From: Pseudomonas alloputida
GTDB lineage: Bacteria; Pseudomonadota; Gammaproteobacteria; Pseudomonadales; Pseudomonadaceae
DNA length: 64,000 bases
Reading direction: 5' to 3'
Assembly (NCBI RefSeq): GCF_021283545.2
Contig: NZ_CP128540.1
Location: 2,515,501-2,579,500, forward strand
In this document: in pieces, positions 1 through 64,000 of the stretch
How the letters are laid out: each line of letters opens with the position of its first letter
How positions within the stretch are numbered: position 1 is the stretch's first letter
The notes under the pieces: model-generated
What the model was told of the DNA's origin: nothing
What the model saw: the letters and a program-made list of their open reading frames with translations, nothing else
The model's database searches: none
Translations under genes and position numbers: made by a program

Positions 1-1
1 C

Positions 2-1534
2 GGCATCCCCGGCGTGCACACCCTGGAGCTGTACCGTGGCCTGCCGGGCAGCGGCATTCGCCATGTATTGACCCGCCACGAGCAGGGCGCCGGCTTCATG
101 GCCGACGGCTACGCGCGGGTCAGTGGCAAGCCGGGGGTGTGCTTCGTCATCACCGGCCCAGGCGTGACCAACGTCGCCACCCCCATCGGCCAAGCCTATG
201 CCGACTCGGTGCCGATGCTGGTGATTTCCAGCGTCAACCACACCGCCAGCCTGGGCAAGGGCTGGGGCTGCCTGCATGAAACCCAGGACCAGCGCGCCAT
301 GACTGCGCCCATCACGGCGTTTTCTGCGGTGGCCCTGCAGGGCGACGACTTGCCCGAGCTGATCGCGCGCGCCTGGGCAGTGTTCGACAGCGAACGACCG
401 CGCCCGGTGCACATTTCGGTGCCCCTGGACGTGCTGGCGGCATCGGTCAGCCGGGACTGGAGCGGTGAGGTGGTACGCCGTCCCGGGCGTGGCCAGCCGT
501 GCCGCGAAACCCTCGAGCAGGCTGCCCTGAAGCTTGCCGCCGCCCAGCGGCCTATGATCATTGCCGGGGGTGGCGCGTTGCACGCGGCTGAGCAGTTGCA
601 GCAACTCAGTACACGGCTGGCAGCGCCTCTGTTCACCAGCGTGGCCGGCAAGGGCTTGCTGCCACCAGACGCGCCACTCAATGCCGGCGCCAGCCTGTGC
701 GTCGAACCCGGCTGGCAGTTGATCAGCCAGGCTGATGTGGTGCTTGCCGTAGGCACCGAAATGGCCGACACCGACTTCTGGCGCGAGCGCCTGCCGATCC
801 GCGGCGAGCTGCTGCGCGTCGACATCGACCCGCGCAAGTTCAACGATTTCTACCCCTGTGCCATTGCCCTGCAGGGTGATGCCCGGCAAACCTTGGACGG
901 TTTGCTCGAACACCTGCCCGCACTTCAGCGTGACCCGGCCCAGGCCAGCGCGGCGGTGGCCACCCTGCGCCAGGCCATCCGCAATGGGCATGCCCCGTTG
1001 CAGGCCACGCACCAGGCCATTCTGGACCGTATCGCCGCCGTACTGCCTGACGATGCCTTCATCAGCAGCGACATGACCCAGCTGGCCTATACCGGCAACT
1101 ACGCCTTCGCCAGCCGGGCGCCACGTAGCTGGCTGCACCCCACCGGTTACGGCACCCTCGGCTACGGCCTGCCGGCCGGCATTGGTGGCATGTTCGCCAG
1201 CGACCATCGCCCCGGCCTGGTACTGGTGGGTGATGGCGGCTTCCTGTACACCGCGCAGGAACTGGCCACTGCCGTCGAGGAACTGCGCCGGCCGCTGGTG
1301 GTGTTGCTTTGGAACAATGACGCCCTCGGCCAGATCCGCGACGATATGCTCGGCCTGGATATCGAGCCGGTCGGCGTGCTGCCGCGCAACCCGGATTTCA
1401 TCGGCCTGGCCCGCGCCTTGGGTTGCACCGTGCACCAGCCACGCGACCTGGACGCGCTGCAGGCCGACCTGGCCAGCGGTTTCGCCACACCCGGCGTGAC
1501 GTTCATCGAACTCAAACACACCTGCGTCTGTTAA
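2..1534 (+). CDS. aruI: 5-guanidino-2-oxopentanoate decarboxylase (AruI-like), 5' end outside window
   Basis: ThDP-dependent enzyme of the acetolactate synthase family. It should decarboxylate 2-ketoarginine to 4-guanidinobutanal in the cytoplasmic arginine transaminase pathway. The frame is open from base 2 and reads GIPGVHTLELYRGL, so the true start lies upstream; about 50 residues are missing compared with the roughly 559-residue family. The PYR domain has the catalytic Glu in RHEQGAGFMADGYAR, and the C-terminal PP domain has the ThDP/Mg motif GDG followed by about 26 residues and NN. The assignment to AruI rather than acetolactate synthase rests on remembered resemblance and on the aruH homologue two genes downstream. 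It is separated by 34 bases from the racemase gene and is probably cotranscribed with it. Confidence 0.8.
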   Translation, partial: GIPGVHTLELYRGLPGSGIRHVLTRHEQGAGFMADGYARVSGKPGVCFVITGPGVTNVATPIGQAYADSVPMLVISSVNHTASLGKGWGCLHETQDQRAMTAPITAFSAVALQGDDLPELIARAWAVFDSERPRPVHISVPLDVLAASVSRDWSGEVVRRPGRGQPCRETLEQAALKLAAAQRPMIIAGGGALHAAEQLQQLSTRLAAPLFTSVAGKGLLPPDAPLNAGASLCVEPGWQLISQADVVLAVGTEMADTDFWRERLPIRGELLRVDIDPRKFNDFYPCAIALQGDARQTLDGLLEHLPALQRDPAQASAAVATLRQAIRNGHAPLQATHQAILDRIAAVLPDDAFISSDMTQLAYTGNYAFASRAPRSWLHPTGYGTLGYGLPAGIGGMFASDHRPGLVLVGDGGFLYTAQELATAVEELRRPLVVLLWNNDALGQIRDDMLGLDIEPVGVLPRNPDFIGLARALGCTVHQPRDLDALQADLASGFATPGVTFIELKHTCVC

Positions 1535-1568
1535 GGCGCGCACTACGACAAGAACACGAGTAATCACC

Positions 1569-2798
1569 ATGCCCTTTCGCCGTACCCTTCTGGCTGCATC
1601 CCTGGCACTTCTGATCACCGGACAGGCCCCCCTGTATGCGGCACCACCGTTGTCGATGGACAACGGCACCAACACCCTGACCGTGCAAAACAGCAATGCC
1701 TGGGTCGAAGTCAGCGCCAGCGCCCTGCAGCACAACATCCGCACGCTGCAGGCCGAGCTGGCCGGCAAGTCCAAGCTGTGCGCCGTGCTCAAGGCCGATG
1801 CCTATGGCCACGGTATCGGCCTGGTAATGCCATCGATCATCGCCCAAGGCGTGCCCTGCGTGGCGGTGGCCAGCAACGAGGAGGCCCGCGTGGTCCGCGC
1901 CAGTGGCTTCACCGGGCAACTGGTGCGGGTACGCCTGGCCAGCCTCAGCGAGCTGGAAGATGGCTTGCAGTACGACATGGAAGAGCTGGTGGGCAGCGCG
2001 GAATTTGCCCGCCAGGCCGATGCCATCGCCGCGCGCCATGGCAAGACCTTGCGCATTCACATGGCGCTCAACTCCAGCGGCATGAGCCGCAACGGGGTGG
2101 AGATGGCCACCTGGTCCGGCCGTGGCGAAGCGCTGCAGATCACCGACCAGAAGCACCTCAAGCTGGTCGCGCTGATGACCCACTTCGCCGTGGAAGACAA
2201 GGACGATGTACGCAAGGGCCTGGCGGCATTCAACGAGCAGACCGACTGGTTGATCAAGCACGCCAGGCTGGACCGCAGCAAGCTCACCCTGCACGCCGCC
2301 AACTCGTTCGCTACGCTGGAAGTGCCGGAAGCGCGCCTGGACATGGTACGAACGGGTGGCGCGCTGTTCGGCGACACCGTGCCGGCGCGCACCGAGTACA
2401 AACGTGCGATGCAGTTCAAATCGCACGTGGCGGCGGTGCACAGCTATCCGGCCGGCAACACCGTGGGCTATGACCGCACCTTCACCCTGGCCCGTGATTC
2501 GCGGCTGGCCAACATTACGGTCGGGTACTCCGATGGCTACCGCCGGGTATTCACCAACAAGGGCCATGTGCTGATCAACGGCCACCGTGTGCCGGTCGTG
2601 GGCAAGGTGTCGATGAACACGCTGATGGTCGATGTCACCGACTTCCCTGATGTGAAGGGGGGTAACGAAGTGGTGCTGTTCGGCAAGCAGGCCGGGGGCG
2701 AAATCACCCAGGCCGAGATGGAAGAAATCAACGGCGCGTTGCTCGCCGATTTGTACACCGTATGGGGCAATTCCAACCCGAAGATACTCGTCGACTGA
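1569..2798 (+). CDS. alr: Periplasmic broad-specificity amino-acid racemase (Bsr/Alr type)
   Basis: PLP-dependent racemase of the alanine-racemase fold, expected to interconvert D- and L-forms of basic amino acids such as Lys and Arg. The 409-residue protein starts with a Sec signal peptide (basic MPFRR, hydrophobic stretch, AAP cleavage region near residue 25), so it acts in the periplasm, unlike housekeeping Alr. The PLP lysine is K75 in AVLKADAYGHG and the second catalytic base is Y301 in GNTVGYDRTF. The only cysteines, C71 and C97, could form a disulfide as in other Bsr enzymes. It sits between aruI and aruH, so it can feed D-arginine or D-lysine into the transaminase pathway. The NSSGMSRNG motif and the signal peptide favour Bsr over ordinary Alr. 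Confidence 0.9.
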   Translation: MPFRRTLLAASLALLITGQAPLYAAPPLSMDNGTNTLTVQNSNAWVEVSASALQHNIRTLQAELAGKSKLCAVLKADAYGHGIGLVMPSIIAQGVPCVAVASNEEARVVRASGFTGQLVRVRLASLSELEDGLQYDMEELVGSAEFARQADAIAARHGKTLRIHMALNSSGMSRNGVEMATWSGRGEALQITDQKHLKLVALMTHFAVEDKDDVRKGLAAFNEQTDWLIKHARLDRSKLTLHAANSFATLEVPEARLDMVRTGGALFGDTVPARTEYKRAMQFKSHVAAVHSYPAGNTVGYDRTFTLARDSRLANITVGYSDGYRRVFTNKGHVLINGHRVPVVGKVSMNTLMVDVTDFPDVKGGNEVVLFGKQAGGEITQAEMEEINGALLADLYTVWGNSNPKILVD

Positions 2799-2822
2799 AA
2801 TTGCCATTGAAAGGAGATTGCC

Positions 2823-4013
2823 ATGCGCTACGCCAAGCTCACCCAACGCATCGCCGGCGACGGCGCTGCGGCCTGGGACATCCACTACCGCGCCCTGGCG
2901 CTGCAGGCTGAGGACAAGGACATCCTGCTGCTGTCGGTGGGTGACCCGGACTTCGACACTCCCGCGCCTATCGTCGAGGCGGCCATCGACAGCCTGCGCG
3001 CTGGCCATACCCATTACGCCGATGTACGCGGCAAGCTGGCGCTGCGCCAGGCCATCGCCAACCGTCACCGGCAGCGCAGCGGCCAGGCGGTGAGCGCCGA
3101 CCAGGTGACGGTGCTGGCGGGGGCCCAGTGCGCATTGTACTGCGTGGCCCAGTGCATACTCGACCCAGGCGATGAGGTGATCGTTGCCGAACCGATGTAT
3201 GTCACCTACGAGGCCGTGTTCGGCGCCTGTGGCGCCAAGGTGGTGCCGGTACCGGTCAAGCCCGAGAATGGCTTTCGCGTGTGCCCGCGTGACGTCGCCG
3301 AGCGCATTACCCCGCGCACCCGCGCGCTGGCCCTGAACAGCCCGCACAACCCTTCAGGGGCGAGCCTGCCGCGCGCCACCTGGGAGGCGCTGGCCGAACT
3401 GTGCGTTGCCCATGATCTGTGGCTGATCTCTGACGAGGTCTACAGCGAGCTGCTGTATGAAGGCGAGCATGTCAGCCCCGGCAGCCTGCCGGGCATGGCC
3501 GAGCGCACTGCAACGTTGAACAGCCTGTCCAAATCGCATGCCATGACCGGCTGGCGCATGGGGTGGGTGGTCGGCTCGACAGCACTGGCCACGCATCTGG
3601 AAAACCTCGCCCTGTGCATGCTCTACGGCTTGCCGGACTTCGTCCAGGATGCCGCCGTGGTGGCGCTGGAGCACCCGTTGCCCGAACTGGACGCCATGCG
3701 CGAAGCCTACCGCCAGCGGCGCGATCTGGTGTGCGAACAGCTGGCCGGCTGCCCGGGCCTGAAGGCGTTGAAGCCCGATGGTGGCATGTTCGTGATGCTC
3801 GACATCCGTGAAACCGGCGTTAGCGCCCAGGCCTTCGCCGACTACCTGTTGGACAGCCAGGGCGTGTCGGTGCTTGCCGGCGAGGCATTCGGCCCTAGCG
3901 CTGCCGGGCATATCCGCCTGGGCCTGGTGCTGGGTAACGAGGCGCTGGTCGATGCCTGCCAGCGCATTGCCCGCTGCGCCGGCGAACTGATGCGCGGGCA
4001 GACGGATGCGTGA
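2823..4013 (+). CDS. aruH: Arginine:pyruvate transaminase (AruH-like)
   Basis: Fold-type I PLP aminotransferase of 396 residues. It should transfer the amino group of L-arginine to pyruvate, giving 2-ketoarginine and alanine, the first step of the arginine transaminase pathway. The PLP-binding lysine is K237 in NSLSKSHAMTGWRMGW; NSPHNPSG (around 172) and SDEVYSEL (D204) are the usual cofactor-contacting motifs. The N-terminus MRYAKLTQRIAGDGAAAWDI is very close to what I remember of P. aeruginosa AruH. An AAAGGAG ribosome site lies 6 bases before the ATG. It is 24 bases downstream of the racemase and in the same operon. Confidence 0.85.
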   Translation: MRYAKLTQRIAGDGAAAWDIHYRALALQAEDKDILLLSVGDPDFDTPAPIVEAAIDSLRAGHTHYADVRGKLALRQAIANRHRQRSGQAVSADQVTVLAGAQCALYCVAQCILDPGDEVIVAEPMYVTYEAVFGACGAKVVPVPVKPENGFRVCPRDVAERITPRTRALALNSPHNPSGASLPRATWEALAELCVAHDLWLISDEVYSELLYEGEHVSPGSLPGMAERTATLNSLSKSHAMTGWRMGWVVGSTALATHLENLALCMLYGLPDFVQDAAVVALEHPLPELDAMREAYRQRRDLVCEQLAGCPGLKALKPDGGMFVMLDIRETGVSAQAFADYLLDSQGVSVLAGEAFGPSAAGHIRLGLVLGNEALVDACQRIARCAGELMRGQTDA

Positions 4014-4111
4014 GCACACCGTCCAGCGTATGCGCCGCCCGGGCCAGGAGGAAGGCGCGCGCTGCTGAACCACTGCGGCAAGATAACCTGTTTTGTGTGA
4101 GGAGAATGCTT

Positions 4112-4813
4112 GTGAATGTACTGATCGTCCACGCTCACCCCGAACCGCAATCGTTCACGGCAGCCCTGCGTGACCAGGCTGTGGAAACCTTCCGTGCCCA
4201 AGGTCATCAGGTGCAGGTCAGTGACTTGTACGCCATGGGCTGGAACCCGGTGGCCAGTGCCGATGACTTTACCCAGCGCGAGAACCCCGAGTACCTCGTG
4301 TATGCGCTGGAGCAGCGTCAGGGCGTCAAGCGCGGTGCCATTGCCGCAGATATCCAGCAGGAGCTGGACAAGCTGTTGTGGGCCGATCTGCTGGTGCTGA
4401 ACTTCCCGATCTTCTGGTTCTCGGCCCCGGCCATGCTCAAGGGCTGGATCGACCGGGTGCTGGTGTCGGGGGTGTGCTATGGCGGCAAGCGCTTCTACGA
4501 CCAGGGCGGGTTGGCCGGCAAGAGGGCGCTGGTGACCGTGACCCTGGGCGGGCGCGAGCACATGTTTGGCGACGGCGCGATTCACGGGCCGCTGGAAGAC
4601 ATGCTGCGGCCGATTCTGCGGGGCACGCTGGCCTATGTCGGGTTCGAGGTGCTGCCGCCGTTCGTGGCGTGGCATGTGCCGTACATCAGTGCTGATGCGC
4701 GGCAGGACTTTCTGCAGCAATACCGGCAGCGTCTGGAGCAGCTCTCGGACGACCAGCCACTGGTGTTCCCGCGCCTGGCGCAGTTCGATGAAGCGTTGTA
4801 CCCGCTGACGTGA
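4112..4813 (+). CDS. NAD(P)H:quinone oxidoreductase, flavodoxin_2 family
   Basis: Predicted 233-residue FAD-dependent quinone reductase of the MdaB/KefF/NQO1-like flavodoxin-2 family. It would reduce quinones or related electrophiles by two electrons in the cytosol. It begins VNVLIVHAHPEPQSF, the typical first strand and phosphate loop, and carries NFPIFWFSAPAMLKGWIDRV, the family's flavin/dimer motif. I choose the GTG at 4112 because GAGGAG at 4099-4104 is 7 bases away; the in-frame ATG at 4106 would be only one base from it. It follows aruH by about 100 bases and precedes a terminator, so it may be the last gene of the aru operon. No sequence feature ties it to arginine catabolism. Confidence 0.8.
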   Translation: MNVLIVHAHPEPQSFTAALRDQAVETFRAQGHQVQVSDLYAMGWNPVASADDFTQRENPEYLVYALEQRQGVKRGAIAADIQQELDKLLWADLLVLNFPIFWFSAPAMLKGWIDRVLVSGVCYGGKRFYDQGGLAGKRALVTVTLGGREHMFGDGAIHGPLEDMLRPILRGTLAYVGFEVLPPFVAWHVPYISADARQDFLQQYRQRLEQLSDDQPLVFPRLAQFDEALYPLT

Positions 4814-4835
4814 CCTTTCTCCTGTATTGACCACT

Positions 4836-4863
4836 GGGGCCGCAACGCGGCCCCAACATTTTG
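4836..4863 (+). terminator. Rho-independent terminator after the aru operon
   Basis: GGGGCCGC, loop AAC, GCGGCCCC forms a perfect 8-bp stem followed by a short T run (ATTTT). It lies 22 bases after the quinone reductase stop codon. Confidence 0.7.
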
Positions 4864-5006
4864 TCGGCATACGATGTTCTGCAAACCTTCCAGCGCCACC
4901 TGCCAAAAAACGACCACCCACACATTCGGGGTATGTCACCCCTGGGCGAATCCACCGATAGTGAACCCATCGGCTCGATCCGGAGCACTCACACGATGGA
5001 GTTGCC

Positions 5007-6110
5007 ATGCGCAAGGTACTGAAGGTGATTGGCGGTCTGCTGCTGGCGTCTGGCGCCAGCCTTGCCCAGGCGGCAGAGGTGGGCAGCGGTAACACGTTAC
5101 GGTTGTACAACTGGACCGACTACATCGGTGAAACCACCCTGGCCGACTTCGAGAAGGCCACCGGCATCAAGGTCATCTACGACACCTTCGATGGCTACGA
5201 AACCGTGCAGACCAAGCTGCTCACCGGCCGTTCTGGCTACGACCTGGTCATGCTCAACGCCTCGCTGGTCCCCCCGCTGATCAGCGCCGGTGTGTTCCAG
5301 GCACTGGACAAGCAGCAACTGCCCAGTTGGCACAACCTCGACCAGCAGGTGGTGAACGACCTGCAGGGCTACGACCCTGGCCTGAAGTATTCGGCGCCCT
5401 ACACCTGGGGCAGCTCTGGGGTCACCTACAACGTCGACAAGATCACCGCACGCATGCCCGACGCGCCGATCGGTTCGCTGGCCATGCTGTTCGACCCCAA
5501 GATCGTCTCGCGCTTCGCCGACTGCGGTGTCACCCTGATGGACGCGCCCACTGAGGTCATCCCACTGGCCTTGCAGTACCTGGGCAAGGACCCGCGCAGC
5601 GCGTCGCCGGCCGACCTCAAGGCGGCCGAACAATTGTTGCTGGGCATCCGCCCTTACATACGCAAGTTCGATTCGGTGAATTACCTCACCAGCCTGCCCA
5701 ACGGCGATGTCTGCCTGGCGCTGACCTGGTCCGGTGACTATGCCACCGCCCAGGCCCGCGCAGTGGAAGCGAAGAAGGACATCAAACTGTCGTTCTTCAT
5801 CCCCAGGGAAGGTTCGCTGATCTGGTTCGACAACCTGTACATCCCCAAGGATGCGCCGCACGCGGCCAACGCCCACCGTTTCATCGAGTTTCTGCTGCAG
5901 CCGCAGACCATGGCCAAGGTCACCGACTACATCCATTACGCCAACAGCAACGCTGCCGCTACCGCGCTGGTGCGTGATGACATTCGTCAGGACCCGGCCA
6001 TCTACCCTGACGCACCCACCCGTGAACGCCTGTTCGCGCAGAAAACCCAGAGCCCCAGGGACATGCGCGCCATCACCCGGGTCTGGAGCACGGTCAAGAC
6101 CGGTTTCTGA
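5007..6110 (+). CDS. Polyamine-type ABC transporter periplasmic binding protein (PotF/SpuD-like)
   Basis: Periplasmic solute-binding protein of 367 residues in the spermidine/putrescine class. It has a Sec signal peptide (MRKVLKVIGGLLLASGASLAQA, cut before AE) and the family start LRLYNWTDYIGETTLADFEKAT, followed by GYDLVMLNASLV and a late DNLYIPKDAPH segment as in PotF. No ATPase or permease gene is next to it, so it either works with a transporter encoded elsewhere or acts as a sensor. A class III aminotransferase follows 34 bases later, consistent with uptake of an amine that is then transaminated. The ligand cannot be read from sequence. Confidence 0.8.
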   Translation: MRKVLKVIGGLLLASGASLAQAAEVGSGNTLRLYNWTDYIGETTLADFEKATGIKVIYDTFDGYETVQTKLLTGRSGYDLVMLNASLVPPLISAGVFQALDKQQLPSWHNLDQQVVNDLQGYDPGLKYSAPYTWGSSGVTYNVDKITARMPDAPIGSLAMLFDPKIVSRFADCGVTLMDAPTEVIPLALQYLGKDPRSASPADLKAAEQLLLGIRPYIRKFDSVNYLTSLPNGDVCLALTWSGDYATAQARAVEAKKDIKLSFFIPREGSLIWFDNLYIPKDAPHAANAHRFIEFLLQPQTMAKVTDYIHYANSNAAATALVRDDIRQDPAIYPDAPTRERLFAQKTQSPRDMRAITRVWSTVKTGF

Positions 6111-6144
6111 ACACTGCCCAAAAATTCTCGCCAAGGAGCTGCCC

Positions 6145-7557
6145 ATGGCCACCCCAAGCAAAGCATTCGCCATTGCCCACGACCCGCTGGTGGAGGCCGA
6201 CAAGGCCCACTACATGCACGGCTACCATGTGTTCGACGAGCACCGCGAGCAAGGTGCGTTGAACATCGTCGCCGGTGAGGGCGCCTACATTCGTGACACC
6301 CACGGCAACCGCTTCCTCGATGCCGTCGGCGGCATGTGGTGCACCAACATCGGCCTGGGCCGCGAGGAAATGGCCCTGGCCATCGTAGACCAGGTGCGCC
6401 AGCTGGCGTATTCCAACCCGTTCTCCGACATGGCCAACGACGTGGCCATCGAACTGTGCCAGAAGCTTGCGCAGCTGGCGCCGGGCGACTTGAACCATGT
6501 GTTCCTCACCACCGGCGGCTCGACCGCTGTCGACACCGCCTACCGGCTGATCCAGTACTACCAGAACTGCCGCGGCAAGCCGCACAAGAAGCACATCATC
6601 GCCCGCTACAACGCCTACCACGGCTCCACCACCCTGACCATGTCGATTGGCAACAAAGCCGCCGACCGGGTGCCGGAGTTCGATTACCACCACGACCTGA
6701 TCCACCACGTCTCCAACCCCAACCCGTACCGCGCGCCAGACGACATGGACGAGGCGGAGTTCCTCGACTTCCTGGTGGCCGAGTTCGAGGACAAGATCCT
6801 CTCGCTGGGTGCCGACAACGTGGCGGCATTCTTCGCCGAGCCGATCATGGGCTCGGGCGGGGTGATCATTCCGCCCGAGGGCTACTTCCAGCGCATGTGG
6901 CAGCTGTGCCAGACCTACGACATCCTGTTCGTCGCCGACGAAGTGGTGACCTCGTTCGGGCGCCTGGGCACCTTCTTCGCCAGCGAGGAACTGTTTGGCG
7001 TCACCCCAGACATCATCACCACCGCCAAAGGCCTGACCTCGGCGTACCTGCCGCTGGGCGCGTGTATTTTTTCCGAGCGCATCTGGCAAGTGATTGCCGA
7101 GCCAGGCAAGGGTCGTTGCTTTACCCACGGGTTTACCTACAGCGGCCACCCGGTGTGCTGCACGGCGGCGCTGAAGAACATCGAGATCATCGAGCGTGAG
7201 CAACTGCTCGATCATGTCAACGACGTGGGGAGTTACCTTGAGCAACGCTTGCAGAGCCTGCGCGATCTGCCGCTGGTGGGGGATGTGCGCTGCATGAAGC
7301 TGATGGCCTGTGTCGAGTTCGTCGCCAACAAGGCCAGCAAGGCACTGTTCGCCGATGAGGTGAACATTGGCGAGCGCATCCACAGCAAGGCGCAGGAAAA
7401 AGGGTTGCTGGTGCGCCCGATCATGCACCTGAACGTGATGTCGCCACCGTTGATCATCACCCATGCGCAGGTGGACGAGATCGTCGAGACCCTGCGCCAG
7501 TGCATCATTGAGACCGCGCGTGAACTCACGGCGCTTGGCCTGTACCAAGGCCGATGA
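6145..7557 (+). CDS. Class III PLP aminotransferase (omega-amino acid/amine:pyruvate type)
   Basis: Cytoplasmic 470-residue class III aminotransferase acting on omega-amino groups, such as diamines or omega-amino acids, with pyruvate or 2-oxoglutarate as acceptor. The PLP lysine is K295 in TTAKGLTSAYLPLGA; LFVADEVVTSFGR is the cofactor aspartate motif and LDAVGGMWCTNIGLG the N-terminal dimer/substrate segment. AAGGAG lies 5 bases before the ATG chosen here; a longer open frame upstream overlaps the binding-protein gene and is not coding. It follows the polyamine-type binding protein by 34 bases, so putrescine or a related amine is a reasonable guess, but ornithine-derived or other amines are equally possible. 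Confidence 0.82.
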   Translation: MATPSKAFAIAHDPLVEADKAHYMHGYHVFDEHREQGALNIVAGEGAYIRDTHGNRFLDAVGGMWCTNIGLGREEMALAIVDQVRQLAYSNPFSDMANDVAIELCQKLAQLAPGDLNHVFLTTGGSTAVDTAYRLIQYYQNCRGKPHKKHIIARYNAYHGSTTLTMSIGNKAADRVPEFDYHHDLIHHVSNPNPYRAPDDMDEAEFLDFLVAEFEDKILSLGADNVAAFFAEPIMGSGGVIIPPEGYFQRMWQLCQTYDILFVADEVVTSFGRLGTFFASEELFGVTPDIITTAKGLTSAYLPLGACIFSERIWQVIAEPGKGRCFTHGFTYSGHPVCCTAALKNIEIIEREQLLDHVNDVGSYLEQRLQSLRDLPLVGDVRCMKLMACVEFVANKASKALFADEVNIGERIHSKAQEKGLLVRPIMHLNVMSPPLIITHAQVDEIVETLRQCIIETARELTALGLYQGR

Positions 7558-7610
7558 ACCTGGCGCAAAGGGCTGTGCGCGGGCGTGCCTGGCAGGCTAG
7601 ACTGCCGGGC

Positions 7611-8453
7611 ATGACCCAGGCCTCTCCCGATACCCCGCTTACCCTCACAATGGGCGCGCTGCAGCAGTGGCACGTGGCGTTGCAGCGCGCCCTGGCCCAT
7701 GGTGAAACCCCCGAGGCGCTGGAGTATGTGGCCGCTGCCATCGGCCAGTTGGTGCAGGTGGAGTCGATGATGATCAGCCTTGAGTGCCAGGGGCGGGCGC
7801 CGCAGTTGCTGTACCAGCAAGGCATCCCCGAACGGCATCGGGCCGCGGTGCTGGAGCGCTATTTCAGCGCCGGCTACCTGCTGGACCCTTTCTGCCTTGC
7901 CGTGCAAAGCGGCCTGGCCGAAGGCTTCTACCACCTGCAGGAAATCGCCCCCGACAACTTCTTCGACAGCGACTACTACAAGGCCTATTACCTGGGTACA
8001 GGTTGCAGTGAAGACAGCTACTACATCGTCGACATCAGCGCAGGCCGCAAGCTGTCGCTGAGCCTGTTCCAGGGCTGCAGCGGCACGCGCCTGAACGCCG
8101 GGCAGGTCGACCTGTTGCGTGCGCTGGAGCCGATGGTGCGCGAACTGCTGGGGCGTTATGCCCGACACAACCTGGAACCGGGCGCTGCATCAACCGAGCG
8201 CGGCAGCCTGCAGGCAGCGTTCGACAGCTTCGGCTGCCAGGTGCTGACCGACCGCGAACGGGAAGTGGCGCACATGATCCTGCGCGGGCACTCGGTGAAA
8301 TCTACCGCGCTGGAGTTGGGTATTTCGCCGGAGACCGTGCGCATGCACCGCAAGAACCTGTACATGAAGCTTGAGATCAACTCGCAATCGGAGTTGTTTG
8401 CACGGTTTATCGACTGGTTACGCGGTGATCATTTGCCGATGATTTTAGATTGA
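7611..8453 (+). CDS. LuxR-family transcriptional regulator
   Basis: DNA-binding regulator of about 280 residues. The C-terminus is a GerE/LuxR helix-turn-helix (LTDREREVAHMILRGHSVKSTALELGISPETVRMHRKNL, about residues 209-250 from this start). The N-terminal 200 residues do not show the conserved acyl-homoserine-lactone pocket that I would expect, so the signal is unknown. An alternative ATG at 7554 overlaps the aminotransferase stop codon (ATGA) and would add 19 basic, unconserved-looking residues; neither start has a good ribosome site, so translational coupling from 7554 remains possible. Position directly after the aminotransferase suggests it controls the binding-protein/aminotransferase pair. 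Confidence 0.75.
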   Translation: MTQASPDTPLTLTMGALQQWHVALQRALAHGETPEALEYVAAAIGQLVQVESMMISLECQGRAPQLLYQQGIPERHRAAVLERYFSAGYLLDPFCLAVQSGLAEGFYHLQEIAPDNFFDSDYYKAYYLGTGCSEDSYYIVDISAGRKLSLSLFQGCSGTRLNAGQVDLLRALEPMVRELLGRYARHNLEPGAASTERGSLQAAFDSFGCQVLTDREREVAHMILRGHSVKSTALELGISPETVRMHRKNLYMKLEINSQSELFARFIDWLRGDHLPMILD

Positions 8454-8585
8454 CTGTCTTGAGCCCTGGCGATTCGCGTGTCGCAGCATGAAACAGCTCA
8501 ATGGGAACATCCCTATACCGATGGGTATACGGGGCCGGCATAGCCAATAGGGCAGGGCTATACAGCCCCTGTGGGCATGGTGTGT

Positions 8586-9458
8586 TCATATGGCCTGTTG
8601 CTCGATCAACGCCAGGCACCGCTGCACGATCGGGCTCACATCACCCTTGCGCCGGCTGAGGATGATCGGGCTGACGGCGCCGCTATCAAGCAGGCCGACA
8701 TACTCGATGTCGGGACGGTGCTGCTGCTGTACCGATGCCGGTACCAGGGTCACACCGACGCCAACCGCTACCAGGCCGATGGCGGTCTGCAGTTCGTTGG
8801 CCCACTGGCTGACACGAATGCTCATGCCGTGGTGGGCGAACAGCGCCAGCACGTGGTCGGCATAGCTGGGCCGGGGATTGGCCGGGTAGAGGATGAACGC
8901 TTCGCCAGCCAACTGGGCCAGACTGAGCGGGCTGCCCGCCAGGGGGTGGCCCTTGGGCAGCACGGCCACCAGCGGGTCCTCGCACAGCACCTGCTGGTGA
9001 ATCACCGGGTCGTCGATGCGAATGCGCCCGAAGCCAATGTCGATACGCCCGCTTTTCAGCGCCTCCACCTGTTGCAAGGTGGTCATTTCGTTCAGGCCCA
9101 GTTCCAGCTCGCTGTCCTGGCGCAGCTCGCGGATCAGCTCCGGCAGCACGGTGTACAGGGTAGAGGGCGCAAAGCCGATGCCCAGCCACTGGCGCTGGCC
9201 CTGGCCGATGCGGCGGGTGTTGTCGCTGATGTTCTGCAACTGCTGCAGCACGGTGCAGGTCTGTTCGTAGAAGAAGCGGCCGGCCTCGGTCAGCCGCAGC
9301 GGACGTTCGCGCACCACCAGCAGGGTCCCGAGCTGGTCCTCCAGCTGGCTGATCTGCCGGCTCAGGGGTGGCTGGGCGATGTGCAGCAGCTCGGCGGCGC
9401 GGGTGAAGTTCAGGGTCTCGGCCAAGACTTTGAAGTAACGCAGGTGGCGCAGCTCCAT
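8586..9458 (-). CDS. catR: LysR-type activator of the cat operon, CatR
   Basis: LysR-type regulator of 290 residues that activates catBCA in response to cis,cis-muconate. The winged helix-turn-helix is at residues 1-60 (MELRHLRYFKVLAETLNFTR, then AAELLHIAQPPLSRQI), followed by a two-lobed effector-binding domain. The start at 9458 is chosen because GGAGG lies just upstream and the homologous CatR/ClcR proteins begin MELRHLRYF; the in-frame extension to 9536 would cover the operator. It is transcribed divergently from catB with a 135-base shared control region, the usual arrangement in P. putida. Confidence 0.93.
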   Translation of the reverse strand: MELRHLRYFKVLAETLNFTRAAELLHIAQPPLSRQISQLEDQLGTLLVVRERPLRLTEAGRFFYEQTCTVLQQLQNISDNTRRIGQGQRQWLGIGFAPSTLYTVLPELIRELRQDSELELGLNEMTTLQQVEALKSGRIDIGFGRIRIDDPVIHQQVLCEDPLVAVLPKGHPLAGSPLSLAQLAGEAFILYPANPRPSYADHVLALFAHHGMSIRVSQWANELQTAIGLVAVGVGVTLVPASVQQQHRPDIEYVGLLDSGAVSPIILSRRKGDVSPIVQRCLALIEQQAI

Positions 9459-9593
9459 CAGACCTCCAGGGTATGGTGGGAGATTCATTTGATATTGGAC
9501 GGTCGTCAGGGTCTCGCGCAATCCTTCAGCAATCAAGTAAACGCATCACTCGGGCCTGCAACTGAAAGCCCGACCTGACGGGACCTGGCAACA
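9459..9593. promoter_or_regulatory. catR-catBCA divergent promoter and CatR operator
   Basis: Intergenic control region between two divergent start codons. Near catR it contains the element ACCTCC-N8-GGTGGG type sequence (CCTCCAGGGTATGGTGGG, 9463-9481), which matches what I remember as the CatR repression binding site with a LysR T-N11-A core. The weaker activation site would lie between it and the catB promoter. Exact -35 and -10 boxes are not assigned. Confidence 0.7.
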
Positions 9594-10715
9594 ATGACAA
9601 GCGTGCTGATTGAACACATAGATGCAATTATCGTCGATCTCCCGACCATTCGCCCGCACAAGCTGGCGATGCACACCATGCAGCAGCAGACCCTGGTGGT
9701 ATTGCGACTGCGCTGCAGCGATGGCGTGGAAGGCATCGGTGAAGCCACCACCATCGGTGGCCTGGCGTATGGCTACGAAAGCCCCGAAGGGATCAAGGCC
9801 AACATCGACGCGTACCTCGCCCCAGCGTTGATTGGCCTGCCGGCAGACAACATCAATGCCGCCATGCTCAAGCTGGACAAGCTGGCCAAGGGCAACACCT
9901 TCGCCAAGTCCGGCATCGAAAGCGCCTTGCTCGACGCCCAGGGCAAACGCCTGGGCCTGCCGGTCAGCGAACTGCTGGGTGGCCGCGTGCGTGACAGCCT
10001 GGAAGTGGCCTGGACCCTGGCCAGCGGCGACACCGCCCGCGACATCGCCGAAGCACAGCACATGCTGGACATTCGCCGGCACCGCGTGTTCAAGCTGAAA
10101 ATCGGCGCCAACCCGGTGGCGCAGGACCTCAAGCACGTGGTCGCGATCAAGCGCGAGCTGGGTGACAGCGCCAGCGTGCGGGTCGACGTCAACCAGTACT
10201 GGGACGAGTCCCAGGCCATCCGCGCCTGCCAGGTATTGGGCGACAACGGCATCGACCTGATCGAGCAGCCGATTTCGCGCATCAACCGCGCTGGCCAGGT
10301 GCGCCTGAACCAGCGCAGTCCGGCTCCGATCATGGCCGATGAGTCGATCGAAAGCGTCGAGGACGCCTTCAGCCTGGCCGCCGACGGCGCCGCCAGCATC
10401 TTCGCCCTGAAAATCGCCAAGAATGGTGGCCCGCGCGCGGTTCTGCGCACTGCACAGATCGCCGAGGCCGCTGGCATCGCCTTGTACGGCGGCACCATGC
10501 TCGAAGGTTCGATCGGCACCCTGGCTTCGGCTCATGCATTCCTCACCCTGCGCCAGCTCACCTGGGGTACAGAGCTGTTCGGGCCGCTGCTGCTGACCGA
10601 GGAGATCGTCAACGAGCCGCCGCAATACCGCGACTTCCAGCTGCACATCCCCCACACCCCAGGCCTGGGCCTGACGTTGGACGAACAGCGCCTGGCGCGC
10701 TTCGCCCGTCGCTGA
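9594..10715 (+). CDS. catB: Muconate cycloisomerase (muconate-lactonizing enzyme)
   Basis: Mn/Mg-dependent enolase-superfamily enzyme of 373 residues converting cis,cis-muconate to (+)-muconolactone in the catechol branch of the 3-oxoadipate pathway. All catalytic positions of the well-studied P. putida enzyme are present at the same numbers: K167 and K169 (FKLKIG), metal ligands D198, E224 and D249 (VDVN, IEQP, ADES), and K273 (LKIAKNGG). The N-terminus MTSVLIEHIDAIIVDLPTIR is near-identical to the known protein. First gene of catBCA, followed by catC after 21 bases. Confidence 0.97.
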   Translation: MTSVLIEHIDAIIVDLPTIRPHKLAMHTMQQQTLVVLRLRCSDGVEGIGEATTIGGLAYGYESPEGIKANIDAYLAPALIGLPADNINAAMLKLDKLAKGNTFAKSGIESALLDAQGKRLGLPVSELLGGRVRDSLEVAWTLASGDTARDIAEAQHMLDIRRHRVFKLKIGANPVAQDLKHVVAIKRELGDSASVRVDVNQYWDESQAIRACQVLGDNGIDLIEQPISRINRAGQVRLNQRSPAPIMADESIESVEDAFSLAADGAASIFALKIAKNGGPRAVLRTAQIAEAAGIALYGGTMLEGSIGTLASAHAFLTLRQLTWGTELFGPLLLTEEIVNEPPQYRDFQLHIPHTPGLGLTLDEQRLARFARR

Positions 10716-10736
10716 TCAGCAATCAAGGAGATAACC

Positions 10737-11027
10737 ATGTTGTTCCACGTGAAGATGACCGTGAAGCTGCCGGTCGACATGGACCCGGCCAAGGCCGCCC
10801 AGCTCAAGGCCGACGAAAAGGAACTGGCCCAGCGCCTGCAGCGCGAAGGCATCTGGCGTCACCTGTGGCGCATTGCCGGGCATTACGCCAACTACAGCGT
10901 GTTCGATGTGCCCAGCGTCGAGGCATTGCATGACACGCTGATGCAGCTGCCGCTGTTCCCGTACATGGATATCGAGGTCGACGGCCTGTGTCGGCATCCC
11001 TCGTCTATTCACAGCGACGATCGCTGA
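10737..11027 (+). CDS. catC: Muconolactone delta-isomerase
   Basis: Small 96-residue enzyme that isomerises (+)-muconolactone to 3-oxoadipate enol-lactone; active as a decamer of ferredoxin-like subunits in known homologues. The sequence starts MLFHVKMTVKLPVDMDPAKA, full length for the family, and keeps the central WRHLWRIAGHYANYSVFDV segment. AAGGAG sits 6 bases before the ATG. It lies between catB and catA in the operon. Confidence 0.95.
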   Translation: MLFHVKMTVKLPVDMDPAKAAQLKADEKELAQRLQREGIWRHLWRIAGHYANYSVFDVPSVEALHDTLMQLPLFPYMDIEVDGLCRHPSSIHSDDR

Positions 11028-11070
11028 TTCGCACCTGTATGCCTGACAAGAACAATACGAGGTAAGCACG

Positions 11071-12006
11071 ATGACCGTGAAAATTTCCCACACTGCCGAC
11101 ATTCAAGCCTTCTTCAACCGGGTAGCTGGCCTGGACCATGCCGAAGGAAACCCGCGCTTCAAGCAGATCATTCTGCGCGTGCTGCAAGACACCGCCCGCC
11201 TGATCGAAGACCTGGAGATTACCGAGGACGAGTTCTGGCACGCCGTCGACTACCTCAACCGCCTGGGCGGCCGTAACGAGGCAGGCCTGCTGGCTGCTGG
11301 CCTGGGTATCGAGCACTTCCTCGACCTGCTGCAGGATGCCAAGGATGCCGAAGCCGGCCTTGGCGGCGGCACCCCGCGCACCATCGAAGGCCCGTTGTAC
11401 GTTGCCGGGGCGCCGCTGGCCCAGGGCGAAGCGCGCATGGACGACGGCACTGACCCAGGCGTGGTGATGTTCCTTCAGGGCCAGGTGTTCGATGCCGACG
11501 GCAAGCCGTTGGCCGGTGCCACCGTCGACCTGTGGCACGCCAATACCCAGGGCACCTATTCGTACTTCGATTCGACCCAGTCCGAGTTCAACCTGCGTCG
11601 GCGTATCATCACCGATGCCGAGGGCCGCTACCGCGCGCGCTCGATCGTGCCGTCCGGGTATGGCTGCGACCCGCAGGGCCCAACCCAGGAATGCCTGGAC
11701 CTGCTCGGCCGCCACGGCCAGCGCCCGGCGCACGTGCACTTCTTCATCTCGGCACCGGGGCACCGCCACCTGACCACGCAGATCAACTTTGCTGGCGACA
11801 AGTACCTGTGGGACGACTTTGCCTATGCCACCCGCGACGGGCTGATCGGCGAACTGCGTTTTGTCGAGGATGCGGCGGCGGCGCGCGACCGCGGTGTGCA
11901 AGGCGAGCGCTTTGCCGAGCTGTCATTCGACTTCCGCTTGCAGGGTGCCAAGTCGCCTGACGCCGAGGCGCGAAGCCATCGGCCGCGGGCGTTGCAGGAG
12001 GGCTGA
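11071..12006 (+). CDS. catA: Catechol 1,2-dioxygenase
   Basis: Non-heme Fe(III) intradiol dioxygenase of 311 residues opening catechol to cis,cis-muconate, the inducer of CatR. Iron ligands are visible as the Tyr in GTYSYFD (163 or 165), Y197 in VPSGYGCDPQGPT, and H221/H223 in RPAHVHFF. The N-terminal helical linker domain (residues 1-105) that forms the dimer interface is complete. Last gene of catBCA, followed by a terminator 26 bases after the stop. Confidence 0.97.
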   Translation: MTVKISHTADIQAFFNRVAGLDHAEGNPRFKQIILRVLQDTARLIEDLEITEDEFWHAVDYLNRLGGRNEAGLLAAGLGIEHFLDLLQDAKDAEAGLGGGTPRTIEGPLYVAGAPLAQGEARMDDGTDPGVVMFLQGQVFDADGKPLAGATVDLWHANTQGTYSYFDSTQSEFNLRRRIITDAEGRYRARSIVPSGYGCDPQGPTQECLDLLGRHGQRPAHVHFFISAPGHRHLTTQINFAGDKYLWDDFAYATRDGLIGELRFVEDAAAARDRGVQGERFAELSFDFRLQGAKSPDAEARSHRPRALQEG

Positions 12007-12032
12007 GTTCGAGGTTATGTCACTGTGATTTT

Positions 12033-12071
12033 GCCTGGGGCTTTCCGTGCGGGGAGGCCTCGGGCTTTTTG
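12033..12071 (+). terminator. catBCA terminator
   Basis: CCTGGGGCTTTCC, short loop GTGC, GGGGAGGCCTCGGG forms a 13-bp stem (some G-T pairs) followed by CTTTTTG. It directly follows catA. Confidence 0.75.
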
Positions 12072-12122
12072 TCGCCAGGGGCGGGTGATCTAGAATCGTC
12101 TTTTTGTTCAGGCCCCCACACC

Positions 12123-12617
12123 ATGCTCCCCATCGCGCTGCTGCCAACCACCATCGACCAGGCGTCGCTGATCCGCAATCTCTACCAGTTCTATTGCTAC
12201 GAGTCCTCCGACTGGGAGCAGGAAGACGTCGAGGCGGACGGCCGTTTCTACATCCACGAGGAGCACCTGCAACGCTACTGGCAGGACGACGGCTGGGGCG
12301 CGTATCTGGTGCTGGTGGACGGCTTCATCGCCGGCTTCGTGCTGGTCGAGCGCAGCGAGCTGCCTGGCATCGTTGCGCAGGAGCTTGCCGACCTGTTCAT
12401 CTTGAAGAAGTACCGTCGCCAGGGCATCGGCCGAGCGGTGGCGTTGCAGTTGCTGGGGGGCGAGGGTGACTGGCTGCTGCGTTGCTACGCACAGGATCTG
12501 CCCGCCGTGGCTTTCTGCAATGCCGTGCTGGCGAGCCTGCCGCGGCCGGCGCAGGCTATCGCCCTGGGGGATGAGCCGGACTTGCTCAACTTCCTGGTGA
12601 CCGGCACCCGCCATTGA
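12123..12617 (+). CDS. GNAT-family N-acetyltransferase
   Basis: Acetyl-CoA-dependent acyltransferase fold of 164 residues; substrate unknown. The acetyl-CoA pyrophosphate loop is RRQGIGRA (about residues 98-105), preceded by the beta-4 strand ELADLFILKKY. The N-terminus MLPIALLPTTIDQASLIRNLYQFYCYESSDW is typical of a small uncharacterised proteobacterial subgroup. The ATG at 12123 is preferred over an upstream in-frame start that would run into the cat terminator. Stands alone between the cat operon and the c-di-GMP gene. Confidence 0.75.
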   Translation: MLPIALLPTTIDQASLIRNLYQFYCYESSDWEQEDVEADGRFYIHEEHLQRYWQDDGWGAYLVLVDGFIAGFVLVERSELPGIVAQELADLFILKKYRRQGIGRAVALQLLGGEGDWLLRCYAQDLPAVAFCNAVLASLPRPAQAIALGDEPDLLNFLVTGTRH

Positions 12618-12659
12618 GAGCGGGGTGCTTTCGTTCGTCCAGATAAGGGATAGCGCCAT

Positions 12660-12681
12660 TTTTGTGATGTGCTTCACAAAA
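12660..12681. promoter_or_regulatory. Crp/Vfr-type binding site
   Basis: TTTTGTGA, six bases TGTGCT, TCACAAAA is a perfect 8-bp inverted repeat that contains the full Crp/Vfr consensus TGTGA-N6-TCACA. A possible -10 box CATAAT lies at 12695-12700, so the site would be centred about 36-41 bases before the start of transcription of the c-di-GMP enzyme gene. Confidence 0.65.
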
Positions 12682-12718
12682 TGCTCGCGAGCGGCATAAT
12701 GCCACCATCGCTTTCCAA

Positions 12719-12749
12719 GACCCGGCCGCCGCTTGCCGGGGTCCCTTTT
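12719..12749 (+). terminator. Hairpin with T run in the leader of the PAS-GGDEF-EAL gene
   Basis: GACCCGGC, 8-base loop, GCCGGGGTC (one bulged G) followed by CCTTTTC. It may end the acetyltransferase transcript, but it also lies downstream of the predicted promoter at 12695-12700, so it could act as a leader attenuator. Confidence 0.5.
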
Positions 12750-12778
12750 CATGCGCTTCGAAGGTTCAGGTAAAGTTC

Positions 12779-14878
12779 ATGTCGCTCGCAGCAAACCCCG
12801 ACATCATGTACCGGCTGTTGATCCAGAGCGTGGTGGATTATGCCATCTACCTGCTCACCCCTGAAGGTATCGTCGCCAACTGGAACCCTGGCGCCCAGCG
12901 CGCCAAGGGGTACCGTGCCGAGGAAATCGTCGGCCAGCACTACTCGTTGTTCTACACCGATGCCGAGCGCGCAGCCGGGTTGCCGGCATTCAACCTGGAG
13001 CAGGCGCGCAGCACCGGACGCTTTGAAGAAACGGGCGCACGCCTGCGCAAGGACGGCACGGCCTTCCACGCCCATGTGGTCATCGAAGCGGTGTACGACG
13101 ATGCCGGGCAACTGGTGGGTTTCGCCAAGGTCACCCGCGACATTTCCGAACGCCACCGCCAGGAGCTCGAACTGCTGCAGGCCAAAGAGCTGGCCGAGCA
13201 GTACAGCCAGGAAATGGCCAAGCTTTCGCAGTTTCTCGATTCGGTCATTGCCAACATTCCCGCGAGCGTCATCGTCCAGGACCTGGAAAGCCAGCGCATC
13301 CTGTTGGCCAATCAGCAGGCCGAACGTCTGTTCGGCGGGCCTCAGCACAGCATGATCGGCCAGTTGCCCAGGGAATGCCTGGCACCGGCTGCCGGTGACT
13401 ATCTGGAGCAGCAATTCGTGCGGGGTGCCCGCAGCACCAAGGGGCACGCCGCCGAAACCCGCGTCGACACCGCCCGCGGCCCACGCACACTGCGTAGCCG
13501 TACCCTGCTCAGTCAAAACCGCGAAGGGCAGGCCGATTACGTGTTGTTCGTGGCTGAAGACGCCACCGAAGAGCTGGCCGCCCATGCGCAGATCCACCAC
13601 ATGGCGCACCATGACGCGCTCACCGGGTTGCCCAACCGTACGCTGTTCCACGAACGGCTACGCCAGGCCCTGTTGCGCGGCAGCGAAAACGCCAAGCTGA
13701 CGGCTGCCCTGTGCCTGGACCTGGACAACTTCAAGAACATCAACGACTCCCTTGGCCATGCGTTTGGTGACAAGTTGCTACGCGAGTTGGGCAAGCGTCT
13801 GCGCCGCGAACTGCGTGAGCACGACACCTTGGCCCGCCTGGGTGGCGACGAGTTTGCCGTGGTGCTGACGGGCCTGGAGGGGCGGGATGCCGCGTGCAAT
13901 ACCGCGCAGCGCCTGATCAAGGCCATCAGCCCGCCGTTCCGGATCGAAGGGCATCAGTTCGCGGTGGGGGTGAGCATCGGCATCGCCATCGCGCCTGATG
14001 ACCATGACCAGGCAGAGCAACTGCTGGGCTACGCTGACATGGCGCTGTACCAGGCCAAGCGTAACGGCCGTAATCGTTATGAATGCTTCGATGTCGAACT
14101 GGACGTTGCCGCCCGCCAGCGCCGCCTGGTGGAAACCGACCTGCGCACAGCGCTGCACCTGGGGCAGTTGCAGTTGCACTACCAGCCGGTAGTCGATCAT
14201 CAGACCAGCAGCGTTACCGGTTATGAGGCGCTGCTGCGCTGGGAACACCCGACCCGTGGCATGGTCATGCCGATGGACTTCATCCCCATTGCTGAAGAAA
14301 CCGGGTTGATCCACGAGCTGGGCAACCGTGCGCTGAACCTGGCCTGCCAGGAGGCGGCCAGTTGGGACAGTGAGCAGACGGTGTCGGTCAACCTGTCGGC
14401 GGTGCAGTTCAAGAACGGCGATCTGGTGCATACCGTCGCCCTCGCGCTGGCCGACTCGGGCCTGCCGCCGCAGCGGCTGGAGCTGGAAATTACCGAGTCG
14501 GTACTGCTGGGCAACAGCGAGGAGAACGTGCGCACCTTGCGCGCGCTGAAAGACCTGGGCGTGTCCATTTCACTGGATGACTTTGGTACCGGCTACTCAT
14601 CGTTGGGCTACCTGCGTTCGTTCCCGTTCGACCGGATCAAGATCGACAAGTCGTTCGTGCATGACATGTGCGACAGCCGCGAGGCCATGTCGATCATTCG
14701 CGCCATTACCGAGCTGTCCAACAGCCTGATGATCAAGATCACGGCTGAAGGCGTGGAGTCGGAGGAGCAGATGCGCCGGCTCGCGGCGGAAGGCTGTTCG
14801 CACTTCCAGGGCTACTTTTACGGGCGGCCGGCACCGGCGAGCGAGCGGTTGAAGCAGGTCATCACCCAAGAACAATGA
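12779..14878 (+). CDS. PAS-PAS-GGDEF-EAL c-di-GMP signalling protein
   Basis: Soluble 699-residue protein without predicted membrane segments. Two PAS domains (about 8-125 and 155-265, with a short coiled-coil between) precede a GGDEF domain with RLGGDEF at 355-359 and an EAL domain with YEALLRW at 483-485. The inhibitory I-site RxxD is present five residues before GGDEF (REHD). EAL catalytic motifs are all kept: NLSAVQF, ELEITES, LDDFGTGYSS, IKIDKSF, TAEGVES and QGYFYGRP. So it could make and break c-di-GMP, with the PAS domains sensing redox, light or a ligand. It is preceded by a Crp/Vfr-type site. The net activity cannot be told from sequence. Confidence 0.9.
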   Translation: MSLAANPDIMYRLLIQSVVDYAIYLLTPEGIVANWNPGAQRAKGYRAEEIVGQHYSLFYTDAERAAGLPAFNLEQARSTGRFEETGARLRKDGTAFHAHVVIEAVYDDAGQLVGFAKVTRDISERHRQELELLQAKELAEQYSQEMAKLSQFLDSVIANIPASVIVQDLESQRILLANQQAERLFGGPQHSMIGQLPRECLAPAAGDYLEQQFVRGARSTKGHAAETRVDTARGPRTLRSRTLLSQNREGQADYVLFVAEDATEELAAHAQIHHMAHHDALTGLPNRTLFHERLRQALLRGSENAKLTAALCLDLDNFKNINDSLGHAFGDKLLRELGKRLRRELREHDTLARLGGDEFAVVLTGLEGRDAACNTAQRLIKAISPPFRIEGHQFAVGVSIGIAIAPDDHDQAEQLLGYADMALYQAKRNGRNRYECFDVELDVAARQRRLVETDLRTALHLGQLQLHYQPVVDHQTSSVTGYEALLRWEHPTRGMVMPMDFIPIAEETGLIHELGNRALNLACQEAASWDSEQTVSVNLSAVQFKNGDLVHTVALALADSGLPPQRLELEITESVLLGNSEENVRTLRALKDLGVSISLDDFGTGYSSLGYLRSFPFDRIKIDKSFVHDMCDSREAMSIIRAITELSNSLMIKITAEGVESEEQMRRLAAEGCSHFQGYFYGRPAPASERLKQVITQEQ

Positions 14879-14892
14879 CTTGCGCGGCGGCC

Positions 14893-15717
14893 TCAGCTGT
14901 TCCAGTCCGGGGCAAACGGCGGGCTGACCACGCGCTGGTCTTTCGGCAGCCCGGCAATGGCTGTGCGGTCTTCGTCATCCAGCGGCACGGTCAACGCGGC
15001 CAGGTTGGCCAGCTGGTTTTCGCGGCTGCTGGCTTTGGGGATCGCCGCCACGCCGTCCTGGTCCAGCAGCCATTTCAGCGCCACCTGGCTGGGCAGCACG
15101 CCATGCTTGCGGGCGATCGCCTGGATCACCGGCTGCGCCGCTGCCTGGCCGCGTGCCAGCGGGGTGTAGGCGGTGAGCAACAGGTCATGGCCGCGGGCGA
15201 AGTCGAGTAGCGGTTGCTGGCTGAGCAGAACATGGTATTCCACCTGAATTGCCGACAACGGCGCGCCCAGGGTTTCCACCACCTGGCGCAGTAACCCCAA
15301 TGGGAAGTTGGCCACGCCAATGTGGCGCGCCTTGCCTTCGTCACGCAGGGCTACCAGGGTGTCGATGCTGCGGGCCAGGTCCCAGTCGGTGCCTGGCCAG
15401 TGGATGTGGAACAGGTCGACCTGTTCGGTACCCAGCGCGCGCAGGCTGTCTTCCAGCGACTGACGCATGGCTTTAGGCTCCAGGCGGTCCCACCAGACCT
15501 TGGTGGTCAGGTGGATCTGCTCGCGTGGCACGTCGCTGTCGCGCAGCGCCTGGCCAACGGCTGCTTCGTTTTCGTAGGCGGTGGCGGTGTCGATGTGCCG
15601 GTAACCCACGTCCAGTGCCTGGCGCACGGCCTGGGTGCATTCACTGCCGGTCATTGGCCAGGTGCCCAGGCCGATGGCGGGCAGGTCCAGGCCGGTGCGG
15701 GTGCTGAGCCTTTGCAT
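14893..15717 (-). CDS. Aldo/keto reductase
   Basis: NADPH-dependent TIM-barrel reductase of 274 residues, AKR5-like (2,5-diketo-gluconate reductase/DkgB type). Catalytic tetrad members are visible: D in GYRHIDTATAYENE with Y, K in HLTTKVWWD, and H in DLFHIHWPG; the C-terminal NADP motif is IPKASSRENQLANL. ATG at 15717 has AAGGA upstream on the minus strand; an in-frame extension to 15780 lacks one. It converges on the c-di-GMP gene with only 14 bases between stops and is divergent from the DMT transporter. Confidence 0.85.
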   Translation of the reverse strand: MQRLSTRTGLDLPAIGLGTWPMTGSECTQAVRQALDVGYRHIDTATAYENEAAVGQALRDSDVPREQIHLTTKVWWDRLEPKAMRQSLEDSLRALGTEQVDLFHIHWPGTDWDLARSIDTLVALRDEGKARHIGVANFPLGLLRQVVETLGAPLSAIQVEYHVLLSQQPLLDFARGHDLLLTAYTPLARGQAAAQPVIQAIARKHGVLPSQVALKWLLDQDGVAAIPKASSRENQLANLAALTVPLDDEDRTAIAGLPKDQRVVSPPFAPDWNS

Positions 15718-15823
15718 GTAAATTCCTTGTAGGGTGTGCAGGGTCGGTCGATGGTCGGCGATCAACCGTGTACGGGCCATGCAGACAAGGTGGAAAGTGG
15801 TCGATCAGCGAACACAAATTGCA

Positions 15824-15838
15824 CTTGACCGGGTCAAG
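15824..15838. promoter_or_regulatory. Palindromic operator candidate CTTGACCGGGTCAAG
   Basis: Perfect 7+1+7 palindrome in the 244-base region between the divergent aldo/keto reductase and DMT transporter genes. The left arm contains a -35-like TTGACC. The regulator is unknown. Confidence 0.4.
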
Positions 15839-15961
15839 CGGCAAATGAACTTCCTTATGCTGCGGCATCTCTTCTAGAATCCCAGCTGTCACATCCGCCA
15901 GGCAATGCCTGCGCGGCCTTCCTTGGGCGGGGCATGCTGCCGCGCCGTCATCGAGAGAGCC

Positions 15962-16840
15962 ATGAGTTCCAGCACACCGCTGTCCGGCGTCAACCAACCC
16001 CTGCGCGGCATCGCGTTGGTGGTGGTGGCGACGTTCCTGTTCGCCAGCCACGATGCCTTGTCCAAATTCCTGGGTGGCCTGTACCCGATAGTCATGGTGG
16101 TGTGGGCGCGTTATGTGGTGCACACGTTGCTGATGGCCGGCATCTTCCTGCCCAAGTCTGGGCTCAACGTGTTGCGCACCCGCCGGCCGGTATTGCAGAC
16201 CTTGCGGGCCCTGAGCCTGCTGAGCACCAGCCTGCTGTTCACGACCGGCTTGCAATACCTGCCACTGGCCGAGGCCACGGCCGTCAACTTCCTTGCCCCG
16301 GTGCTGGTCACCGCGCTGTCGGCGCCGCTGCTCAAAGAGCGAGTGACAGTGGGGCAGTGGGTGGCGGTGGTGATGGGCTTTATCGGCGTGCTGGTGGTGG
16401 TGCACCCTGGCGGGGCGATGTTTACCCCGGCCATTCTGTATCCGTTCGGTTCGGCATTGGGCTTCTGCTTCTATCAGTTGCTGACGCGCATTCTGGCGGC
16501 GCACGACAGCCCGACCACCAGCAACTTCTATGCGGGGTTGTGCAACACCTTGGCAATGAGTGCGCTGGTGCCGTTCTTCTGGGAGGTGCCGCGCTGGGAT
16601 CATGCCCTGTTGATGCTGGCACTGGGCGGCTTTGGCATGACTGCGCACCTGCTGTTGACCCAGGCCTTCCGCCATGCAGCGCCGGCGTTGCTGGCGCCGT
16701 TCAGCTATTGCCAGATCGTGTTTGCCGGGTTGCTTGGCTTCGTGGTGTACAGCCAGGTGCCGGATACCCTGAGCCTGGTGGGGATTTTGGTGATCTGCCT
16801 CAGTGGGCTTGGCGCAGCCTGGATGCAGCGCGGCAAATAG
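15962..16840 (+). CDS. DMT-superfamily (EamA) metabolite exporter
   Basis: Inner-membrane protein of 292 residues with about ten hydrophobic helices arranged as two EamA repeats (about 12-145 and 158-285). The first repeat carries FASHDALSKFLGGLYPIVMVVWARY and the second ends LGFVVYSQVPDTLSLVGILVI. Such proteins export amino acids or other small metabolites; the substrate cannot be named. GAGAG before ATG 15962 supports this start over the longer in-frame one at 15905. Confidence 0.82.
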   Translation: MSSSTPLSGVNQPLRGIALVVVATFLFASHDALSKFLGGLYPIVMVVWARYVVHTLLMAGIFLPKSGLNVLRTRRPVLQTLRALSLLSTSLLFTTGLQYLPLAEATAVNFLAPVLVTALSAPLLKERVTVGQWVAVVMGFIGVLVVVHPGGAMFTPAILYPFGSALGFCFYQLLTRILAAHDSPTTSNFYAGLCNTLAMSALVPFFWEVPRWDHALLMLALGGFGMTAHLLLTQAFRHAAPALLAPFSYCQIVFAGLLGFVVYSQVPDTLSLVGILVICLSGLGAAWMQRGK

Positions 16841-16899
16841 CAGCCGCGTGCTTCAGGCTGTACGACCGATAGGCGCAGCGTTGTGCTGCGAAGAGGGCA

Positions 16900-17805
16900 T
16901 CACTGCCTGGCCATGAACTGCAGGATGCGGTCGCGCAGCCAGCGCTCGGCGGGGTCGTTGTCCTGGGCGCCGCTCCAGACCATCGACAGCTCGGCCTCGG
17001 TGATGTCGAACGGCGCCGGGTCGGCGCGCAAGCTGCCGTCGTCGGCGAGGGCACAAGCGGCATAGTCCGGCACCGTGGCGATCAGCTCGGTGTTGCGCAG
17101 CAGGGCGCGCAGGCTACCGAACTGCGGCACCGCCAGCACCACCTTGCGGCAACGCCCGATGCGTGCCAGGTCGAGGTCGATGTTGCCGCTCATGTCACCG
17201 GAAAACGACACCATCACATGCGGGCGGGCGCAGTATTCGTCGAGGGTCAGAGGCCCCGGGCGGTCGTCGGCGCGCAGCACCCGTACACCTATGTCGCGCA
17301 GCTTGCGGCGTTTGGCGGTGGCCGGCAGGTCGGTGGTATAGCTCACACCTACCGAGATCTCGCCGCTGGCCAGAAGGCCCGGCATCAGCAGGAAATTGGC
17401 CCGCCGCACTACCACGCTGATGGCGGGGGCTTCTTCACGCAGGGCCTGCAGCAGGGCCGGAAACAGGCCGAACTCGGCATCGTCAGAAAGGCCCAGGCGG
17501 AACACGTTGCAGCTGTTGGCCGGGTCGAACTCGCGGGCGCGGCTGATGGCAGCGGAAATCACGTCCATGGCCGGGCCCAGTTCAGCAAAGATCTGCATGG
17601 CCCGTGGGGTGGGTTCCATGGCCCGGCCGCTGCGGATCAGCAGCGGGTCGTCGAACAGCTCGCGCAGGCGGGCGAGGGCGGCGCTGACGGTGGATTGGGT
17701 GATAAACAGCTTTTCACCCACGCGGGTCAGGTTGCGTTCGATCATCAGGGCTTCGAACAGCACCAGCAGGTTCATGTCGACGCGGCGCAGGTCGTTGCGG
17801 TTCAT
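16900..17805 (-). CDS. LysR-family transcriptional regulator (NodD/LinR-like)
   Basis: Regulator of 301 residues. The N-terminus MNRNDLRRVDMNLLVLFEAL, then RNLTRVGEKLFITQSTVSAAL, is the variant helix-turn-helix of the NodD/SyrM-like LysR branch; the rest is a two-lobed ligand domain. It converges on the DMT exporter and diverges from katG across 386 bases. It is not an OxyR homologue by eye (no conserved redox Cys pair region), so control of katG is only a positional guess. Confidence 0.82.
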   Translation of the reverse strand: MNRNDLRRVDMNLLVLFEALMIERNLTRVGEKLFITQSTVSAALARLRELFDDPLLIRSGRAMEPTPRAMQIFAELGPAMDVISAAISRAREFDPANSCNVFRLGLSDDAEFGLFPALLQALREEAPAISVVVRRANFLLMPGLLASGEISVGVSYTTDLPATAKRRKLRDIGVRVLRADDRPGPLTLDEYCARPHVMVSFSGDMSGNIDLDLARIGRCRKVVLAVPQFGSLRALLRNTELIATVPDYAACALADDGSLRADPAPFDITEAELSMVWSGAQDNDPAERWLRDRILQFMARQ

Positions 17806-20447
<2,642 letters not shown>

Positions 20448-20461
20448 CGTTGCCTGGCGGG

Positions 20462-20484
20462 GGGGGCGCGCTCAGCGCCCCCTT
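20462..20484 (+). terminator. katG terminator candidate
   Basis: GGGGGCGC, loop GCTCA, GCGCCCCC forms a perfect 8-bp GC-rich stem 14 bases after the katG stop. Only two Ts follow, so termination may be weak. Confidence 0.45.
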
Positions 20485-20608
20485 GGCCAGTGGTTATCCC
20501 GCCAATTCCAGGTCGGATAGATACAAAAGTGTCCTCGTCGGTTCTGTTGCAATGCTTCTCAGGCGGCCGGCCTGAACAGCGTGCTCACAACGACAAGGAA
20601 CCCCGACC

Positions 20609-21820
20609 ATGCAAATGCCCAAGACCCTGAAAATCCGCAATGGCGACAAGGTGCAGCCAACCTTTTCCGCTCAGGAATACGCTGCTCGCCACGCCCGGCT
20701 GCGGGCCTATATGGCCGAGCAGGACATCGAGGCGGCAATCTTCACCTCGTATCACAACGTCAACTATTACAGCGATTTCCTTTACTGCTCGTTCGGCCGC
20801 CCTTATGCGCTGGTGATCACCCAGGACAAGGTGGTCTCGATCAGCGCCAATATCGACGGCGGGCAACCCTGGCGGCGCACGGTGGGCACTGACAACATCG
20901 TCTACACCGACTGGCAGCGCGACAACTATTTCGTCGCCATCCAGCAGGCGTTGCCGCTGGCCTCGCGCATCGGCGTGGAGTACGACCACCTGAACCTGCA
21001 GAACCACGGCAAACTCGCCGCCTGCTACCCCAAGGCCGAGCTGGTGGACATCGCTGCGCCGTGCATGCGTATGCGCATGATCAAGTCGGCCGAGGAGCAG
21101 GCACTTATCCGTCACGGTGCACAGGTGGCCGACATCGGCGGGGCGGCAGTGGTCGAAGCCCTGCGTGAGCAGGTGCCCGAGTACGAGGTGGCACTGCATG
21201 CCACCCAGGCGATGGTGCGCGAAATTGCCAAACGCTTCCCCGACGCCGAGCTGATGGACACCTGGACCTGGTTCCAGTCCGGGCTCAACACCGATGGCGC
21301 ACACAACCCGGTCACCAGCCGCCGTGTGGGCAAGGGCGAGATCCTCAGCCTCAACTGTTTCCCCATGATCGCCGGTTATTACACCGCGCTGGAGCGCACC
21401 CTGTTCCTTGACCACTGCCCGGACGAGTACCTGCGCCTGTGGCAGGCCAACGTCGAAGTGCACGAAGCCGGGCTGCAACTGGTGCGCCCAGGCATGCGCT
21501 GCAGCGATATCGCCCGCGAACTGAACGAGATCTTCCTGCGCCACGACCTGCTGCAGTACCGCACCTTCGGGTATGGCCATTCGTTCGGCACGCTCAGCCA
21601 TTACTACGGCCGCGAGGCGGGGCTGGAGCTGCGCGAGGACATCGATACTGTGCTGGAACCGGGCATGGTGGTGTCGATCGAGCCGATGATCATGCTGCCT
21701 GAAGGGCGACCGGGGGCGGGCGGTTATCGCGAGCACGACATCCTGATCGTCAACGACAGCGGCGCCGAGAACATCACCAAGTTCCCGTATGGGCCGGAGC
21801 ACAACATCATTCGCAAATAA
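20609..21820 (+). CDS. Creatinase (creatine amidinohydrolase)
   Basis: Homodimeric 403-residue hydrolase that splits creatine into sarcosine and urea; pita-bread fold shared with M24 aminopeptidases but metal-free. The sequence is close to the crystallised P. putida enzyme as I recall it, starting MQMPKTLKIRNGDKVQPTFS, and the catalytic histidine falls at the same number, H232 in NTDGAHNPVTS. Substrate-binding glutamates of the C-terminal domain are in the LNCFPMIAGYYTALERT and VVSIEPMIMLPEG segments. AAGGA precedes the ATG. The MHS transporter and CahR-like regulator downstream complete a creatine-use locus. Confidence 0.95.
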   Translation: MQMPKTLKIRNGDKVQPTFSAQEYAARHARLRAYMAEQDIEAAIFTSYHNVNYYSDFLYCSFGRPYALVITQDKVVSISANIDGGQPWRRTVGTDNIVYTDWQRDNYFVAIQQALPLASRIGVEYDHLNLQNHGKLAACYPKAELVDIAAPCMRMRMIKSAEEQALIRHGAQVADIGGAAVVEALREQVPEYEVALHATQAMVREIAKRFPDAELMDTWTWFQSGLNTDGAHNPVTSRRVGKGEILSLNCFPMIAGYYTALERTLFLDHCPDEYLRLWQANVEVHEAGLQLVRPGMRCSDIARELNEIFLRHDLLQYRTFGYGHSFGTLSHYYGREAGLELREDIDTVLEPGMVVSIEPMIMLPEGRPGAGGYREHDILIVNDSGAENITKFPYGPEHNIIRK

Positions 21821-21832
21821 GCATCGGCGTCG

Positions 21833-21910
21833 GCTGCTTCGCGGGCAAGCCCGCTCCTGCGGGGATTTCACCGTTTTCGCAGGCGCGGGTTCACCCGCGA
21901 ATAGGCCGGC
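21833..21910. repeat. REPIN (two inverted REP hairpins)
   Basis: Two Pseudomonas REP elements in opposite orientation between creatinase and the MHS transporter: CTTCGCGGGCAAGCCCGCTC on the left and GCGCGGGTTCACCCGCGAAT on the right, each a self-pairing hairpin. Confidence 0.85.
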
Positions 21911-21982
21911 CCAGACAACAACAAGATCCCCGTATGACCACCAGACCCTGCCTCCAATTAAAAGAACCAGAGGGTACCCGTC

Positions 21983-23317
21983 ATGTCCAGCACCACCCTA
22001 GACCCATCCGCCATCGCCGGCCCCGCACACAACGCCGAACGCCAGGCGCTGCGCAAGGCCGCCCGGGCCAGCTTCATGGGCAACTTCGTCGAGTGGTTCG
22101 ACTACGCCGCCTACGGCTATCTGGCCACCATCATCGCCGCCACCTTCTTCCCGCAAACTGACAAGACCACCGGTTTGCTGGCCACCTTTGCGGTATTCGC
22201 CCTGTCGTTCCTGGTGCGCCCGCTGGGTGGCATCGTCTGGGGCCATTTCGGCGATCGACACGGTCGGCGCAACGCGCTCTCGTGGTCGATCCTGATCATG
22301 TCGGTATCCACCTTCTGCATCGGCTTGTTGCCGGGCTATGCGCAGATCGGGCTGTGGGCACCGGCCTTGCTGTTGCTGATCCGCCTGGTACAGGGGTTTT
22401 CCGCCTCGGGTGAGTACGCCGGGGCCGCTGCGTTCCTGGCCGAGTACGCGCCGCCTGGGCGGCGTGGCTTGTACACCAGCATCGTGCCGGCCAGCACGGC
22501 GGCGGGGTTGTTGTTCGGTGCGGCGTTCGTCGCGGTGCTGCATGAGCTGCTCAGCAGTGAAGCCCTGCATGAGTGGGGCTGGCGCCTGCCGTTCCTGCTG
22601 GCGGCGCCGTTCGGCCTGGTAGGGCGCTATATCCGCATGAGCTTGCAGGACACGCCCAAGTTCCTGGAGATGGAGCAGCGCCTGGAAACCAAGGCCGGCA
22701 TGGCCACGACGCCGCTGCGCGAACTGCTGGGCCAGCACCGGCGCAGTCTGGCAATCGGCATGGGTGTCACCTGCCTGAATGCGGTTGCGTTCTACCTGTT
22801 GCTCAGTTACATGCCGACCTACCTGTCCAGTGAAATGGGCATGAGCGAGCGGGATTCGTTCATCGCCTCGACGGTGTCGCTGGCCACCTATATCGGCTTG
22901 ATCTTCCTGATGGGGCGGCTGTCCGACCAGTTTGGTCGCAAGACCATGCTGGTGGTGGCCTCGCTGTTGTTCCTGGGGTTGACCGTGCCGTTGTTTCGCC
23001 TGCTGGACGGCCAGCCGCTGCTGGTGATTCTGGCCATCCAGATCCTTTTCGGTGCGATGCTGGCGATGAACGACGGGACCTTGCCGTGCCTGCTGGCCGA
23101 AATCTTTCCGACCCGGGTGCGCTTCAGCGGGTTTGCCCTGAGCTTCAATGTGGCCAATGCGCTGTTTGGCGGGACTGCGCCGTTCATTGCCACCTGGCTG
23201 ATTCAGGTGACGGGCAGCAAGCTGGCCCCGGCAGGATACTTGCTGGCGGCAGCACTGGTGGCGCTGGTGGCCATGCTGATGTGTCGGGAGACGGCGCACG
23301 CGGCCCTTGAAGATTAG
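21983..23317 (+). CDS. MFS transporter, metabolite:H+ symporter (MHS) family
   Basis: Twelve-helix inner-membrane permease of 444 residues. The MHS signature is clear: NFVEWFDYAAYGYLATIIAATFFP, then RPLGGIVWGHFGDRHGRRNAL (loop 2-3 motif) and LIRLVQGFSASGEYAGAAAFLAEYAP. MHS members import organic acids, betaines and related zwitterions by proton symport. Its place between creatinase and the CahR-like regulator makes creatine the likely substrate, but this is inference. A REPIN separates it from creatinase, so cotranscription is uncertain. Confidence 0.85.
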   Translation: MSSTTLDPSAIAGPAHNAERQALRKAARASFMGNFVEWFDYAAYGYLATIIAATFFPQTDKTTGLLATFAVFALSFLVRPLGGIVWGHFGDRHGRRNALSWSILIMSVSTFCIGLLPGYAQIGLWAPALLLLIRLVQGFSASGEYAGAAAFLAEYAPPGRRGLYTSIVPASTAAGLLFGAAFVAVLHELLSSEALHEWGWRLPFLLAAPFGLVGRYIRMSLQDTPKFLEMEQRLETKAGMATTPLRELLGQHRRSLAIGMGVTCLNAVAFYLLLSYMPTYLSSEMGMSERDSFIASTVSLATYIGLIFLMGRLSDQFGRKTMLVVASLLFLGLTVPLFRLLDGQPLLVILAIQILFGAMLAMNDGTLPCLLAEIFPTRVRFSGFALSFNVANALFGGTAPFIATWLIQVTGSKLAPAGYLLAAALVALVAMLMCRETAHAALED

Positions 23318-23380
23318 TTGACCTGCACTGGCTTCTTCTCACGCGCCTACAACGGCCTGTGGCGGACCACCGATGTGCGT

Positions 23381-23409
23381 GTAGGCGCGGGCTTGCCCGC
23401 GAAGAGGCC
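23381..23409. repeat. REP element
   Basis: GCGCGGGCTTGCCCGCGAAG core hairpin with flanking GTAGG; CGCGCCTAC at 23342-23350 is the inverted copy of its left edge, so this is a degenerate REPIN between the convergent MHS and CahR-like genes. Confidence 0.75.
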
Positions 23410-23433
23410 AGCAATGCCAATACCTGACCCAAC

Positions 23434-24441
23434 TCAGTGGAGAGAGGCCTGCCGCCGCTCCCCTAAAGGCGACAGCCCGAAGAACCGGCTATAACTCTTG
23501 GAAAAATGCGCAGGCGAACTGAAGCCACAGGCCAGCGCTACCTCACGCACTTGCACGTCGCTGCGCAGCAGTAACTCCCGCGCCCGCGACAGCCGCAGCT
23601 CCAGGTAATACTGGCTGGGCGTGCGCTGCAGGTACTTGTGGAACAGCCGCTCCAATTGGCGCACGGTCACGTCGTTGAGGCTGGCCAGTTCCTCCAGCCC
23701 CAGCGGCTCCTCCAGATTGGCCTCCATGATCGCCACCACCTGGCTCAGTTTGGGCTGAGCGCTGCCGAGCAGGGTGCGCAGCGGCACACGCTGGCGCTCA
23801 CGCTCACCGCGTACGCGGTCGCACAGCAACAGCTCGGCGGCCTTGGCCGCGATGTCCTGGCCGCCCGTGTCGCGGGCCACCAGTTGCAACATCATGTCCA
23901 TGGCCGCCACGCCGCCTGAGCAGGTGTAACGGTCGCGGTCCAGTTCGAACAGCTGGCTGGAGATCACGATACCGGGGAAGTGCGCCTGCAACGTCGGCAG
24001 GTCTTCCCAGTGGATGGTGCAGCGGTAGCCTTTGAGCAATTCGGCCTTGGCCAGCAGGTAGCTACCGGTGCAGATACCGCCCAGTGGCAAGCGCTGGCGG
24101 GCCAGTTGGCGCAACCAGTCGATCAATGGGCGGTTGCTACGGCTTCGGTCGATCGGGTTGGCGCCGACCACCAGCAAGGCATCCAGCGCGGGGGCGTTGG
24201 TGATGTTGTAGTCGGGCAGTACGCGCATGCCGTTGCTGGCCACCACCGGCGCGTCGTCTGCGGCGATCAGCACACTGCGATACAGTGGCTTGCGCGCGGC
24301 CAGGTTGGCCATGCGCAGGGTCTCCACCGCCGACGCAAGGCCGATGGTGGTGAAATTGGGCAAAATCAGGAAGCCAAAGGTCTTTGCCGAACAATTCTTT
24401 ACACTAGACGGCGATAGGTTTGCAGAAGCGGGGTGGACCAT
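23434..24441 (-). CDS. cahR: GATase1-like AraC-family regulator (CahR-like)
   Basis: Regulator of about 335 residues. The N-terminal DJ-1/PfpI-type domain (about 20-205; GGICTGSYLLAKAELLKGYRCTIHW) has lost enzyme function in this family and binds the inducer; the C-terminus (about 230-330) is a double AraC helix-turn-helix (EELASLNDVTVRQLERLFHKYL, then VALACGFSSPAHFSKSYSRFFG). The family includes GbdR, CdhR and CahR. Published work on P. putida names a regulator of this type, CahR, as activator of creatinase, and the location beside creatinase and its transporter fits. The ATG at 24441 has AGGAA upstream; longer frames lack one. Confidence 0.8.
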   Translation of the reverse strand: MVHPASANLSPSSVKNCSAKTFGFLILPNFTTIGLASAVETLRMANLAARKPLYRSVLIAADDAPVVASNGMRVLPDYNITNAPALDALLVVGANPIDRSRSNRPLIDWLRQLARQRLPLGGICTGSYLLAKAELLKGYRCTIHWEDLPTLQAHFPGIVISSQLFELDRDRYTCSGGVAAMDMMLQLVARDTGGQDIAAKAAELLLCDRVRGERERQRVPLRTLLGSAQPKLSQVVAIMEANLEEPLGLEELASLNDVTVRQLERLFHKYLQRTPSQYYLELRLSRARELLLRSDVQVREVALACGFSSPAHFSKSYSRFFGLSPLGERRQASLH

Positions 24442-24622
24442 TGCGCTGTTCCTGTGCAAGCTGAGGCCTGGTTGGTCAGGGGCAGTGAGAAAGCAGAGCC
24501 TCGCGTGGTTCTTGTTGTTATGGGTCGTTGCCGGGTCGATCATACACCCCGGATGCAGCGGCCAGGAATGGCCCCGCCGGCAGGCAGGGCCGACAGTGAT
24601 TGCACAGAGAAGGTGAGCGTCA

Positions 24623-25951
24623 GTGAACCCCGAAACCATGCTGGCGGGCTTGCCAGGCTACGCCATGGCCCCCGAAGCGATCCAGGTGCTGCCCGATGCC
24701 AGGGCTTACCGCGCCTGCCTGTTCGAGCGCATCCGTGCGGCGACTCGGCGCATCGTTATCGTCGCGTTGTACCTGCAGGAGGATGAGGCTGGCCAGGAAG
24801 TCCTGGATGCCTTGTACCAGGCCAAGGCCGAGCGGCCAGGCCTGGAGATCACCATCGTGGTCGACTGGTTCCGCGCCAGGCGCGGGCTGCTGGGGGCCGG
24901 GCGTCAGCCGGGCAATGCCGCCTGGTATCAGGCCCAGCGCCAGTTGCGCGGGCTGGACATCGCGATTCATGGCGTGCCAGTGCAGACCCGCGAACTGTTC
25001 GGGGTGCTGCACCTCAAAGGCAGCATCATCGACGATTGCGTGATCTACACCGGCGCCAGTCTGAACAACGTCTACCTGCATCGTTTCGACCGCTATCGCC
25101 TGGATCGCTACCACCTGTTCCAGTCACCGGCACTGGCTGATGCCATGGTCGGCCTGGTTCAGCGTTTGCTGCACCATACCGCCACACCGCGCCTCGACCT
25201 GCCGGCGCCACCTTCTACCCGCAGTTTGCGCGGTGACATTCGGCGTTTGCGCGCACGGCTGCGGCGCATGGCCTACGAGGTACCGGCCAGCGTGACGGGG
25301 CAGGGCCTGCAGGTGATCCCGCTGCTGGGTGTGGGCCGTGGCAATCCACTGAACCGGGCGCTGTGCGCCTTGCTGGCAGTGGCGCGCACGCAGATCATCA
25401 TCAGTACGCCGTATTTCAACCCGCCGCAGGTCGTGATGCGCGAACTTGACCATGCCCTGGCGCGGGGGGTTGGGGTGGAGCTGATTGTCGGTGACCGCAC
25501 CGCCAACGACTTCTACATTGCCCCTGGCGAACCGTTCAGTGCCAGTGGTGCATTGCCCTATCTGTACGAGGACAACCTGCGCGCCTTCGCCCACCGCCGC
25601 CACGCCGCGATTGCCAGCGGCCAGTTGCAAGTACGCATCTGGAACGATCCCGGGCATACCTTCCATGCCAAGGGCGTTTGGATCGACCAGCGTTATTCGC
25701 TGCTGACCGGCAACAACCTCAACCCGCGCGGGTTCAACCTGGACCTGGAGAACGGCCTGCTGATCGACGACCCGCAGGGGCAATGGCTGGCGCCACGGGA
25801 AGCGGAGTTGAGCGAACTACGGCGCTTTGCGCCGAGAATCGGTTCGGCAGAGGCGCTGGGGGAGAAGGCCGAACATCCCAAGCAAGTGCGCAAGTTTCTG
25901 CGTCGGTTGCGCTATAGCCGGTTGGAGCCGTTGATCAAGCGGGTGCTCTGA
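24623..25951 (+). CDS. pssA: CDP-diacylglycerol-serine O-phosphatidyltransferase (type I PssA)
   Basis: Phospholipase D-superfamily enzyme of 442 residues that makes phosphatidylserine from CDP-diacylglycerol and serine at the inner face of the membrane. Two HKD motifs are intact: H130/K132/D137 (HLKGSIIDD) and H348/K350/D355 (HAKGVWIDQ). Family-specific segments YTGASLNNVYLHRFDRYRLDRYHL and LTGNNLNPRGFNLDLENGLL distinguish it from cardiolipin synthase, and length matches E. coli PssA (about 451). GTG 24623 is chosen because AAGGTGA lies 6-8 bases upstream; ATG 24638 is an alternative. Many pseudomonads use the other PssA type, so this may be a second synthase. Confidence 0.88.
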   Translation: MNPETMLAGLPGYAMAPEAIQVLPDARAYRACLFERIRAATRRIVIVALYLQEDEAGQEVLDALYQAKAERPGLEITIVVDWFRARRGLLGAGRQPGNAAWYQAQRQLRGLDIAIHGVPVQTRELFGVLHLKGSIIDDCVIYTGASLNNVYLHRFDRYRLDRYHLFQSPALADAMVGLVQRLLHHTATPRLDLPAPPSTRSLRGDIRRLRARLRRMAYEVPASVTGQGLQVIPLLGVGRGNPLNRALCALLAVARTQIIISTPYFNPPQVVMRELDHALARGVGVELIVGDRTANDFYIAPGEPFSASGALPYLYEDNLRAFAHRRHAAIASGQLQVRIWNDPGHTFHAKGVWIDQRYSLLTGNNLNPRGFNLDLENGLLIDDPQGQWLAPREAELSELRRFAPRIGSAEALGEKAEHPKQVRKFLRRLRYSRLEPLIKRVL

Positions 25952-25966
25952 CATCGCCTGTACTGA

Positions 25967-25994
25967 CCCTGTCGCCGGCAAGCCAGCGACAGGG
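25967..25994. terminator. Hairpin after pssA
   Basis: CCCTGTCGC and GCGACAGGG form a 9-bp stem around a REP-like CGGCAAGCCA centre. No T run on either strand, so it may be a REP relic or a transcript-stabilising hairpin rather than a true terminator. Confidence 0.45.
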
Positions 25995-26162
25995 CCAGAG
26001 TGGTGCGCACCGCGCATTGATGTCATTATGATATTGCTGCCCACGGCCCTTTGTCAGGGGCTGGATTACAATGTGCAGGCAACAGTGCAAGGCCCCTCTG
26101 AACGTGATCACGATCGCATACAGTCGGGCCTTTTCCCGTTAACCAGACAGGCCAATGCGTAT

Positions 26163-27329
26163 ATGGCGTTAGATCCACCCACGATGCTGACTATTTCAGT
26201 CGCTTTGGCCGCTGCGGCCGCCTTGTACCTGGCGATTGAATGGCGCAGTGTGCGCGAAACCTCATTGCTGTACTGGAGTGCGGGTTTCGCCACGATTACG
26301 GTTGGTAGCACCCTGGCATTGTTGCGCGGGATCGGCTTGCTGTTCATCGGTATCTGGTTCGCCAATGGCTTGCTGGTGGTGGCCCACGTTTTTTTCCTGA
26401 TCGGCGTGCTGCGCTTCACTCAGGAGCGCTTGTCACGTGCCTGGTTGATGATCGTGCTGGTCTGGTTCGCCTTGCTGCTGCTGCCCGTGGGCCCGCAGTG
26501 GTCGAAGGTGATGCTGATGGTCAACTCGTTGTTGGTGGCCTCGCTGACGCTCAAGGCCAGTTTCCTGCTGCGGCCACATGGCAAATCGCTGAGTGTCGGG
26601 GCCGTGCAACTGCGCTATGTGTTGCTGATCCATGGGCTGTTCTATGTGGCCAAGGCGGCCATCGCGATCACGCCAGGCACGCTGATTGACCTGGCGACCT
26701 TTGGCGGGCTGATCATTCAGGTTTCGCTGGTGGAAGGCGCGATGGCGATCATGCTGATTGCCTTGTCGATGACCGGCACCGTACGTTACCGGCGGGAAGA
26801 GCGGATTGCCCGGCTGGCAGCTCGTGACCCGCTGACTGCGCTGTACAACCGGCGTGCACTGGAGGTGCGGGCGGGGCATTTCTTCAAGGACGTGAGCCCG
26901 GCGCAACCCGGGGCATTGCTGTTGATCGACATCGACAACTTCAAACTGGTCAACGACCTGCACGGGCATATCGCCGGCGACCGTTTGCTGATTGCCTTGA
27001 GCGAGATGATTCGTACGGCGCTGCCCGAGCGCTCGCTGGCGGCGCGGTTGGGCGGGGATGAGTTCGTCATCTTGCTCAGTGGCGCGAGCAGTGAACGGGT
27101 CATGGAACTGGGGAGTGGGCTGCGTGAGCAGTTCCAGCAGTACGCCGACAAGACTGTGCCTACGCCCCAGGCGGTTACCTTGAGCATTGGTGCCAACGTG
27201 TTCGATCAGCCGCCGGCGAGCCTGGCGGCGTTGATCGAGCAGGGGGATGTGGCGTTGTACCAGTCCAAACGTGGGGGGCGCGACAGCATTCGGTTTTTCG
27301 AGCGGGCGGTGGTTGAACTCCGGCAGTGA
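26163..27329 (+). CDS. Membrane-bound diguanylate cyclase (GGDEF)
   Basis: Protein of about 388 residues with six to seven hydrophobic helices in the first 215 residues and a C-terminal GGDEF domain (about 220-385; DPLTALYNRRALE at its start and ARLGGDEFVILL at the active site). The signature residues for GTP and Mg binding are present, so it should synthesise c-di-GMP. The four residues at the usual I-site are PERS instead of RxxD, so product inhibition at that site is not expected. The ATG at 26163 leads straight into the first membrane helix; an open frame to 26028 would add 45 hydrophilic residues and is less likely. Confidence 0.82.
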   Translation: MALDPPTMLTISVALAAAAALYLAIEWRSVRETSLLYWSAGFATITVGSTLALLRGIGLLFIGIWFANGLLVVAHVFFLIGVLRFTQERLSRAWLMIVLVWFALLLLPVGPQWSKVMLMVNSLLVASLTLKASFLLRPHGKSLSVGAVQLRYVLLIHGLFYVAKAAIAITPGTLIDLATFGGLIIQVSLVEGAMAIMLIALSMTGTVRYRREERIARLAARDPLTALYNRRALEVRAGHFFKDVSPAQPGALLLIDIDNFKLVNDLHGHIAGDRLLIALSEMIRTALPERSLAARLGGDEFVILLSGASSERVMELGSGLREQFQQYADKTVPTPQAVTLSIGANVFDQPPASLAALIEQGDVALYQSKRGGRDSIRFFERAVVELRQ

Positions 27330-27449
27330 GCGAGTCACCTAGGTGGGGGAGCTTTCATGTAACCCATGTGGGTGATCCGTACAGACGCTCCCGTCACCCG
27401 GCCCCCGCGTTCGACGGGCATCCATGCCCGTCCTCAGTAAAGCAGCGGG

Positions 27450-28823
27450 TCAGGTTGCCACCTGATAGCACGGTACATACGCCGCGCCGCCGGGCAGCTT
27501 CATCCGGTGCTGGTCGACGAATGCCTGCAGCAGCCGGCCCAGCGGGTCCAGTACGGCGCTGTCACCGTGGATCTGATACGGCCCGTGTTCCTCGATCAGG
27601 CGGATGCCTTTGTCCTTGACGTTGCCTGCGACAATCCCGGAAAACGCCCGGCGCAGGTTGGCCGCCAGTTCATGGGGCGGCAGCTCGCGGCGCAAGTCCA
27701 GGTCGGCCATGGCCTGGTGGGTCGGGTCGAACGGTCGCTGGAAGCTCTCCTCGATCTTCAGCAGCCAGTTGAAGTGGAAGGCATCGTTGCGCTCGCGGCG
27801 GAACTGCTTGACCGCTTTGAGGCCTTCGACCATGTGCCGGGCGACTTCCGCCGGGTCATCAATGATGATTTCGTACAGGCGATGGGCCGCTTCACCCAGC
27901 GTGGCGCCGACGAAAGCGTGCAACTGTTGCAGATAAGGCTCGGCGCTGCGCGGGCCGGTGAGCACCACCGGGAACGGCAGGTCGTGGTTGTCCGGGTGCA
28001 TGAGGATGCCCAGCAGGTACAGGAACTCCTCCGCCGTGCCGGCACCGCCCGGGAAGATGATGATGCCGTGGCCGACACGCACGAAGGCCTCCAGGCGCTT
28101 CTCGATGTCTGGCAGGATCACCAGTTCGTTGACGATCGGGTTGGGCGCCTCGGCGGCGATGATGCCGGGCTCGGTCAGGCCCAGGTAGCGGCTGCCATGC
28201 ATGCGTTGCTTGGCGTGGGCGATGGTGGCGCCCTTCATCGGGCCTTTCATCACGCCCGGGCCGCAGCCGGTGCAGACATCCAGCTTGCGCAGGCCCAGTT
28301 CATGGCCGACCTTCTTGGTGTACTGGTATTCCTCGGTGCTGATCGAGTGGCCGCCCCAACACACCACCATCTTCGGCTCCACGCCTGGGCGCAGGGTGCG
28401 CGCGTTGCGCAGCAGGTGGAAAACGTAGTCGGTGATGCCCTGGGAGCTTTCCAGGTCGATGCGCTGGCTGGCCAGCTCGCTTTCGGTGTAGACGATGTCG
28501 CGCAAGGCGCTGAACAGCATTTCACGGGTGCTGGCGATCATTTCGCCATCGACGAAGGCGTCGGCCGGGGCGTTCAGCAGCTCCAGGCGCACGCCGCGGT
28601 CCTGTTGGTGGATACGCACCTCGAAGTCTTTGTAGGCCTCAAGGATAGTCTTGGCATTGTCGACATGGGCGCCGGTGTTGAGGATTGCCAGGGCGCACTG
28701 GCGGAACAGTGTGTAGAGGCTACCGGTACCGACTTCACTCAGTTGCTGCACTTCACGTTGTGACAGCGTCTCCAGGCTGCCTTTGGGGCTGACGGATGCA
28801 TTGATGACATGGCGTTGAGGCAT
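27450..28823 (-). CDS. ppnN: Nucleotide 5'-monophosphate nucleosidase PpnN (YgdH)
   Basis: LOG-family nucleosidase of 457 residues (E. coli PpnN about 454) cleaving purine and pyrimidine 5'-monophosphates to base and ribose 5-phosphate, and regulated by (p)ppGpp in E. coli. The Rossmann-type lysine-decarboxylase-like core carries the catalytic LOG motif PGGAGTAEEF (about 279-288). The N-terminal and C-terminal extensions typical of PpnN (MPQRHVINASVSPKGSLETLSQREV; VKDKGIRLIEEHGPYQIHGD) are present, separating it from short cytokinin LOG enzymes. Older annotation as a lysine decarboxylase is not supported. Minus strand, convergent with the GGDEF gene. Confidence 0.92.
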   Translation of the reverse strand: MPQRHVINASVSPKGSLETLSQREVQQLSEVGTGSLYTLFRQCALAILNTGAHVDNAKTILEAYKDFEVRIHQQDRGVRLELLNAPADAFVDGEMIASTREMLFSALRDIVYTESELASQRIDLESSQGITDYVFHLLRNARTLRPGVEPKMVVCWGGHSISTEEYQYTKKVGHELGLRKLDVCTGCGPGVMKGPMKGATIAHAKQRMHGSRYLGLTEPGIIAAEAPNPIVNELVILPDIEKRLEAFVRVGHGIIIFPGGAGTAEEFLYLLGILMHPDNHDLPFPVVLTGPRSAEPYLQQLHAFVGATLGEAAHRLYEIIIDDPAEVARHMVEGLKAVKQFRRERNDAFHFNWLLKIEESFQRPFDPTHQAMADLDLRRELPPHELAANLRRAFSGIVAGNVKDKGIRLIEEHGPYQIHGDSAVLDPLGRLLQAFVDQHRMKLPGGAAYVPCYQVAT

Positions 28824-28914
28824 CTAAGTCTTTCCTGTGCGGGTAAAACATCCTTCTTTGACACCACCATACCGAGAAATGTGGACGGCAACGAGGGGGG
28901 CTGTGAAAAACCTT

Positions 28915-29028
28915 GAGACCGAGCTGCCTGCTTCGCGGGTGAACCCGCTCCTACAGGGGCCTTGCCGTCTTCAGGGCAGCACCCACCTGTAGGAGCGGGT
29001 TTACCCGCGAAGCAGCCGACTCGGTCTC
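28915..29028. repeat. Large REPIN with extended arms
   Basis: Inverted pair of REP elements (GCTTCGCGGGTGAACCCGCTC and GAGCGGGTTTACCCGCGAAGC) whose flanks also pair: GAGACCGAG at 28915-28923 with CTCGGTCTC at 29020-29028. The whole 114-base element fills the gap between yeiH and ppnN and could fold as a single long cruciform. Confidence 0.85.
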
Positions 29029-29031
29029 CAG

Positions 29032-30093
29032 TCAGCCCAACAGCTTCTGCACCCCCAGGGTAATCGCCAGCCCCCCGCCAACCAGCCACAGGTTGAGGAT
29101 CGCACCGGTGGCCAGCGCCCGTGGCCCAGCCTGGCGAATCTGGCTGAAGCGGGTCTCCATGCCCAACGCCGTCATGGCCATGGTCAAGGCAAAGGTGTCC
29201 AGGCTGTTCACGGCCTGGGTCACGCTGCCAGGCAGCACTTGCATCGAATTCACCAGGACCAGGGCCAGGAAGCCGAAAGCGAACCAGGGCATGGCAATGC
29301 GCCCGTTGCCCTGCGCCTGGCCTGCCTTGCGCGAACGGCTGATCCACAGGCCCACCACCAGCAGTACCGGCACCAGCAGCATGACCCGGGTCATCTTGAC
29401 GATGGTGGCGACATGCGTGGCTTCGGGGCTGACATTGCTGGCCGCGCCTACCACCTGCGCCACTTCGTGGACAGTGCCGCCCAGCAGCAGCCCGGCGCCC
29501 ATGGTATCCAGATGCAGCCAGCCGGCATTGATCGCCAGTGGGTAAAGGAACATCGACAAGGTACCGAACAGCACTACGCTTCCGACTGCCATGGCGCTTT
29601 TATGGGGGGCGCTGCGCAGCGCCGATTCGAATGCCAGCACGGCGGCGGCGCCGCAGATGGCGCTGCCGGCGGCGGTCAGCAAGGCGGTATCGCGGTCGAG
29701 CTTGAACACTTTCATGCCACACCACAGGCCGATCAGCAGGGTACTGGTGACTACCAGCACCGACACGATAAGCCCCGACCAGCCGACTTCGGCAATTTCC
29801 TGCAGGCTTACCCGCAGGCCAAAAAATGCCACAGCAATGCGTAACAGGCCGCGAGCGGAAAAATTGATGCCTGCCGCCCAGCTTGCCGGTACGCCGTCAC
29901 GCAGCGCGTTGCCATACAAGGCACCTGCGACGATACCCACGATCAGCGGGCTGATGCCCAGGTTGGCGATAGCGGGCATGGCCGCCAGTTGCGTGACTGC
30001 GACCGCGAACAGCGCGACGAAGAGAATCCCATTGAGCCGCCCTCGGGTGGAGAGGGTAGGGGCAAAGGCGGGGTTGGACGGAACCGTGGCCAT
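29032..30093 (-). CDS. yeiH: YeiH/UPF0324-family membrane protein
   Basis: Inner-membrane protein of 353 residues with about ten helices and the UPF0324 core GISPLIVGIVAGALYGNALR, ARGLLRIAVAFFGLRVSLQEI and AAGSAICGAAAVLAF. Members are putative anion transporters, often linked to sulfite/sulfonate metabolism and controlled by an adjacent LysR regulator as in E. coli yeiE-yeiH. GGAGG lies just before the ATG at 30093 on the minus strand. The divergent LysR gene and a palindromic site between them fit that arrangement. Transport substrate is not established here. Confidence 0.82.
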   Translation of the reverse strand: MATVPSNPAFAPTLSTRGRLNGILFVALFAVAVTQLAAMPAIANLGISPLIVGIVAGALYGNALRDGVPASWAAGINFSARGLLRIAVAFFGLRVSLQEIAEVGWSGLIVSVLVVTSTLLIGLWCGMKVFKLDRDTALLTAAGSAICGAAAVLAFESALRSAPHKSAMAVGSVVLFGTLSMFLYPLAINAGWLHLDTMGAGLLLGGTVHEVAQVVGAASNVSPEATHVATIVKMTRVMLLVPVLLVVGLWISRSRKAGQAQGNGRIAMPWFAFGFLALVLVNSMQVLPGSVTQAVNSLDTFALTMAMTALGMETRFSQIRQAGPRALATGAILNLWLVGGGLAITLGVQKLLG

Positions 30094-30140
30094 GTGAGTC
30101 CTCCGGAAAAGGTGTTTCGACACGGCCTACGTTAATCTGG

Positions 30141-30154
30141 TTATAAGCTTATAA
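30141..30154. promoter_or_regulatory. LysR operator candidate TTATAAGCTTATAA
   Basis: Perfect 14-base palindrome with T-N11-A-type spacing in the 112-base AT-rich gap between the divergent yeiH and LysR genes; probably binds the LysR product. Confidence 0.6.
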
Positions 30155-30205
30155 AAAATCGTAATTTAGAATGGCAAATATCCGTATAGCTGATATTTTT
30201 GAATC

Positions 30206-31093
30206 ATGACCCCAGAACAGCTGATAACGTTCGCCACGGTTGCCGAACACGGCAACATCAGCCATGCGGCCCAAGCCCTGCACCTGTCTCAGCCGGCGGT
30301 GTCCGGCCAGCTCAAGCTCTTGCAAGAGGCGTTTGGCGAGCCCCTTTACCAACGTGCCGGCCGCGGCGTGCGGCTGACAGCGGCCGGTGAGCAGTTGCTG
30401 GCGCATGCCGAGCGCCTGCGCGAAACCTTCCGTCAGGCGCAAGCGCTGCGCGAGGCCATGCGCGGGCTGGAGCGCGGCACCGTGCGCATCGGCGCCAGTA
30501 CCACGCCTGCCAGTTACCTGCTGCCTTACCTGATCGCCGATTTTCACGGGCGTTATCCGGATGTGCTGGTAAGCACTTCGCATGGCAACACGGCGGAGAT
30601 CGTCGCCGCCCTGGACAGTGTTGATATCGCCCTGATCGAGGGGCCGCCCGGGCAGGAGTTGCCGTTGGGTACGCAAGTGACGCCATGGCGTGAGGACGAG
30701 ATCGTGGCGATAGTGCCCCGTGGGCATCCGCTGGCAGGCAGTGACCAGCAGACGCTGGCGGCGCTCGGCGCCTACCCGTTGGTACTGCGTGAAAGCGGCT
30801 CGGGTGTGCGGCAGATCGTCGAGCGGGCGTTTGCCCGTGATGGCGTGGCGATGCGTGTGGCGCTGGAGATCGCGGGCGTTGAAGGGGTAAAAGAGGCGGT
30901 CCGGGCCGGGATGGGGGTTGGCTTTGTGTCGGCGATGTCCATTCGTCATGAGGATGGGGCGCTGCACCGGCTGCAGGTAGCGCCGCAGGCGCTGGTGCGG
31001 CGTTTTTCCATTCTGTTGCCGCATGCGGCTACGCCTTCGCGGGCTGCCTCGCGGTTTCTTGAATTGTGTGTGGCCATGCAAAAGGTGGGTTGA
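30206..31093 (+). CDS. LysR-family regulator (YeiE/CysB-like)
   Basis: Regulator of 295 residues with the helix-turn-helix at 1-60 (MTPEQLITFATVAEHGNISH, AAQALHLSQPAVSGQLKLLQ) and an effector domain showing PASYLLPYLIADFHGRYPDV, as in YeiE and the CbbR branch. It is divergent from yeiH, the same pairing seen for yeiE in enterobacteria, so it most likely controls yeiH from the palindrome between them. The effector is not readable from sequence; sulfite is a guess based on the enteric YeiE. Confidence 0.85.
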   Translation: MTPEQLITFATVAEHGNISHAAQALHLSQPAVSGQLKLLQEAFGEPLYQRAGRGVRLTAAGEQLLAHAERLRETFRQAQALREAMRGLERGTVRIGASTTPASYLLPYLIADFHGRYPDVLVSTSHGNTAEIVAALDSVDIALIEGPPGQELPLGTQVTPWREDEIVAIVPRGHPLAGSDQQTLAALGAYPLVLRESGSGVRQIVERAFARDGVAMRVALEIAGVEGVKEAVRAGMGVGFVSAMSIRHEDGALHRLQVAPQALVRRFSILLPHAATPSRAASRFLELCVAMQKVG

Positions 31094-31136
31094 CTGTACT
31101 GGTCTCTTCGCGGGCGTGCCCGCCACAGGTACAGCA
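31094..31136. repeat. REP element (single)
   Basis: CTCTTCGCGGGCGTGCCCGC hairpin starting directly after the LysR stop codon; flank CTGTACTGG also precedes the REP at 47845. Confidence 0.75.
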
Positions 31137-31293
31137 CAGATATTTGAAGACGGTGCTGTATCTGGACTGCCCCCAGGAAGTTGGAGACCAATCCAGCCCT
31201 TGGTGGCTTCTGAACATAGGGTATTGGCTATATGGATCGGCGTGTATGCTTTGCAAGGCAGCCTTCGGTATCGAGTTAGCAACGGAGCCCCAG

Positions 31294-32319
31294 ATGGAGT
31301 TTTCTGCCCACAAAGGCACCACGTCGATCAGCCTCGTGCGGGACGCACTTCAAGGAGCAGAACTACGTGGCCTGGATGTCGCGACTGTGCTCAGCCACGC
31401 GCATATTGATCCACGCCTGCTGGACCAGCGCTATGCCAGGGTACCTGCTGGTACGTTCTCCAGATTGTGGATTGCATTAGCGGATTTGCTCGACGATGAG
31501 TTTTTTGCGGCAGACAGTCATCCCCTTCGCAGAGGTAGCTTCAAGCTGATGGCGCAATTGGCCCTCGGCTGCGACACCATTGGGCAGGCGCTCAAGCGGA
31601 TTCTGGCGTTTCTCAGGACTGCCCTTGATGACATCTACGGGTCGGTGGAATGCGAGGGAGAGCATGCTGCAATTATCATTCATGATCATGGTGAGTTGCG
31701 AAGGGTGTTTTGTTACGGTGCCTGGCTGGTGCTCGTGCACGGCCTGCTCTGCTGGCTGTGCGACAGGCGCATTCCTATTGTGAAGTTATCGATGCGTCCT
31801 CCTCAGCCGGTGGACGACAGCGACTATCGAATGCGCTTTTGTGAGGAAATCGAGTGGAGGGCCGATAGAACCTCCGCTGTGTTCGAGAAGAGCTTTCTGG
31901 CGTACAAGGTTTGCCAAACGCCCGTTTCTCTTCCTGCCTTTTTAAAAGGCACGCCAAGTAACTTCCTTGTGAAATACCGTAACGACGACAGTACGAGCAT
32001 TATGATCCGGCGGCGATTAAAACTGCTCTCTCCACACACGTGGCCTGAACTCGATGAGCTCGCCCGCGACTTGAGCATGTCCAGTTCCACCCTACAGCGA
32101 AGGCTCTATGCTGAGGGTTTCACCTACCAACGGCTCAAAGATAATCTAAGGCGGGATATTTCCATCAGTCTGCTGTGCCGGGCAGGTATGACAGTGGATG
32201 GCGTTGCGTCAGAGGTTGGCTTCATTGAGACCAGTGCGTTCCACAGGGCATTCAAGAAATGGACGGGTATCACCCCTGGTGCTTACAGACGCTCGTTGCT
32301 TAGCCCTCGAGGGGACTAG
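31294..32319 (+). CDS. AraC-family regulator with PF12625-type N-terminus (OruR/ArgR-like branch)
   Basis: Regulator of about 341 residues. The N-terminal 200 residues match the arabinose-binding-like domain of the OruR/ORUR branch (SLVRDALQGAELRGLDVATVLSHAHIDPRLLD; RRGSFKLMAQLALGCDTIGQALKRILAFL). The C-terminal AraC helix-turn-helix spans about 250-335 (ELARDLSMSSSTLQRRLYAEGFTYQRLKD and VASEVGFIETSAFHRAFKKWTGITP). The ATG at 31294 has GGAG seven bases upstream. It opens a four-gene group of lower GC with the MFS transporter, nitroreductase and porin and probably activates them. Confidence 0.8.
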   Translation: MEFSAHKGTTSISLVRDALQGAELRGLDVATVLSHAHIDPRLLDQRYARVPAGTFSRLWIALADLLDDEFFAADSHPLRRGSFKLMAQLALGCDTIGQALKRILAFLRTALDDIYGSVECEGEHAAIIIHDHGELRRVFCYGAWLVLVHGLLCWLCDRRIPIVKLSMRPPQPVDDSDYRMRFCEEIEWRADRTSAVFEKSFLAYKVCQTPVSLPAFLKGTPSNFLVKYRNDDSTSIMIRRRLKLLSPHTWPELDELARDLSMSSSTLQRRLYAEGFTYQRLKDNLRRDISISLLCRAGMTVDGVASEVGFIETSAFHRAFKKWTGITPGAYRRSLLSPRGD

Positions 32320-32590
32320 TCCGCTGCGCTTGGGCTGATCACCCTCTCTTCGAAGCCATCTGGTTTTCCAAAAACTGCCCGTTCCGGTCAAGCAGAATGA
32401 TGCCATTGGGCATGGTTGGCGCTTGCCATAAGGCCTACGATTTTTCTCGGGCGCCGTCTAGTTGGTGCCTCTCAACTCTCCCGACTCACACGCGGAACCA
32501 TGCGTACCTGTGCGTGTGGTCGAGTTGTGCCAGATCGCTATACGTATGTGGACTTCAAAAACACAACAATAAGATTGAAGGAGACACGGT

Positions 32591-33943
32591 ATGAGTTCTT
32601 TGAATATGTACACGTTGACCGAAGAGTCGAAGTTCAACCGCTTTCATGGACTTATTCTATTCTGGTGCGTGTTGATTCTGATTATCGATGGCTACGACTT
32701 GGCAGTGGTGGGGGCTGCCCTGCCAGCCATCATGGCCGATATGCAAATTGACGCAACCAGCGCCGGGGTAATGGCTGGCTCAGCATTGTTCGGGACAATG
32801 CTGGGCGCTATTTTTTTAGGCACATTGGCAGATCGAATTGGCCGGCCGAAAATGATCGCGATCTGTGTAGCGCTGTTCAGCGTTTTCACCGCTGCGGCAG
32901 GGTTCACTGACAGCCCGCTGACCTTCAGTATCATGCGCTTTATCGCCGGCTTGGGAATTGGCGGTGTGTTGCCCATCTGTACGGCGCAGATGGGTGAGTT
33001 CTCGCCCTTGAAAGTTCGCACCCGGCTGGTGACCATCGTTTTCGCAGGCTATTCGGTGGGCGGAATTCTGGTAGCGCTGACGGGTAAACAACTGATCGAA
33101 AGCTACGGTTGGCAATATGTGTTTTACGTGGCCGTCCTGCCAGTGGTTTTGATTCCTTTCATTCTCAAGTCAATGCCCGACTCTATCGGCTTTATGTTGA
33201 AGCAGGGTCGACAAGACGAGTTGAAAGTCATCGCACGTCGCCTTCGTCCCGACCTTGTGATCAAGGATGACACGCAATTCGTTGGCAATCCGCAGATTAT
33301 CTCTGCTCAAGACAAGCCGGTACGAAGCCTTTTCCTGGAAGGCCGTGGATACAGCACGGTCATGATCTGGATGGCATTCATGACCGGGCTGTTCATGGTG
33401 TATGCGCTCAATTCGTGGCTCACCAAGTTGATGGCCATGGCGGGCTTCAGCCTCGGTTCAGCCCTGAATTTCGTCATCGTGTTCAACCTCGGTTCGATCT
33501 TCGGTGCAATTCTGGGTGGATGGCTTAGCGATAAATTCAGCATCAAGCACGTCTTGGTGGTGTTCTATGTAGTGGGCGCGGTCGCACTCACGTTGCTGGG
33601 ATATACCCGCTCCACCGAACTGCTCTTTGTCGTCGTGTTCATCGTGGGGGCCTCGACCCTTGGCACCCAGCTTCTGGCCTATGCATACGCCGGCGATTTC
33701 TATCCCTCCACCATCCGCTCGACTGGCGTCGGTTTTGCATCGGGGGTCGGTCGCGTCGGGGCGATTGTCGCACCTGTTTTGATTGGTGCCTTGGTGTCGA
33801 TGGCGTTGCCGCTGGAGCAGAACTTCATGGCAATCGCGCTCGCCGGCCTGGTAGGGGCTGTTGCAGTGACCATGATCAACCAATCCCGCTCGGACTCGGC
33901 TGTAGTGAGGAAGAAGGCCACGGTTGCCCACGAGCTGACCTGA
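32591..33943 (+). CDS. Aromatic acid:H+ symporter (AAHS) MFS permease
   Basis: Twelve-helix permease of 450 residues. The AAHS motif DGYDLAVVGAALPAIMADM in helix 1 contains the Asp residues needed for aromatic acid uptake in PcaK/BenK, and GTLADRIGRPKMI is the loop 2-3 motif. Family members import benzoate, 4-hydroxybenzoate, muconate, vanillate or nicotinate-like acids. GGAG precedes the ATG by 8 bases. The nitroreductase gene follows 28 bases later and an OprD-type porin after that, which suggests a complete uptake route for an aromatic acid. Confidence 0.87.
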   Translation: MSSLNMYTLTEESKFNRFHGLILFWCVLILIIDGYDLAVVGAALPAIMADMQIDATSAGVMAGSALFGTMLGAIFLGTLADRIGRPKMIAICVALFSVFTAAAGFTDSPLTFSIMRFIAGLGIGGVLPICTAQMGEFSPLKVRTRLVTIVFAGYSVGGILVALTGKQLIESYGWQYVFYVAVLPVVLIPFILKSMPDSIGFMLKQGRQDELKVIARRLRPDLVIKDDTQFVGNPQIISAQDKPVRSLFLEGRGYSTVMIWMAFMTGLFMVYALNSWLTKLMAMAGFSLGSALNFVIVFNLGSIFGAILGGWLSDKFSIKHVLVVFYVVGAVALTLLGYTRSTELLFVVVFIVGASTLGTQLLAYAYAGDFYPSTIRSTGVGFASGVGRVGAIVAPVLIGALVSMALPLEQNFMAIALAGLVGAVAVTMINQSRSDSAVVRKKATVAHELT

Positions 33944-33971
33944 CCGTAATTCTGAGAGACAGGTGCCAAGT

Positions 33972-34700
33972 ATGCTTATTGATCGCTTGCGCGAATCACC
34001 GGTAGGTTCGGACGAAACAGCCCGTTTGATCGACTGGGCAATTGTCTCACGTCGGAGCATCAGGTCGTTCCTCCCAACCCCAGTTCCGCTAGAGGAAATC
34101 GAAGCGATGCTGAACGTTGCTCGCTTTAGCGCAACAGGCGTCAACCTGCAGCCCTGGAATGTGCATGTTGTTACCGGTGATATGAAGGCACGGTTGTCCG
34201 CAGCACTTGCTGAGGTTGATGACCATCCGGCTGATGACCAACGCTTTTCTGATCCCTACGCGTATTACCCCAGGGAGTGGACGTCTCCCTACATCGAGCG
34301 GCGCAGGGAGGTAGGGTGGGGGCTCTATAGCTTGTTGGGCATCAGTCGAAGCGATAAACAAAGGATGCACGAGCAACACGGCCGGAATTATCGCTTCTTC
34401 GGGGCGCCTGTAGGCCTGTTCTTCACGATTGACCGCGTGCTTCAGGAAGGGAGCCTGCTGGACTATGGCATGTTCCTGCAAAGCCTCATGATTGCCGCAC
34501 GGGGAAGAGGCTTGCACACCTGCCCACAGGCAGCATTCCTTAAATATCACAGCATCATCACTGAAATGCTGGAAATACCGAAGAGCCAAATGCTCGTCTG
34601 TGGGATGAGCTTGGGTTATGCCGATGATGGCAGCATTGAGAACACGTTGGTTACTGGCCGTGAGCCCGTGCGTGCATTCACTACCTTTCACTCAGAATAA
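33972..34700 (+). CDS. Nitroreductase-family FMN enzyme
   Basis: Flavin enzyme of 242 residues in the NfsB/PnbA/BluB fold. The FMN phosphate motif is SRRSIRSF (about 31-38) and the isoalloxazine region is around SATGVNLQPWNVHVV. Conserved tryptophans and the insert EWTSPYIERRREVGWGLYSLLG (about 104-125) are seen in nitrobenzoate-type reductases. Possible reactions: nitroaromatic acid reduction, or NADH-dependent reduction of a quinone or enone. The ATG at 33972 is preferred over GTG 33963 because of spacing to GAGAGACAGG. Same strand and short gap to the AAHS permease imply one operon. Confidence 0.8.
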   Translation: MLIDRLRESPVGSDETARLIDWAIVSRRSIRSFLPTPVPLEEIEAMLNVARFSATGVNLQPWNVHVVTGDMKARLSAALAEVDDHPADDQRFSDPYAYYPREWTSPYIERRREVGWGLYSLLGISRSDKQRMHEQHGRNYRFFGAPVGLFFTIDRVLQEGSLLDYGMFLQSLMIAARGRGLHTCPQAAFLKYHSIITEMLEIPKSQMLVCGMSLGYADDGSIENTLVTGREPVRAFTTFHSE

Positions 34701-34860
34701 AAAACTGGCGTGCGCCCTGTCCAAGTTTGGCGTCGGGCAGGGTGATACTGTTTCGATCATTCCGCTAAAGCGGGACTTAACCTATTTGTAGAACTGGCAT
34801 TGCATGGCGCGCTTAGCGGCGGACCATGCTCAAGCACACAACAAGAACAAGGTGCCTGTG

Positions 34861-36123
34861 ATGTCTATTGCTTTTAAAAAAACGTTGGCTTGTTCAGCAA
34901 CACTGCTAGTCGCGCCTTATGCTTCTGCCGCGTTCGTGGAAGACTTCAAAGGCAGCCTTGAGCTCCGGAACTTTTACTATAATCGGGATTTTCGCAATGA
35001 TGGCGCCACTCAGTCCAAGCGCGATGAGTGGGCGCAAGGTTTTATCTTGAACCTGCAATCCGGTTTTACAGAAGGGCCAGTGGGCTTCGGTATTGATGCG
35101 ATGGGCTTGCTGGGGGTGAAGCTTGATTCCAGCCCGGACAGAACGGGATCAGGGCTGCTGGCCTACGATTCCGACAGGCAGGTTGAGGATGAATACGGTA
35201 AGTTCGTGGCCACCGCCAAAGCGAGGATGGGTAAGACAGAGTTGAGGATAGGAGGGGTAAACCCTCTGATGCCTCTACTCTGGAGTAATAACAGCCGCTT
35301 GCTGCCTCAGGTCTTTCGCGGTGGTTCGCTGACCGTCAACGATATCGATAAATTGACGGTAACGGCGACAAGAATCAACGCAGTGAAGCAGCGTAATTCC
35401 ACCGATTTCGAATCACTCACAGCCACTGGCTATGCCCCGGTTGAGGCGGATCACTACAACTACCTGGCATTTGACTTCAAGCCTGCGAAGGACATGACCT
35501 TCAGTTTGCACGCCGCCGAACTTGAAGATCTCTATAAATCCTACTTCGCCGGCATTAAAGTCATCAAGCCGTTGTGGGAAGGCAATGTGATCGCGGATGT
35601 TCGCGTGTTCGATGCCAGCGAGACGGGCTCTAAAAAACTGGGTGAGGTGGACAACAGAACGCTAAGTAGCTACTTCGCCTACAGCATCAAGGGACACACC
35701 ATCGGTGGCGGTTACCAGAAGGCCTGGGGCGACACCTCGTTTGCGTTCGTGAACGGCACGGATACCTATCTGTTCGGCGAGTCGTTGGTCAGTACATTCA
35801 CTGCCCCAGAGGAGCGAGTGTGGTTCGCAAGGTACGACTTTGATTTCGCCGCGTTGGGTGTACCGGGCTTGCTGTTCACCACTCGGTACATGAAAGGTGA
35901 TGATGTTAATCCTGATCTGCTGACCAGCCGCCAAGCTGCTTCACTCCGCCTCAACGGGGAGGATGGCAAAGAATGGGAGCGGGTCACTGATATCTCTTAT
36001 GTTATTCAGAGTGGTCCGGCGAAGGGTGTTTCGTTTCAGTGGCGTAACTCCACGAACCGCTCGACCTACGCTGACAGCGCTAATGAAAATCGCCTGATCA
36101 TGCGCTACACCTTCAACTTCTAA
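34861..36123 (+). CDS. OprD-family outer-membrane porin
   Basis: Substrate-specific 18-strand porin of 420 residues with signal peptide [23 protein letters not shown] (cut before AF) and mature start [20 protein letters not shown], the OprD/BenF signature. The protein ends in the beta-barrel signal [10 protein letters not shown] with a terminal Phe. Presumably carries the aromatic acid imported by the upstream AAHS permease. ATG 34861 is chosen because it starts the signal peptide and has AAGG upstream; an in-frame ATG at 34804 would put 19 charged residues before it. A strong terminator follows. Confidence 0.88.
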
Positions 36124-36133
36124 ATAGCGAAAC

Positions 36134-36163
36134 GGGCCGGCCTTCTGAAGCCGGCCCATTTTT
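36134..36163 (+). terminator. Terminator of the MFS-nitroreductase-OprD group
   Basis: GGGCCGGC, 8-base loop, GCCGGCCC then ATTTTT, ten bases after the porin stop codon. Confidence 0.85.
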
Positions 36164-36273
36164 CGCCATTTATTCCCAATCGAAGGGTTCGCTGTTTTCC
36201 GCCTGAATTGCACCAGGCGTTCGGACGCCTGCACCCAGCCGTTTCATCTTTTGCAACGAAAGGCCAGTACCGA

Positions 36274-37686
36274 TTAAGCCATCGCTGCCAGCTTGGCGCT
36301 GGTCTGCCGACGACGGTAGGCACTGTCTCGGCTCGCCAGCCACCAGTACAGCGGCGAGGTGATCGCCAACCCTACCAGCCACGACAGGTCAGCCCCGTTG
36401 ATGTGCTCGGAAATCGGCCCGACGTACAGCGGGGTGTTCATGAACGGTATCTGCACCACGATACCCACAGCGTAGGCGATCAGGGCCTGCGGGTTGTAGC
36501 GCCCATAGATCCCACCATCGACCTGGAAGATCGACTGGATGTCGTAGTCACCTTTGTGAATGGCGTAGAAGTCGATCAGGTTGATCGCCGTCCACGGCAC
36601 CAGCACCACCAGCAGTACCAGCACCATGTCAACGAAGTGGCCGATGAAGTCTGCCGAAGCGAACACCGCTACCACGCAGCAGGCCGACAGCACGATCAGC
36701 GACAGCACTGCCCGGCTTTTGGCGGTGGGGATCCAGCGGTAGGCGAACGTTTGCACCAGGGTGATGATCGACAGCACCGCGCCATACAGGTTGAGGGCGT
36801 TATGGCTGATCACGCTGAGCAGGAACAGCACCAGCATGATCGGGCCGAGCGTGCCGGTGGCCAGCTTGACCGCGTCCATGGTGTCCATGCCGGCCGGGAT
36901 CGCCAGCACGGCCACGGCGCCGAAGATGAACGACAGGCTTGAGCCCAGGGCCGAACCCAGGTAGGTGGTCCAGAAGGTCGAGCTGACTTTGACATCTGCC
37001 GGCAGGTAGCGCGAGTAGTCCGACACATAGGGCGCAAAGGCGATTTGCCACAGCGCTGCCAGCGACACGGTGGCCAGCCAGCCGGCCAGGTTGAAGCCGC
37101 CGCGGGTGAGGAAGTCGTCGCTCTGCACATGGGTGAAGATGTAGCCGAAGCCAACCACGATACCGATACCCAGTACCCAGGTGCCAATGCGATTGAGCAC
37201 GTGGATGAAGCGGTAGCCGATGATGCCGATGATGCCTGAACCCAGCGCACCGATGACGATGCCCACCGGTACCGGAACGGCGTCGACCACGCCATGCAGT
37301 GACTTGCCGGCAAGGACGATGTTGGAAGCGAAGAAACCGATGTACATGACGCCGGCGATCACCACCACCAGCAGCGCGCCGAGGGTGCCGAACTGGGCGC
37401 GGCTCTGGATCATCTGCGGAATGCCCATTTGCGGGCCCTGGGCCGAGTGCAGGGCCATCAGCACCCCGCCGACCAGGTGGCCGACAAGGATGGCGACGAT
37501 GCCCCATACCAGGTTCAGGTGGAACAGCTGCACACCCAGCGCGCCGGTGACGATGGGCAACGGCGCGATGTTGCCGCCGAACCAGAGTGTGAACAGATCC
37601 CTTACCTTTCCATGGCGGTCTTGCGGGGGCACGTAGCCGATCGTGTGTTTTTCTATCAGGGGTGCCGAATTGGCTGCACTGGTCAT
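36274..37686 (-). CDS. NCS1-family cytosine/purine-type permease
   Basis: Twelve-helix inner-membrane permease of 470 residues in the nucleobase:cation symporter-1 family (CodB-like branch). Key segments are RDLFTLWFGGNIAPLPIVTGA in helix 1, SAQGPQMGIPQMIQSRAQFG in helices 2-3, and YVSDYSRYLP. Substrates in the family include cytosine, purines, allantoin, hydantoins and thiamine; none can be chosen. It is about two thirds identical by eye to the second NCS1 permease at 49899. GGAG lies before the ATG at 37686 on the minus strand. It does not share the TGGTATACC motif of the 43-51 kb regulon. Confidence 0.85.
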   Translation of the reverse strand: MTSAANSAPLIEKHTIGYVPPQDRHGKVRDLFTLWFGGNIAPLPIVTGALGVQLFHLNLVWGIVAILVGHLVGGVLMALHSAQGPQMGIPQMIQSRAQFGTLGALLVVVIAGVMYIGFFASNIVLAGKSLHGVVDAVPVPVGIVIGALGSGIIGIIGYRFIHVLNRIGTWVLGIGIVVGFGYIFTHVQSDDFLTRGGFNLAGWLATVSLAALWQIAFAPYVSDYSRYLPADVKVSSTFWTTYLGSALGSSLSFIFGAVAVLAIPAGMDTMDAVKLATGTLGPIMLVLFLLSVISHNALNLYGAVLSIITLVQTFAYRWIPTAKSRAVLSLIVLSACCVVAVFASADFIGHFVDMVLVLLVVLVPWTAINLIDFYAIHKGDYDIQSIFQVDGGIYGRYNPQALIAYAVGIVVQIPFMNTPLYVGPISEHINGADLSWLVGLAITSPLYWWLASRDSAYRRRQTSAKLAAMA

Positions 37687-38082
37687 GACTGACTCCAAGG
37701 CAAGGTAGGGCATTGGGAACTGCCCGGGGGCGTGCCGGCGGTGGGCGACGCGTTCTTGTTGGAGCGATGATGAGGGGCGCGGGGATAACGAGAAATTAGT
37801 AAATATGTACCCATAAGCGTTAAAAAAACTAAGGCTGACAAAAGCTTAAGCGGGTGACGGTAGCAAGGAGAGTGCCAGCTGGCTGAAGGCCTTGGGGTAG
37901 AGGGGCGGCGGGGGAGGCAACCGGATCACGGTGGGCTGGGTTGGTGCGATGTGCGCGTTTTCAGGGCAGATGAAAGGTTGCCTGGGCCGGCCTCTTCGCG
38001 GGTAAACCCGCTCCTGCGACGGGCTACGTCACCTTTGCAGGCGCGGGTTTACCCGCGAAGGGGCCGGCACAAGAGGAAACAG
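37687..38082. other. Intergenic region with a REPIN
   Basis: 396 bases without a gene. The promoter-proximal part for the NCS1 permease is AT-rich around 37790-37850. At 37986-38069 there is a REPIN: GGCCGGCCTCTTCGCGGGTA... on the left and its inverted copy ...TACCCGCGAAGGGGCCGGC on the right. No operator is obvious. Confidence 0.7.
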
Positions 38083-38535
38083 CTACATGGGGAGCAACCG
38101 ATCCTGGATCACTTCCTTCATCACCAAGGTCGAGCTCAAGCGTTTCACATTGGGAATACTGGTCAGGTGCTCGTCATACAGCTTCTGAAACGCCGGCAGG
38201 TCCTTGGCTACCACATGCAGCAGGTAATCCGGGTCGCCGAACAGCCGCTGCGCTTCGACAATCTGCGGGATCTGCGCCAGTGCCGTTTCAAAGTCCGCCA
38301 CCGGCTGGCGGGTTACCTCGCGTAGCGTCACGAATACCAGCGCGGCAAAGTTCAGCCCAAGGGCGCTCGGTGCCAGCCGTGCGTGATAGCCCAGAATGGC
38401 TCCGGACTCTTCCAGTGCCTTCAAGCGCCGATGGCAGGGTGACAGGCTGAGCCCTACGCGGTCGGCCAGTTCGGTTACCGACAGGCGCCCGTCTTTTTGC
38501 AGCTCGGCAAGGATTTTTCGATCAGTTCTATCCAT
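38083..38535 (-). CDS. Lrp/AsnC-family transcriptional regulator
   Basis: Regulator of 150 residues: helix-turn-helix at 1-55 (MDRTDRKILAELQKDGRLSV, TELADRVGLSLSPCHRRLKAL) and a RAM/AsnC effector domain (about 70-145) that binds amino acids and forms octamers in homologues. Divergent from a LysE-type exporter gene, the classic arrangement in which an Lrp-type protein switches on export when an amino acid accumulates. Two inverted repeats lie between them. Confidence 0.9.
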   Translation of the reverse strand: MDRTDRKILAELQKDGRLSVTELADRVGLSLSPCHRRLKALEESGAILGYHARLAPSALGLNFAALVFVTLREVTRQPVADFETALAQIPQIVEAQRLFGDPDYLLHVVAKDLPAFQKLYDEHLTSIPNVKRLSSTLVMKEVIQDRLLPM

Positions 38536-38537
38536 TG

Positions 38538-38592
38538 GGAAGAATCTTCCAATTCAGGAATGCCATGGGGAAATATACGAAAGAATATCCCC
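38538..38592. promoter_or_regulatory. Lrp-type operator candidates
   Basis: Two inverted repeats between the divergent Lrp and LysE genes: GGAAGA-A-TCTTCC at 38538-38550, directly next to the Lrp start codon, and GGGGAAATA...AATATCCCC at 38567-38592 (7 of 9 positions pair). Confidence 0.5.
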
Positions 38593-38646
38593 GAGCGAAA
38601 TCCGTAATCTTTCGACATCCCAATGCAGTAGATAAGGAAGATTCAA

Positions 38647-39261
38647 GTGGCTATCAGTGTGCTGACGGCGTTCTGGGCTGTGTCGATGCTGTTCGTGATT
38701 ACCCCCGGTGCAGACTGGGCCTATGCCATCTCGGCCGGCATGCGTGGGCGCTGGGTGATGCCAGCGGTGGCGGGGATGTTGTCAGGGCATTTCCTGGCCA
38801 CGCTGGTGGTGGCGGCCGGGGTCGGCAGTTTGCTGGCAGGTCACCCGTTGGCGCTGACTTTGCTGACCCTGGCGGGGTGCACTTATTTGCTGTGGCTGGG
38901 CGGTAATCTGTTGCTCAGCCCGGCATTGCCGGCGGCCGGGCAGGGCGGCGCGGGGGAGTCGGGCTCACGCTGGGCGTTGAAGGGGTTTTGCGTCAGCGGC
39001 CTGAACCCCAAGGTATTCCTGCTGTTCCTGGCCCTGCTGCCGCAGTTCACCGACCCGCAGTCGAGCTGGCCTGTGCCCTTGCAGATCTTGTTGCTGGGGC
39101 TGGTCCACCTGTGCAGTTCGCTGGTGATCTACACGCTGGTCGGCTATGGCGCCAAAGCGGTGCTGAGCACCCGGCCGGGGGCGGCAAAGCTGGTCGGGCG
39201 GGTGTCGGGGATGGCGATGATTACCGTGGCCCTGGGCTTGATAGCCGGGCAAATGACCTGA
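38647..39261 (+). CDS. LysE/RhtB-family amino-acid exporter
   Basis: Six-helix inner-membrane exporter of 204 residues. The N-terminus MAISVLTAFWAVSMLFVITPGADWAYAISAG has the LysE/RhtB TPGAD motif, and GFCVSGLNPKVFLLFLALLPQF is the second family signature. GTG start with AAGGA seven bases upstream. Probably regulated by the divergent Lrp-type gene; the exported amino acid is unknown. Confidence 0.87.
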   Translation: MAISVLTAFWAVSMLFVITPGADWAYAISAGMRGRWVMPAVAGMLSGHFLATLVVAAGVGSLLAGHPLALTLLTLAGCTYLLWLGGNLLLSPALPAAGQGGAGESGSRWALKGFCVSGLNPKVFLLFLALLPQFTDPQSSWPVPLQILLLGLVHLCSSLVIYTLVGYGAKAVLSTRPGAAKLVGRVSGMAMITVALGLIAGQMT

Positions 39262-39327
39262 ATTTACCGGTTCAGAATGACTTCAGATACACTCGCTGCA
39301 CCCTCATGCACAACCAGGAAGTGCCCC

Positions 39328-39960
39328 ATGCCCGAAGCCACGCAACTGCTCACGTTCGCCCTGATTTGCCTCGGCATGGTCCTGACCCCAGGGCCGAACA
39401 TGATCTACCTGATTTCCCGCTCGATCTGTCAGGGCCGCCAAGCCGGGTTGATTTCGCTTGGCGGTGTGGCTCTGGGCTTCGTCATCTACATGTTCTGCGC
39501 GGCAATGGGCATCACGGCGCTGGTGATGGCAGTACCCTTTGCCTACGACGCGCTGCGCATCGGTGGCGCGCTGTACCTGTTGTACCTGGCCTGGCAGGCG
39601 CTGCGGCCGGGTGGCCAATCGCCGTTCCAGCTCCGTGAACTGCCCGCCGACAGCCCGCGGCGGCTATTCACCATGGGGTTTGCCACCAGCCTGCTCAACC
39701 CCAAGATTGCCGTCATGTACCTGTCGCTCATGCCGCAATTCATCGAACCGGGCCACGGCAGCGTGCTGTTGCAGTCGCTGGTGCTGGGTTCGACGCAGAT
39801 CGCCATCAGCGTTACGGTCAACGCGCTGATTACGATCATGGCCGGTTCCATCGCCGTGTTCCTGGCTGGCAGGCCGCTGTGGCAACAGGTTCAGCGTTGG
39901 TTGATGGGAACGGTGCTGGCGGGGCTGGCGGTGCGCATGCTGGCAGAAGGGCGCCGTTGA
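39328..39960 (+). CDS. LysE/RhtB-family exporter
   Basis: Second exporter of 210 residues with the same build: LICLGMVLTPGPNMIYLISRS at the N-terminus and GFATSLLNPKIAVMYLSLMPQF in the middle. It follows the first by 66 bases on the same strand, so the pair may be cotranscribed. ATG 39328 has AGGAAG upstream and starts right before helix 1. The two proteins differ clearly, so they are not a recent duplication. Confidence 0.85.
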   Translation: MPEATQLLTFALICLGMVLTPGPNMIYLISRSICQGRQAGLISLGGVALGFVIYMFCAAMGITALVMAVPFAYDALRIGGALYLLYLAWQALRPGGQSPFQLRELPADSPRRLFTMGFATSLLNPKIAVMYLSLMPQFIEPGHGSVLLQSLVLGSTQIAISVTVNALITIMAGSIAVFLAGRPLWQQVQRWLMGTVLAGLAVRMLAEGRR

Positions 39961-39982
39961 TCGCCTATTGCGATGCAAGGTA

Positions 39983-42166
39983 TCAGTGGCCGAATACTTT
40001 GCCGAGTATCTGGCACACCTGTTCTGCCGAGTAGGGTTTGGCCAGGAAGGTGAACCCTTGGTGCCCGCCTTCGGCAATCGCCTCGCTATAGCCCGAAGTC
40101 AGGATCACCGGCAACTGCGGGCGCTGGCGGCGAAGTTCGCGGGCCAGTGCCAAGCCACCCATGCCGGGCATGACCACATCGGAAAACACTGCATCAAAAT
40201 CACCTGCCGGGCCAGTCAACTGCGCCAGCGCTTCTTCTGCCGACCGTGCATAGCTGATTTGGTAGCCGTGGTCCTCGAGGAGCTGAGCTGTGAAACTGCC
40301 CAGGTCGGGATTGTCTTCTACCACCAGTATTCGTCGCCGCTCGCCCTCTACCTGTGGCTGGCTGCCGGCCGAGGCGTCTTCGGGCGCGGCTGCAGCTGGG
40401 GCCTCTTGCGGCAGATACAGGGTAAAGGTGGTGCCCTGGCCGGGGATGCTGTTCACCTGTACATCGCCCCCGGATTGCTTGGCGAAACCAAACACCTGCG
40501 ACAACCCGAGCCCGGTACCTTCACCTGGGGCCTTGGTGGTGAAGAACGGGTCGAAGATGCGCTCCAGCAACTCGGTGGCAATACCGACTCCGTTGTCGCT
40601 CACCGATATCGCCGCGAACGGGCCTGGCTGTGAAGGCTGACCGCGCAAGGCCGGCAGGCACTGGTCGGCCTGCAGGCGCAGCTGCAAGGCACCTTCGCCA
40701 GCCATGGCATCGCGGCCGTTGAGCATCAGGTTGATTATCGCGGTTTCCAACTGGCTGAGGTCGGCGCGGATGTGGCAGGGCGCTTGCGGTAACTGCAGCT
40801 CGACCCGGATGCGCGCGCCAGTGACGGTGTCGAGCATGTCGGCCATGGCCTCCAGCCGAGGCCCGGCCTCGAACACCTGTGGGCTGAGGGCCTGGCGTCG
40901 GGCGAAGGCCAGTAGCTGACCGGTCAGTTTGGCACCACGGTCGACCGTGTCGGACATGGTCTTGAGGTAGCGCTCGCGGCGCTCCTCGGCCAGGTTGGGG
41001 CGCTGCAGGAAGTGCAGCGACGAGCGGATGATGGTCAGCAGGTTATTGAAGTCGTGGGCTACCCCGCCGGTCAGCTGGCCAATGGCTTCCAGCTTCTGGG
41101 CTTGGCGCAGCACGGCCTCGGTGTGCAGCAACTGAGTGGTGCGTTCTTCGACGCGATGTTCCAAGGTGGTGTTGAGCGCTTCCAGGGCCGCCATCGCTTC
41201 GCGCACTTCGGCATGGGCCTGGGCCCGTTGTATGTGTGCCCAGCATCGCTCGGTCACTTCGCTGATCAGTGTTTGCTCGTAGTCGGTCCATGCCCGGGGT
41301 ACGCGGTCGTGAATCGCCATCAGCGCGGTCAGCCTGCCACCCTTGATCAGTGGCATGCAGATGGTGGCCGTAATGCCGATGGCCTGATAAGTCGCCGCCT
41401 CGTCAGCGGCCAGTTCGCGCAGGTTGTCATTGATCACCAGGGCCAGGCCGCTGCGCAGGCGGCTGACAGCCAGGCGGCCGAAGTCATGCAGGTGATAGTG
41501 GCCCACCAGGCGTGGTGAACCGGGGGTCACTGCATCGCCGCAAATGGTGAAACCGTCCTCGTCGGGGTCCATCACCGCATAGGCGCAGCTGGACAGGCCA
41601 AGGTGCTCGACCAGCATGCGGGTGGTGATGGCCATGATCTGGTCCGGGTCGGTCGCCTCGGTCACGGCTCGCCCGAGGGTATCGAGAAAGTTCAGGCGCT
41701 GGTTGGTGACCACGCTGGCGGTGGTTTCGGTGACCGTGTCGAGCATGCCCAGAATCTCGCCATCATGGCCGCGAATCGGGCTGTAGCAGAAGGTGAAATA
41801 GGCCCGCTCCAAACCTCCGTTGCGGTCGATCATCAGCGGGAAGTCTTCGATGTACACCGCTTCACCGGCCAACGCACGGTCCGCCATGCTGCTGATTTCA
41901 TCCCAGGCTTCGTGCCACACGTCGCGGAAGGGGATGCCCAAGGCCAGGGGCTTGCGACCGAGAATCGGCGTGAACGCATCGTTGTACAGGGTGATCAAGT
42001 CCGGGCCCCACAGCACGGCCTGCGGAAAGCGCGAGGCCAGGCACAGAGACATCGTGGTTTTCAGGGCGTCGGGCCAATGTTCCAGCGGGCCCAGGGGAGT
42101 GCTGGCCCAGTCGTGGTTGCGGATGCGTTCGGCCATTTGCCCGCCGCCGTCTAGCCATCTAGCCAT
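39983..42166 (-). CDS. Hybrid sensor histidine kinase (PAS-GAF-HisKA-HATPase-REC)
   Basis: Soluble 727-residue hybrid kinase. Domains: PAS (about 15-150; [25 protein letters not shown]), GAF (about 160-315), coiled coil (315-360), phosphoacceptor H371 in [11 protein letters not shown], ATPase with N483 ([10 protein letters not shown]), SDNGVGI (523-529) and [14 protein letters not shown], then a receiver domain with phospho-Asp D663 ([11 protein letters not shown]). The PAS start ([25 protein letters not shown]) is that of a common family of pseudomonad hybrid kinases. No output protein is encoded next to it, so its partner is elsewhere. Signal unknown; no membrane segments. Confidence 0.9.
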
Positions 42167-42285
42167 GTGCTTTGCCGGTCCTCTTTCTCAAGGCCCTTAG
42201 GGTGCACCGAGAATAGACCGTTGGCGAGGGTTTTGTGAGGGGCTGTGCCACTGCACGAGCCTCGGTAACTGCGCAATCCGGGTGA

Positions 42286-42310
42286 GTGCAGGTTCACCCG
42301 CGAAGAGGCC
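42286..42310. repeat. Partial REP element
   Basis: GGTTCACCCGCGAAGAGGCC, the right half of a REP, downstream of the Nudix gene. Confidence 0.6.
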
Positions 42311-42317
42311 GTACCGG

Positions 42318-42881
42318 CTAGCGCATGAAGTGCACCTTGCCGGTGTCATCATTGCCCATGTAAATGCCATACACCCCGGCCTGCCGCTCGAGGATGTAGC
42401 GTTCGAGAATTTGCCGGATGGCCGGGTAGTAGATTTCATCCCAAGGGATTTCATCCGGTTCGAAGAACTTGTACGCCAGCGTCTCCGGCCCATACTGCCC
42501 GGTCTCTTCGGTAACGATGGCACGGAAGATGATGTACACCTCGCTGATCTTTGGCACGCTGAAGATCGAATACGGCGAGACGATGTCTGCACGTACGCCG
42601 CTTTCTTCCCATACCTCGCGCAGCGCCGCCTGTTCGGTGGTTTCGCCAGCCTCCATGAACCCGGCAGGCAAGGTCCAGGTGCCGGGGCGAGGGGGGATGG
42701 CGCGCTGGCACAGCAGGTACTTTCCATCGCGCTCGATGATGCAGCCGGCGATGATCTTGGGGTTGATGTAATGGATGTAGCCGCAGCCGGTACAATGCAG
42801 GCGTTCGTGGGTATCGCCTGTGGGAACGCCCCGGGCCAGTTCCTTGGTGCAGTGCGGGCAGTAGCGCGGGGCATTGGGCAT
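42318..42881 (-). CDS. Nudix hydrolase with N-terminal zinc ribbon
   Basis: Protein of 187 residues. The Nudix box is complete: GFMEAGETTEQAALREVWEE then SGV (about 73-95). An N-terminal zinc ribbon with CPHC and CTGC (residues 8-11 and 30-33) resembles that of NudC-type NADH pyrophosphatases, but the protein is shorter and lacks the NudC SQPWPFPxS motif, so the substrate is an unknown nucleoside diphosphate derivative. The start codon lies two bases after the GntR stop on the same strand, so it is probably cotranscribed with that regulator. Confidence 0.85.
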   Translation of the reverse strand: MPNAPRYCPHCTKELARGVPTGDTHERLHCTGCGYIHYINPKIIAGCIIERDGKYLLCQRAIPPRPGTWTLPAGFMEAGETTEQAALREVWEESGVRADIVSPYSIFSVPKISEVYIIFRAIVTEETGQYGPETLAYKFFEPDEIPWDEIYYPAIRQILERYILERQAGVYGIYMGNDDTGKVHFMR

Positions 42882-42883
42882 GA

Positions 42884-43636
42884 TCAGCGACCTATGCGGG
42901 GTTCCTTCAGGGCCAAGGGTTCGACAATGTCGCGCACCTTGGCGTTGTCATCCTGCTTCTGGCGCAGGTAGTCCAGGGCCACCTTGGCGGCGGCGCGGAC
43001 GTGGTCGACCGAGGCCTGGTGGGCCACCAGCGGGTCGCCGCCCTTGATGGCCTCGACGATCTTTTCCATTTCGCGGTTGCTGGCGCCGCGGCGGTTTTCC
43101 TGCGATACCGAGGTGGCGCGCAGGTAGCTGATGCGTGCTTGCAACTGGCGCAGCTGCTGGGCCGCCACCTGGTTGCCAGAGCCTTCCAGCAGCACATCGT
43201 AGAAACCTTGTACCGAGTCCAGCACCTGTTGCAACTCGCCTTCTTCCAGTGCTTCGCGGTTCACTTCCAGCGCGCGTTCCAGCGCACGGATGTCCTTGGC
43301 CTTGGCGTTGAGGGTGAACAGTTGCACGATCAGGCCTTCGAGCACACAGCGCAGCTCATAGATGTCACGTGCGTCTTCCAGGGTGATGATGGCCACGCGC
43401 GGGCCTTTGGCGTCGGCGAACTCGACCAGGCCTTCGGACTCCAGGTGACGCAGCGCTTCACGTACCGAAGTGCGGCTGACGCCGAGGCGGTCGCACAGGT
43501 CGCGCTCGACCAGGCGGTCGCCGGGCAACAGGTGAAAGTTCATGATTGCGGTGCGCAGCTTGTCGAGCACGATTTCGCGCAGAGTAACGGGGTTGCGGTT
43601 GACCTTGAAGCTGTCGTCGAGTGGCTGGCGTTTCAT
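42884..43636 (-). CDS. GntR-family regulator, FadR/FCD type
   Basis: Regulator of 250 residues. Winged helix-turn-helix at about 18-82 (LREIVLDKLRTAIMNFHLLP, then GDRLVERDLCDRLGVSRTSVREALRHLE) and a helical FCD ligand domain (about 95-220) with the metal/acid-binding arginine and histidine region ELRCVLEGLI and AHQASVDHV. It lies at the end of the putative heterocycle cluster. FCD-type GntR proteins bind short palindromes with a TGGTATACCA-like core, exactly the sequence at three promoters of this cluster, so it is the likely local repressor. Effector probably an intermediate of the pathway. Confidence 0.88.
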   Translation of the reverse strand: MKRQPLDDSFKVNRNPVTLREIVLDKLRTAIMNFHLLPGDRLVERDLCDRLGVSRTSVREALRHLESEGLVEFADAKGPRVAIITLEDARDIYELRCVLEGLIVQLFTLNAKAKDIRALERALEVNREALEEGELQQVLDSVQGFYDVLLEGSGNQVAAQQLRQLQARISYLRATSVSQENRRGASNREMEKIVEAIKGGDPLVAHQASVDHVRAAAKVALDYLRQKQDDNAKVRDIVEPLALKEPRIGR

Positions 43637-43724
43637 CAGGTGCGCTCTTTATGAGGCTGTTGCGCCAACATCGCGGAATGCCCCGAACCGAGGCTTTCCA
43701 TGCAGTGGTTCGAACAGCCCGTTG

Positions 43725-44114
43725 TTAACGGGTTGGCTCCGCATCGGCTTCGGCAAACGCTTCACGGGCCAGGCGGAAACTGTCCACCGCCGCGGGTACG
43801 CCGCAATAAATGCCGACCTGGAGCAGGATTTCGCGAATCTGTTCACGGCTCAGCCCATTGCGCAGGGCACCGCGAATGTGCAACTTGAGCTCGTGGGGCC
43901 TGTTGAGCGCGGAAATCATGGCCAAGTTTATCATGCTGCGCTCTTTCAGCGACAAGCCTTCGCGGCCCCAGACGTGACCCCAGCAATACTCGGTGACCAG
44001 CTCCTGCAACGGTTTGGTGAATTCATCTGCGTTCTGGATCGAGCGGTTGACGTAGTCCTCGCCCAGTACCTGGGTGCGGATTTTCAGGCCCTTTTCGTAC
44101 TTTTCATTGCTCAT
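43725..44114 (-). CDS. 4-carboxymuconolactone decarboxylase-like protein (PcaC family)
   Basis: Protein of 129 residues of the AhpD/CMD fold, the same length as PcaC and similar along its whole length (KYEKGLKIRTQVLGEDYVNR; ELKLHIRGALRNGLSREQIREILLQVGIYCGVPAA). It lacks the AhpD CxxC redox pair, so a decarboxylase or hydratase-like role is likelier than peroxidase. pca genes proper are not nearby; here it sits between the flavin-reductase operon and the GntR gene, suggesting it decarboxylates or isomerises an intermediate of the unknown pathway. ATG 44114 gives the family length. Confidence 0.83.
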   Translation of the reverse strand: MSNEKYEKGLKIRTQVLGEDYVNRSIQNADEFTKPLQELVTEYCWGHVWGREGLSLKERSMINLAMISALNRPHELKLHIRGALRNGLSREQIREILLQVGIYCGVPAAVDSFRLAREAFAEADAEPTR

Positions 44115-44185
44115 GTGCAGTACTCCGGCATAAAAAAGGGGCCGCAACCGAGGGTGAGACGATTAGCGCGACCCCTGAAAACAGG

Positions 44186-44217
44186 GGCATCTTCGCGGGC
44201 AAGCCCGCGAAGATGCC
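44186..44217. repeat. Perfect REP-like hairpin inside the catabolic cluster
   Basis: GGCATCTTCGCGGGC, two bases AA, GCCCGCGAAGATGCC: a perfect 15-bp inverted repeat between the flavin reductase and PcaC-like genes. A second small hairpin, CCCCTG-AAAA-CAGGGG (44172-44187), overlaps its left edge. No T run; may attenuate or stabilise the transcript. Confidence 0.75.
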
Positions 44218-44236
44218 AACATCGACTCAAGATGTA

Positions 44237-44722
44237 TCAGCCAAGTGGCGGCAGGGCGCCGAGCTTGCCCTTGTGGTACACCATCGGGGTCATCGGCTGC
44301 TCAGGCAACACCAGGTTCTTCACCGCGCCGACAATGATCGCGTGGTCACCGCCGTCGTACTCGCGCCACAATTCGCACTCGATGATCGCCGTGGCCTTGG
44401 CCAGCAGGGGGTTGCCCAGCTCGCTCAGGTGCCACTCGACGCCCTTGGCCTTGTCCTTGCCCTTGCCTGCGAAGGCATACGCCTCGGCGGTCTGGTCGGC
44501 GGACAGCAGGTGGATGGCGAACTGCTTGCTGTCGCGCAGGATCGGGTAGGTGTCGGAGGCGTAGTTGGGGCAGAACAGCACCAGCGCCGGGTCGATCGAC
44601 AGCGCGCTGAATGCACTGGCGGTGATGCCGACGATGCCGCCGTCGGCGTCCAGGGTGGTCACTATCGTGACGCCGGATGGGAAGGAGCCCATCACGTCTT
44701 TGTAGATGCCGGGTTCGATCAT
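44237..44722 (-). CDS. RutF-like flavin reductase (first copy)
   Basis: NAD(P)H:flavin oxidoreductase of 161 residues with a split-barrel FMN-binding fold. Family segments are GSFPSGVTIVTTLDADGGIVGITASAFSALSIDPALVLFCPN and GGDHAIIVGAVKNL. It would supply reduced FMN or FAD to a flavin monooxygenase, as RutF does for RutA. It aligns without gaps to the second copy at 49097 (about two thirds identical by eye). Thirteen bases separate it from the aldehyde dehydrogenase stop, so it is the last gene of the DUF1185-hydrolase-ALDH operon. Confidence 0.87.
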   Translation of the reverse strand: MIEPGIYKDVMGSFPSGVTIVTTLDADGGIVGITASAFSALSIDPALVLFCPNYASDTYPILRDSKQFAIHLLSADQTAEAYAFAGKGKDKAKGVEWHLSELGNPLLAKATAIIECELWREYDGGDHAIIVGAVKNLVLPEQPMTPMVYHKGKLGALPPLG

Positions 44723-44734
44723 CTCGTGTTCCTC

Positions 44735-46216
44735 CTAGCGCATCACGAACGGGTCGGGCATCGGCGCGGTGGACAAGTTGATCCACACGGTCTTCAGCTC
44801 GGTATAGGCCAGCACCGAATCGATGCCGCTCTCACGGCCGTAGCCGCTGTTCTTGAAACCACCTATCGGTGCCATGGCCGACACGGCACGGTAGGTGTTG
44901 ACCCAGATGATCCCCGAACGCACGTCGCGGGCCAGGCGGTGGGCACGGCCCAGATCGCGCGTCCAGATGCCGGCAGCCAGGCCGAATTGCGAGTCGTTGG
45001 CCATGGCCAGGGCTTCTTCTTCGGTCTTGAAGCGAATTACTGCGGCGACCGGGCCGAACACTTCTTCCTGCATGATGGTCATCGCGTTGCTGTCGCACTC
45101 GAACAGGGTCGGCTCGTAGAACCAGCCGTCACCTTCAACGTCGGCACGCTTTCCGCCCATGTGCAGTTTGGCGCCTTCGGCCTTGGCCGCCGCCACCAGG
45201 CCTTCGACGACTGCCAGCTGTTGCGCGGTGGCCATCGGGCCCATTTCGCTGGCGTCGTCCTGCGGGTTGCCGATGCGGATGCGCTTGGCGCGGGCAATCA
45301 GGCGCTCGACGAACTCGTCGAAGATTTCATCCTGCACCAGCAGGCGCGAGCCGGCCACGCAGCTTTGCCCGGACGCGGCATAGATGCCGGCCACGGCGCC
45401 ATTGATGGCGCTGTCCAGGTCGGCGTCGGCGAAGATGATGTTCGGCGACTTGCCGCCCAGTTCCAGCGACAGCTTGGCGAAGTTTTCGGCGCTGCTGCGT
45501 ACCACGTGGCGGGCGGTGGCGGCACCGCCGGTGAAGGCGATCTTGCGCACCAGCGGGTGGCGGGTCAGCGCCGCGCCGGTGCTGGGGCCGTAGCCGGTGA
45601 CCACGTTGACCACACCGGCCGGGAAGCCGGCCTCAAGGGCCAGTCGGGCCAGCTCGAGGATGGTTGCCGAGGCGTGCTCGGACGGTTTGAGCACGATGGT
45701 GTTGCCGGCAGCCAAGGCCGGCGCCAGCTTGATCGCGGTGAGGTACAGCGGGCTGTTCCACGGGATGATCCCGGCAACCACGCCGATTGGCTCGTGCACG
45801 GTGTAGGCGAACAGGTCGGGTTTGTCCAACGGCAGGGTGCCGCCTTCGAGCTTGTCGGCCAGGCCCGCAGTGTAGTGGAAGAACTCCGGCAGATAGCCGA
45901 CCTGACCGCGGGTTTCGCGGATCAGCTTGCCGTTGTCACGGCTCTCCAGTTGGGCCAGGTGCTCCTTGTTCTCGGCAATCAGGTCACCCAGACGACGCAG
46001 CAGCTTGCCGCGGGCGGTAGCGGTGATGCTGCGCCACGCCTTGCTGTCGAAGGCACGCTGGGCGGCCTGAACGGCCAGCTCCACATCGGCTTCATCGGCG
46101 TCGGGCAGTTGCGCCCAGGCCTGGGCGGTGGCCGGGTTGAGGCTGTCGAAGGTCTTGCCGCTCTGGGCATCGCGCCATTGGCCGTCGATGCACATCTGGA
46201 AACGAACGAGGGTCAT
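44735..46216 (-). CDS. NAD(P)-dependent aldehyde dehydrogenase
   Basis: ALDH-superfamily enzyme of 493 residues oxidising an aldehyde to its acid. Catalytic C286 (GQSCVAGSR), general base E252 (LELGGKSPN) and oxyanion N154 (IPWNSPL) are present. The overall pattern is that of the betaine/gamma-aminobutyraldehyde/semialdehyde group (ALDH9/ALDH2-like). The start codon overlaps the hydrolase stop (ATGA), so the two are translationally coupled. In a heterocycle pathway it would oxidise a semialdehyde formed after ring opening; substrate unknown. Confidence 0.88.
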   Translation of the reverse strand: MTLVRFQMCIDGQWRDAQSGKTFDSLNPATAQAWAQLPDADEADVELAVQAAQRAFDSKAWRSITATARGKLLRRLGDLIAENKEHLAQLESRDNGKLIRETRGQVGYLPEFFHYTAGLADKLEGGTLPLDKPDLFAYTVHEPIGVVAGIIPWNSPLYLTAIKLAPALAAGNTIVLKPSEHASATILELARLALEAGFPAGVVNVVTGYGPSTGAALTRHPLVRKIAFTGGAATARHVVRSSAENFAKLSLELGGKSPNIIFADADLDSAINGAVAGIYAASGQSCVAGSRLLVQDEIFDEFVERLIARAKRIRIGNPQDDASEMGPMATAQQLAVVEGLVAAAKAEGAKLHMGGKRADVEGDGWFYEPTLFECDSNAMTIMQEEVFGPVAAVIRFKTEEEALAMANDSQFGLAAGIWTRDLGRAHRLARDVRSGIIWVNTYRAVSAMAPIGGFKNSGYGRESGIDSVLAYTELKTVWINLSTAPMPDPFVMR

Positions 46217-47046
46217 GCAACAATCCCCTTGGCGGATTCGGTGAGGGTGCGGGCTTGGGTGAGGAAGTCCAGCAGCATCTTGTTGACTTCACGCGGTGCT
46301 TCCACCGGCATCATATGCCGTTGCTCGGCGAGGACCACACTGCGTGCGCCAGGAATGCAGGCGGCGAGCTGGCGGGTCATGGCCGGGGTGGAGCCCGAGT
46401 CGAGTTCGCCGGTGGCGATCAGCGTCGGCACCTGGATACTGCCCAGGTCGTCGGCGCGGTACATGTCCTGAGTGGCGAACAGCGAATAAGTGGTGTGGTA
46501 GCCCTGCGGGTCGTTGCTCGCCAGTACCTGGCGAATGGCGGCGACCTGCGCGGGGTTGGCAGCCTTGTATTCACGGCTGAACCAGCGGTCCAGGGCAGCA
46601 TCGACGTTGGCGTCTGGGCCCAGCTCCGCCGCTTGGGCAGCGCGGGCGATCACCCCGGCACTTTGCTCGGGGGTGCGGTTGAACACGCTGTTGAGCACGA
46701 CCAGTGCAGCCAGGCGCTGCGGGTAATTGAGGGCGAATGCACGGGCAACCAGGCCGCCCATGGAGAAGCCGATCACGGTGGCTTGTGCAATTTGCAGGTG
46801 GTCAAGCAGTTCGGCGAGCTGGTCGGCATAGCCTTCCAGCGGTGTGTCGGCGGCCGGTACGCGGCTTTGACCGTGGCCGAGCATGTCGTAGGCGATGACG
46901 CGGTAGTCGTTGGCCAGGCCAACGAACTGACCGCCCCACATTTCCTTGTTCAGGCCCACGCCGTGGATCAGCACCACGGGTTGGCCCTGGCCGACATCCA
47001 GATAGCTGGTGCCGGCAGGTGTGCGTTCAGCGACAGGCTGAATCAT
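46213..47046 (-). CDS. Alpha/beta hydrolase (RutD/PcaD-like)
   Basis: Serine hydrolase of 277 residues with nucleophile S95 (GFSMGG), acid D216 (ATGELDSGSTP) and H244 (EQRHMMPVEAP). The oxyanion HGVGLNKEMWG motif is typical of 3-oxoadipate enol-lactonase and RutD types. It likely cleaves an ester, lactone or enamine/amide intermediate. The ATG at 47046 gives the family length; the in-frame upstream part is not conserved. It lies 68 bases downstream of the DUF1185 gene and overlaps the ALDH start by four bases. Confidence 0.83.
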   Translation of the reverse strand: MIQPVAERTPAGTSYLDVGQGQPVVLIHGVGLNKEMWGGQFVGLANDYRVIAYDMLGHGQSRVPAADTPLEGYADQLAELLDHLQIAQATVIGFSMGGLVARAFALNYPQRLAALVVLNSVFNRTPEQSAGVIARAAQAAELGPDANVDAALDRWFSREYKAANPAQVAAIRQVLASNDPQGYHTTYSLFATQDMYRADDLGSIQVPTLIATGELDSGSTPAMTRQLAACIPGARSVVLAEQRHMMPVEAPREVNKMLLDFLTQARTLTESAKGIVA

Positions 47047-47114
47047 GGAGGGCGCTCCTTGAAGGTCGGGCGCGGCGGGTAAGCACGCCACGCCCCGGCC
47101 CGTCTTGGTTGTTG

Positions 47115-47711
47115 TTATTGAGCGTTGGCTTTTTCGGCAGCCAGTTCTTCCAGGTCGATGTAACGGTTGCCGATGCGCGGGTGCAGGCGGCCGCCATCGG
47201 CTGCGCCCAGGACCACGACGATTTCATCGGCACGCGGGGCGTCTTCGATCTGCATTTCCAGGGTGATGTAGTGCGAACGCAGGCCTTCGTCGTCCTTCTG
47301 CATCATCGGGATCTGGATCGAAGTGCCTGGGCCGCCGCGCTTGTTGGTGAAGCTCAGGTAGCTCTTGGCCTGTACCGCCTCGCGGTAGTGGTTGCCGAAG
47401 CGCAGGGTATGGATCACGGCCGAGGCGTGCTCGATTTCGCCATCGGCGCCGACGACGGCGGCCTTACCGTAGGCCTCGATCTTGTCGGCGCCGCCAATGG
47501 CAGCAGTCAGGCGCTCGACCATCAGGGCACCCAGCTCCGAGCAGTTGGCGCGAATTTCCGGCTTCAGATCTTCAACGAAACCGCGACCGGCCCATGGGTT
47601 CTTGATCACGACGGCCAGGCCGACCATGGTCACCGGCTTGTCGGTGGCTTTGCCGCCTTCGATGCGGGTCTCTTCGGAGTAGGTGACGATCTTGCGGATT
47701 TCGAAACTCAT
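47115..47711 (-). CDS. DUF1185/AA_synth (PF06684) family protein
   Basis: Protein of 198 residues recognised as PF06684 from MSFEIRKIVTYSEETRIEGGKATDKPVTMVGLAVVIKNPWAGRGFVEDL and LGALMVERLTAAIGGADKIEAYGKAAVVG. Structures of family members show a variant of the chorismate mutase/YjgF-type fold, and a role in amino-acid metabolism was only suggested. By position it could be the functional counterpart of RutC (a YjgF protein) or a ring-acting amidohydrolase in this cluster. First gene of its operon; a TGGTATACCA operator lies about 40 bases upstream. No signal peptide. Confidence 0.85.
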   Translation of the reverse strand: MSFEIRKIVTYSEETRIEGGKATDKPVTMVGLAVVIKNPWAGRGFVEDLKPEIRANCSELGALMVERLTAAIGGADKIEAYGKAAVVGADGEIEHASAVIHTLRFGNHYREAVQAKSYLSFTNKRGGPGTSIQIPMMQKDDEGLRSHYITLEMQIEDAPRADEIVVVLGAADGGRLHPRIGNRYIDLEELAAEKANAQ

Positions 47712-47744
47712 GGATGGCTCCTGGTGAGGGTTATCAGCTCTTGT

Positions 47745-47768
47745 TGTCTGATGGTATACCATAATATT
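47745..47768 (-). promoter_or_regulatory. Operator 1 of the heterocycle cluster (DUF1185 promoter)
   Basis: Core TGGTATACCA (47752-47761, perfect palindrome) inside TGATGGTATACCATAATA. On the minus strand it overlaps a possible -10 (TACCAT) 16 bases after a -35-like TTGCAC. The same element occurs at 49633-49656 and 49811-49828. Confidence 0.7.
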
Positions 47769-47844
47769 TGTTGTGCAAGAGGTGTCAGGAAATTTCTCTT
47801 GCCGGGGGACGAAAGGTGGCCTGATGCCTTGATTTCTCTGTTGT

Positions 47845-47886
47845 CTGTACTGGCCTCTTCGCGGGCTTGCCCGCTCCCACAGGGAC
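47845..47886. repeat. REP element
   Basis: CTTCGCGGGCTTGCCCGCTC hairpin with TGTACTGGC and CCCACAGGG flanks, between the DUF1185 and LLM genes. Confidence 0.8.
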
Positions 47887-47898
47887 TGCACAGGTTTC

Positions 47899-47945
47899 AA
47901 AAAAAAGCCCGCTCACGCAGGCCGAAGGGGCCCACGGGAGCGGGC
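47899..47945 (-). terminator. Terminator of the flavin reductase-LLM operon
   Basis: On the minus strand GCCCGCTC ... GAGCGGGC closes a stem with a second inner GGCC-rich stem and is followed by eight Ts, 31 bases after the LLM stop codon. It separates this operon from the DUF1185 operon. Confidence 0.85.
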
Positions 47946-47975
47946 GCGTCCCGCAATGATTCAGGCAATGGGAAT

Positions 47976-49016
47976 TCAGGCGAACGCCGGCACCACTTCC
48001 TTGATGAACAGCTCGAGCGACTTCTTCTTCTCGGCGTGGGGCAAGCTGTTGTCGCACCAGAAGCTGAACTCGTCGACGCCCAGTTCCTGGTAGTACTTGA
48101 TGCGCGCGATGATTTCTTCCGGGGTGCCGATCATGGTGTTCTTGCGGATGTTCTCCAGCTGGAACGCCGGCACTTCGGCGAACTTCGACTCCGGGCTCGG
48201 CTCCAGGAAGCCATTCACCGGGGTCGTCTTGTTGCCGAACCAGGCATCGAAGGTGCGGTAGAAGCGCGAGATCGCCTGGGCACCGACCTTCCAGCCTTCC
48301 GGGTCGGACGGGCTGTGCACGTGGGTGTGGCGCAGCACCATCAGTTGCGGGCGCGGCACGTCCGGGTTGTTGTCCAGGGCGGCCTGGAACTTGTTCTTCA
48401 GGTCCAGCACTTCTTCGTCACCCTTCATCAGCGGGGTGACCATGACATTGCAACCATTGGCAACGGCGAAGTTGTGCGAGTCCGGGTCGCGGGCGGCGAT
48501 CCACATGGGCGGCGTGGCGTTGAACGGCTTCGGTACGCTGGTGGAGGTCGGGAACTTGTAGACTTCACCGTCGTGGGCGTAGTCGCCTTCCCACAGCTTG
48601 CGCACCACCGGCACCATCTCGCGCAGCGCCTTGCCGCCGTCGGTGGCCGGCATGCCACCTGCCATGCGGTCGAACTCGAACTGGTAGGCACCGCGGGCCA
48701 GGCCCACTTCCATGCGGCCGTTGCTGATCACGTCGAGCAGGGCGCATTCGCCAGCGACGCGGATAGGGTTCCAGAACGGCGCAATGATGGTGCCGGCGCC
48801 CAGGCGGATCTTCTCGGTGCGCGCGGCCAGGTAGGCCAGCAGCGGCATCGGGCTTGGCGAAATGGTGTATTCCATGGCGTGGTGTTCACCGATCCACACG
48901 GTGCTGAAACCGCCGTCTTCGGCCATCAGGGTCAGTTCGGTCAGGTCTTCGAACAGCTGGCGGTGGCTGACCTGTTCATCCCAACGTTCCATGTGCACGA
49001 ACAACGAAAATTTCAT
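47976..49016 (-). CDS. LLM-class flavin-dependent monooxygenase
   Basis: Bacterial-luciferase-like monooxygenase of 346 residues using reduced flavin and oxygen. The N-terminus MKFSLFVHMERWDEQVSHRQ, the GFSTVWIGEHHAMEYTISPSPMPLLAYLAARTEKIRLG strand-helix pair and the ISNGRMEVGLARGAYQFEF phosphate/flavin segment place it in the alkanal/RutA-type LLM group; the protein is a single TIM-barrel, like RutA. It probably hydroxylates or opens a ring using flavin from the adjacent RutF-like reductase 80 bases upstream in the same operon. Substrate unknown. Confidence 0.87.
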   Translation of the reverse strand: MKFSLFVHMERWDEQVSHRQLFEDLTELTLMAEDGGFSTVWIGEHHAMEYTISPSPMPLLAYLAARTEKIRLGAGTIIAPFWNPIRVAGECALLDVISNGRMEVGLARGAYQFEFDRMAGGMPATDGGKALREMVPVVRKLWEGDYAHDGEVYKFPTSTSVPKPFNATPPMWIAARDPDSHNFAVANGCNVMVTPLMKGDEEVLDLKNKFQAALDNNPDVPRPQLMVLRHTHVHSPSDPEGWKVGAQAISRFYRTFDAWFGNKTTPVNGFLEPSPESKFAEVPAFQLENIRKNTMIGTPEEIIARIKYYQELGVDEFSFWCDNSLPHAEKKKSLELFIKEVVPAFA

Positions 49017-49096
49017 GGGTTTTTCCTCAACGCTTGTTATTGCCCGTCAGTCAATCGGGCTTCAATTTGGGAGCGGGCTGCGTCCAACTGCAGGCT

Positions 49097-49582
49097 TCAG
49101 GCAAAGGCCGGCAGGCTGGCCATCTTGCCGCGGCAGTACACCATGGGCCGTGGTGCTTCTGCCGGGACGATCAGGTTGTGCACCTTGCCGACCATGATGG
49201 CGTGGTCGCCACCTTCATATTCACGCCACAGTTCGCATTCGATGACGGCGGTGGCACCGGCCAGGATCGGATTGCCCAGTTCACTCAGGCTCCACTCGAT
49301 GCCGCTGGCCTTGTCCTTGCCCTTCTTGGCGAACGCGTAGGCTTCGGCCTGCTGTTCACCGGACAGCAGGTGAATGGCAAAGCGCTTCTGCTTGATCAGT
49401 ACCGGGTAGGAGTCGGAGGTGTAGTTGGGGCAGAACAGCACCAGCGGCGGGTCCATCGACAGGGAGGAGAAGGCGCTGGCGGTCAGGCCGACGACCGAGC
49501 CGTCGTCGTCCTGGGTGGTGATGACGGTAACGCCGGACGGGAAGGAGCCCAGAACGTTCTTGTAGACAGTTGCGTCGATCAT
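49097..49582 (-). CDS. RutF-like flavin reductase (second copy)
   Basis: Second 161-residue split-barrel flavin reductase (GSFPSGVTVITTQDDDGSVVGLTASAFSSLSMDPPLVLFCPN; GGDHAIMVGKVHNL). It heads the operon with the LLM monooxygenase and is its natural flavin supplier. Aligns end to end without gaps to the copy at 44237. The ATG at 49582 gives the same N-terminus as that copy (MIDATVYKNVLGSFPSGVT against MIEPGIYKDVMGSFPSGVT); the longer in-frame extension would overlap the operator. Divergent from the NCS1 permease. Confidence 0.88.
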   Translation of the reverse strand: MIDATVYKNVLGSFPSGVTVITTQDDDGSVVGLTASAFSSLSMDPPLVLFCPNYTSDSYPVLIKQKRFAIHLLSGEQQAEAYAFAKKGKDKASGIEWSLSELGNPILAGATAVIECELWREYEGGDHAIMVGKVHNLIVPAEAPRPMVYCRGKMASLPAFA

Positions 49583-49898
49583 CGGGAGTACCTCTGAAGG
49601 GCTGCGGTGGTCCGCGGTTTTTATCGTTGATGTGTCTGATGGTATACCGTAATACCTATTTTGCAAGCGGAATTTTCAACCCTGCGTTTTCGCGATGAAC
49701 GGCCCAAAGCCGCGAAAAACGTGGCCTTGAGCGGTGAGGCGGTTTGTCGCAGGGGTTTTGCAAGCGGATCAGTGGCCGTTTTTTCATGCGGATCAGTGTT
49801 GTCAAAAGTTTGGAATACCATAATATGGTCCGCAGCTGAGAGGCCGCCTTGATGCGGTTTCCTTACAAAGATAAAAACGACCTTTCGAGCTGAAAACC
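49583..49898. promoter_or_regulatory. Divergent control region flavin reductase/NCS1 permease, operators 2 and 3
   Basis: 316 bases without a gene. Operator 2, TGATGGTATACCGTAATA (within 49633-49656), faces the flavin reductase-LLM operon, with TTGCAA as a -35 on the minus strand. Operator 3, TGGAATACCATAATATGGT (49811-49829), faces the permease and overlaps a good promoter: -35 TTGTCA (49799-49804), 16-base spacer, -10 TAATAT (49821-49826). Direct repeats TTTTGCAAGCGGA (49659-49671 and 49756-49768) and GCGGATCAGTG (49764-49774 and 49788-49798) lie between. Confidence 0.72.
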
Positions 49899-51302
49899 AT
49901 GTCCCAACCGTCGTCGCAACACCAGTTTGTCGAGAATCACACGGTCGATTACGTTCCACCTGCCGAGCGCCATGGGAAGGCGCGCGACCTGTTCACCCTC
50001 TGGTTCAGTACCAACATCGCGCCACTGCCTATCGTGACCGGCGCCATGGTGGTCCAGGTGTTCCACCTGAACCTGTTGTGGGGCCTGATCGCCATCGTGC
50101 TGGGCCATCTGGTCGGGGGCGTGGTCATCGCCCTGGCCTCTGCACAGGGGCCGCAGCTGGGCATTCCGCAAATGGTGCAAAGCCGTGGCCAGTTTGGCCG
50201 CTACGGTGCCTTGCTGATCGTGTTCTTCACCGCGCTGATCTATGTCGGCTTCTTTATTTCCAACATTGTCCTGGCAGGCAAGACCATCCACGGCATCGCC
50301 CCGAGCGTGCCGATGCCCGGCGCGATCGTGATAGGCGCCCTGAGCGCTACTGCCATCGGCGTGATCGGCTATCGTTTCATCCACATTCTCAATCGCATCG
50401 GTACCTGGGTGATGGGTTCGGCTTTGCTGGCCGGTTTCATCATGATGTTCATCCAGGACCTGCCGGCAGACTTCTTCAGCCGCGGCGCATTCAACCTGTC
50501 GGGCTTTATCGCCACCGTGTCGCTGGGCACCATCTGGCAGATCAGCTTCTCGCCGTACACGTCAGACTATTCGCGCTATCTGCCGCGTGAAGTGGGCATT
50601 GCCAAACCGTTCTGGGCTACCTACCTGGGCGCCACCCTGGGCACCATCCTGTGCTTCAGCTTTGGTGCAGTGGCCGTGTTGTGCGTCCCGCAAGGCACCG
50701 ACGCAATGGACGCGGTGAAGCAGGCTACCGGCTGGCTGGGCCCGATCCTGATGGTGCTGTTCCTGCTCAACATCATCAGCCACAACGCCCTCAACCTGTA
50801 TGGCGCGGTGCTGTCGATCGTGACCGCAATCCAGACCTTCGTGGCCGAGTGGACGCCGAGCGTCAAGGTACGGGTGATTCTGGCCTCGGTCATTCTGGTG
50901 GGCTGCGGGATGGTGGCACTGAATGCCTCGGCGGACTTCATCGGCCAGTTCATCGGCCTGATCCTGGCGCTGCTGCTGGTGCTGGTGCCTTGGGCTTCGA
51001 TCAACCTGATCGATTTCTACCTGATCAAGAAGGGCCAGTACGACATCGCCTCGATCTTCAGTGCAGACGGCGGCATCTATGGCCGCTTCAACCACCACGC
51101 GATCATTGCCTATGCCTGCGGCATCCTGGTGCAGCTGCCGTTTGCCAATACTTCGCTGTATGTGGGGCCGTACTCGAACATTGTCGAAGGGGCCGACCTG
51201 TCGTGGCTATTCGGCTTGCTGGTGACGGTGCCGCTGTATTACTGCCTGGCCACACGCGGGAAGGCGGTTAACAGTGCGCGGGTTATCAGCGTCAACGACT
51301 GA
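49899..51302 (+). CDS. NCS1-family nucleobase/heterocycle permease
   Basis: Twelve-helix inner-membrane permease of 467 residues of the cytosine/purine/allantoin class (RDLFTLWFSTNIAPLPIVTGA, SAQGPQLGIPQMVQSRGQFG, YTSDYSRYLP). It lies divergently from the flavin reductase-LLM operon and its promoter carries the cluster's shared operator, so it most likely imports the cluster's substrate, which points to a small N-heterocycle such as a pyrimidine, purine, hydantoin or pyridine-like compound. Paralogue of the permease at 36274. Translation start ATG 49899 has no strong ribosome site (GACCTTTCGAGC). Confidence 0.87.
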   Translation: MSQPSSQHQFVENHTVDYVPPAERHGKARDLFTLWFSTNIAPLPIVTGAMVVQVFHLNLLWGLIAIVLGHLVGGVVIALASAQGPQLGIPQMVQSRGQFGRYGALLIVFFTALIYVGFFISNIVLAGKTIHGIAPSVPMPGAIVIGALSATAIGVIGYRFIHILNRIGTWVMGSALLAGFIMMFIQDLPADFFSRGAFNLSGFIATVSLGTIWQISFSPYTSDYSRYLPREVGIAKPFWATYLGATLGTILCFSFGAVAVLCVPQGTDAMDAVKQATGWLGPILMVLFLLNIISHNALNLYGAVLSIVTAIQTFVAEWTPSVKVRVILASVILVGCGMVALNASADFIGQFIGLILALLLVLVPWASINLIDFYLIKKGQYDIASIFSADGGIYGRFNHHAIIAYACGILVQLPFANTSLYVGPYSNIVEGADLSWLFGLLVTVPLYYCLATRGKAVNSARVISVND

Positions 51303-51371
51303 CAACTGCAACATGGGGCTGCAAAGCAGCCCCGACTATGGCCGCTTGGTCGATTTCCGCGCTTTGCTGGG

Positions 51372-52292
51372 TCAGGCATGCCCGCGCCCGTCATGCTGCC
51401 TGCGATACGCCCCCGGCTGCACCCCCACTGCCTTGGCGAACGCCCTGGTGAATGCGGCCACCGACTGATACCCCACCTGCGCGCCTACCTGCTCAACGGT
51501 ATGCCCCGCCTGCAGCAACTGGCTGGCATGGCGCATGCGCAGCGCCAGCAGCACTTGTCCCGGTGACTGCCCGGCCAGCTCGCTGAAACGCTTGAAAAAA
51601 GCCGACCGTGACAACCCGGTGCAAGCGGCCATGTTCTCCATGGTCCAGGTTTGCCCCGGATGCTCGATCAATTGCTCAAGCAATCCGGCAAATGCCGGCT
51701 GGCGGGCGAGGGCGACCAGCCCGCCCAGCGATTGCCCTGCGTGCACCTGCTGGCGCAGCACGTACAGGAACAACAAGTGCGTCAGCCGTTCCAGTAGCAT
51801 CTGTGATGGCCCAGCATCTCGCCGGCATTCTTCCAGGATCAGCCCGAACAGCGCCCGCGCTGCGCTGCCGCTGGGATCTTCAGCGCGTAACAAGATCCAG
51901 TCAGCGAGACCCTCGACAATCAGCGAGCAGAGGCCCGACTGAAAATGGAAGAAGCCGCAGACCAAGCCAACGCCGTCGGCGGCCTGGCTATCCAGCGCCT
52001 GCATGGCCTGGCGCGGCTGGGCACAGGCGTCGACCGGGTCCTGATCGCTGGACAAGCGATAGGCCAGGTCACGCAGCAGGAACACGGCATCACCTTTCTC
52101 CAGGCAAATGGCCTGCGGCTGGCCGTCAATGTGCAGCCAGCAATGGCCTTGCACCACCAGATGAAAGCTGGCCCGGCCCATGCCTTGGGTACTGGCATGC
52201 CAGCCGCCGCAATAGCGGCCTACATGAAACAGGCTGGCATCGAGCTCCAGGCTTTCTAATAACCAATCGACAAGCGGGCTGGACGAAATCAT
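51372..52292 (-). CDS. AraC-family regulator with cupin N-terminus
   Basis: Regulator of 306 residues: N-terminal cupin_6-type domain (about 20-175; ASFHLVVQGHCWLHIDGQPQAICLEKGDAVFLL) and C-terminal AraC helix-turn-helix (about 205-300; ENMAACTGLSRSAFFKRFSELAGQSPGQVL and VGAQVGYQSVAAFTRAFAKAVGVQP). Such regulators often control a divergent small redox or AhpD-type gene; here it is divergent from the AhpD-like gene at 52395 with 102 bases between. Probably controls that gene and perhaps the ABC cluster behind it. Confidence 0.85.
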   Translation of the reverse strand: MISSSPLVDWLLESLELDASLFHVGRYCGGWHASTQGMGRASFHLVVQGHCWLHIDGQPQAICLEKGDAVFLLRDLAYRLSSDQDPVDACAQPRQAMQALDSQAADGVGLVCGFFHFQSGLCSLIVEGLADWILLRAEDPSGSAARALFGLILEECRRDAGPSQMLLERLTHLLFLYVLRQQVHAGQSLGGLVALARQPAFAGLLEQLIEHPGQTWTMENMAACTGLSRSAFFKRFSELAGQSPGQVLLALRMRHASQLLQAGHTVEQVGAQVGYQSVAAFTRAFAKAVGVQPGAYRRQHDGRGHA

Positions 52293-52394
52293 CTAATGCA
52301 AAGACTCAGGAGCAAGGAAAGGCGACTGACGAATATGGAGGGTAGTTCTTATAACCAACAGACTGTAGTGACACTCATCAAAGGAGATCACTGC

Positions 52395-52955
52395 ATGTCC
52401 GCGCGCATTACTTTACACACGCTGCAGAGCGCCCCGGAAGCGGCACGGCCGTTCCTTGAGAACGCGCAGAAGAATTCCGGCTTCATCCCCAACCTGCTCG
52501 GCGTGCTGGCCAACGCCCCGGCGGCGCTGGAAACCTACGTGACCGTTTCGGCACTCAATGGCAAGTCTGAGCTTGGCCTGGCCGAGCGTGAAGTGGTGCA
52601 ACTGATCGCGGCCACCCAGCATGGCTGCGACTTTTGCGTGGCCGGCCATACGGCCGTCGCGCTGAACAAGGCCAAGCTGCCGCAGGAGGTGGTCGATGCT
52701 CTGCGTGCCCGTGGCGAACTCCCGAACGCCCGCTACGAAACCCTGGCCGCCTTTGCCCGCGAAGTGATCGCCACCCGTGGCAATGTCAGCGAAGCCACCT
52801 ACCAGGCCTTCCGTGAGGCCGGCTTCAGTGAAGGCAACGCCTTGGAGGTGATTCTGGGCGTAAGCCTCGCAACCCTGTGCAACTTTGCTAATGTTTTCGC
52901 CCAGACGCCACTCAACGAAGAGCTTGGCAAATACCGCTGGCAGCCTTCTGCGTAG
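52395..52955 (+). CDS. AhpD-like carboxymuconolactone decarboxylase-family protein
   Basis: Protein of 186 residues with the AhpD redox motif C78-x-x-C81-x3-H85 (HGCDFCVAGHTAVA), so a thiol-based peroxidase/disulfide reductase or related activity is likely, unlike the PcaC-like protein at 43725 that lacks it. Start of the family pattern FIPNLLGVLANAPAALETYV (about 30-49) is clear. ATG 52395 follows AAGGAG by 8 bases; an open frame upstream of it is not conserved. Divergent from the AraC gene and 99 bases before the acyl-CoA-dehydrogenase-like gene, with a REP-type element between. Confidence 0.85.
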   Translation: MSARITLHTLQSAPEAARPFLENAQKNSGFIPNLLGVLANAPAALETYVTVSALNGKSELGLAEREVVQLIAATQHGCDFCVAGHTAVALNKAKLPQEVVDALRARGELPNARYETLAAFAREVIATRGNVSEATYQAFREAGFSEGNALEVILGVSLATLCNFANVFAQTPLNEELGKYRWQPSA

Positions 52956-52987
52956 CCCACCTGTGATAATGGCCATTACCAGGCCGT

Positions 52988-53033
52988 TGTAGGAGCGGCC
53001 TTGTGCCGTGAACGGGCCGCAGAGCGGCCCCGG
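52988..53033. repeat. REP-like element, second Pseudomonas type
   Basis: TGTAGGAGCGGCCTTGTGCC then GGGCCGCAGAGCGGCCCC, a different REP family from the CGCGGGNNANCCCGC type elsewhere in the window. Confidence 0.7.
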
Positions 53034-53054
53034 CGTTATCAAAGGAGCAAGACC

Positions 53055-54119
53055 ATGCAAGATTGTGCATTTCGACACTGGCTGGATGCCAATGCCGAGG
53101 CCATCGACCGGGGCCTGTGCGAGCCGCAGCAGGTACTGGCGCAGATCGCAGAATCGCAGCTGCTGCGCACGGGGGTCGACCCAGCGCTGGGCGGTACGGG
53201 CGGGCAGGTGACCGACGCGGTCGAGGCCATCGCCGCCATTGCCAGCCGCTCATTGGCCGCGGCTTTCGTCTGCTGGGGCCAGCGTGCCTTCATCGAATAC
53301 CTGCTGCACAGCCCCAACCAGCCCCTGCGTGAGCGCCTGCTGCCGCGGCTGTTGACCGGTGAATTGGCCGGTGCCACCGGGCTGTCCAACGCCATGAAGT
53401 TCCTGTCCGGTATCGAAGCGCTGCAGGTGCGTGGCCGCCCGGCAGCCGATGGCTGGCACCTGGAAGGGCGACTGCACTGGGTGACCAACTTGCGTAAAAG
53501 CGGCTTCGTGGTGGCGGCGGCCATCGAGGATGAAGCCGGCGGCGCGCCTTTTGTGCTGGCCATTCCTTCCGACGCTCAAGGCCTGGAGCGCTCTGATGAT
53601 CTACAACTGATGGGCCTGCAGTCGAGCAACACGGCAGCACTGGCTTTTCACCAGGTGCCGCTGGCCCGCGACTGGTTGCTGCATGAAAATGCACGCGAAT
53701 TCCTGCCACGGGTACGCCCGGCATTCCTGGCGCTGCAATGTGGCATGGCCATTGGCCTGGCGCGACGAGCGCTGGAAGAGGTTCAGGCGCATCTGCAAGG
53801 CCGAGCCTCGTTCCTCGACGAAGCCCGTCAGGTGCTTAGCGAACGCCTGGAAAACACCGTCAGCGAACTCAAGCATGGCTTGCTCGACGGTCGCTTCCAG
53901 CAGCAGCCGGCGGCCTTGTTCAAGCTGCGCATCATCCTGGCTGAAAGTGCTGCCGACGCGGTACAACTGGAGTTGCAGGCCAGTGGCGGCAAGGCTTACC
54001 TCTGCGAATACGGCGAAGGGTTTGCCCGCCGATGGCGGGAGTCGGCCTTCGTGCCGATCGTCACGCCCAGCCTGGTGCAATTGCGCGCCGAACTGCAACG
54101 CCAGGCAGGCGTTGCATGA
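53055..54119 (+). CDS. Acyl-CoA-dehydrogenase-fold flavoenzyme (SfnC/DszC-like)
   Basis: Protein of 354 residues with the acyl-CoA dehydrogenase fold (GELAGATGLSNAMKFL; WHLEGRLHWVTNLRKSGFVVAAA). It has no clear catalytic glutamate motif and no CoA-type context; members linked to sulfonate or nitrate-type ABC importers, such as SfnC and DszC-like proteins, are flavin-dependent monooxygenases instead. Its start at 53055 has AAAGGAG eight bases upstream. Its stop overlaps the ABC ATPase start (ATGA), so it is the first gene of a coupled four-gene operon. Could desulfonate or oxidise the imported compound; this is inference. Confidence 0.75.
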   Translation: MQDCAFRHWLDANAEAIDRGLCEPQQVLAQIAESQLLRTGVDPALGGTGGQVTDAVEAIAAIASRSLAAAFVCWGQRAFIEYLLHSPNQPLRERLLPRLLTGELAGATGLSNAMKFLSGIEALQVRGRPAADGWHLEGRLHWVTNLRKSGFVVAAAIEDEAGGAPFVLAIPSDAQGLERSDDLQLMGLQSSNTAALAFHQVPLARDWLLHENAREFLPRVRPAFLALQCGMAIGLARRALEEVQAHLQGRASFLDEARQVLSERLENTVSELKHGLLDGRFQQQPAALFKLRIILAESAADAVQLELQASGGKAYLCEYGEGFARRWRESAFVPIVTPSLVQLRAELQRQAGVA

Positions 54120-54937
54120 GCGCGGTGTTGCTGGAGGCCCGTGACATCCGCTTGGGCTACCCGCGTGAGGGTGGTTGGCAGCAGGTGCTGGCGCAGTTCG
54201 ACCTGCAGCTGGCACCAGGTGAGGTCGTGAGCATCCTTGGCCCCAGTGGTGTGGGCAAGTCCAGCCTGCTGCGGGTGCTGGCAGGGCTGCAGCAGCCTGG
54301 CGGCGGCAGCGTGAGCTTGCACGGCCAGCCGCTGCAGGGGCCGCACCCGCGTCTGGCGGTGGCTTTTCAGGATCCCAGCCTGCTGCCATGGCTGAGCCTG
54401 GAGAAAAACGTCGCCTTCGGCCTGGACTTCGCCCGTCAGCCCAGGCTGGCGGATGCCGAACGCCGTGCACGCATCGACCATGCGATTGAGGCTGTGGGCC
54501 TGGCCCACGCCCGTGGCCAGTACCCGGCGCAGTTGTCTGGCGGCATGGCCCAGCGCACCGCGCTGGCCCGCTGCCTGGCACGCCAGCCCGAAGTCTTGTT
54601 GCTGGATGAACCCTTCGGTGCGTTGGATGAGGTGACCCGCGCCGACATGCAGCAGTTGCTGCTGCAACTGATCGCCACGCACAAGACCGCGGCCGTGTTG
54701 ATCACTCACGATATCGACGAAGCCCTGCTGCTGTCAGACCGGGTTCTGCTACTGGGCAACCTCCCAGCGCACATCCTCGGGCAGTGGCATATCGACCTGC
54801 CGCAACCACGGACGCAGCGGGTCGAAGAACTGGGCGCCTTGCGTATTGAAATCCTCAAAACCCTTCGGCGGGCAAGCCGCACAGTCGAACCTACCCCAAC
54901 CTCGTTGCCCTCGGAGGCTGTCCATGTGCATGGATGA
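54116..54937 (+). CDS. ABC transporter ATPase, nitrate/sulfonate/taurine type
   Basis: ATPase of 273 residues (SsuB/TauB/NrtD-like). Walker A GPSGVGKSS (about 43-51), Q-loop AFQDPSLLPW, signature LSGGMAQRTALAR and Walker B VLLLDEPFGALDE are intact, followed by the switch H in LITHDIDEAL. Start overlaps the stop of the preceding gene by four bases. The end overlaps the binding-protein start by 14 bases. It powers the importer formed with the permease at 56129. Confidence 0.92.
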   Translation: MSAVLLEARDIRLGYPREGGWQQVLAQFDLQLAPGEVVSILGPSGVGKSSLLRVLAGLQQPGGGSVSLHGQPLQGPHPRLAVAFQDPSLLPWLSLEKNVAFGLDFARQPRLADAERRARIDHAIEAVGLAHARGQYPAQLSGGMAQRTALARCLARQPEVLLLDEPFGALDEVTRADMQQLLLQLIATHKTAAVLITHDIDEALLLSDRVLLLGNLPAHILGQWHIDLPQPRTQRVEELGALRIEILKTLRRASRTVEPTPTSLPSEAVHVHG

Positions 54938-56129
54938 CTGCTGTTCCTCTTCTTCGCGTCGTGACTTTCTCAAGCTCGGCGCCATGCTCACTGCTGCCGG
55001 TGCATTGCCGTTGCTGTCGAGCTTGCAGGCGCGTGCCGCTGCCGAGCCGGACGCGCCGGTGCGCATCGGCTACCTGCCGATCACCGATGCCACGCCGCTG
55101 CTGGTGGCACATAACAACGGCCTGTTCGAGGCCGAAGGCATCAAGGCCGAGCGCCCGGTGCTGCTGCGCAGCTGGGCGCAGGTGATCGAGGCATTCATCT
55201 CCGGCCAGGTCAATGTCATCCACCTGCTTTCGCCGATGACGGTATGGGCGCGCTATGGCAGCAAGGTGCCAGCCAAGGTGGTGGCCTGGAACCACGTGGG
55301 CGGTTCGGGCCTGACTGTTGCGCCGGATATATCCGCCGTGAAACAGCTCGGTGGCAAGACAGTGGCCATTCCGTTCTGGTACTCGATCCACAATGTGGTA
55401 CTGCAACAGTTGCTCAACGACAACGGCCTGACGCCCGTGTCGAAGCCGGCCAATGCGCAACTGGCCGCCAACGAAGTCAACCTGCTGGTGCTGCCACCGT
55501 CCGACATGCCACCCGCTCTGGCCAGCAAGCGCATTGCCGGCTACATCGTTGCCGAGCCGTTCAACGCACTGGCCGAGAACCTCAAGGTAGGCCGCGTGCA
55601 GCGCTTTACCGGCGATGTATGGCGCAACCATGCGTGCTGCGTGGTGTTCATGCACGAGCATGACCTGAATAACCGCCCGGAGTGGTCGCAGAAAGTGGTC
55701 AACGCCATCGTCAAGGCCCAGCAATGGACCCGTGACCATCGCACCGAAGCCGCCGCACTGCTGTCCAGGGCGGGCCCCAACAAGTACACCCCGCACGAGC
55801 CTGCGGTGCTGACCAAGGTCCTGGCGCCCGCCGCCGAAGACCGTGCTGGCTACATTGCCAGTGGCGCCATTCGCCATCAGCAGTGGGACGAAAAACGCAT
55901 CGACTTCCAGCCATACCCGTTCCCGAGTTACACCGAAGAGCTGGTCAAGCGCCTGAAAACCACCCTGATCGAAGGCGACAATACGTTTCTTTCCGGGCTG
56001 GATCCGGCGTATGCCGCCCGCGACCTGGTCGACGATCGCTTCGTGCGTAATGCCATCGCGACAGTAGGTGGTCCGTCGGTGTTCGGCATTGCCGACAACT
56101 TCGAGCGTAGCGAGGAGTTTGCGGTCTGA
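54924..56129 (+). CDS. Tat-exported ABC substrate-binding protein, NrtA/SsuA type
   Basis: Periplasmic binding protein of 401 residues. The N-terminus MCMDDCCSSSSRRDFLKLGA has a twin-arginine motif SRRDFLKLG followed by a hydrophobic stretch, so it is folded before export. It carries three cysteines in the first seven residues, which is unusual for a Tat signal. The mature part reads VRIGYLPITDATPLLVAHNNGLFEAEGI, the NMT1/NrtA-like fold of nitrate, sulfonate and taurine receptors. GGAGG lies seven bases before the ATG. Ligand unknown; the tight operon with the flavoenzyme suggests an organosulfur or nitrogenous compound. Confidence 0.87.
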   Translation: MCMDDCCSSSSRRDFLKLGAMLTAAGALPLLSSLQARAAAEPDAPVRIGYLPITDATPLLVAHNNGLFEAEGIKAERPVLLRSWAQVIEAFISGQVNVIHLLSPMTVWARYGSKVPAKVVAWNHVGGSGLTVAPDISAVKQLGGKTVAIPFWYSIHNVVLQQLLNDNGLTPVSKPANAQLAANEVNLLVLPPSDMPPALASKRIAGYIVAEPFNALAENLKVGRVQRFTGDVWRNHACCVVFMHEHDLNNRPEWSQKVVNAIVKAQQWTRDHRTEAAALLSRAGPNKYTPHEPAVLTKVLAPAAEDRAGYIASGAIRHQQWDEKRIDFQPYPFPSYTEELVKRLKTTLIEGDNTFLSGLDPAYAARDLVDDRFVRNAIATVGGPSVFGIADNFERSEEFAV

Positions 56130-56884
56130 TGCGCACCCATGTCGTACATGCCGGCCTTGGGCTGGTCGGGTTGCTGGCCTTGTTGCTGTTATGGTGGGCC
56201 GGTGTAGCACTGTTCGGCCAGGCCGACGGCCTGTCGGCGCGCTTTTCGCCGGCGGCAACCCTGGCCAGCCTGGTCGAGCTGCTGGGGCAGGGCGAGGTCT
56301 ATGGGCATATCTGGGTCAGCCTCAAGCGCATCCTGATTGGGCTGCTGCTGGCGCTGCTGATGGGCGTGCCGTTGGGCTTGCTGGTAGGCAGCTACCGGCA
56401 CCTGGAGGCGGTGACCACGCCGGCATTTCAGTTTCTGCGCATGATATCGCCATTGTCGTGGATGCCTGTGGTGGTGATGCTGATGGGCGTGGGTGACCAG
56501 CCGATCTACTTCCTGCTGGCGTTTGCCGCGTTGTGGCCGATCTTGCTGAATACGGCGGCAGGGGTGCGTCAACTGGACCCGCGCTGGCTGCAACTTAGCC
56601 GCAGCTTGAGTGCAACGCGCTGGGAAACCTTGTGCAAGGTGATCGTGCCGGGGGTAATCGGTCACGTGCTGACGGGCGTGCGCCTGGCCATCGGTATTCT
56701 GTGGATTGTGCTGGTGCCGTGCGAAATGCTTGGGGTGAGTGCGGGGCTTGGGTATTTCATTCTTGATACCCGTGACCGGCTGGCGTATTCCGAACTGATG
56801 GCGATGGTGCTGCTGATTGGCGTGCTGGGGTTTGTGCTGGATGCTCTGGCGCGTGGGCTGCATCGGCGCTGGGTGCATGGCTGA
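56129..56884 (+). CDS. ABC transporter permease, SsuC/TauC type
   Basis: Inner-membrane permease of 251 residues with about six helices and the BPD_transp_1 EAA-type loop (AAGVRQLDPRWLQLSRSLSATRWETLCKVIVPGVIGHVL, about 150-188). Start and stop of neighbouring genes overlap (TGATG), so it is translationally coupled to the binding protein. Last gene of the operon, followed by a REPIN. Confidence 0.9.
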   Translation: MRTHVVHAGLGLVGLLALLLLWWAGVALFGQADGLSARFSPAATLASLVELLGQGEVYGHIWVSLKRILIGLLLALLMGVPLGLLVGSYRHLEAVTTPAFQFLRMISPLSWMPVVVMLMGVGDQPIYFLLAFAALWPILLNTAAGVRQLDPRWLQLSRSLSATRWETLCKVIVPGVIGHVLTGVRLAIGILWIVLVPCEMLGVSAGLGYFILDTRDRLAYSELMAMVLLIGVLGFVLDALARGLHRRWVHG

Positions 56885-56894
56885 AAGGCCAATG

Positions 56895-56989
56895 GGGCTT
56901 CTTCGCGGGCTCGCCCGCTCCCACAGGTACATCACCGGCCTTGGGCCTTACGGTATTCCTGTGGGCGCGGGCAAGCCCGCGAACAGGCC
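56895..56989. repeat. REPIN
   Basis: Inverted pair: GGGCTTCTTCGCGGGCTCGC on the left (from 56895) and GCGGGCAAGCCCGCGAACAG on the right (to 56989), about 95 bases, between the ABC permease and the convergent acetyltransferase gene. Confidence 0.85.
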
Positions 56990-56995
56990 ATCGGA

Positions 56996-57682
56996 TCAAT
57001 GCACGTTCTTGCGCTGGCGCACACATTCCTGGGCTTGAGCGGTCAGCTCATCCAGCCGCTCATCGCGCATCTGCTCCGCTTCGATCATTGCATCCTCACC
57101 CTGCTGGTTAAGCAGATAGGTGTGAATCTGCAGCACTTCAGCCGTCTGATAAATCGGCGCAATGTCCAGGCGCCCGATCAGCGCACCACTGGGGTGGCCG
57201 GTACTGCTCATCAGCACCTGCGGTCCATTGGCGGCCACCACTTGCATGCCCATCGCCTCGAACCACGGCACCTGGTTGGCAAAGGCGTTCAGCTCCACGC
57301 AGGCATGGCGTGAGCGCAGGTCGCCCAGCAGGGCACGGGCGATGCCCTGGCGGCGATGGCTGGCGCACACGGCCAGAAAGGCCAATGCACAGGCCTGCCC
57401 ATCGTCCTGGGCTGGCAGCGACAGCGCAAAGCCCAGCAACTGGTCCGGTGCTTCGGCATCCAGCGCCAGGGTAAGCGCCACAGCCAGACCGCGGGTGCCG
57501 TCCAGCGCTTGCAGGTACTGGTGGACTTCCATGCCGACGCCGTACTGGTACAGCGGGTACAGCGGGTTGTCGACGGCGATGGCGACACTGCTCAAATCGC
57601 CGACATTGTGAATGACCAGCTCGCGGATCTGGTTCTGGAAAGATTCGGGCGGCACGCTGTCGAGGCGGCTCAGGATGAACAT
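56996..57682 (-). CDS. GNAT-family acetyltransferase
   Basis: Protein of 228 residues with a central GNAT domain; acetyl-CoA motif HRRQGIARALL (about 108-118) after the strand ALAFLAVCAS. A longer N-terminal and C-terminal extension than a minimal GNAT (ends DERLDELTAQAQECVRQRKNV) may mediate partners. ATG 57682 starts the conserved MFILSRLDSVPPESFQNQI and an in-frame extension to 57781 is not conserved. It is upstream-adjacent to argC on the minus strand but argC ends 76 bases before its start, so cotranscription is possible. Substrate unknown. Confidence 0.75.
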   Translation of the reverse strand: MFILSRLDSVPPESFQNQIRELVIHNVGDLSSVAIAVDNPLYPLYQYGVGMEVHQYLQALDGTRGLAVALTLALDAEAPDQLLGFALSLPAQDDGQACALAFLAVCASHRRQGIARALLGDLRSRHACVELNAFANQVPWFEAMGMQVVAANGPQVLMSSTGHPSGALIGRLDIAPIYQTAEVLQIHTYLLNQQGEDAMIEAEQMRDERLDELTAQAQECVRQRKNVH

Positions 57683-57758
57683 CTGGGGGCTCCGGCGGAT
57701 GAGAATACGACCCGCGCTGTGTTGGCGCGGGTTGTACAGTCTAACCGTTTTTGCCGTA

Positions 57759-58700
57759 TCAGCCGTGTGCCTGTAAGGCACCGAGCATCAGGTCGAGGTT
57801 TTGCACGGCAGCACCAGAGGCACCTTTGCCCAGGTTGTCGAACACTGCGGTGAGCAGTACCTGGCCATGCTCGGGGTTGGCGTACAACGCCAGGCGCAGG
57901 TCATTGCTGCCGTTCAATGCCTCGGGGTCGAGGTTTGCCGCAGCACCGCACTGATGCAGAGGCATCACCTGAACATGGCGGGCACCCTGGTAATGCTGTT
58001 CCAGGCAGGCTTGCAAATGCTCGGCGCTGACCTGTCCAGGCAGCAGGCGAAGCTGCAGCGGAATGCTCAGCGCGATGCCTTGGCGGTAGGCGCCATAGCC
58101 GGGCATGAACATCGGCCGCGCCGACAACCCCGCGTGCTGCTGGATCTCCGGTACGTGCTTGTGCGCCAGCTCCAGGCCATACAGCTGTAGCGCCGGGGCT
58201 TTGGCGGCGCCGGGCTGTTCATGCCGCTCGACCGCCGCGCGACCACCGCCGGAATAGCCAGACACGGCGTGGATGTTCAGGGGGTAGTCCGCAGGCAGCA
58301 AGCCGGCCTTGACCAGTGGGTGCAGCAGCGCGATGGCGCCGGTGGGATAGCAACCGGGATTGCTGACACGCGTGCTTTGCGCGATGCGCTCGGCTTGCTG
58401 TTCGTCAAGCTCCGGCAGGCCATACACCCAGCCTGGTGTGGTGCGGTGCGCCGAGCTGGCGTCGATCACCCGCACCTGGGGGTTGTGGATTGCGGCCACG
58501 GCCTCGCGGGCGGCGTCGTCGGGCAGGCACAGCAGGGCGATGTCGGCACTGTTGATCGCTTCGCAGCGGCGTTGCGGGTCCTTGCGCTCGGCCTCGGGGA
58601 GGGTCAGCAGGCGAAGATCGCTCCGGCCCTGCAGGCGGGCATGGATCTGCAGGCCTGTGGTGCCTTGGTCGCCGTCGATGAAAACAACAGGGGTGTGCAT
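57759..58700 (-). CDS. argC: N-acetyl-gamma-glutamyl-phosphate reductase, type 2
   Basis: NADPH-dependent reductase of 313 residues (short, type 2 ArgC) making N-acetylglutamate semialdehyde in arginine synthesis. The nucleotide loop [13 protein letters not shown] opens the protein, catalytic C117 lies in [12 protein letters not shown], and [15 protein letters not shown] is the substrate/dimer segment. Pseudomonads usually also have a longer type 1 ArgC elsewhere, so this copy may be a second, specialised or inducible enzyme. The start at 58700 is divergent from a LysR gene with a palindromic operator between them. The in-frame region upstream to 59426 overlaps that LysR gene and is not coding. 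Confidence 0.88.
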
Positions 58701-58779
58701 GCTCGGGGTCCGGTTGGGGAAAGATAGCCTATGCTCGCCCGTAGCATTGGTAATGAAAATTTGAATATGATGATCAATA

Positions 58780-58798
58780 CATTCAGGATTTCTGAATG
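58780..58798. promoter_or_regulatory. LysR operator candidate between argC and LysR
   Basis: CATTCAG, five bases, CTGAATG is a perfect 7-bp inverted repeat with a T-N11-A core, in the AT-rich part of the 156-base divergent region. Confidence 0.55.
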
Positions 58799-58856
58799 AG
58801 TTTTGAAACACGTGGTGAACCTGTGGGTTTACCCGAAAAAGGGCCTGCACTGACAA

Positions 58857-59735
58857 TTGCGCGAAATCAGCCTCGACCGCCTCCGCACATTGGTGGTCAT
58901 CACCGACCTGGGCTCCTTTGCCGAGGCCGCCCGCCAGCTTAACCTGGCGCCGCCCACCATCAGCTTGCACGTGGCCGAGCTGGAGGCGCGTATTGGCGCC
59001 CCGTTGCTCACCCGCACCCGTGGCCAGGTGCGGCCTACCGTCATCGGTGAAACACTGCTGGGGCGTGCCCGACGCCTGCTGGCGGACGCTGACTTGGCGC
59101 TGGACGAAGTGCGCCGGCAGGTCGCAGGGTTGACCGGACGTGTGCGCCTGGGCGCCTCCACCGGTGCCATCGCCCATTTGCTGCCGCAGGCGCTGGCGCG
59201 CCTGCGTGTGGAGCACCCGGGGATCGATGTGCAGGTCCAGGTGCTGACCTCTCAGGCGTCGCTCGTGCGCTTGCGTGAGGGCACACTGGATATCGGCCTT
59301 GTGGCCTTGCCACAGGTGGTCGGCAAAGGGCTGACGGTCACCCCCTGGCGGCGCGACCCGATCCTGGCGTATGTGCCGGCCGACTGGCAGCCACCGGCCA
59401 GGATCACCCCGGCCTGGCTGGCGCAACGGGCGTTGATTCTCAACGACAGCACCACCCAGCTGTCGCGGGTTACCGGCGAGTGGTTTGCAGCGGCGGGGTT
59501 GTACCCCGAACCGCGGATCGAGCTGAACTACAACGATGCGATCAAGAGCCTGGTCGGCGCCGGGTACGGGGCGACATTGTTGCCGCAGGAGGGGGAGGCG
59601 ACCGAGCTGGACCGGCGCATTGCCCGCCGACCGCTGCGGCCGGGGTTGTGGCGGCAGTTGGGTATTGCGTGTCGGGAAGGGCAGGTGGAGCGGGCCACGG
59701 GGTATGTGCTGGAGGCGCTGGAACGGTTGCGGTAG
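58857..59735 (+). CDS. LysR-family transcriptional regulator
   Basis: Regulator of 292 residues with the helix-turn-helix at 1-62 ([40 protein letters not shown]) and a standard effector domain. It begins with a TTG codon; there is no in-frame ATG or GTG nearby and the family N-terminus starts exactly here, so TTG is accepted. The ribosome site is weak. Divergent from argC and likely its regulator through the palindrome at 58780-58798. Effector unknown. Confidence 0.82.
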
Positions 59736-59801
59736 GGGCGGTTCCGCTGCTGCAAGACCTGTGGCAGGCCTGCACGTTCCAGCCCCGACGCCTTGCCGAG
59801 C

Positions 59802-60452
59802 TCAGAACCAGCGATCGTTCTTCTTGCGCCCACGGGTCAGTGCCGGCAGGATCAGCCCCGCCAGCAAGCCTGCACCGGCAATGCTGCCGCCATACACCAT
59901 GTAGCGCATCATCACCTGCTTGTTCTCATCCCCCAGGCGGGCCTGGGTATCGCGCAGGTCCGACTGGCTCTGATCGAGCTGCTCGTTCAGTGCCTTGTTG
60001 CGTGCCTCCAACTCATCAATCAGCTGCTTGCGCGAATCAAGCGTTTCCTGCATGCCCTGTACGCGGTTCTTCCAGCTGTCGTCGATGGTCTTCAACTGCC
60101 CGGTCAGTTCGGTGACCTGGGCATCGAGCAACGGCAGGCGCTCGTTCTGCCCGGGCACTGCCTGCAGGTCGTTGCTTAGGATCCACACCACATCGCCGTT
60201 CTGCCCGCGCACCTGGCTGTAATTGCCCTGGCTGCCGAGCAGGGTCAGCTTCTGCCCGGACTTGAGCGTGCCGACAATGCGGTGCCCGTCGGTCGGGCCG
60301 CTGCGCACGTAAGTGCTCAGGCTGTCACTGACCCAGCGTGCGTCGCTGGCAGGCTCTTCGGCGTGCACGGGGGCGGCAAGGCCCACCAGGGCGGCAATCA
60401 GGCCGATGCGCAGGGCAGGGAGGGCGGAAGCATTTGGGCGGGAATCGGGCAT
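59802..60452 (-). CDS. SH3-domain/coiled-coil envelope protein (TIGR04211, YgiM-like)
   Basis: Protein of 216 residues: signal peptide (about 1-31, ending VHAEE), bacterial SH3b domain (about 40-98; WVSDSLSTYVRSGPTDGHRIVGTLKSGQKLTLL), long coiled coil (about 105-172) and a C-terminal membrane helix (MVYGGSIAGAGLLAGLILPAL) with a basic tail RGRKKNDRWF. The order matches the TIGR04211/YgiM family of envelope proteins anchored in the inner membrane facing the periplasm. Function in peptidoglycan or envelope maintenance is only suspected for the family. Convergent with LysR; divergent from the OprD porin. Confidence 0.85.
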   Translation of the reverse strand: MPDSRPNASALPALRIGLIAALVGLAAPVHAEEPASDARWVSDSLSTYVRSGPTDGHRIVGTLKSGQKLTLLGSQGNYSQVRGQNGDVVWILSNDLQAVPGQNERLPLLDAQVTELTGQLKTIDDSWKNRVQGMQETLDSRKQLIDELEARNKALNEQLDQSQSDLRDTQARLGDENKQVMMRYMVYGGSIAGAGLLAGLILPALTRGRKKNDRWF

Positions 60453-60723
60453 GTTGGGTCTTCGCTGAAACAGGACAAAAAGTAGGCCAGGTGACTGGGC
60501 CGATGAACCGGTCGGTGAGTTGACCGTCAGCGAAAGACCGTTTTTTTGTCAGCAGGTTCACTGCCTAGTGTCGGAAATGTCTGCAGAATGTTGCAGCGCC
60601 CGCCCCAGAGCGCTGCGTTGCCGATGACGCAATTGTAATGCGCCGATCACCTTGGCGTTATCTGCCGGCCGTCAATCTTGGCCCGCCGACATAACAACAA
60701 ATGCGACGTTCAAGGAGCATCGG

Positions 60724-62067
60724 ATGACGTGCAGATCACCCCTGACACTGGCTGCTTGCCTGGCGCTGGCCGGCGTTGGCAGCCAGGTTGTTGCTGCAGA
60801 AAAAAGTGCGGACGGCTTCATGGAGGGCAGCACCCTCAGCGTGCTTAACCGCAACTTCTACTTCAATCGCGATAATCGCGATTCTGTGGCCCCCACACAC
60901 AACCCGAGCAAACAAGCTGACAACGGCTACTCCGAGGCCTGGGGGCACGCCGTGATTACCCGATTCGAGTCGGGCTTCACCCAGGGCACCGTAGGTGTTG
61001 GCCTGGATGCGTTTGCCATGCTTGGCCTCAAGCTCGACACGGGCGGCGGCCGCAACGGCGGGCGCAGTTCTTTCGACGTATTGCCGGTTGACCGCGACGG
61101 CCAGGCACGTGACGAATACACCAAGGTGGGGGGCGCGGCCAAGCTACGACTGTTCGACACGGTACTGAAGGTGGGGGATGTGTTCCCGGCCAACCCGGTG
61201 GTGGCGGCTGGCGACTCGCGGCTGCTGCCGGAAAGCTTCCGTGGGGTGACCCTGGAGAACTCCAGCATCAAAGACCTTACCCTGCAAGCCGGGCGTCTGC
61301 ATGCTATGAGCCAGCCGATGTCCAGCGACCTGCGGGAGAACTTCGTGACCTTCTATGGCGGCCCGGTCGATTCGCCCTGGATCGCCTATGGTGGGGGGGA
61401 TTACAGGCTCAATGAGCATGTCAGCGTCAGCCTGTTCAGTAGCCGGCTCAAGGACGCGTGGAACCAGTACTACGCCGGCACCAGCCTGAGCTGGCCACTG
61501 AGCGAGGCGCTGGCGCTGATTGGCGGTTTCAACTATTACAAGGCTGTGGATGAAGGGCAGCAGCGCCTGGGCGCCTTTGACAACGACATCTGGAGCGCCA
61601 AGCTGGGTGTGCGCTTTGGTGCTCACACCCTGGCCCTGACGCACCAGCGCAACAACGGCGACGACGACTTCGACTACCTGCGTCAGTCCGACTCGATCTT
61701 CCTCGACAACTCCATCCAGTACAGCGACTTCAACGCGCCCAAGGAGCGTTCGTGGATGCTGCGTTATGACCTGAACATGGCTGCCTACGGCGTACCCGGG
61801 TTGTCGTTCATGACGCGCTACGGCAAGGGTAACGATGCTGACTACTCCAATGCCAACGCCACCTACATGCGCCGTGACGTTGCGGGCAACCCGCTGACCG
61901 ACCAGAAACGCTGGGAGCGTGACATCGAGGTGAAGTATGTGGTGCAGACGGGCGCGGCCAAGGACCTGTCGTTGCGGGTTCGCCAGGCCACCACCCGGGC
62001 CACGGCGTTCGAGTCGGATCTGGACGAAGTGCGGATGATCGTGGAGTACCCGTTGTCGATTCTGTGA
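60724..62067 (+). CDS. OprD-family outer-membrane porin
   Basis: Second OprD-type porin, 447 residues. Signal peptide MTCRSPLTLAACLALAGVGSQVVA (cut before AEK), then GFMEGSTLSVLNRNFYFNRD, the OprD start, and a C-terminal strand EVRMIVEYPLSIL. AAGGAG lies 7 bases before the ATG. Substrate not predictable; this branch includes porins for aromatic acids, amino acids and dipeptides. It stands alone with a strong terminator behind it, unlike the porin at 34861 that is part of an uptake operon. Confidence 0.88.
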   Translation: MTCRSPLTLAACLALAGVGSQVVAAEKSADGFMEGSTLSVLNRNFYFNRDNRDSVAPTHNPSKQADNGYSEAWGHAVITRFESGFTQGTVGVGLDAFAMLGLKLDTGGGRNGGRSSFDVLPVDRDGQARDEYTKVGGAAKLRLFDTVLKVGDVFPANPVVAAGDSRLLPESFRGVTLENSSIKDLTLQAGRLHAMSQPMSSDLRENFVTFYGGPVDSPWIAYGGGDYRLNEHVSVSLFSSRLKDAWNQYYAGTSLSWPLSEALALIGGFNYYKAVDEGQQRLGAFDNDIWSAKLGVRFGAHTLALTHQRNNGDDDFDYLRQSDSIFLDNSIQYSDFNAPKERSWMLRYDLNMAAYGVPGLSFMTRYGKGNDADYSNANATYMRRDVAGNPLTDQKRWERDIEVKYVVQTGAAKDLSLRVRQATTRATAFESDLDEVRMIVEYPLSIL

Positions 62068-62115
62068 TTCCACCTTGGCAACCTTGTTGCTCCTTTGGTT
62101 TAGGTGGATTTTCTG

Positions 62116-62140
62116 GCGCTCCGCTTGGGGCGCTTTTTTT
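62116..62140 (+). terminator. Terminator of the OprD gene
   Basis: GCGCTCC, loop GCTT, GGGGCGC (one G-T pair) followed by seven Ts, 49 bases after the stop codon. Confidence 0.85.
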
Positions 62141-62252
62141 ATCGGCTTGATCGCCTATCAATCCTGCATTTGCATCAGGTGGTCAGGTGCTACCGGTACG
62201 CCGGGGCTATGGGGCTAGACTCAAGGCTCACCTTCGATCTTGGAGCAAGACC

Positions 62253-62732
62253 ATGACTGCCAAGAACACCATCTGCCTGTGGTACGACCACGATGCCGAA
62301 GAGGCGGCGAACTTCTACGCCCGAACTTTCCCCGATAGCCGGGTTGTCGCTGTGCACCAGGCTCCCGCCGATTACCCTTCAGGCAAGCAGGGCGATGTGA
62401 TCACCGTGGAATTCACGGTAATGGGTATCCCTTGCGTGGGCCTCAATGGTGGCCCGGCCTTCAAGCACTGTGAGGCATTTTCGTTCCAGGTCAGTACCGC
62501 GGACCAGGCAGAGACCGACCGCTTGTGGGATGCCATTGTCGGTAACGACGGCGAGGCCAGCGTTTGCGGCTGGTGCAGGGACAAATGGGGGATTTCGTGG
62601 CAGATCACTCCACGCATCCTCATCGAAGCCATCGGCCACCCCGACCGTGCGGCGGCCAAGCGTGCGTTCGAGGCCATGATGCAGATGGGCAAGATCGATG
62701 TGGCCAAGATAGCGGCGGCGTTGGAAGGTTGA
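62253..62732 (+). CDS. PhnB-type VOC (glyoxalase/3-demethylubiquinone-like) protein
   Basis: VOC-fold protein of 159 residues: MTAKNTICLWYDHDAEEAANFYARTFPDSRVVAVHQAPA at the N-terminus and DKWGISWQITPRILIEAIGHPDRAAAKRAFEAMMQMGKIDVAKIAAA at the C-terminus, the pattern of the PhnB/YjdN subfamily (so-called 3-dmu-9_3-mt). No enzymatic role is established for this subfamily. GGAG seven bases before ATG 62253. Single gene with its own terminator. Confidence 0.85.
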   Translation: MTAKNTICLWYDHDAEEAANFYARTFPDSRVVAVHQAPADYPSGKQGDVITVEFTVMGIPCVGLNGGPAFKHCEAFSFQVSTADQAETDRLWDAIVGNDGEASVCGWCRDKWGISWQITPRILIEAIGHPDRAAAKRAFEAMMQMGKIDVAKIAAALEG

Positions 62733-62772
62733 AGCAGATCCATGTTTCAGCAGGCGCGGTCTCGCATCGCGA

Positions 62773-62799
62773 ACGGGCTGCTTAGCAGCCCGTGGTTTT
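62773..62799. terminator. Bidirectional terminator hairpin
   Basis: ACGGGCTGC, loop TTA, GCAGCCCGT (perfect 9 bp) followed by GGTTTT on the plus strand. It lies between the convergent VOC and BCCT genes. Confidence 0.7.
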
Positions 62800-62812
62800 C
62801 GGGTTGACGCCG

Positions 62813-64000
62813 TCAGTTGCGGGTTACTTCGGCCTCTGCCGCTGTCTTGGCCGATGCCTTCTTCTCCTGCACCACAATGTAGAACTCCTCCCCATGCTTC
62901 ATCGCGCCATACAGTACGGCCTTCTCGATCAGCTCGTTGCCGCGCAGGTGGCGCAGCATCATCGGGTCCTTGCGCAGGTCGCGGTACAGCGCCAGGCATA
63001 GCAGCACCATCACCACCACGAATGGCAAGGCCACGACGATGGTCAGGTTCTGCAGCCCGGTCAGTGCCTCGCCAGGGTTACCTGGGTCGCCGATCGCCAG
63101 CATGATGGCCGCCACCGTACCGGTCAGCGTCCCCCAGAAAATCACTGTGCGTCGCGATGGCGCGGTGGTGCCGTGTTCCGACAGCGTGCCCATCACCAGC
63201 GAGGCGGCGTCGGCACCCGAAACAAAAAAGATGCCCACCAGGATCATCACCAGCACCGAGGTTGCCGAGGCCAGCGGGTAGCTGTCCAGCAACTGGTACA
63301 GCGCGTGATTACTGTTGACCGCACCGTTGGCCAGCTGGAAGGCGCCCTCGCGCACGGCCTCGATGGCGGCGCCACCGAAGATGGTGAACCACACCAGGCT
63401 GACCAGGCTTGGCACCAACAGCACCCCGGTAACGAACTGGCGAATGGTGCGACCGCGGCTGATGCGGGCGATGAACATGCCCACGAAAGGCGTCCAGGAG
63501 ATCCACCAGGCCCAGTAGAACACGGTCCAGCCGGCCAGCCAGCTGTTCATCTGTTCGCCGCCGCTGGCGTTGGTGCGGGCCATCATTTCCGGCAGCATCT
63601 TGATGTAGATGCCGAGCGAGGTCGGCAACAGATTGAGCATCAGCAGCGTCGGCCCGACCATGAACACGAACACCGCCAGCACCAGTGCCAGCACCATGTT
63701 GGTGTTGGACAGCCACTGGATACCCTTGCCGATGCCCGACACCGCCGAGGTCACGAAGGCAATGGTCAGCAGAGTGATGATCGAGATGTAGAACAGTTTA
63801 CCGGGGCTTTCGATCCAGCCGTTGTATTCCAGGCCGCCGGCAATCTGCAGCGCCCCAAGGCCCAGCGAGGCGGCCGAGCCGAACAGCGTGGCGAAGATTG
63901 CCATCATGTCGATCAGGCGGCCGAGAGGGCCGTTTGCGTGCTTGCCGATCAGCGGCCGGAAGGCGGCGGAAATCAGCTGCGAGCGGCCACGGCGGAAGGT
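62813..64000 (-). CDS. BCCT-family betaine/choline/carnitine transporter, 5' part outside window
   Basis: C-terminal 395 residues of an inner-membrane sodium- or proton-coupled transporter; the frame is open across the window end (TFRRGRSQLISAAFRPLIGK at its edge). Family marks are the Trp-rich helix FYWAWWISWTPFVGMFIARISRGRTIRQF and FFVSGADAASLVMGTLSEHG. Transports glycine betaine, choline, carnitine or an analogue. The C-terminal cytosolic tail is short (KHGEEFYIVVQEKKASAKTAAEAEVTRN), so it lacks the long osmosensing tail of BetT-like proteins and is likelier a catabolic uptake system. Confidence 0.85.
   Translation of the reverse strand, partial: TFRRGRSQLISAAFRPLIGKHANGPLGRLIDMMAIFATLFGSAASLGLGALQIAGGLEYNGWIESPGKLFYISIITLLTIAFVTSAVSGIGKGIQWLSNTNMVLALVLAVFVFMVGPTLLMLNLLPTSLGIYIKMLPEMMARTNASGGEQMNSWLAGWTVFYWAWWISWTPFVGMFIARISRGRTIRQFVTGVLLVPSLVSLVWFTIFGGAAIEAVREGAFQLANGAVNSNHALYQLLDSYPLASATSVLVMILVGIFFVSGADAASLVMGTLSEHGTTAPSRRTVIFWGTLTGTVAAIMLAIGDPGNPGEALTGLQNLTIVVALPFVVVMVLLCLALYRDLRKDPMMLRHLRGNELIEKAVLYGAMKHGEEFYIVVQEKKASAKTAAEAEVTRN

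Follow-up and report, generated by a model that had tools for sequence, protein, structure and literature searches.

The window, a stretch of 64,000 nucleotides from the genome of Pseudomonas alloputida, carries a block of genes for an LLM oxygenase, flavin reductases, a hydrolase, an aldehyde dehydrogenase (ALDH) and an NCS1 permease, and the question that it raises is which compound these proteins degrade. An earlier note had read the block as a Rut-like pathway for an N-heterocycle. We conclude that it is very probably the Pseudomonas version of a catabolic regulon for trigonelline (N-methylnicotinate), a betaine common in plants.

Gene content and order

All nine open reading frames of the block are present at the coordinates in Table 1, and Pfam confirms their families as FCD/GntR, CMD, two Flavin_Reduct, Aldedh, alpha/beta hydrolase, AA_synth (DUF1185), Bac_luciferase and NCS1 (PF02133). 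The functional block is larger than first described, with a NUDIX gene to the left, 2 bp beyond the GntR gene. Gene order is kept across loci: the order Fre2, LLM, DUF1185, hydrolase, ALDH, Fre1, CMD, GntR, NUDIX is complete in 51 of 80, and the NUDIX gene adjoins the GntR gene, after it, in all 51. For the remaining 29 loci, the DUF1185 gene is outside the retrieved stretch, and some of these stretches stop at a contig end. This conservation of order is far above chance. Scans for promoters (2 found, 1.7 expected) and terminators (14 found, 9.7 expected, sd 3.1) were near chance, and both promoter-like sites overlap the operators described below.

Table 1. Features of the block, in window coordinates
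Feature	Coordinates	Strand	Basis
Zn-ribbon NUDIX hydrolase	42318..42881	-	intact Nudix box; Pfam NUDIX 77.3 bits and Zn_ribbon_Nudix
GntR/FCD regulator, putative repressor	42884..43636	-	Pfam FCD and GntR
CMD (PcaC-like) protein	43725..44114	-	Pfam CMD
Short flavin reductase Fre1, 161 aa	44237..44722	-	Pfam
TgnC-type aldehyde dehydrogenase	44735..46216	-	identities and ALDH tree
Alpha/beta hydrolase, TgnD candidate	46213..47046	-	Pfam
DUF1185 (PF06684) protein, TgnF homologue	47115..47711	-	Pfam 239.7 bits
Putative operator, DUF1185 promoter	47752..47766	+	exact consensus; overlaps promoter-like site 47761-47788 (-)
LLM oxygenase, TgnB-type	47976..49016	-	Pfam Bac_luciferase; identity; tree
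Short flavin reductase Fre2, 161 aa, paired with LLM gene	49097..49582	-	Pfam
Putative operator, Fre2-LLM promoter	49640..49654	+	exact consensus
Third putative operator, before NCS1 gene	49811..49825	+	1 mismatch; overlaps promoter-like site 49799-49826 (+)
NCS1 permease, likely trigonelline importer	49899..51302	+	Pfam PF02133

The block matches trigonelline clusters

The trigonelline (Tgn) pathway of Acinetobacter baylyi ADP1 was reportedly described by Perchat et al. in 2018. According to the available part of PMC7913881 this pathway includes a DUF1185 homologue, TgnF, and excerpts of PMC8269262 assign ring opening to TgnA/TgnB. Plasmid NZ_CP094644.1 of Acinetobacter sp. PK01 carries a cluster annotated tgnA/tgnB/tgnC that encodes a GntR regulator, a DUF1185 protein, an alpha/beta hydrolase, a flavin reductase, an LLM oxygenase, an ALDH, an NCS1 permease, a CMD protein and an SSADH. 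The earlier note knew of no characterised pathway with the gene set of the block, but a trigonelline pathway exists, and its annotated tgn cluster in PK01 has the gene complement seen here. The broader idea of the note, in which an NCS1 permease feeds a flavin-dependent cleavage of a small N-heterocyclic ring and an ALDH acts next, is supported.

Identities to the PK01 proteins range widely. The CMD protein is 78.6% identical to the CMD protein of the PK01 tgn stretch, and the NCS1 permease is 55.6% and 56.9% identical to those of the tgn-type clusters of PK01 and Pantoea. The ALDH is 52.9% identical to the annotated PK01 TgnC, 56.6% to an S. meliloti ALDH and 37% to the PK01 SSADH, and the ALDH tree supports a TgnC-type placement. 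The alpha/beta hydrolase is weakly conserved across tgn-type clusters, with 35% identity to its PK01 counterpart (same family, similar place), 35-41% to those of eight tgn-type clusters and 44-57% in five further loci. The DUF1185 protein is 56% identical to the PK01 copy and 58-63% to three copies from rhizobia. DUF1185 proteins are not confined to trigonelline degradation: one of them, HcdD, called a TgnF homologue, lies in a 7-hydroxycoumarin cluster, where a stimulating effect was not found (the accessible sections of PMC7913881), and the family also occurs next to genes for branched-chain amino acids (PMC2954203, in the portion available).

No SSADH gene was found in the block. The genome has one outside it, at 214950-216359, with 62% identity to the SSADH of the PK01 cluster, and an SSADH gene lies within two clusters that carry LLMs of the window clade (G131 and Arthrobacter).

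Core genes were also found in rhizobia, Leisingera, Gemmobacter and Pantoea. One S. meliloti copy is on a megaplasmid, in agreement with the title of Goldmann 1991, which places trigonelline genes on pSym, as cited in the part of PMC6297676 available. At locus L062, two genes come after the LLM gene, one isochorismatase-like and the other a second NCS1 gene. Among the listed matches in the open-licence literature, no paper dealt with a trigonelline cluster in Pseudomonas, with its operator or with an NCS1 permease for trigonelline, and the available text of a P. putida RB-TnSeq paper (PMC10949508) does not mention luciferase, flavin reductase, carboxymuconolactone or trigonelline.

The LLM oxygenase and the question of substrate

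The window LLM has 48% identity to PK01 TgnB and 45-55% to the TgnB-clade proteins compared. We considered whether a better second TgnB is encoded elsewhere in the genome and rejected this, as the window LLM is the sole strong relative (49%) and the next match has 29%. In the tree, the window LLM groups with those of Arthrobacter, G131 and G197 in a clade of its own next to the TgnB clade, and with midpoint rooting these two clades are joined against a third one (clade C) at 100/100. They have 85 invariant residues in common and differ consistently at only 9 positions. Both third-clade proteins deviate at 25 of the 85, including H8, H181, H230, Y253, W259, F260, W320 and D322. Judged by sequence, the window LLM belongs to the TgnB lineage. 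We know of no assayed member of its clade.

The position of the window LLM apart from TgnB is what one might expect of a Tgn-like pathway that acts on another N-substituted or unsubstituted pyridine-3-carboxylate, such as an N-alkyl nicotinate or a nicotinamide derivative. Such a pathway would keep the chemistry and the C4 end product, and its natural substrate would differ. Rhizobium N324 and Pseudomonas G335 have a third-clade LLM alongside these helper genes, which indicates that the gene set has diversified. However, the 9 consistent differences are mostly conservative, the operator and the kind of regulator are shared with the TgnB clade, and the CMD and NCS1 proteins are 79% and 56% identical to those of the annotated tgn cluster. 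We consider a different natural substrate rather unlikely, and trigonelline remains the preferred one.

Flavin reductases and the NUDIX protein

Fre1 and Fre2 are 69% identical to each other, and 37% and 38% identical, respectively, to the reductase domain of PK01 TgnA. The two-domain, 310-aa form of TgnA is absent here, and its reductase domain is present in two copies. The NUDIX protein aligns with residues 172-302 of PK01 TgnA (25% identity, 46 bits, E 7e-11), which suggests that it is a free-standing counterpart of the C-terminal half of TgnA, a degenerate NUDIX-like region. The split reductase and NUDIX genes, the two reductases, the dispersed regulon and the flavin-supply gene (see below) are new in the Pseudomonas variant.

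A shared operator and a probable dispersed regulon

A 15-base palindrome, TGGTATACCRTAATA, has exactly two exact sites in the 6.44-Mb genome, and both are at promoters of the block. Sites with one mismatch lead to an extra ribBA and an ABC transporter, two further units at a distance of about 140 kb. At least 14 of the 15 bases match upstream of DUF1185 in 62/64 regions (some places were retrieved twice) and upstream of Fre2 in 72/78, counts that are partly circular within Pseudomonas since the consensus was taken from the window itself. Other genera therefore provide the independent test, and there a match of at least 13/15 precedes DUF1185 in 13 of 14 TgnB-clade loci outside Pseudomonas. The shuffle controls for both sets of counts preserve single-base content only. 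The PK01 SSADH gene is also preceded by the operator (13/15). No operator was found in L106, a 3-kb piece of a TgnB-clade locus, and there was no match of at least 12/15 in the two third-clade loci or within 19 kb in Arthrobacter. Upstream of the G131 DUF1185 gene the best match is 9/15; in this cluster the LLM gene comes first, and an exact site precedes it, which explains the lack of a site at DUF1185.

The GntR protein is 36-44% identical to the GntR proteins of five proteobacterial tgn-type clusters and 31% identical to that of Arthrobacter. The FCD GntR protein is likely the repressor that binds TGGTATACCRTAATA.

A search of 249 Pseudomonas genomes detected the LLM gene in 139 (E at most 1e-100). 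LLM, DUF1185 and the exact operator occur together in 138 of the 249, and LLM and DUF1185 are no more than 2.5 kb apart in only 31 of those genomes. The exact operator is present in 138/139 LLM-positive genomes compared to 2/110 LLM-negative genomes, counted per genome and not per independent event. Because kinship inflates the Fisher p values, the argument rests on the operator and on the absence of linkage, not on p. The oxygenase and lower-pathway genes form separable units in Pseudomonas. The operator is diagnostic and locates the regulon even when its genes are scattered.

Proposed pathway

By analogy with the Acinetobacter pathway, trigonelline would be imported by the NCS1 permease and the unlinked ABC transporter. 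Fre1 or Fre2 would supply FMNH2 to the LLM oxygenase, which would cleave the C5-C6 bond of the pyridinium ring. The ALDH would convert the hydroxybutyrolactone product to N-methylformamidomethylene-succinate, from which the alpha/beta hydrolase would release succinic semialdehyde, methylamine, formate and CO2. A GabD-type SSADH, encoded outside the block and helped by DUF1185/TgnF, would then form succinate. Through the operator, the FCD GntR protein would repress every unit, the extra ribBA and the ABC transporter at a distance of about 140 kb included.

We tentatively suggest, as a possibility that we hold to be doubtful, that the genes for trigonelline use in Pseudomonas form a dispersed regulon that includes an FMN-supply arm of its own. 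In this reading the GntR repressor of the oxygenase would also control a dedicated ribBA copy, and the NUDIX protein, whose degenerate relative forms part of TgnA, would convert FAD to FMN, or adjust the flavin pool in some other way, for the FMNH2-dependent ring-cleaving oxygenase.

An apparently unknown heterocycle pathway in 139 of the 249 sampled Pseudomonas genomes thus becomes a specific prediction, trigonelline use. The DUF1185, CMD and NUDIX proteins and the extra ribBA, which would all take part in one physiological process, can be annotated with more context in families that are poorly understood.

Comparison with known systems

The Rut pyrimidine pathway resembles the block in its two-component flavin oxygenase logic and alpha/beta hydrolase, and the occurrence in one block of an LLM oxygenase, a reductase, a hydrolase and a nucleobase-type permease could point to Rut-like breakdown of pyrimidines, hydantoins or lactams. 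The earlier note had proposed a Rut-like pathway, with counterparts of RutA, RutD, RutF and RutG. The family scores lead us to reject Rut membership. Against RutA (TIGR03612) the window LLM has 24.4 bits with a cut-off of 498.3, and it is the weakest of ten RutA-matching stretches in its own genome. The hydrolase has 91.5 bits against RutD (cut-off 238.5) and the reductases 65.3 and 62.3 bits against RutF (cut-off 254.75), with the HsaB, FerA and 4-hydroxyphenylacetate hydroxylase reductase models outscoring RutF for both. RutG is a NAT/NCS2 permease, a different family from the NCS1 permease of the window. While the nine-gene inventory of the earlier note stands in its reading frames and families, its "RutD-like" and "RutF-like" labels do not, as other models score higher. 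In line with its statement that RutB is missing, Pfam finds no isochorismatase (RutB-type) domain in the ten proteins scanned. Since the gene set and operator are common to tgn clusters, a Rut-like pathway is extremely improbable; taken together, gene set, clade and operator uphold the idea of ring opening and show the comparison with Rut to be wrong, and there is a characterised pathway with nearly the same genes.

A protocatechuate-like aromatic branch, suggested by 152.1 bits of the CMD protein with PcaC (cut-off 155.7) and 181.8 bits of the hydrolase with PcaD (cut-off 255.85, though about twice the RutD score), is rejected as equally improbable, since both scores are below the curated cut-offs and homologues of both proteins lie within tgn-type clusters, a context that explains them.

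The trigonelline clusters are the closest systems. Like the PK01 tgn cluster, the block has GntR, DUF1185, hydrolase, reductase, LLM, ALDH, NCS1 and CMD genes and the same operator before DUF1185, but TgnA is split into two short reductases and a stand-alone NUDIX protein, SSADH is encoded elsewhere, and the oxygenase and lower-pathway genes are separable. The Burkholderia multivorans plasmid cluster (L142) also has a second reductase along with GntR, DUF1185, hydrolase, reductase, LLM, ALDH, NCS1, CMD and ABC transporter genes, plus a DUF1330 gene and, in the retrieved stretch, no SSADH; it is compact and in one place, whereas about 140 kb separates the block from the ABC transporter and ribBA of the window genome. 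The cluster on plasmid pDCT5 of Arthrobacter dokdonellae (L096) encodes the nearest LLM outside Pseudomonas (77% identical to the window LLM). It has DUF1185, hydrolase, ALDH, flavin reductase, GntR and NUDIX genes like the block, together with an SSADH and a permease annotated as a cytosine permease, and it differs in that this permease is distant (27%), the operator has no match, and there are a riboflavin kinase, a tautomerase and two DUF1185 genes.

Organization of the gene block

Nine open reading frames lie in the window where the earlier note had placed them, and their protein families are those it had named. The NCS1 gene is divergent, and the remaining eight genes run leftward in the order Fre2, LLM, DUF1185, alpha/beta hydrolase, ALDH, Fre1, CMD, and GntR. 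Because the NUDIX gene almost abuts GntR and travels with it, we counted it as a member of the block. This arrangement is complete, Fre2 through NUDIX, in 51 of the 80 fetched loci, and in these the LLM and DUF1185 matches are 151 to 1020 bp apart. The inverted repeats within the block resemble the P. putida REP element.

Coordinates of features in the window, in the same genome, and in other fetched loci (L numbers; G numbers are genomes)
Feature	Sequence	Coordinates	Remarks
NUDIX gene	window	42318-42881	2 bp after GntR
CMD gene	window	start 44114	start codon picked by eye
REP-like inverted repeats (TCGCGGGCTTGCCCGC...)	window	44186-44217	after Fre1
Hydrolase gene	window	start 47046	start codon picked by eye
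DUF1185 gene	window	start 47711	start codon picked by eye
REP-like inverted repeats	window	47850-47950	between LLM and DUF1185
Fre2 gene	window	start 49582	start codon picked by eye
Genes adjoining block	window	51372-56129	AraC-type regulator and acyl-CoA-dehydrogenase-like protein (by eye), AhpD-like protein; ABC ATPase and substrate-binding protein, sulfonate or nitrate type (by eye)
SSADH candidate	own genome	214950-216359	62% identical to PK01 SSADH
Remote operator sites	own genome	2421100-2422451	three one-mismatch matches, two overlapping as a single palindrome
Other two-component LLM cluster	own genome	3047466-3054510 (L153 9466-16510)	LysR-like, LLM (29% to TgnB), flavin reductase, small EthD-like protein, ALDH, Lrp-like (several by eye); DHBP synthase gene of its own
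Second DUF1185 gene	L136 (Pseudomonas G437)	4130-4720	74% identical; operator 14/15 in front; adjoins alpha/beta hydrolase-like gene (by eye)
Genes directly after LLM	L062 (one pseudomonad)	11315-13392	isochorismatase-like gene (by eye), second NCS1 permease (39%)
Third Tgn-like cluster	L137 (Pseudomonas G335)	927-6448	CMD, hydrolase, LLM, ALDH, 320-330-aa reductase, DUF1185, different regulator type
Third Tgn-like cluster	L117 (Rhizobium sp. N324)	1904-9603	same gene set

The LLM oxygenase

In a midpoint-rooted tree of 27 LLM proteins, the window clade (eight Pseudomonas proteins plus those of Arthrobacter, G197, and G131) and the TgnB clade were split together from a third clade (Rhizobium N324 and Pseudomonas G335) at 100/100 support; the window clade by itself had only 85/78 support, and the rows of G131 and G125 are long. 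We aligned 26 of these proteins, leaving out the partial G281 protein, and found 85 invariant positions common to the window and TgnB clades. Both third-clade members are identical at 54 of these and different at 25, several of the latter being aromatic, histidine, or acidic residues. Between the window and TgnB clades, just nine positions are at least 90% conserved in each clade yet with different residues (N/S, T/A, M/L, Y/F, A/G, T/S, Q/M, I/L, Q/N). Judged by these residues, the window LLM would share the substrate class of TgnB, and its substrate is probably identical. We know of no assayed member of the window clade, which is a point against the trigonelline reading. Since the third-clade LLM departs at so many otherwise invariant positions, the third Tgn-like cluster probably acts on another substrate.

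Co-occurrence and the operator

The LLM was found in 139 of 249 Pseudomonas genomes (in part only in G337 and G371), a close DUF1185 in 140, and both in 138, counts that are not independent events because the sampled genomes are related. After two genomes with a distant DUF1185 only were excluded, the two genes were less than 2.5 kb apart in 31 of the 138, 2.5-25 kb in 47, and 25-100 kb in 26; in 9 they shared a contig at a distance of more than 100 kb, and in 25 they were on separate contigs. This co-occurrence despite distance shows that the oxygenase and lower-pathway units are retained together though they are not neighbors. The exact operator, a 15-base palindrome, was present in 140 genomes, comprising 138/139 LLM-positive and 2/110 LLM-negative genomes; the sole LLM-positive genome without it, G508, is 73% complete.

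The operator copies in the DUF1185 and Fre2 promoters are TGGTATACCATAATA and TGGTATACCGTAATA, with a one-mismatch copy before NCS1. The exact pattern TGGTATACCRTAATA occurs twice in the 6.44-Mb genome, both times in this block, and one-mismatch matches add four more, that at NCS1 and the three remote sites, while the reversed control pattern had no matches in the same genome. Single-base shuffling of the regions upstream of Fre2 (1560 shuffles) gave a best match of 12/15. Two promoter-like sites were detected in the block, a number at chance level, but each of them overlaps an operator. The promoters with the remote sites are those of a ribBA-type gene and a solute-binding-protein ABC transporter, genes that elsewhere among pseudomonads (L056, L063, L075, L138) adjoin tgn-type genes; an operator of at least 14/15 was found upstream of ribBA at 26/26 places and of the binding protein at 23/34. 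There are four DHBP synthase genes in the genome, so the operator-bearing ribBA is an extra copy. NUDIX and ribBA suggest, by inference only, control of flavin supply. Given that the other two-component LLM cluster of this genome has its own DHBP synthase gene, ribBA may have been drawn into clusters for FMN-dependent monooxygenases more than once.

Outside Pseudomonas, an operator of at least 13/15 lies upstream of DUF1185 in 13 of 14 TgnB-clade loci, the one in which it was missed (L106) being a 3-kb piece. In the three non-Pseudomonas loci whose LLMs fall in the window clade, one of four places reached the same threshold, as did one of 10 places where DUF1185 stands in another context; the latter place (L136) belongs to a second DUF1185 copy of a regulon-bearing genome. 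Three DUF1185 upstream places in a Sulfitobacter locus score 9-11. A whole-stretch scan of G131 found an exact operator before the LLM gene, the first gene of the cluster there, which brings the operator to two of the three non-Pseudomonas window-clade loci. There was no match of at least 12/15 in the Arthrobacter stretch (19 kb) or in either of the third-clade loci (18.6 and 12 kb). PK01, the Acinetobacter strain whose plasmid is compared below, has an additional 13/15 operator pair before its SSADH gene.

Proposed pathway

The steps are modeled on the Acinetobacter trigonelline study, which reportedly describes cleavage, ALDH oxidation, hydrolysis to succinic semialdehyde, and oxidation to succinate. 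By analogy, the substrate would be imported and, as trigonelline, cleaved between C5 and C6 by the LLM and its reductase with FMNH2; ALDH would oxidize the cleavage product, hydrolysis would yield succinic semialdehyde, methylamine, formate, and CO2, and an SSADH, with help from DUF1185, would oxidize succinic semialdehyde to succinate. A candidate SSADH is encoded elsewhere in the genome. The G131 and Arthrobacter clusters, both of which have a window-clade LLM, include an SSADH, and this fits the proposed end product.

Comparison with tgn-type clusters

PMC7913881 describes a DUF1185-family protein as homologous to TgnF, a member of the trigonelline pathway in Acinetobacter baylyi. The aromatic ring of trigonelline is opened by the TgnA/TgnB oxygenase system (PMC8269262), and TgnB is grouped with luciferase-like monooxygenases (PMC11354265). 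Weighing against a trigonelline reading, DUF1185 also occurs in a cluster for 7-hydroxycoumarin, in which no stimulating effect was seen (PMC7913881), and in neighborhoods with amino acid genes (PMC2954203). The extra genes that follow the LLM gene in L062 weigh on the same side, although the operator precedes that LLM gene as well.

When annotated plasmids were searched with LLM and DUF1185 as protein queries, one from Acinetobacter sp. PK01 emerged, whose record carries the names tgnA, tgnB, and tgnC. Its stretch encodes DUF1330, GntR, DUF1185, alpha/beta hydrolase, TgnA, TgnB, TgnC, NCS1 permease, SSADH, and CMD, and thus holds all protein families of the block, but NUDIX solely as a degenerate TgnA domain. 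Identities between window and PK01 proteins are 79% for CMD, 56% for DUF1185 and NCS1, 53% for ALDH, 48% for LLM, 35% for the hydrolase, 36% for GntR, and 37-38% for the reductase domain. The B. multivorans stretch has GntR, DUF1330, DUF1185, hydrolase, two reductases, LLM, ALDH, NCS1, CMD, and an ABC transporter, and SSADH is absent from the part examined. Core sets also occur in Rhizobium etli, S. meliloti, Mesorhizobium, Leisingera, Gemmobacter, and Pantoea. In one Mesorhizobium locus (L097), Pfam places the alpha/beta hydrolase and flavin reductase domains in one 595 aa protein, a fusion that links these two steps; in a second (L144) the corresponding position holds a gene of about that length.

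PK01 TgnA (310 aa) begins with a flavin reductase domain; the rest has no Pfam name but can be aligned to the NUDIX protein of the window, with 25% identity across 143 residues and an E value of 7e-11 for this single comparison. This indicates that the two halves of TgnA are separate genes in Pseudomonas, with the reductase doubled; Fre1 and Fre2 are 69% mutually identical. The Nudix box is intact in the window NUDIX protein (GFMEAGETTEQAALREVWEESGV) and degraded in PK01 TgnA.

The chemical intuition of the earlier note, flavin-dependent opening of an N-heterocycle, was good. Its analogy with the Rut pathway was wrong, and its statement that no characterized pathway has this set does not hold against the annotated PK01 tgn stretch. 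The block represents a pathway of a known kind whose genes are arranged in a variant way, with trigonelline as its putative substrate.
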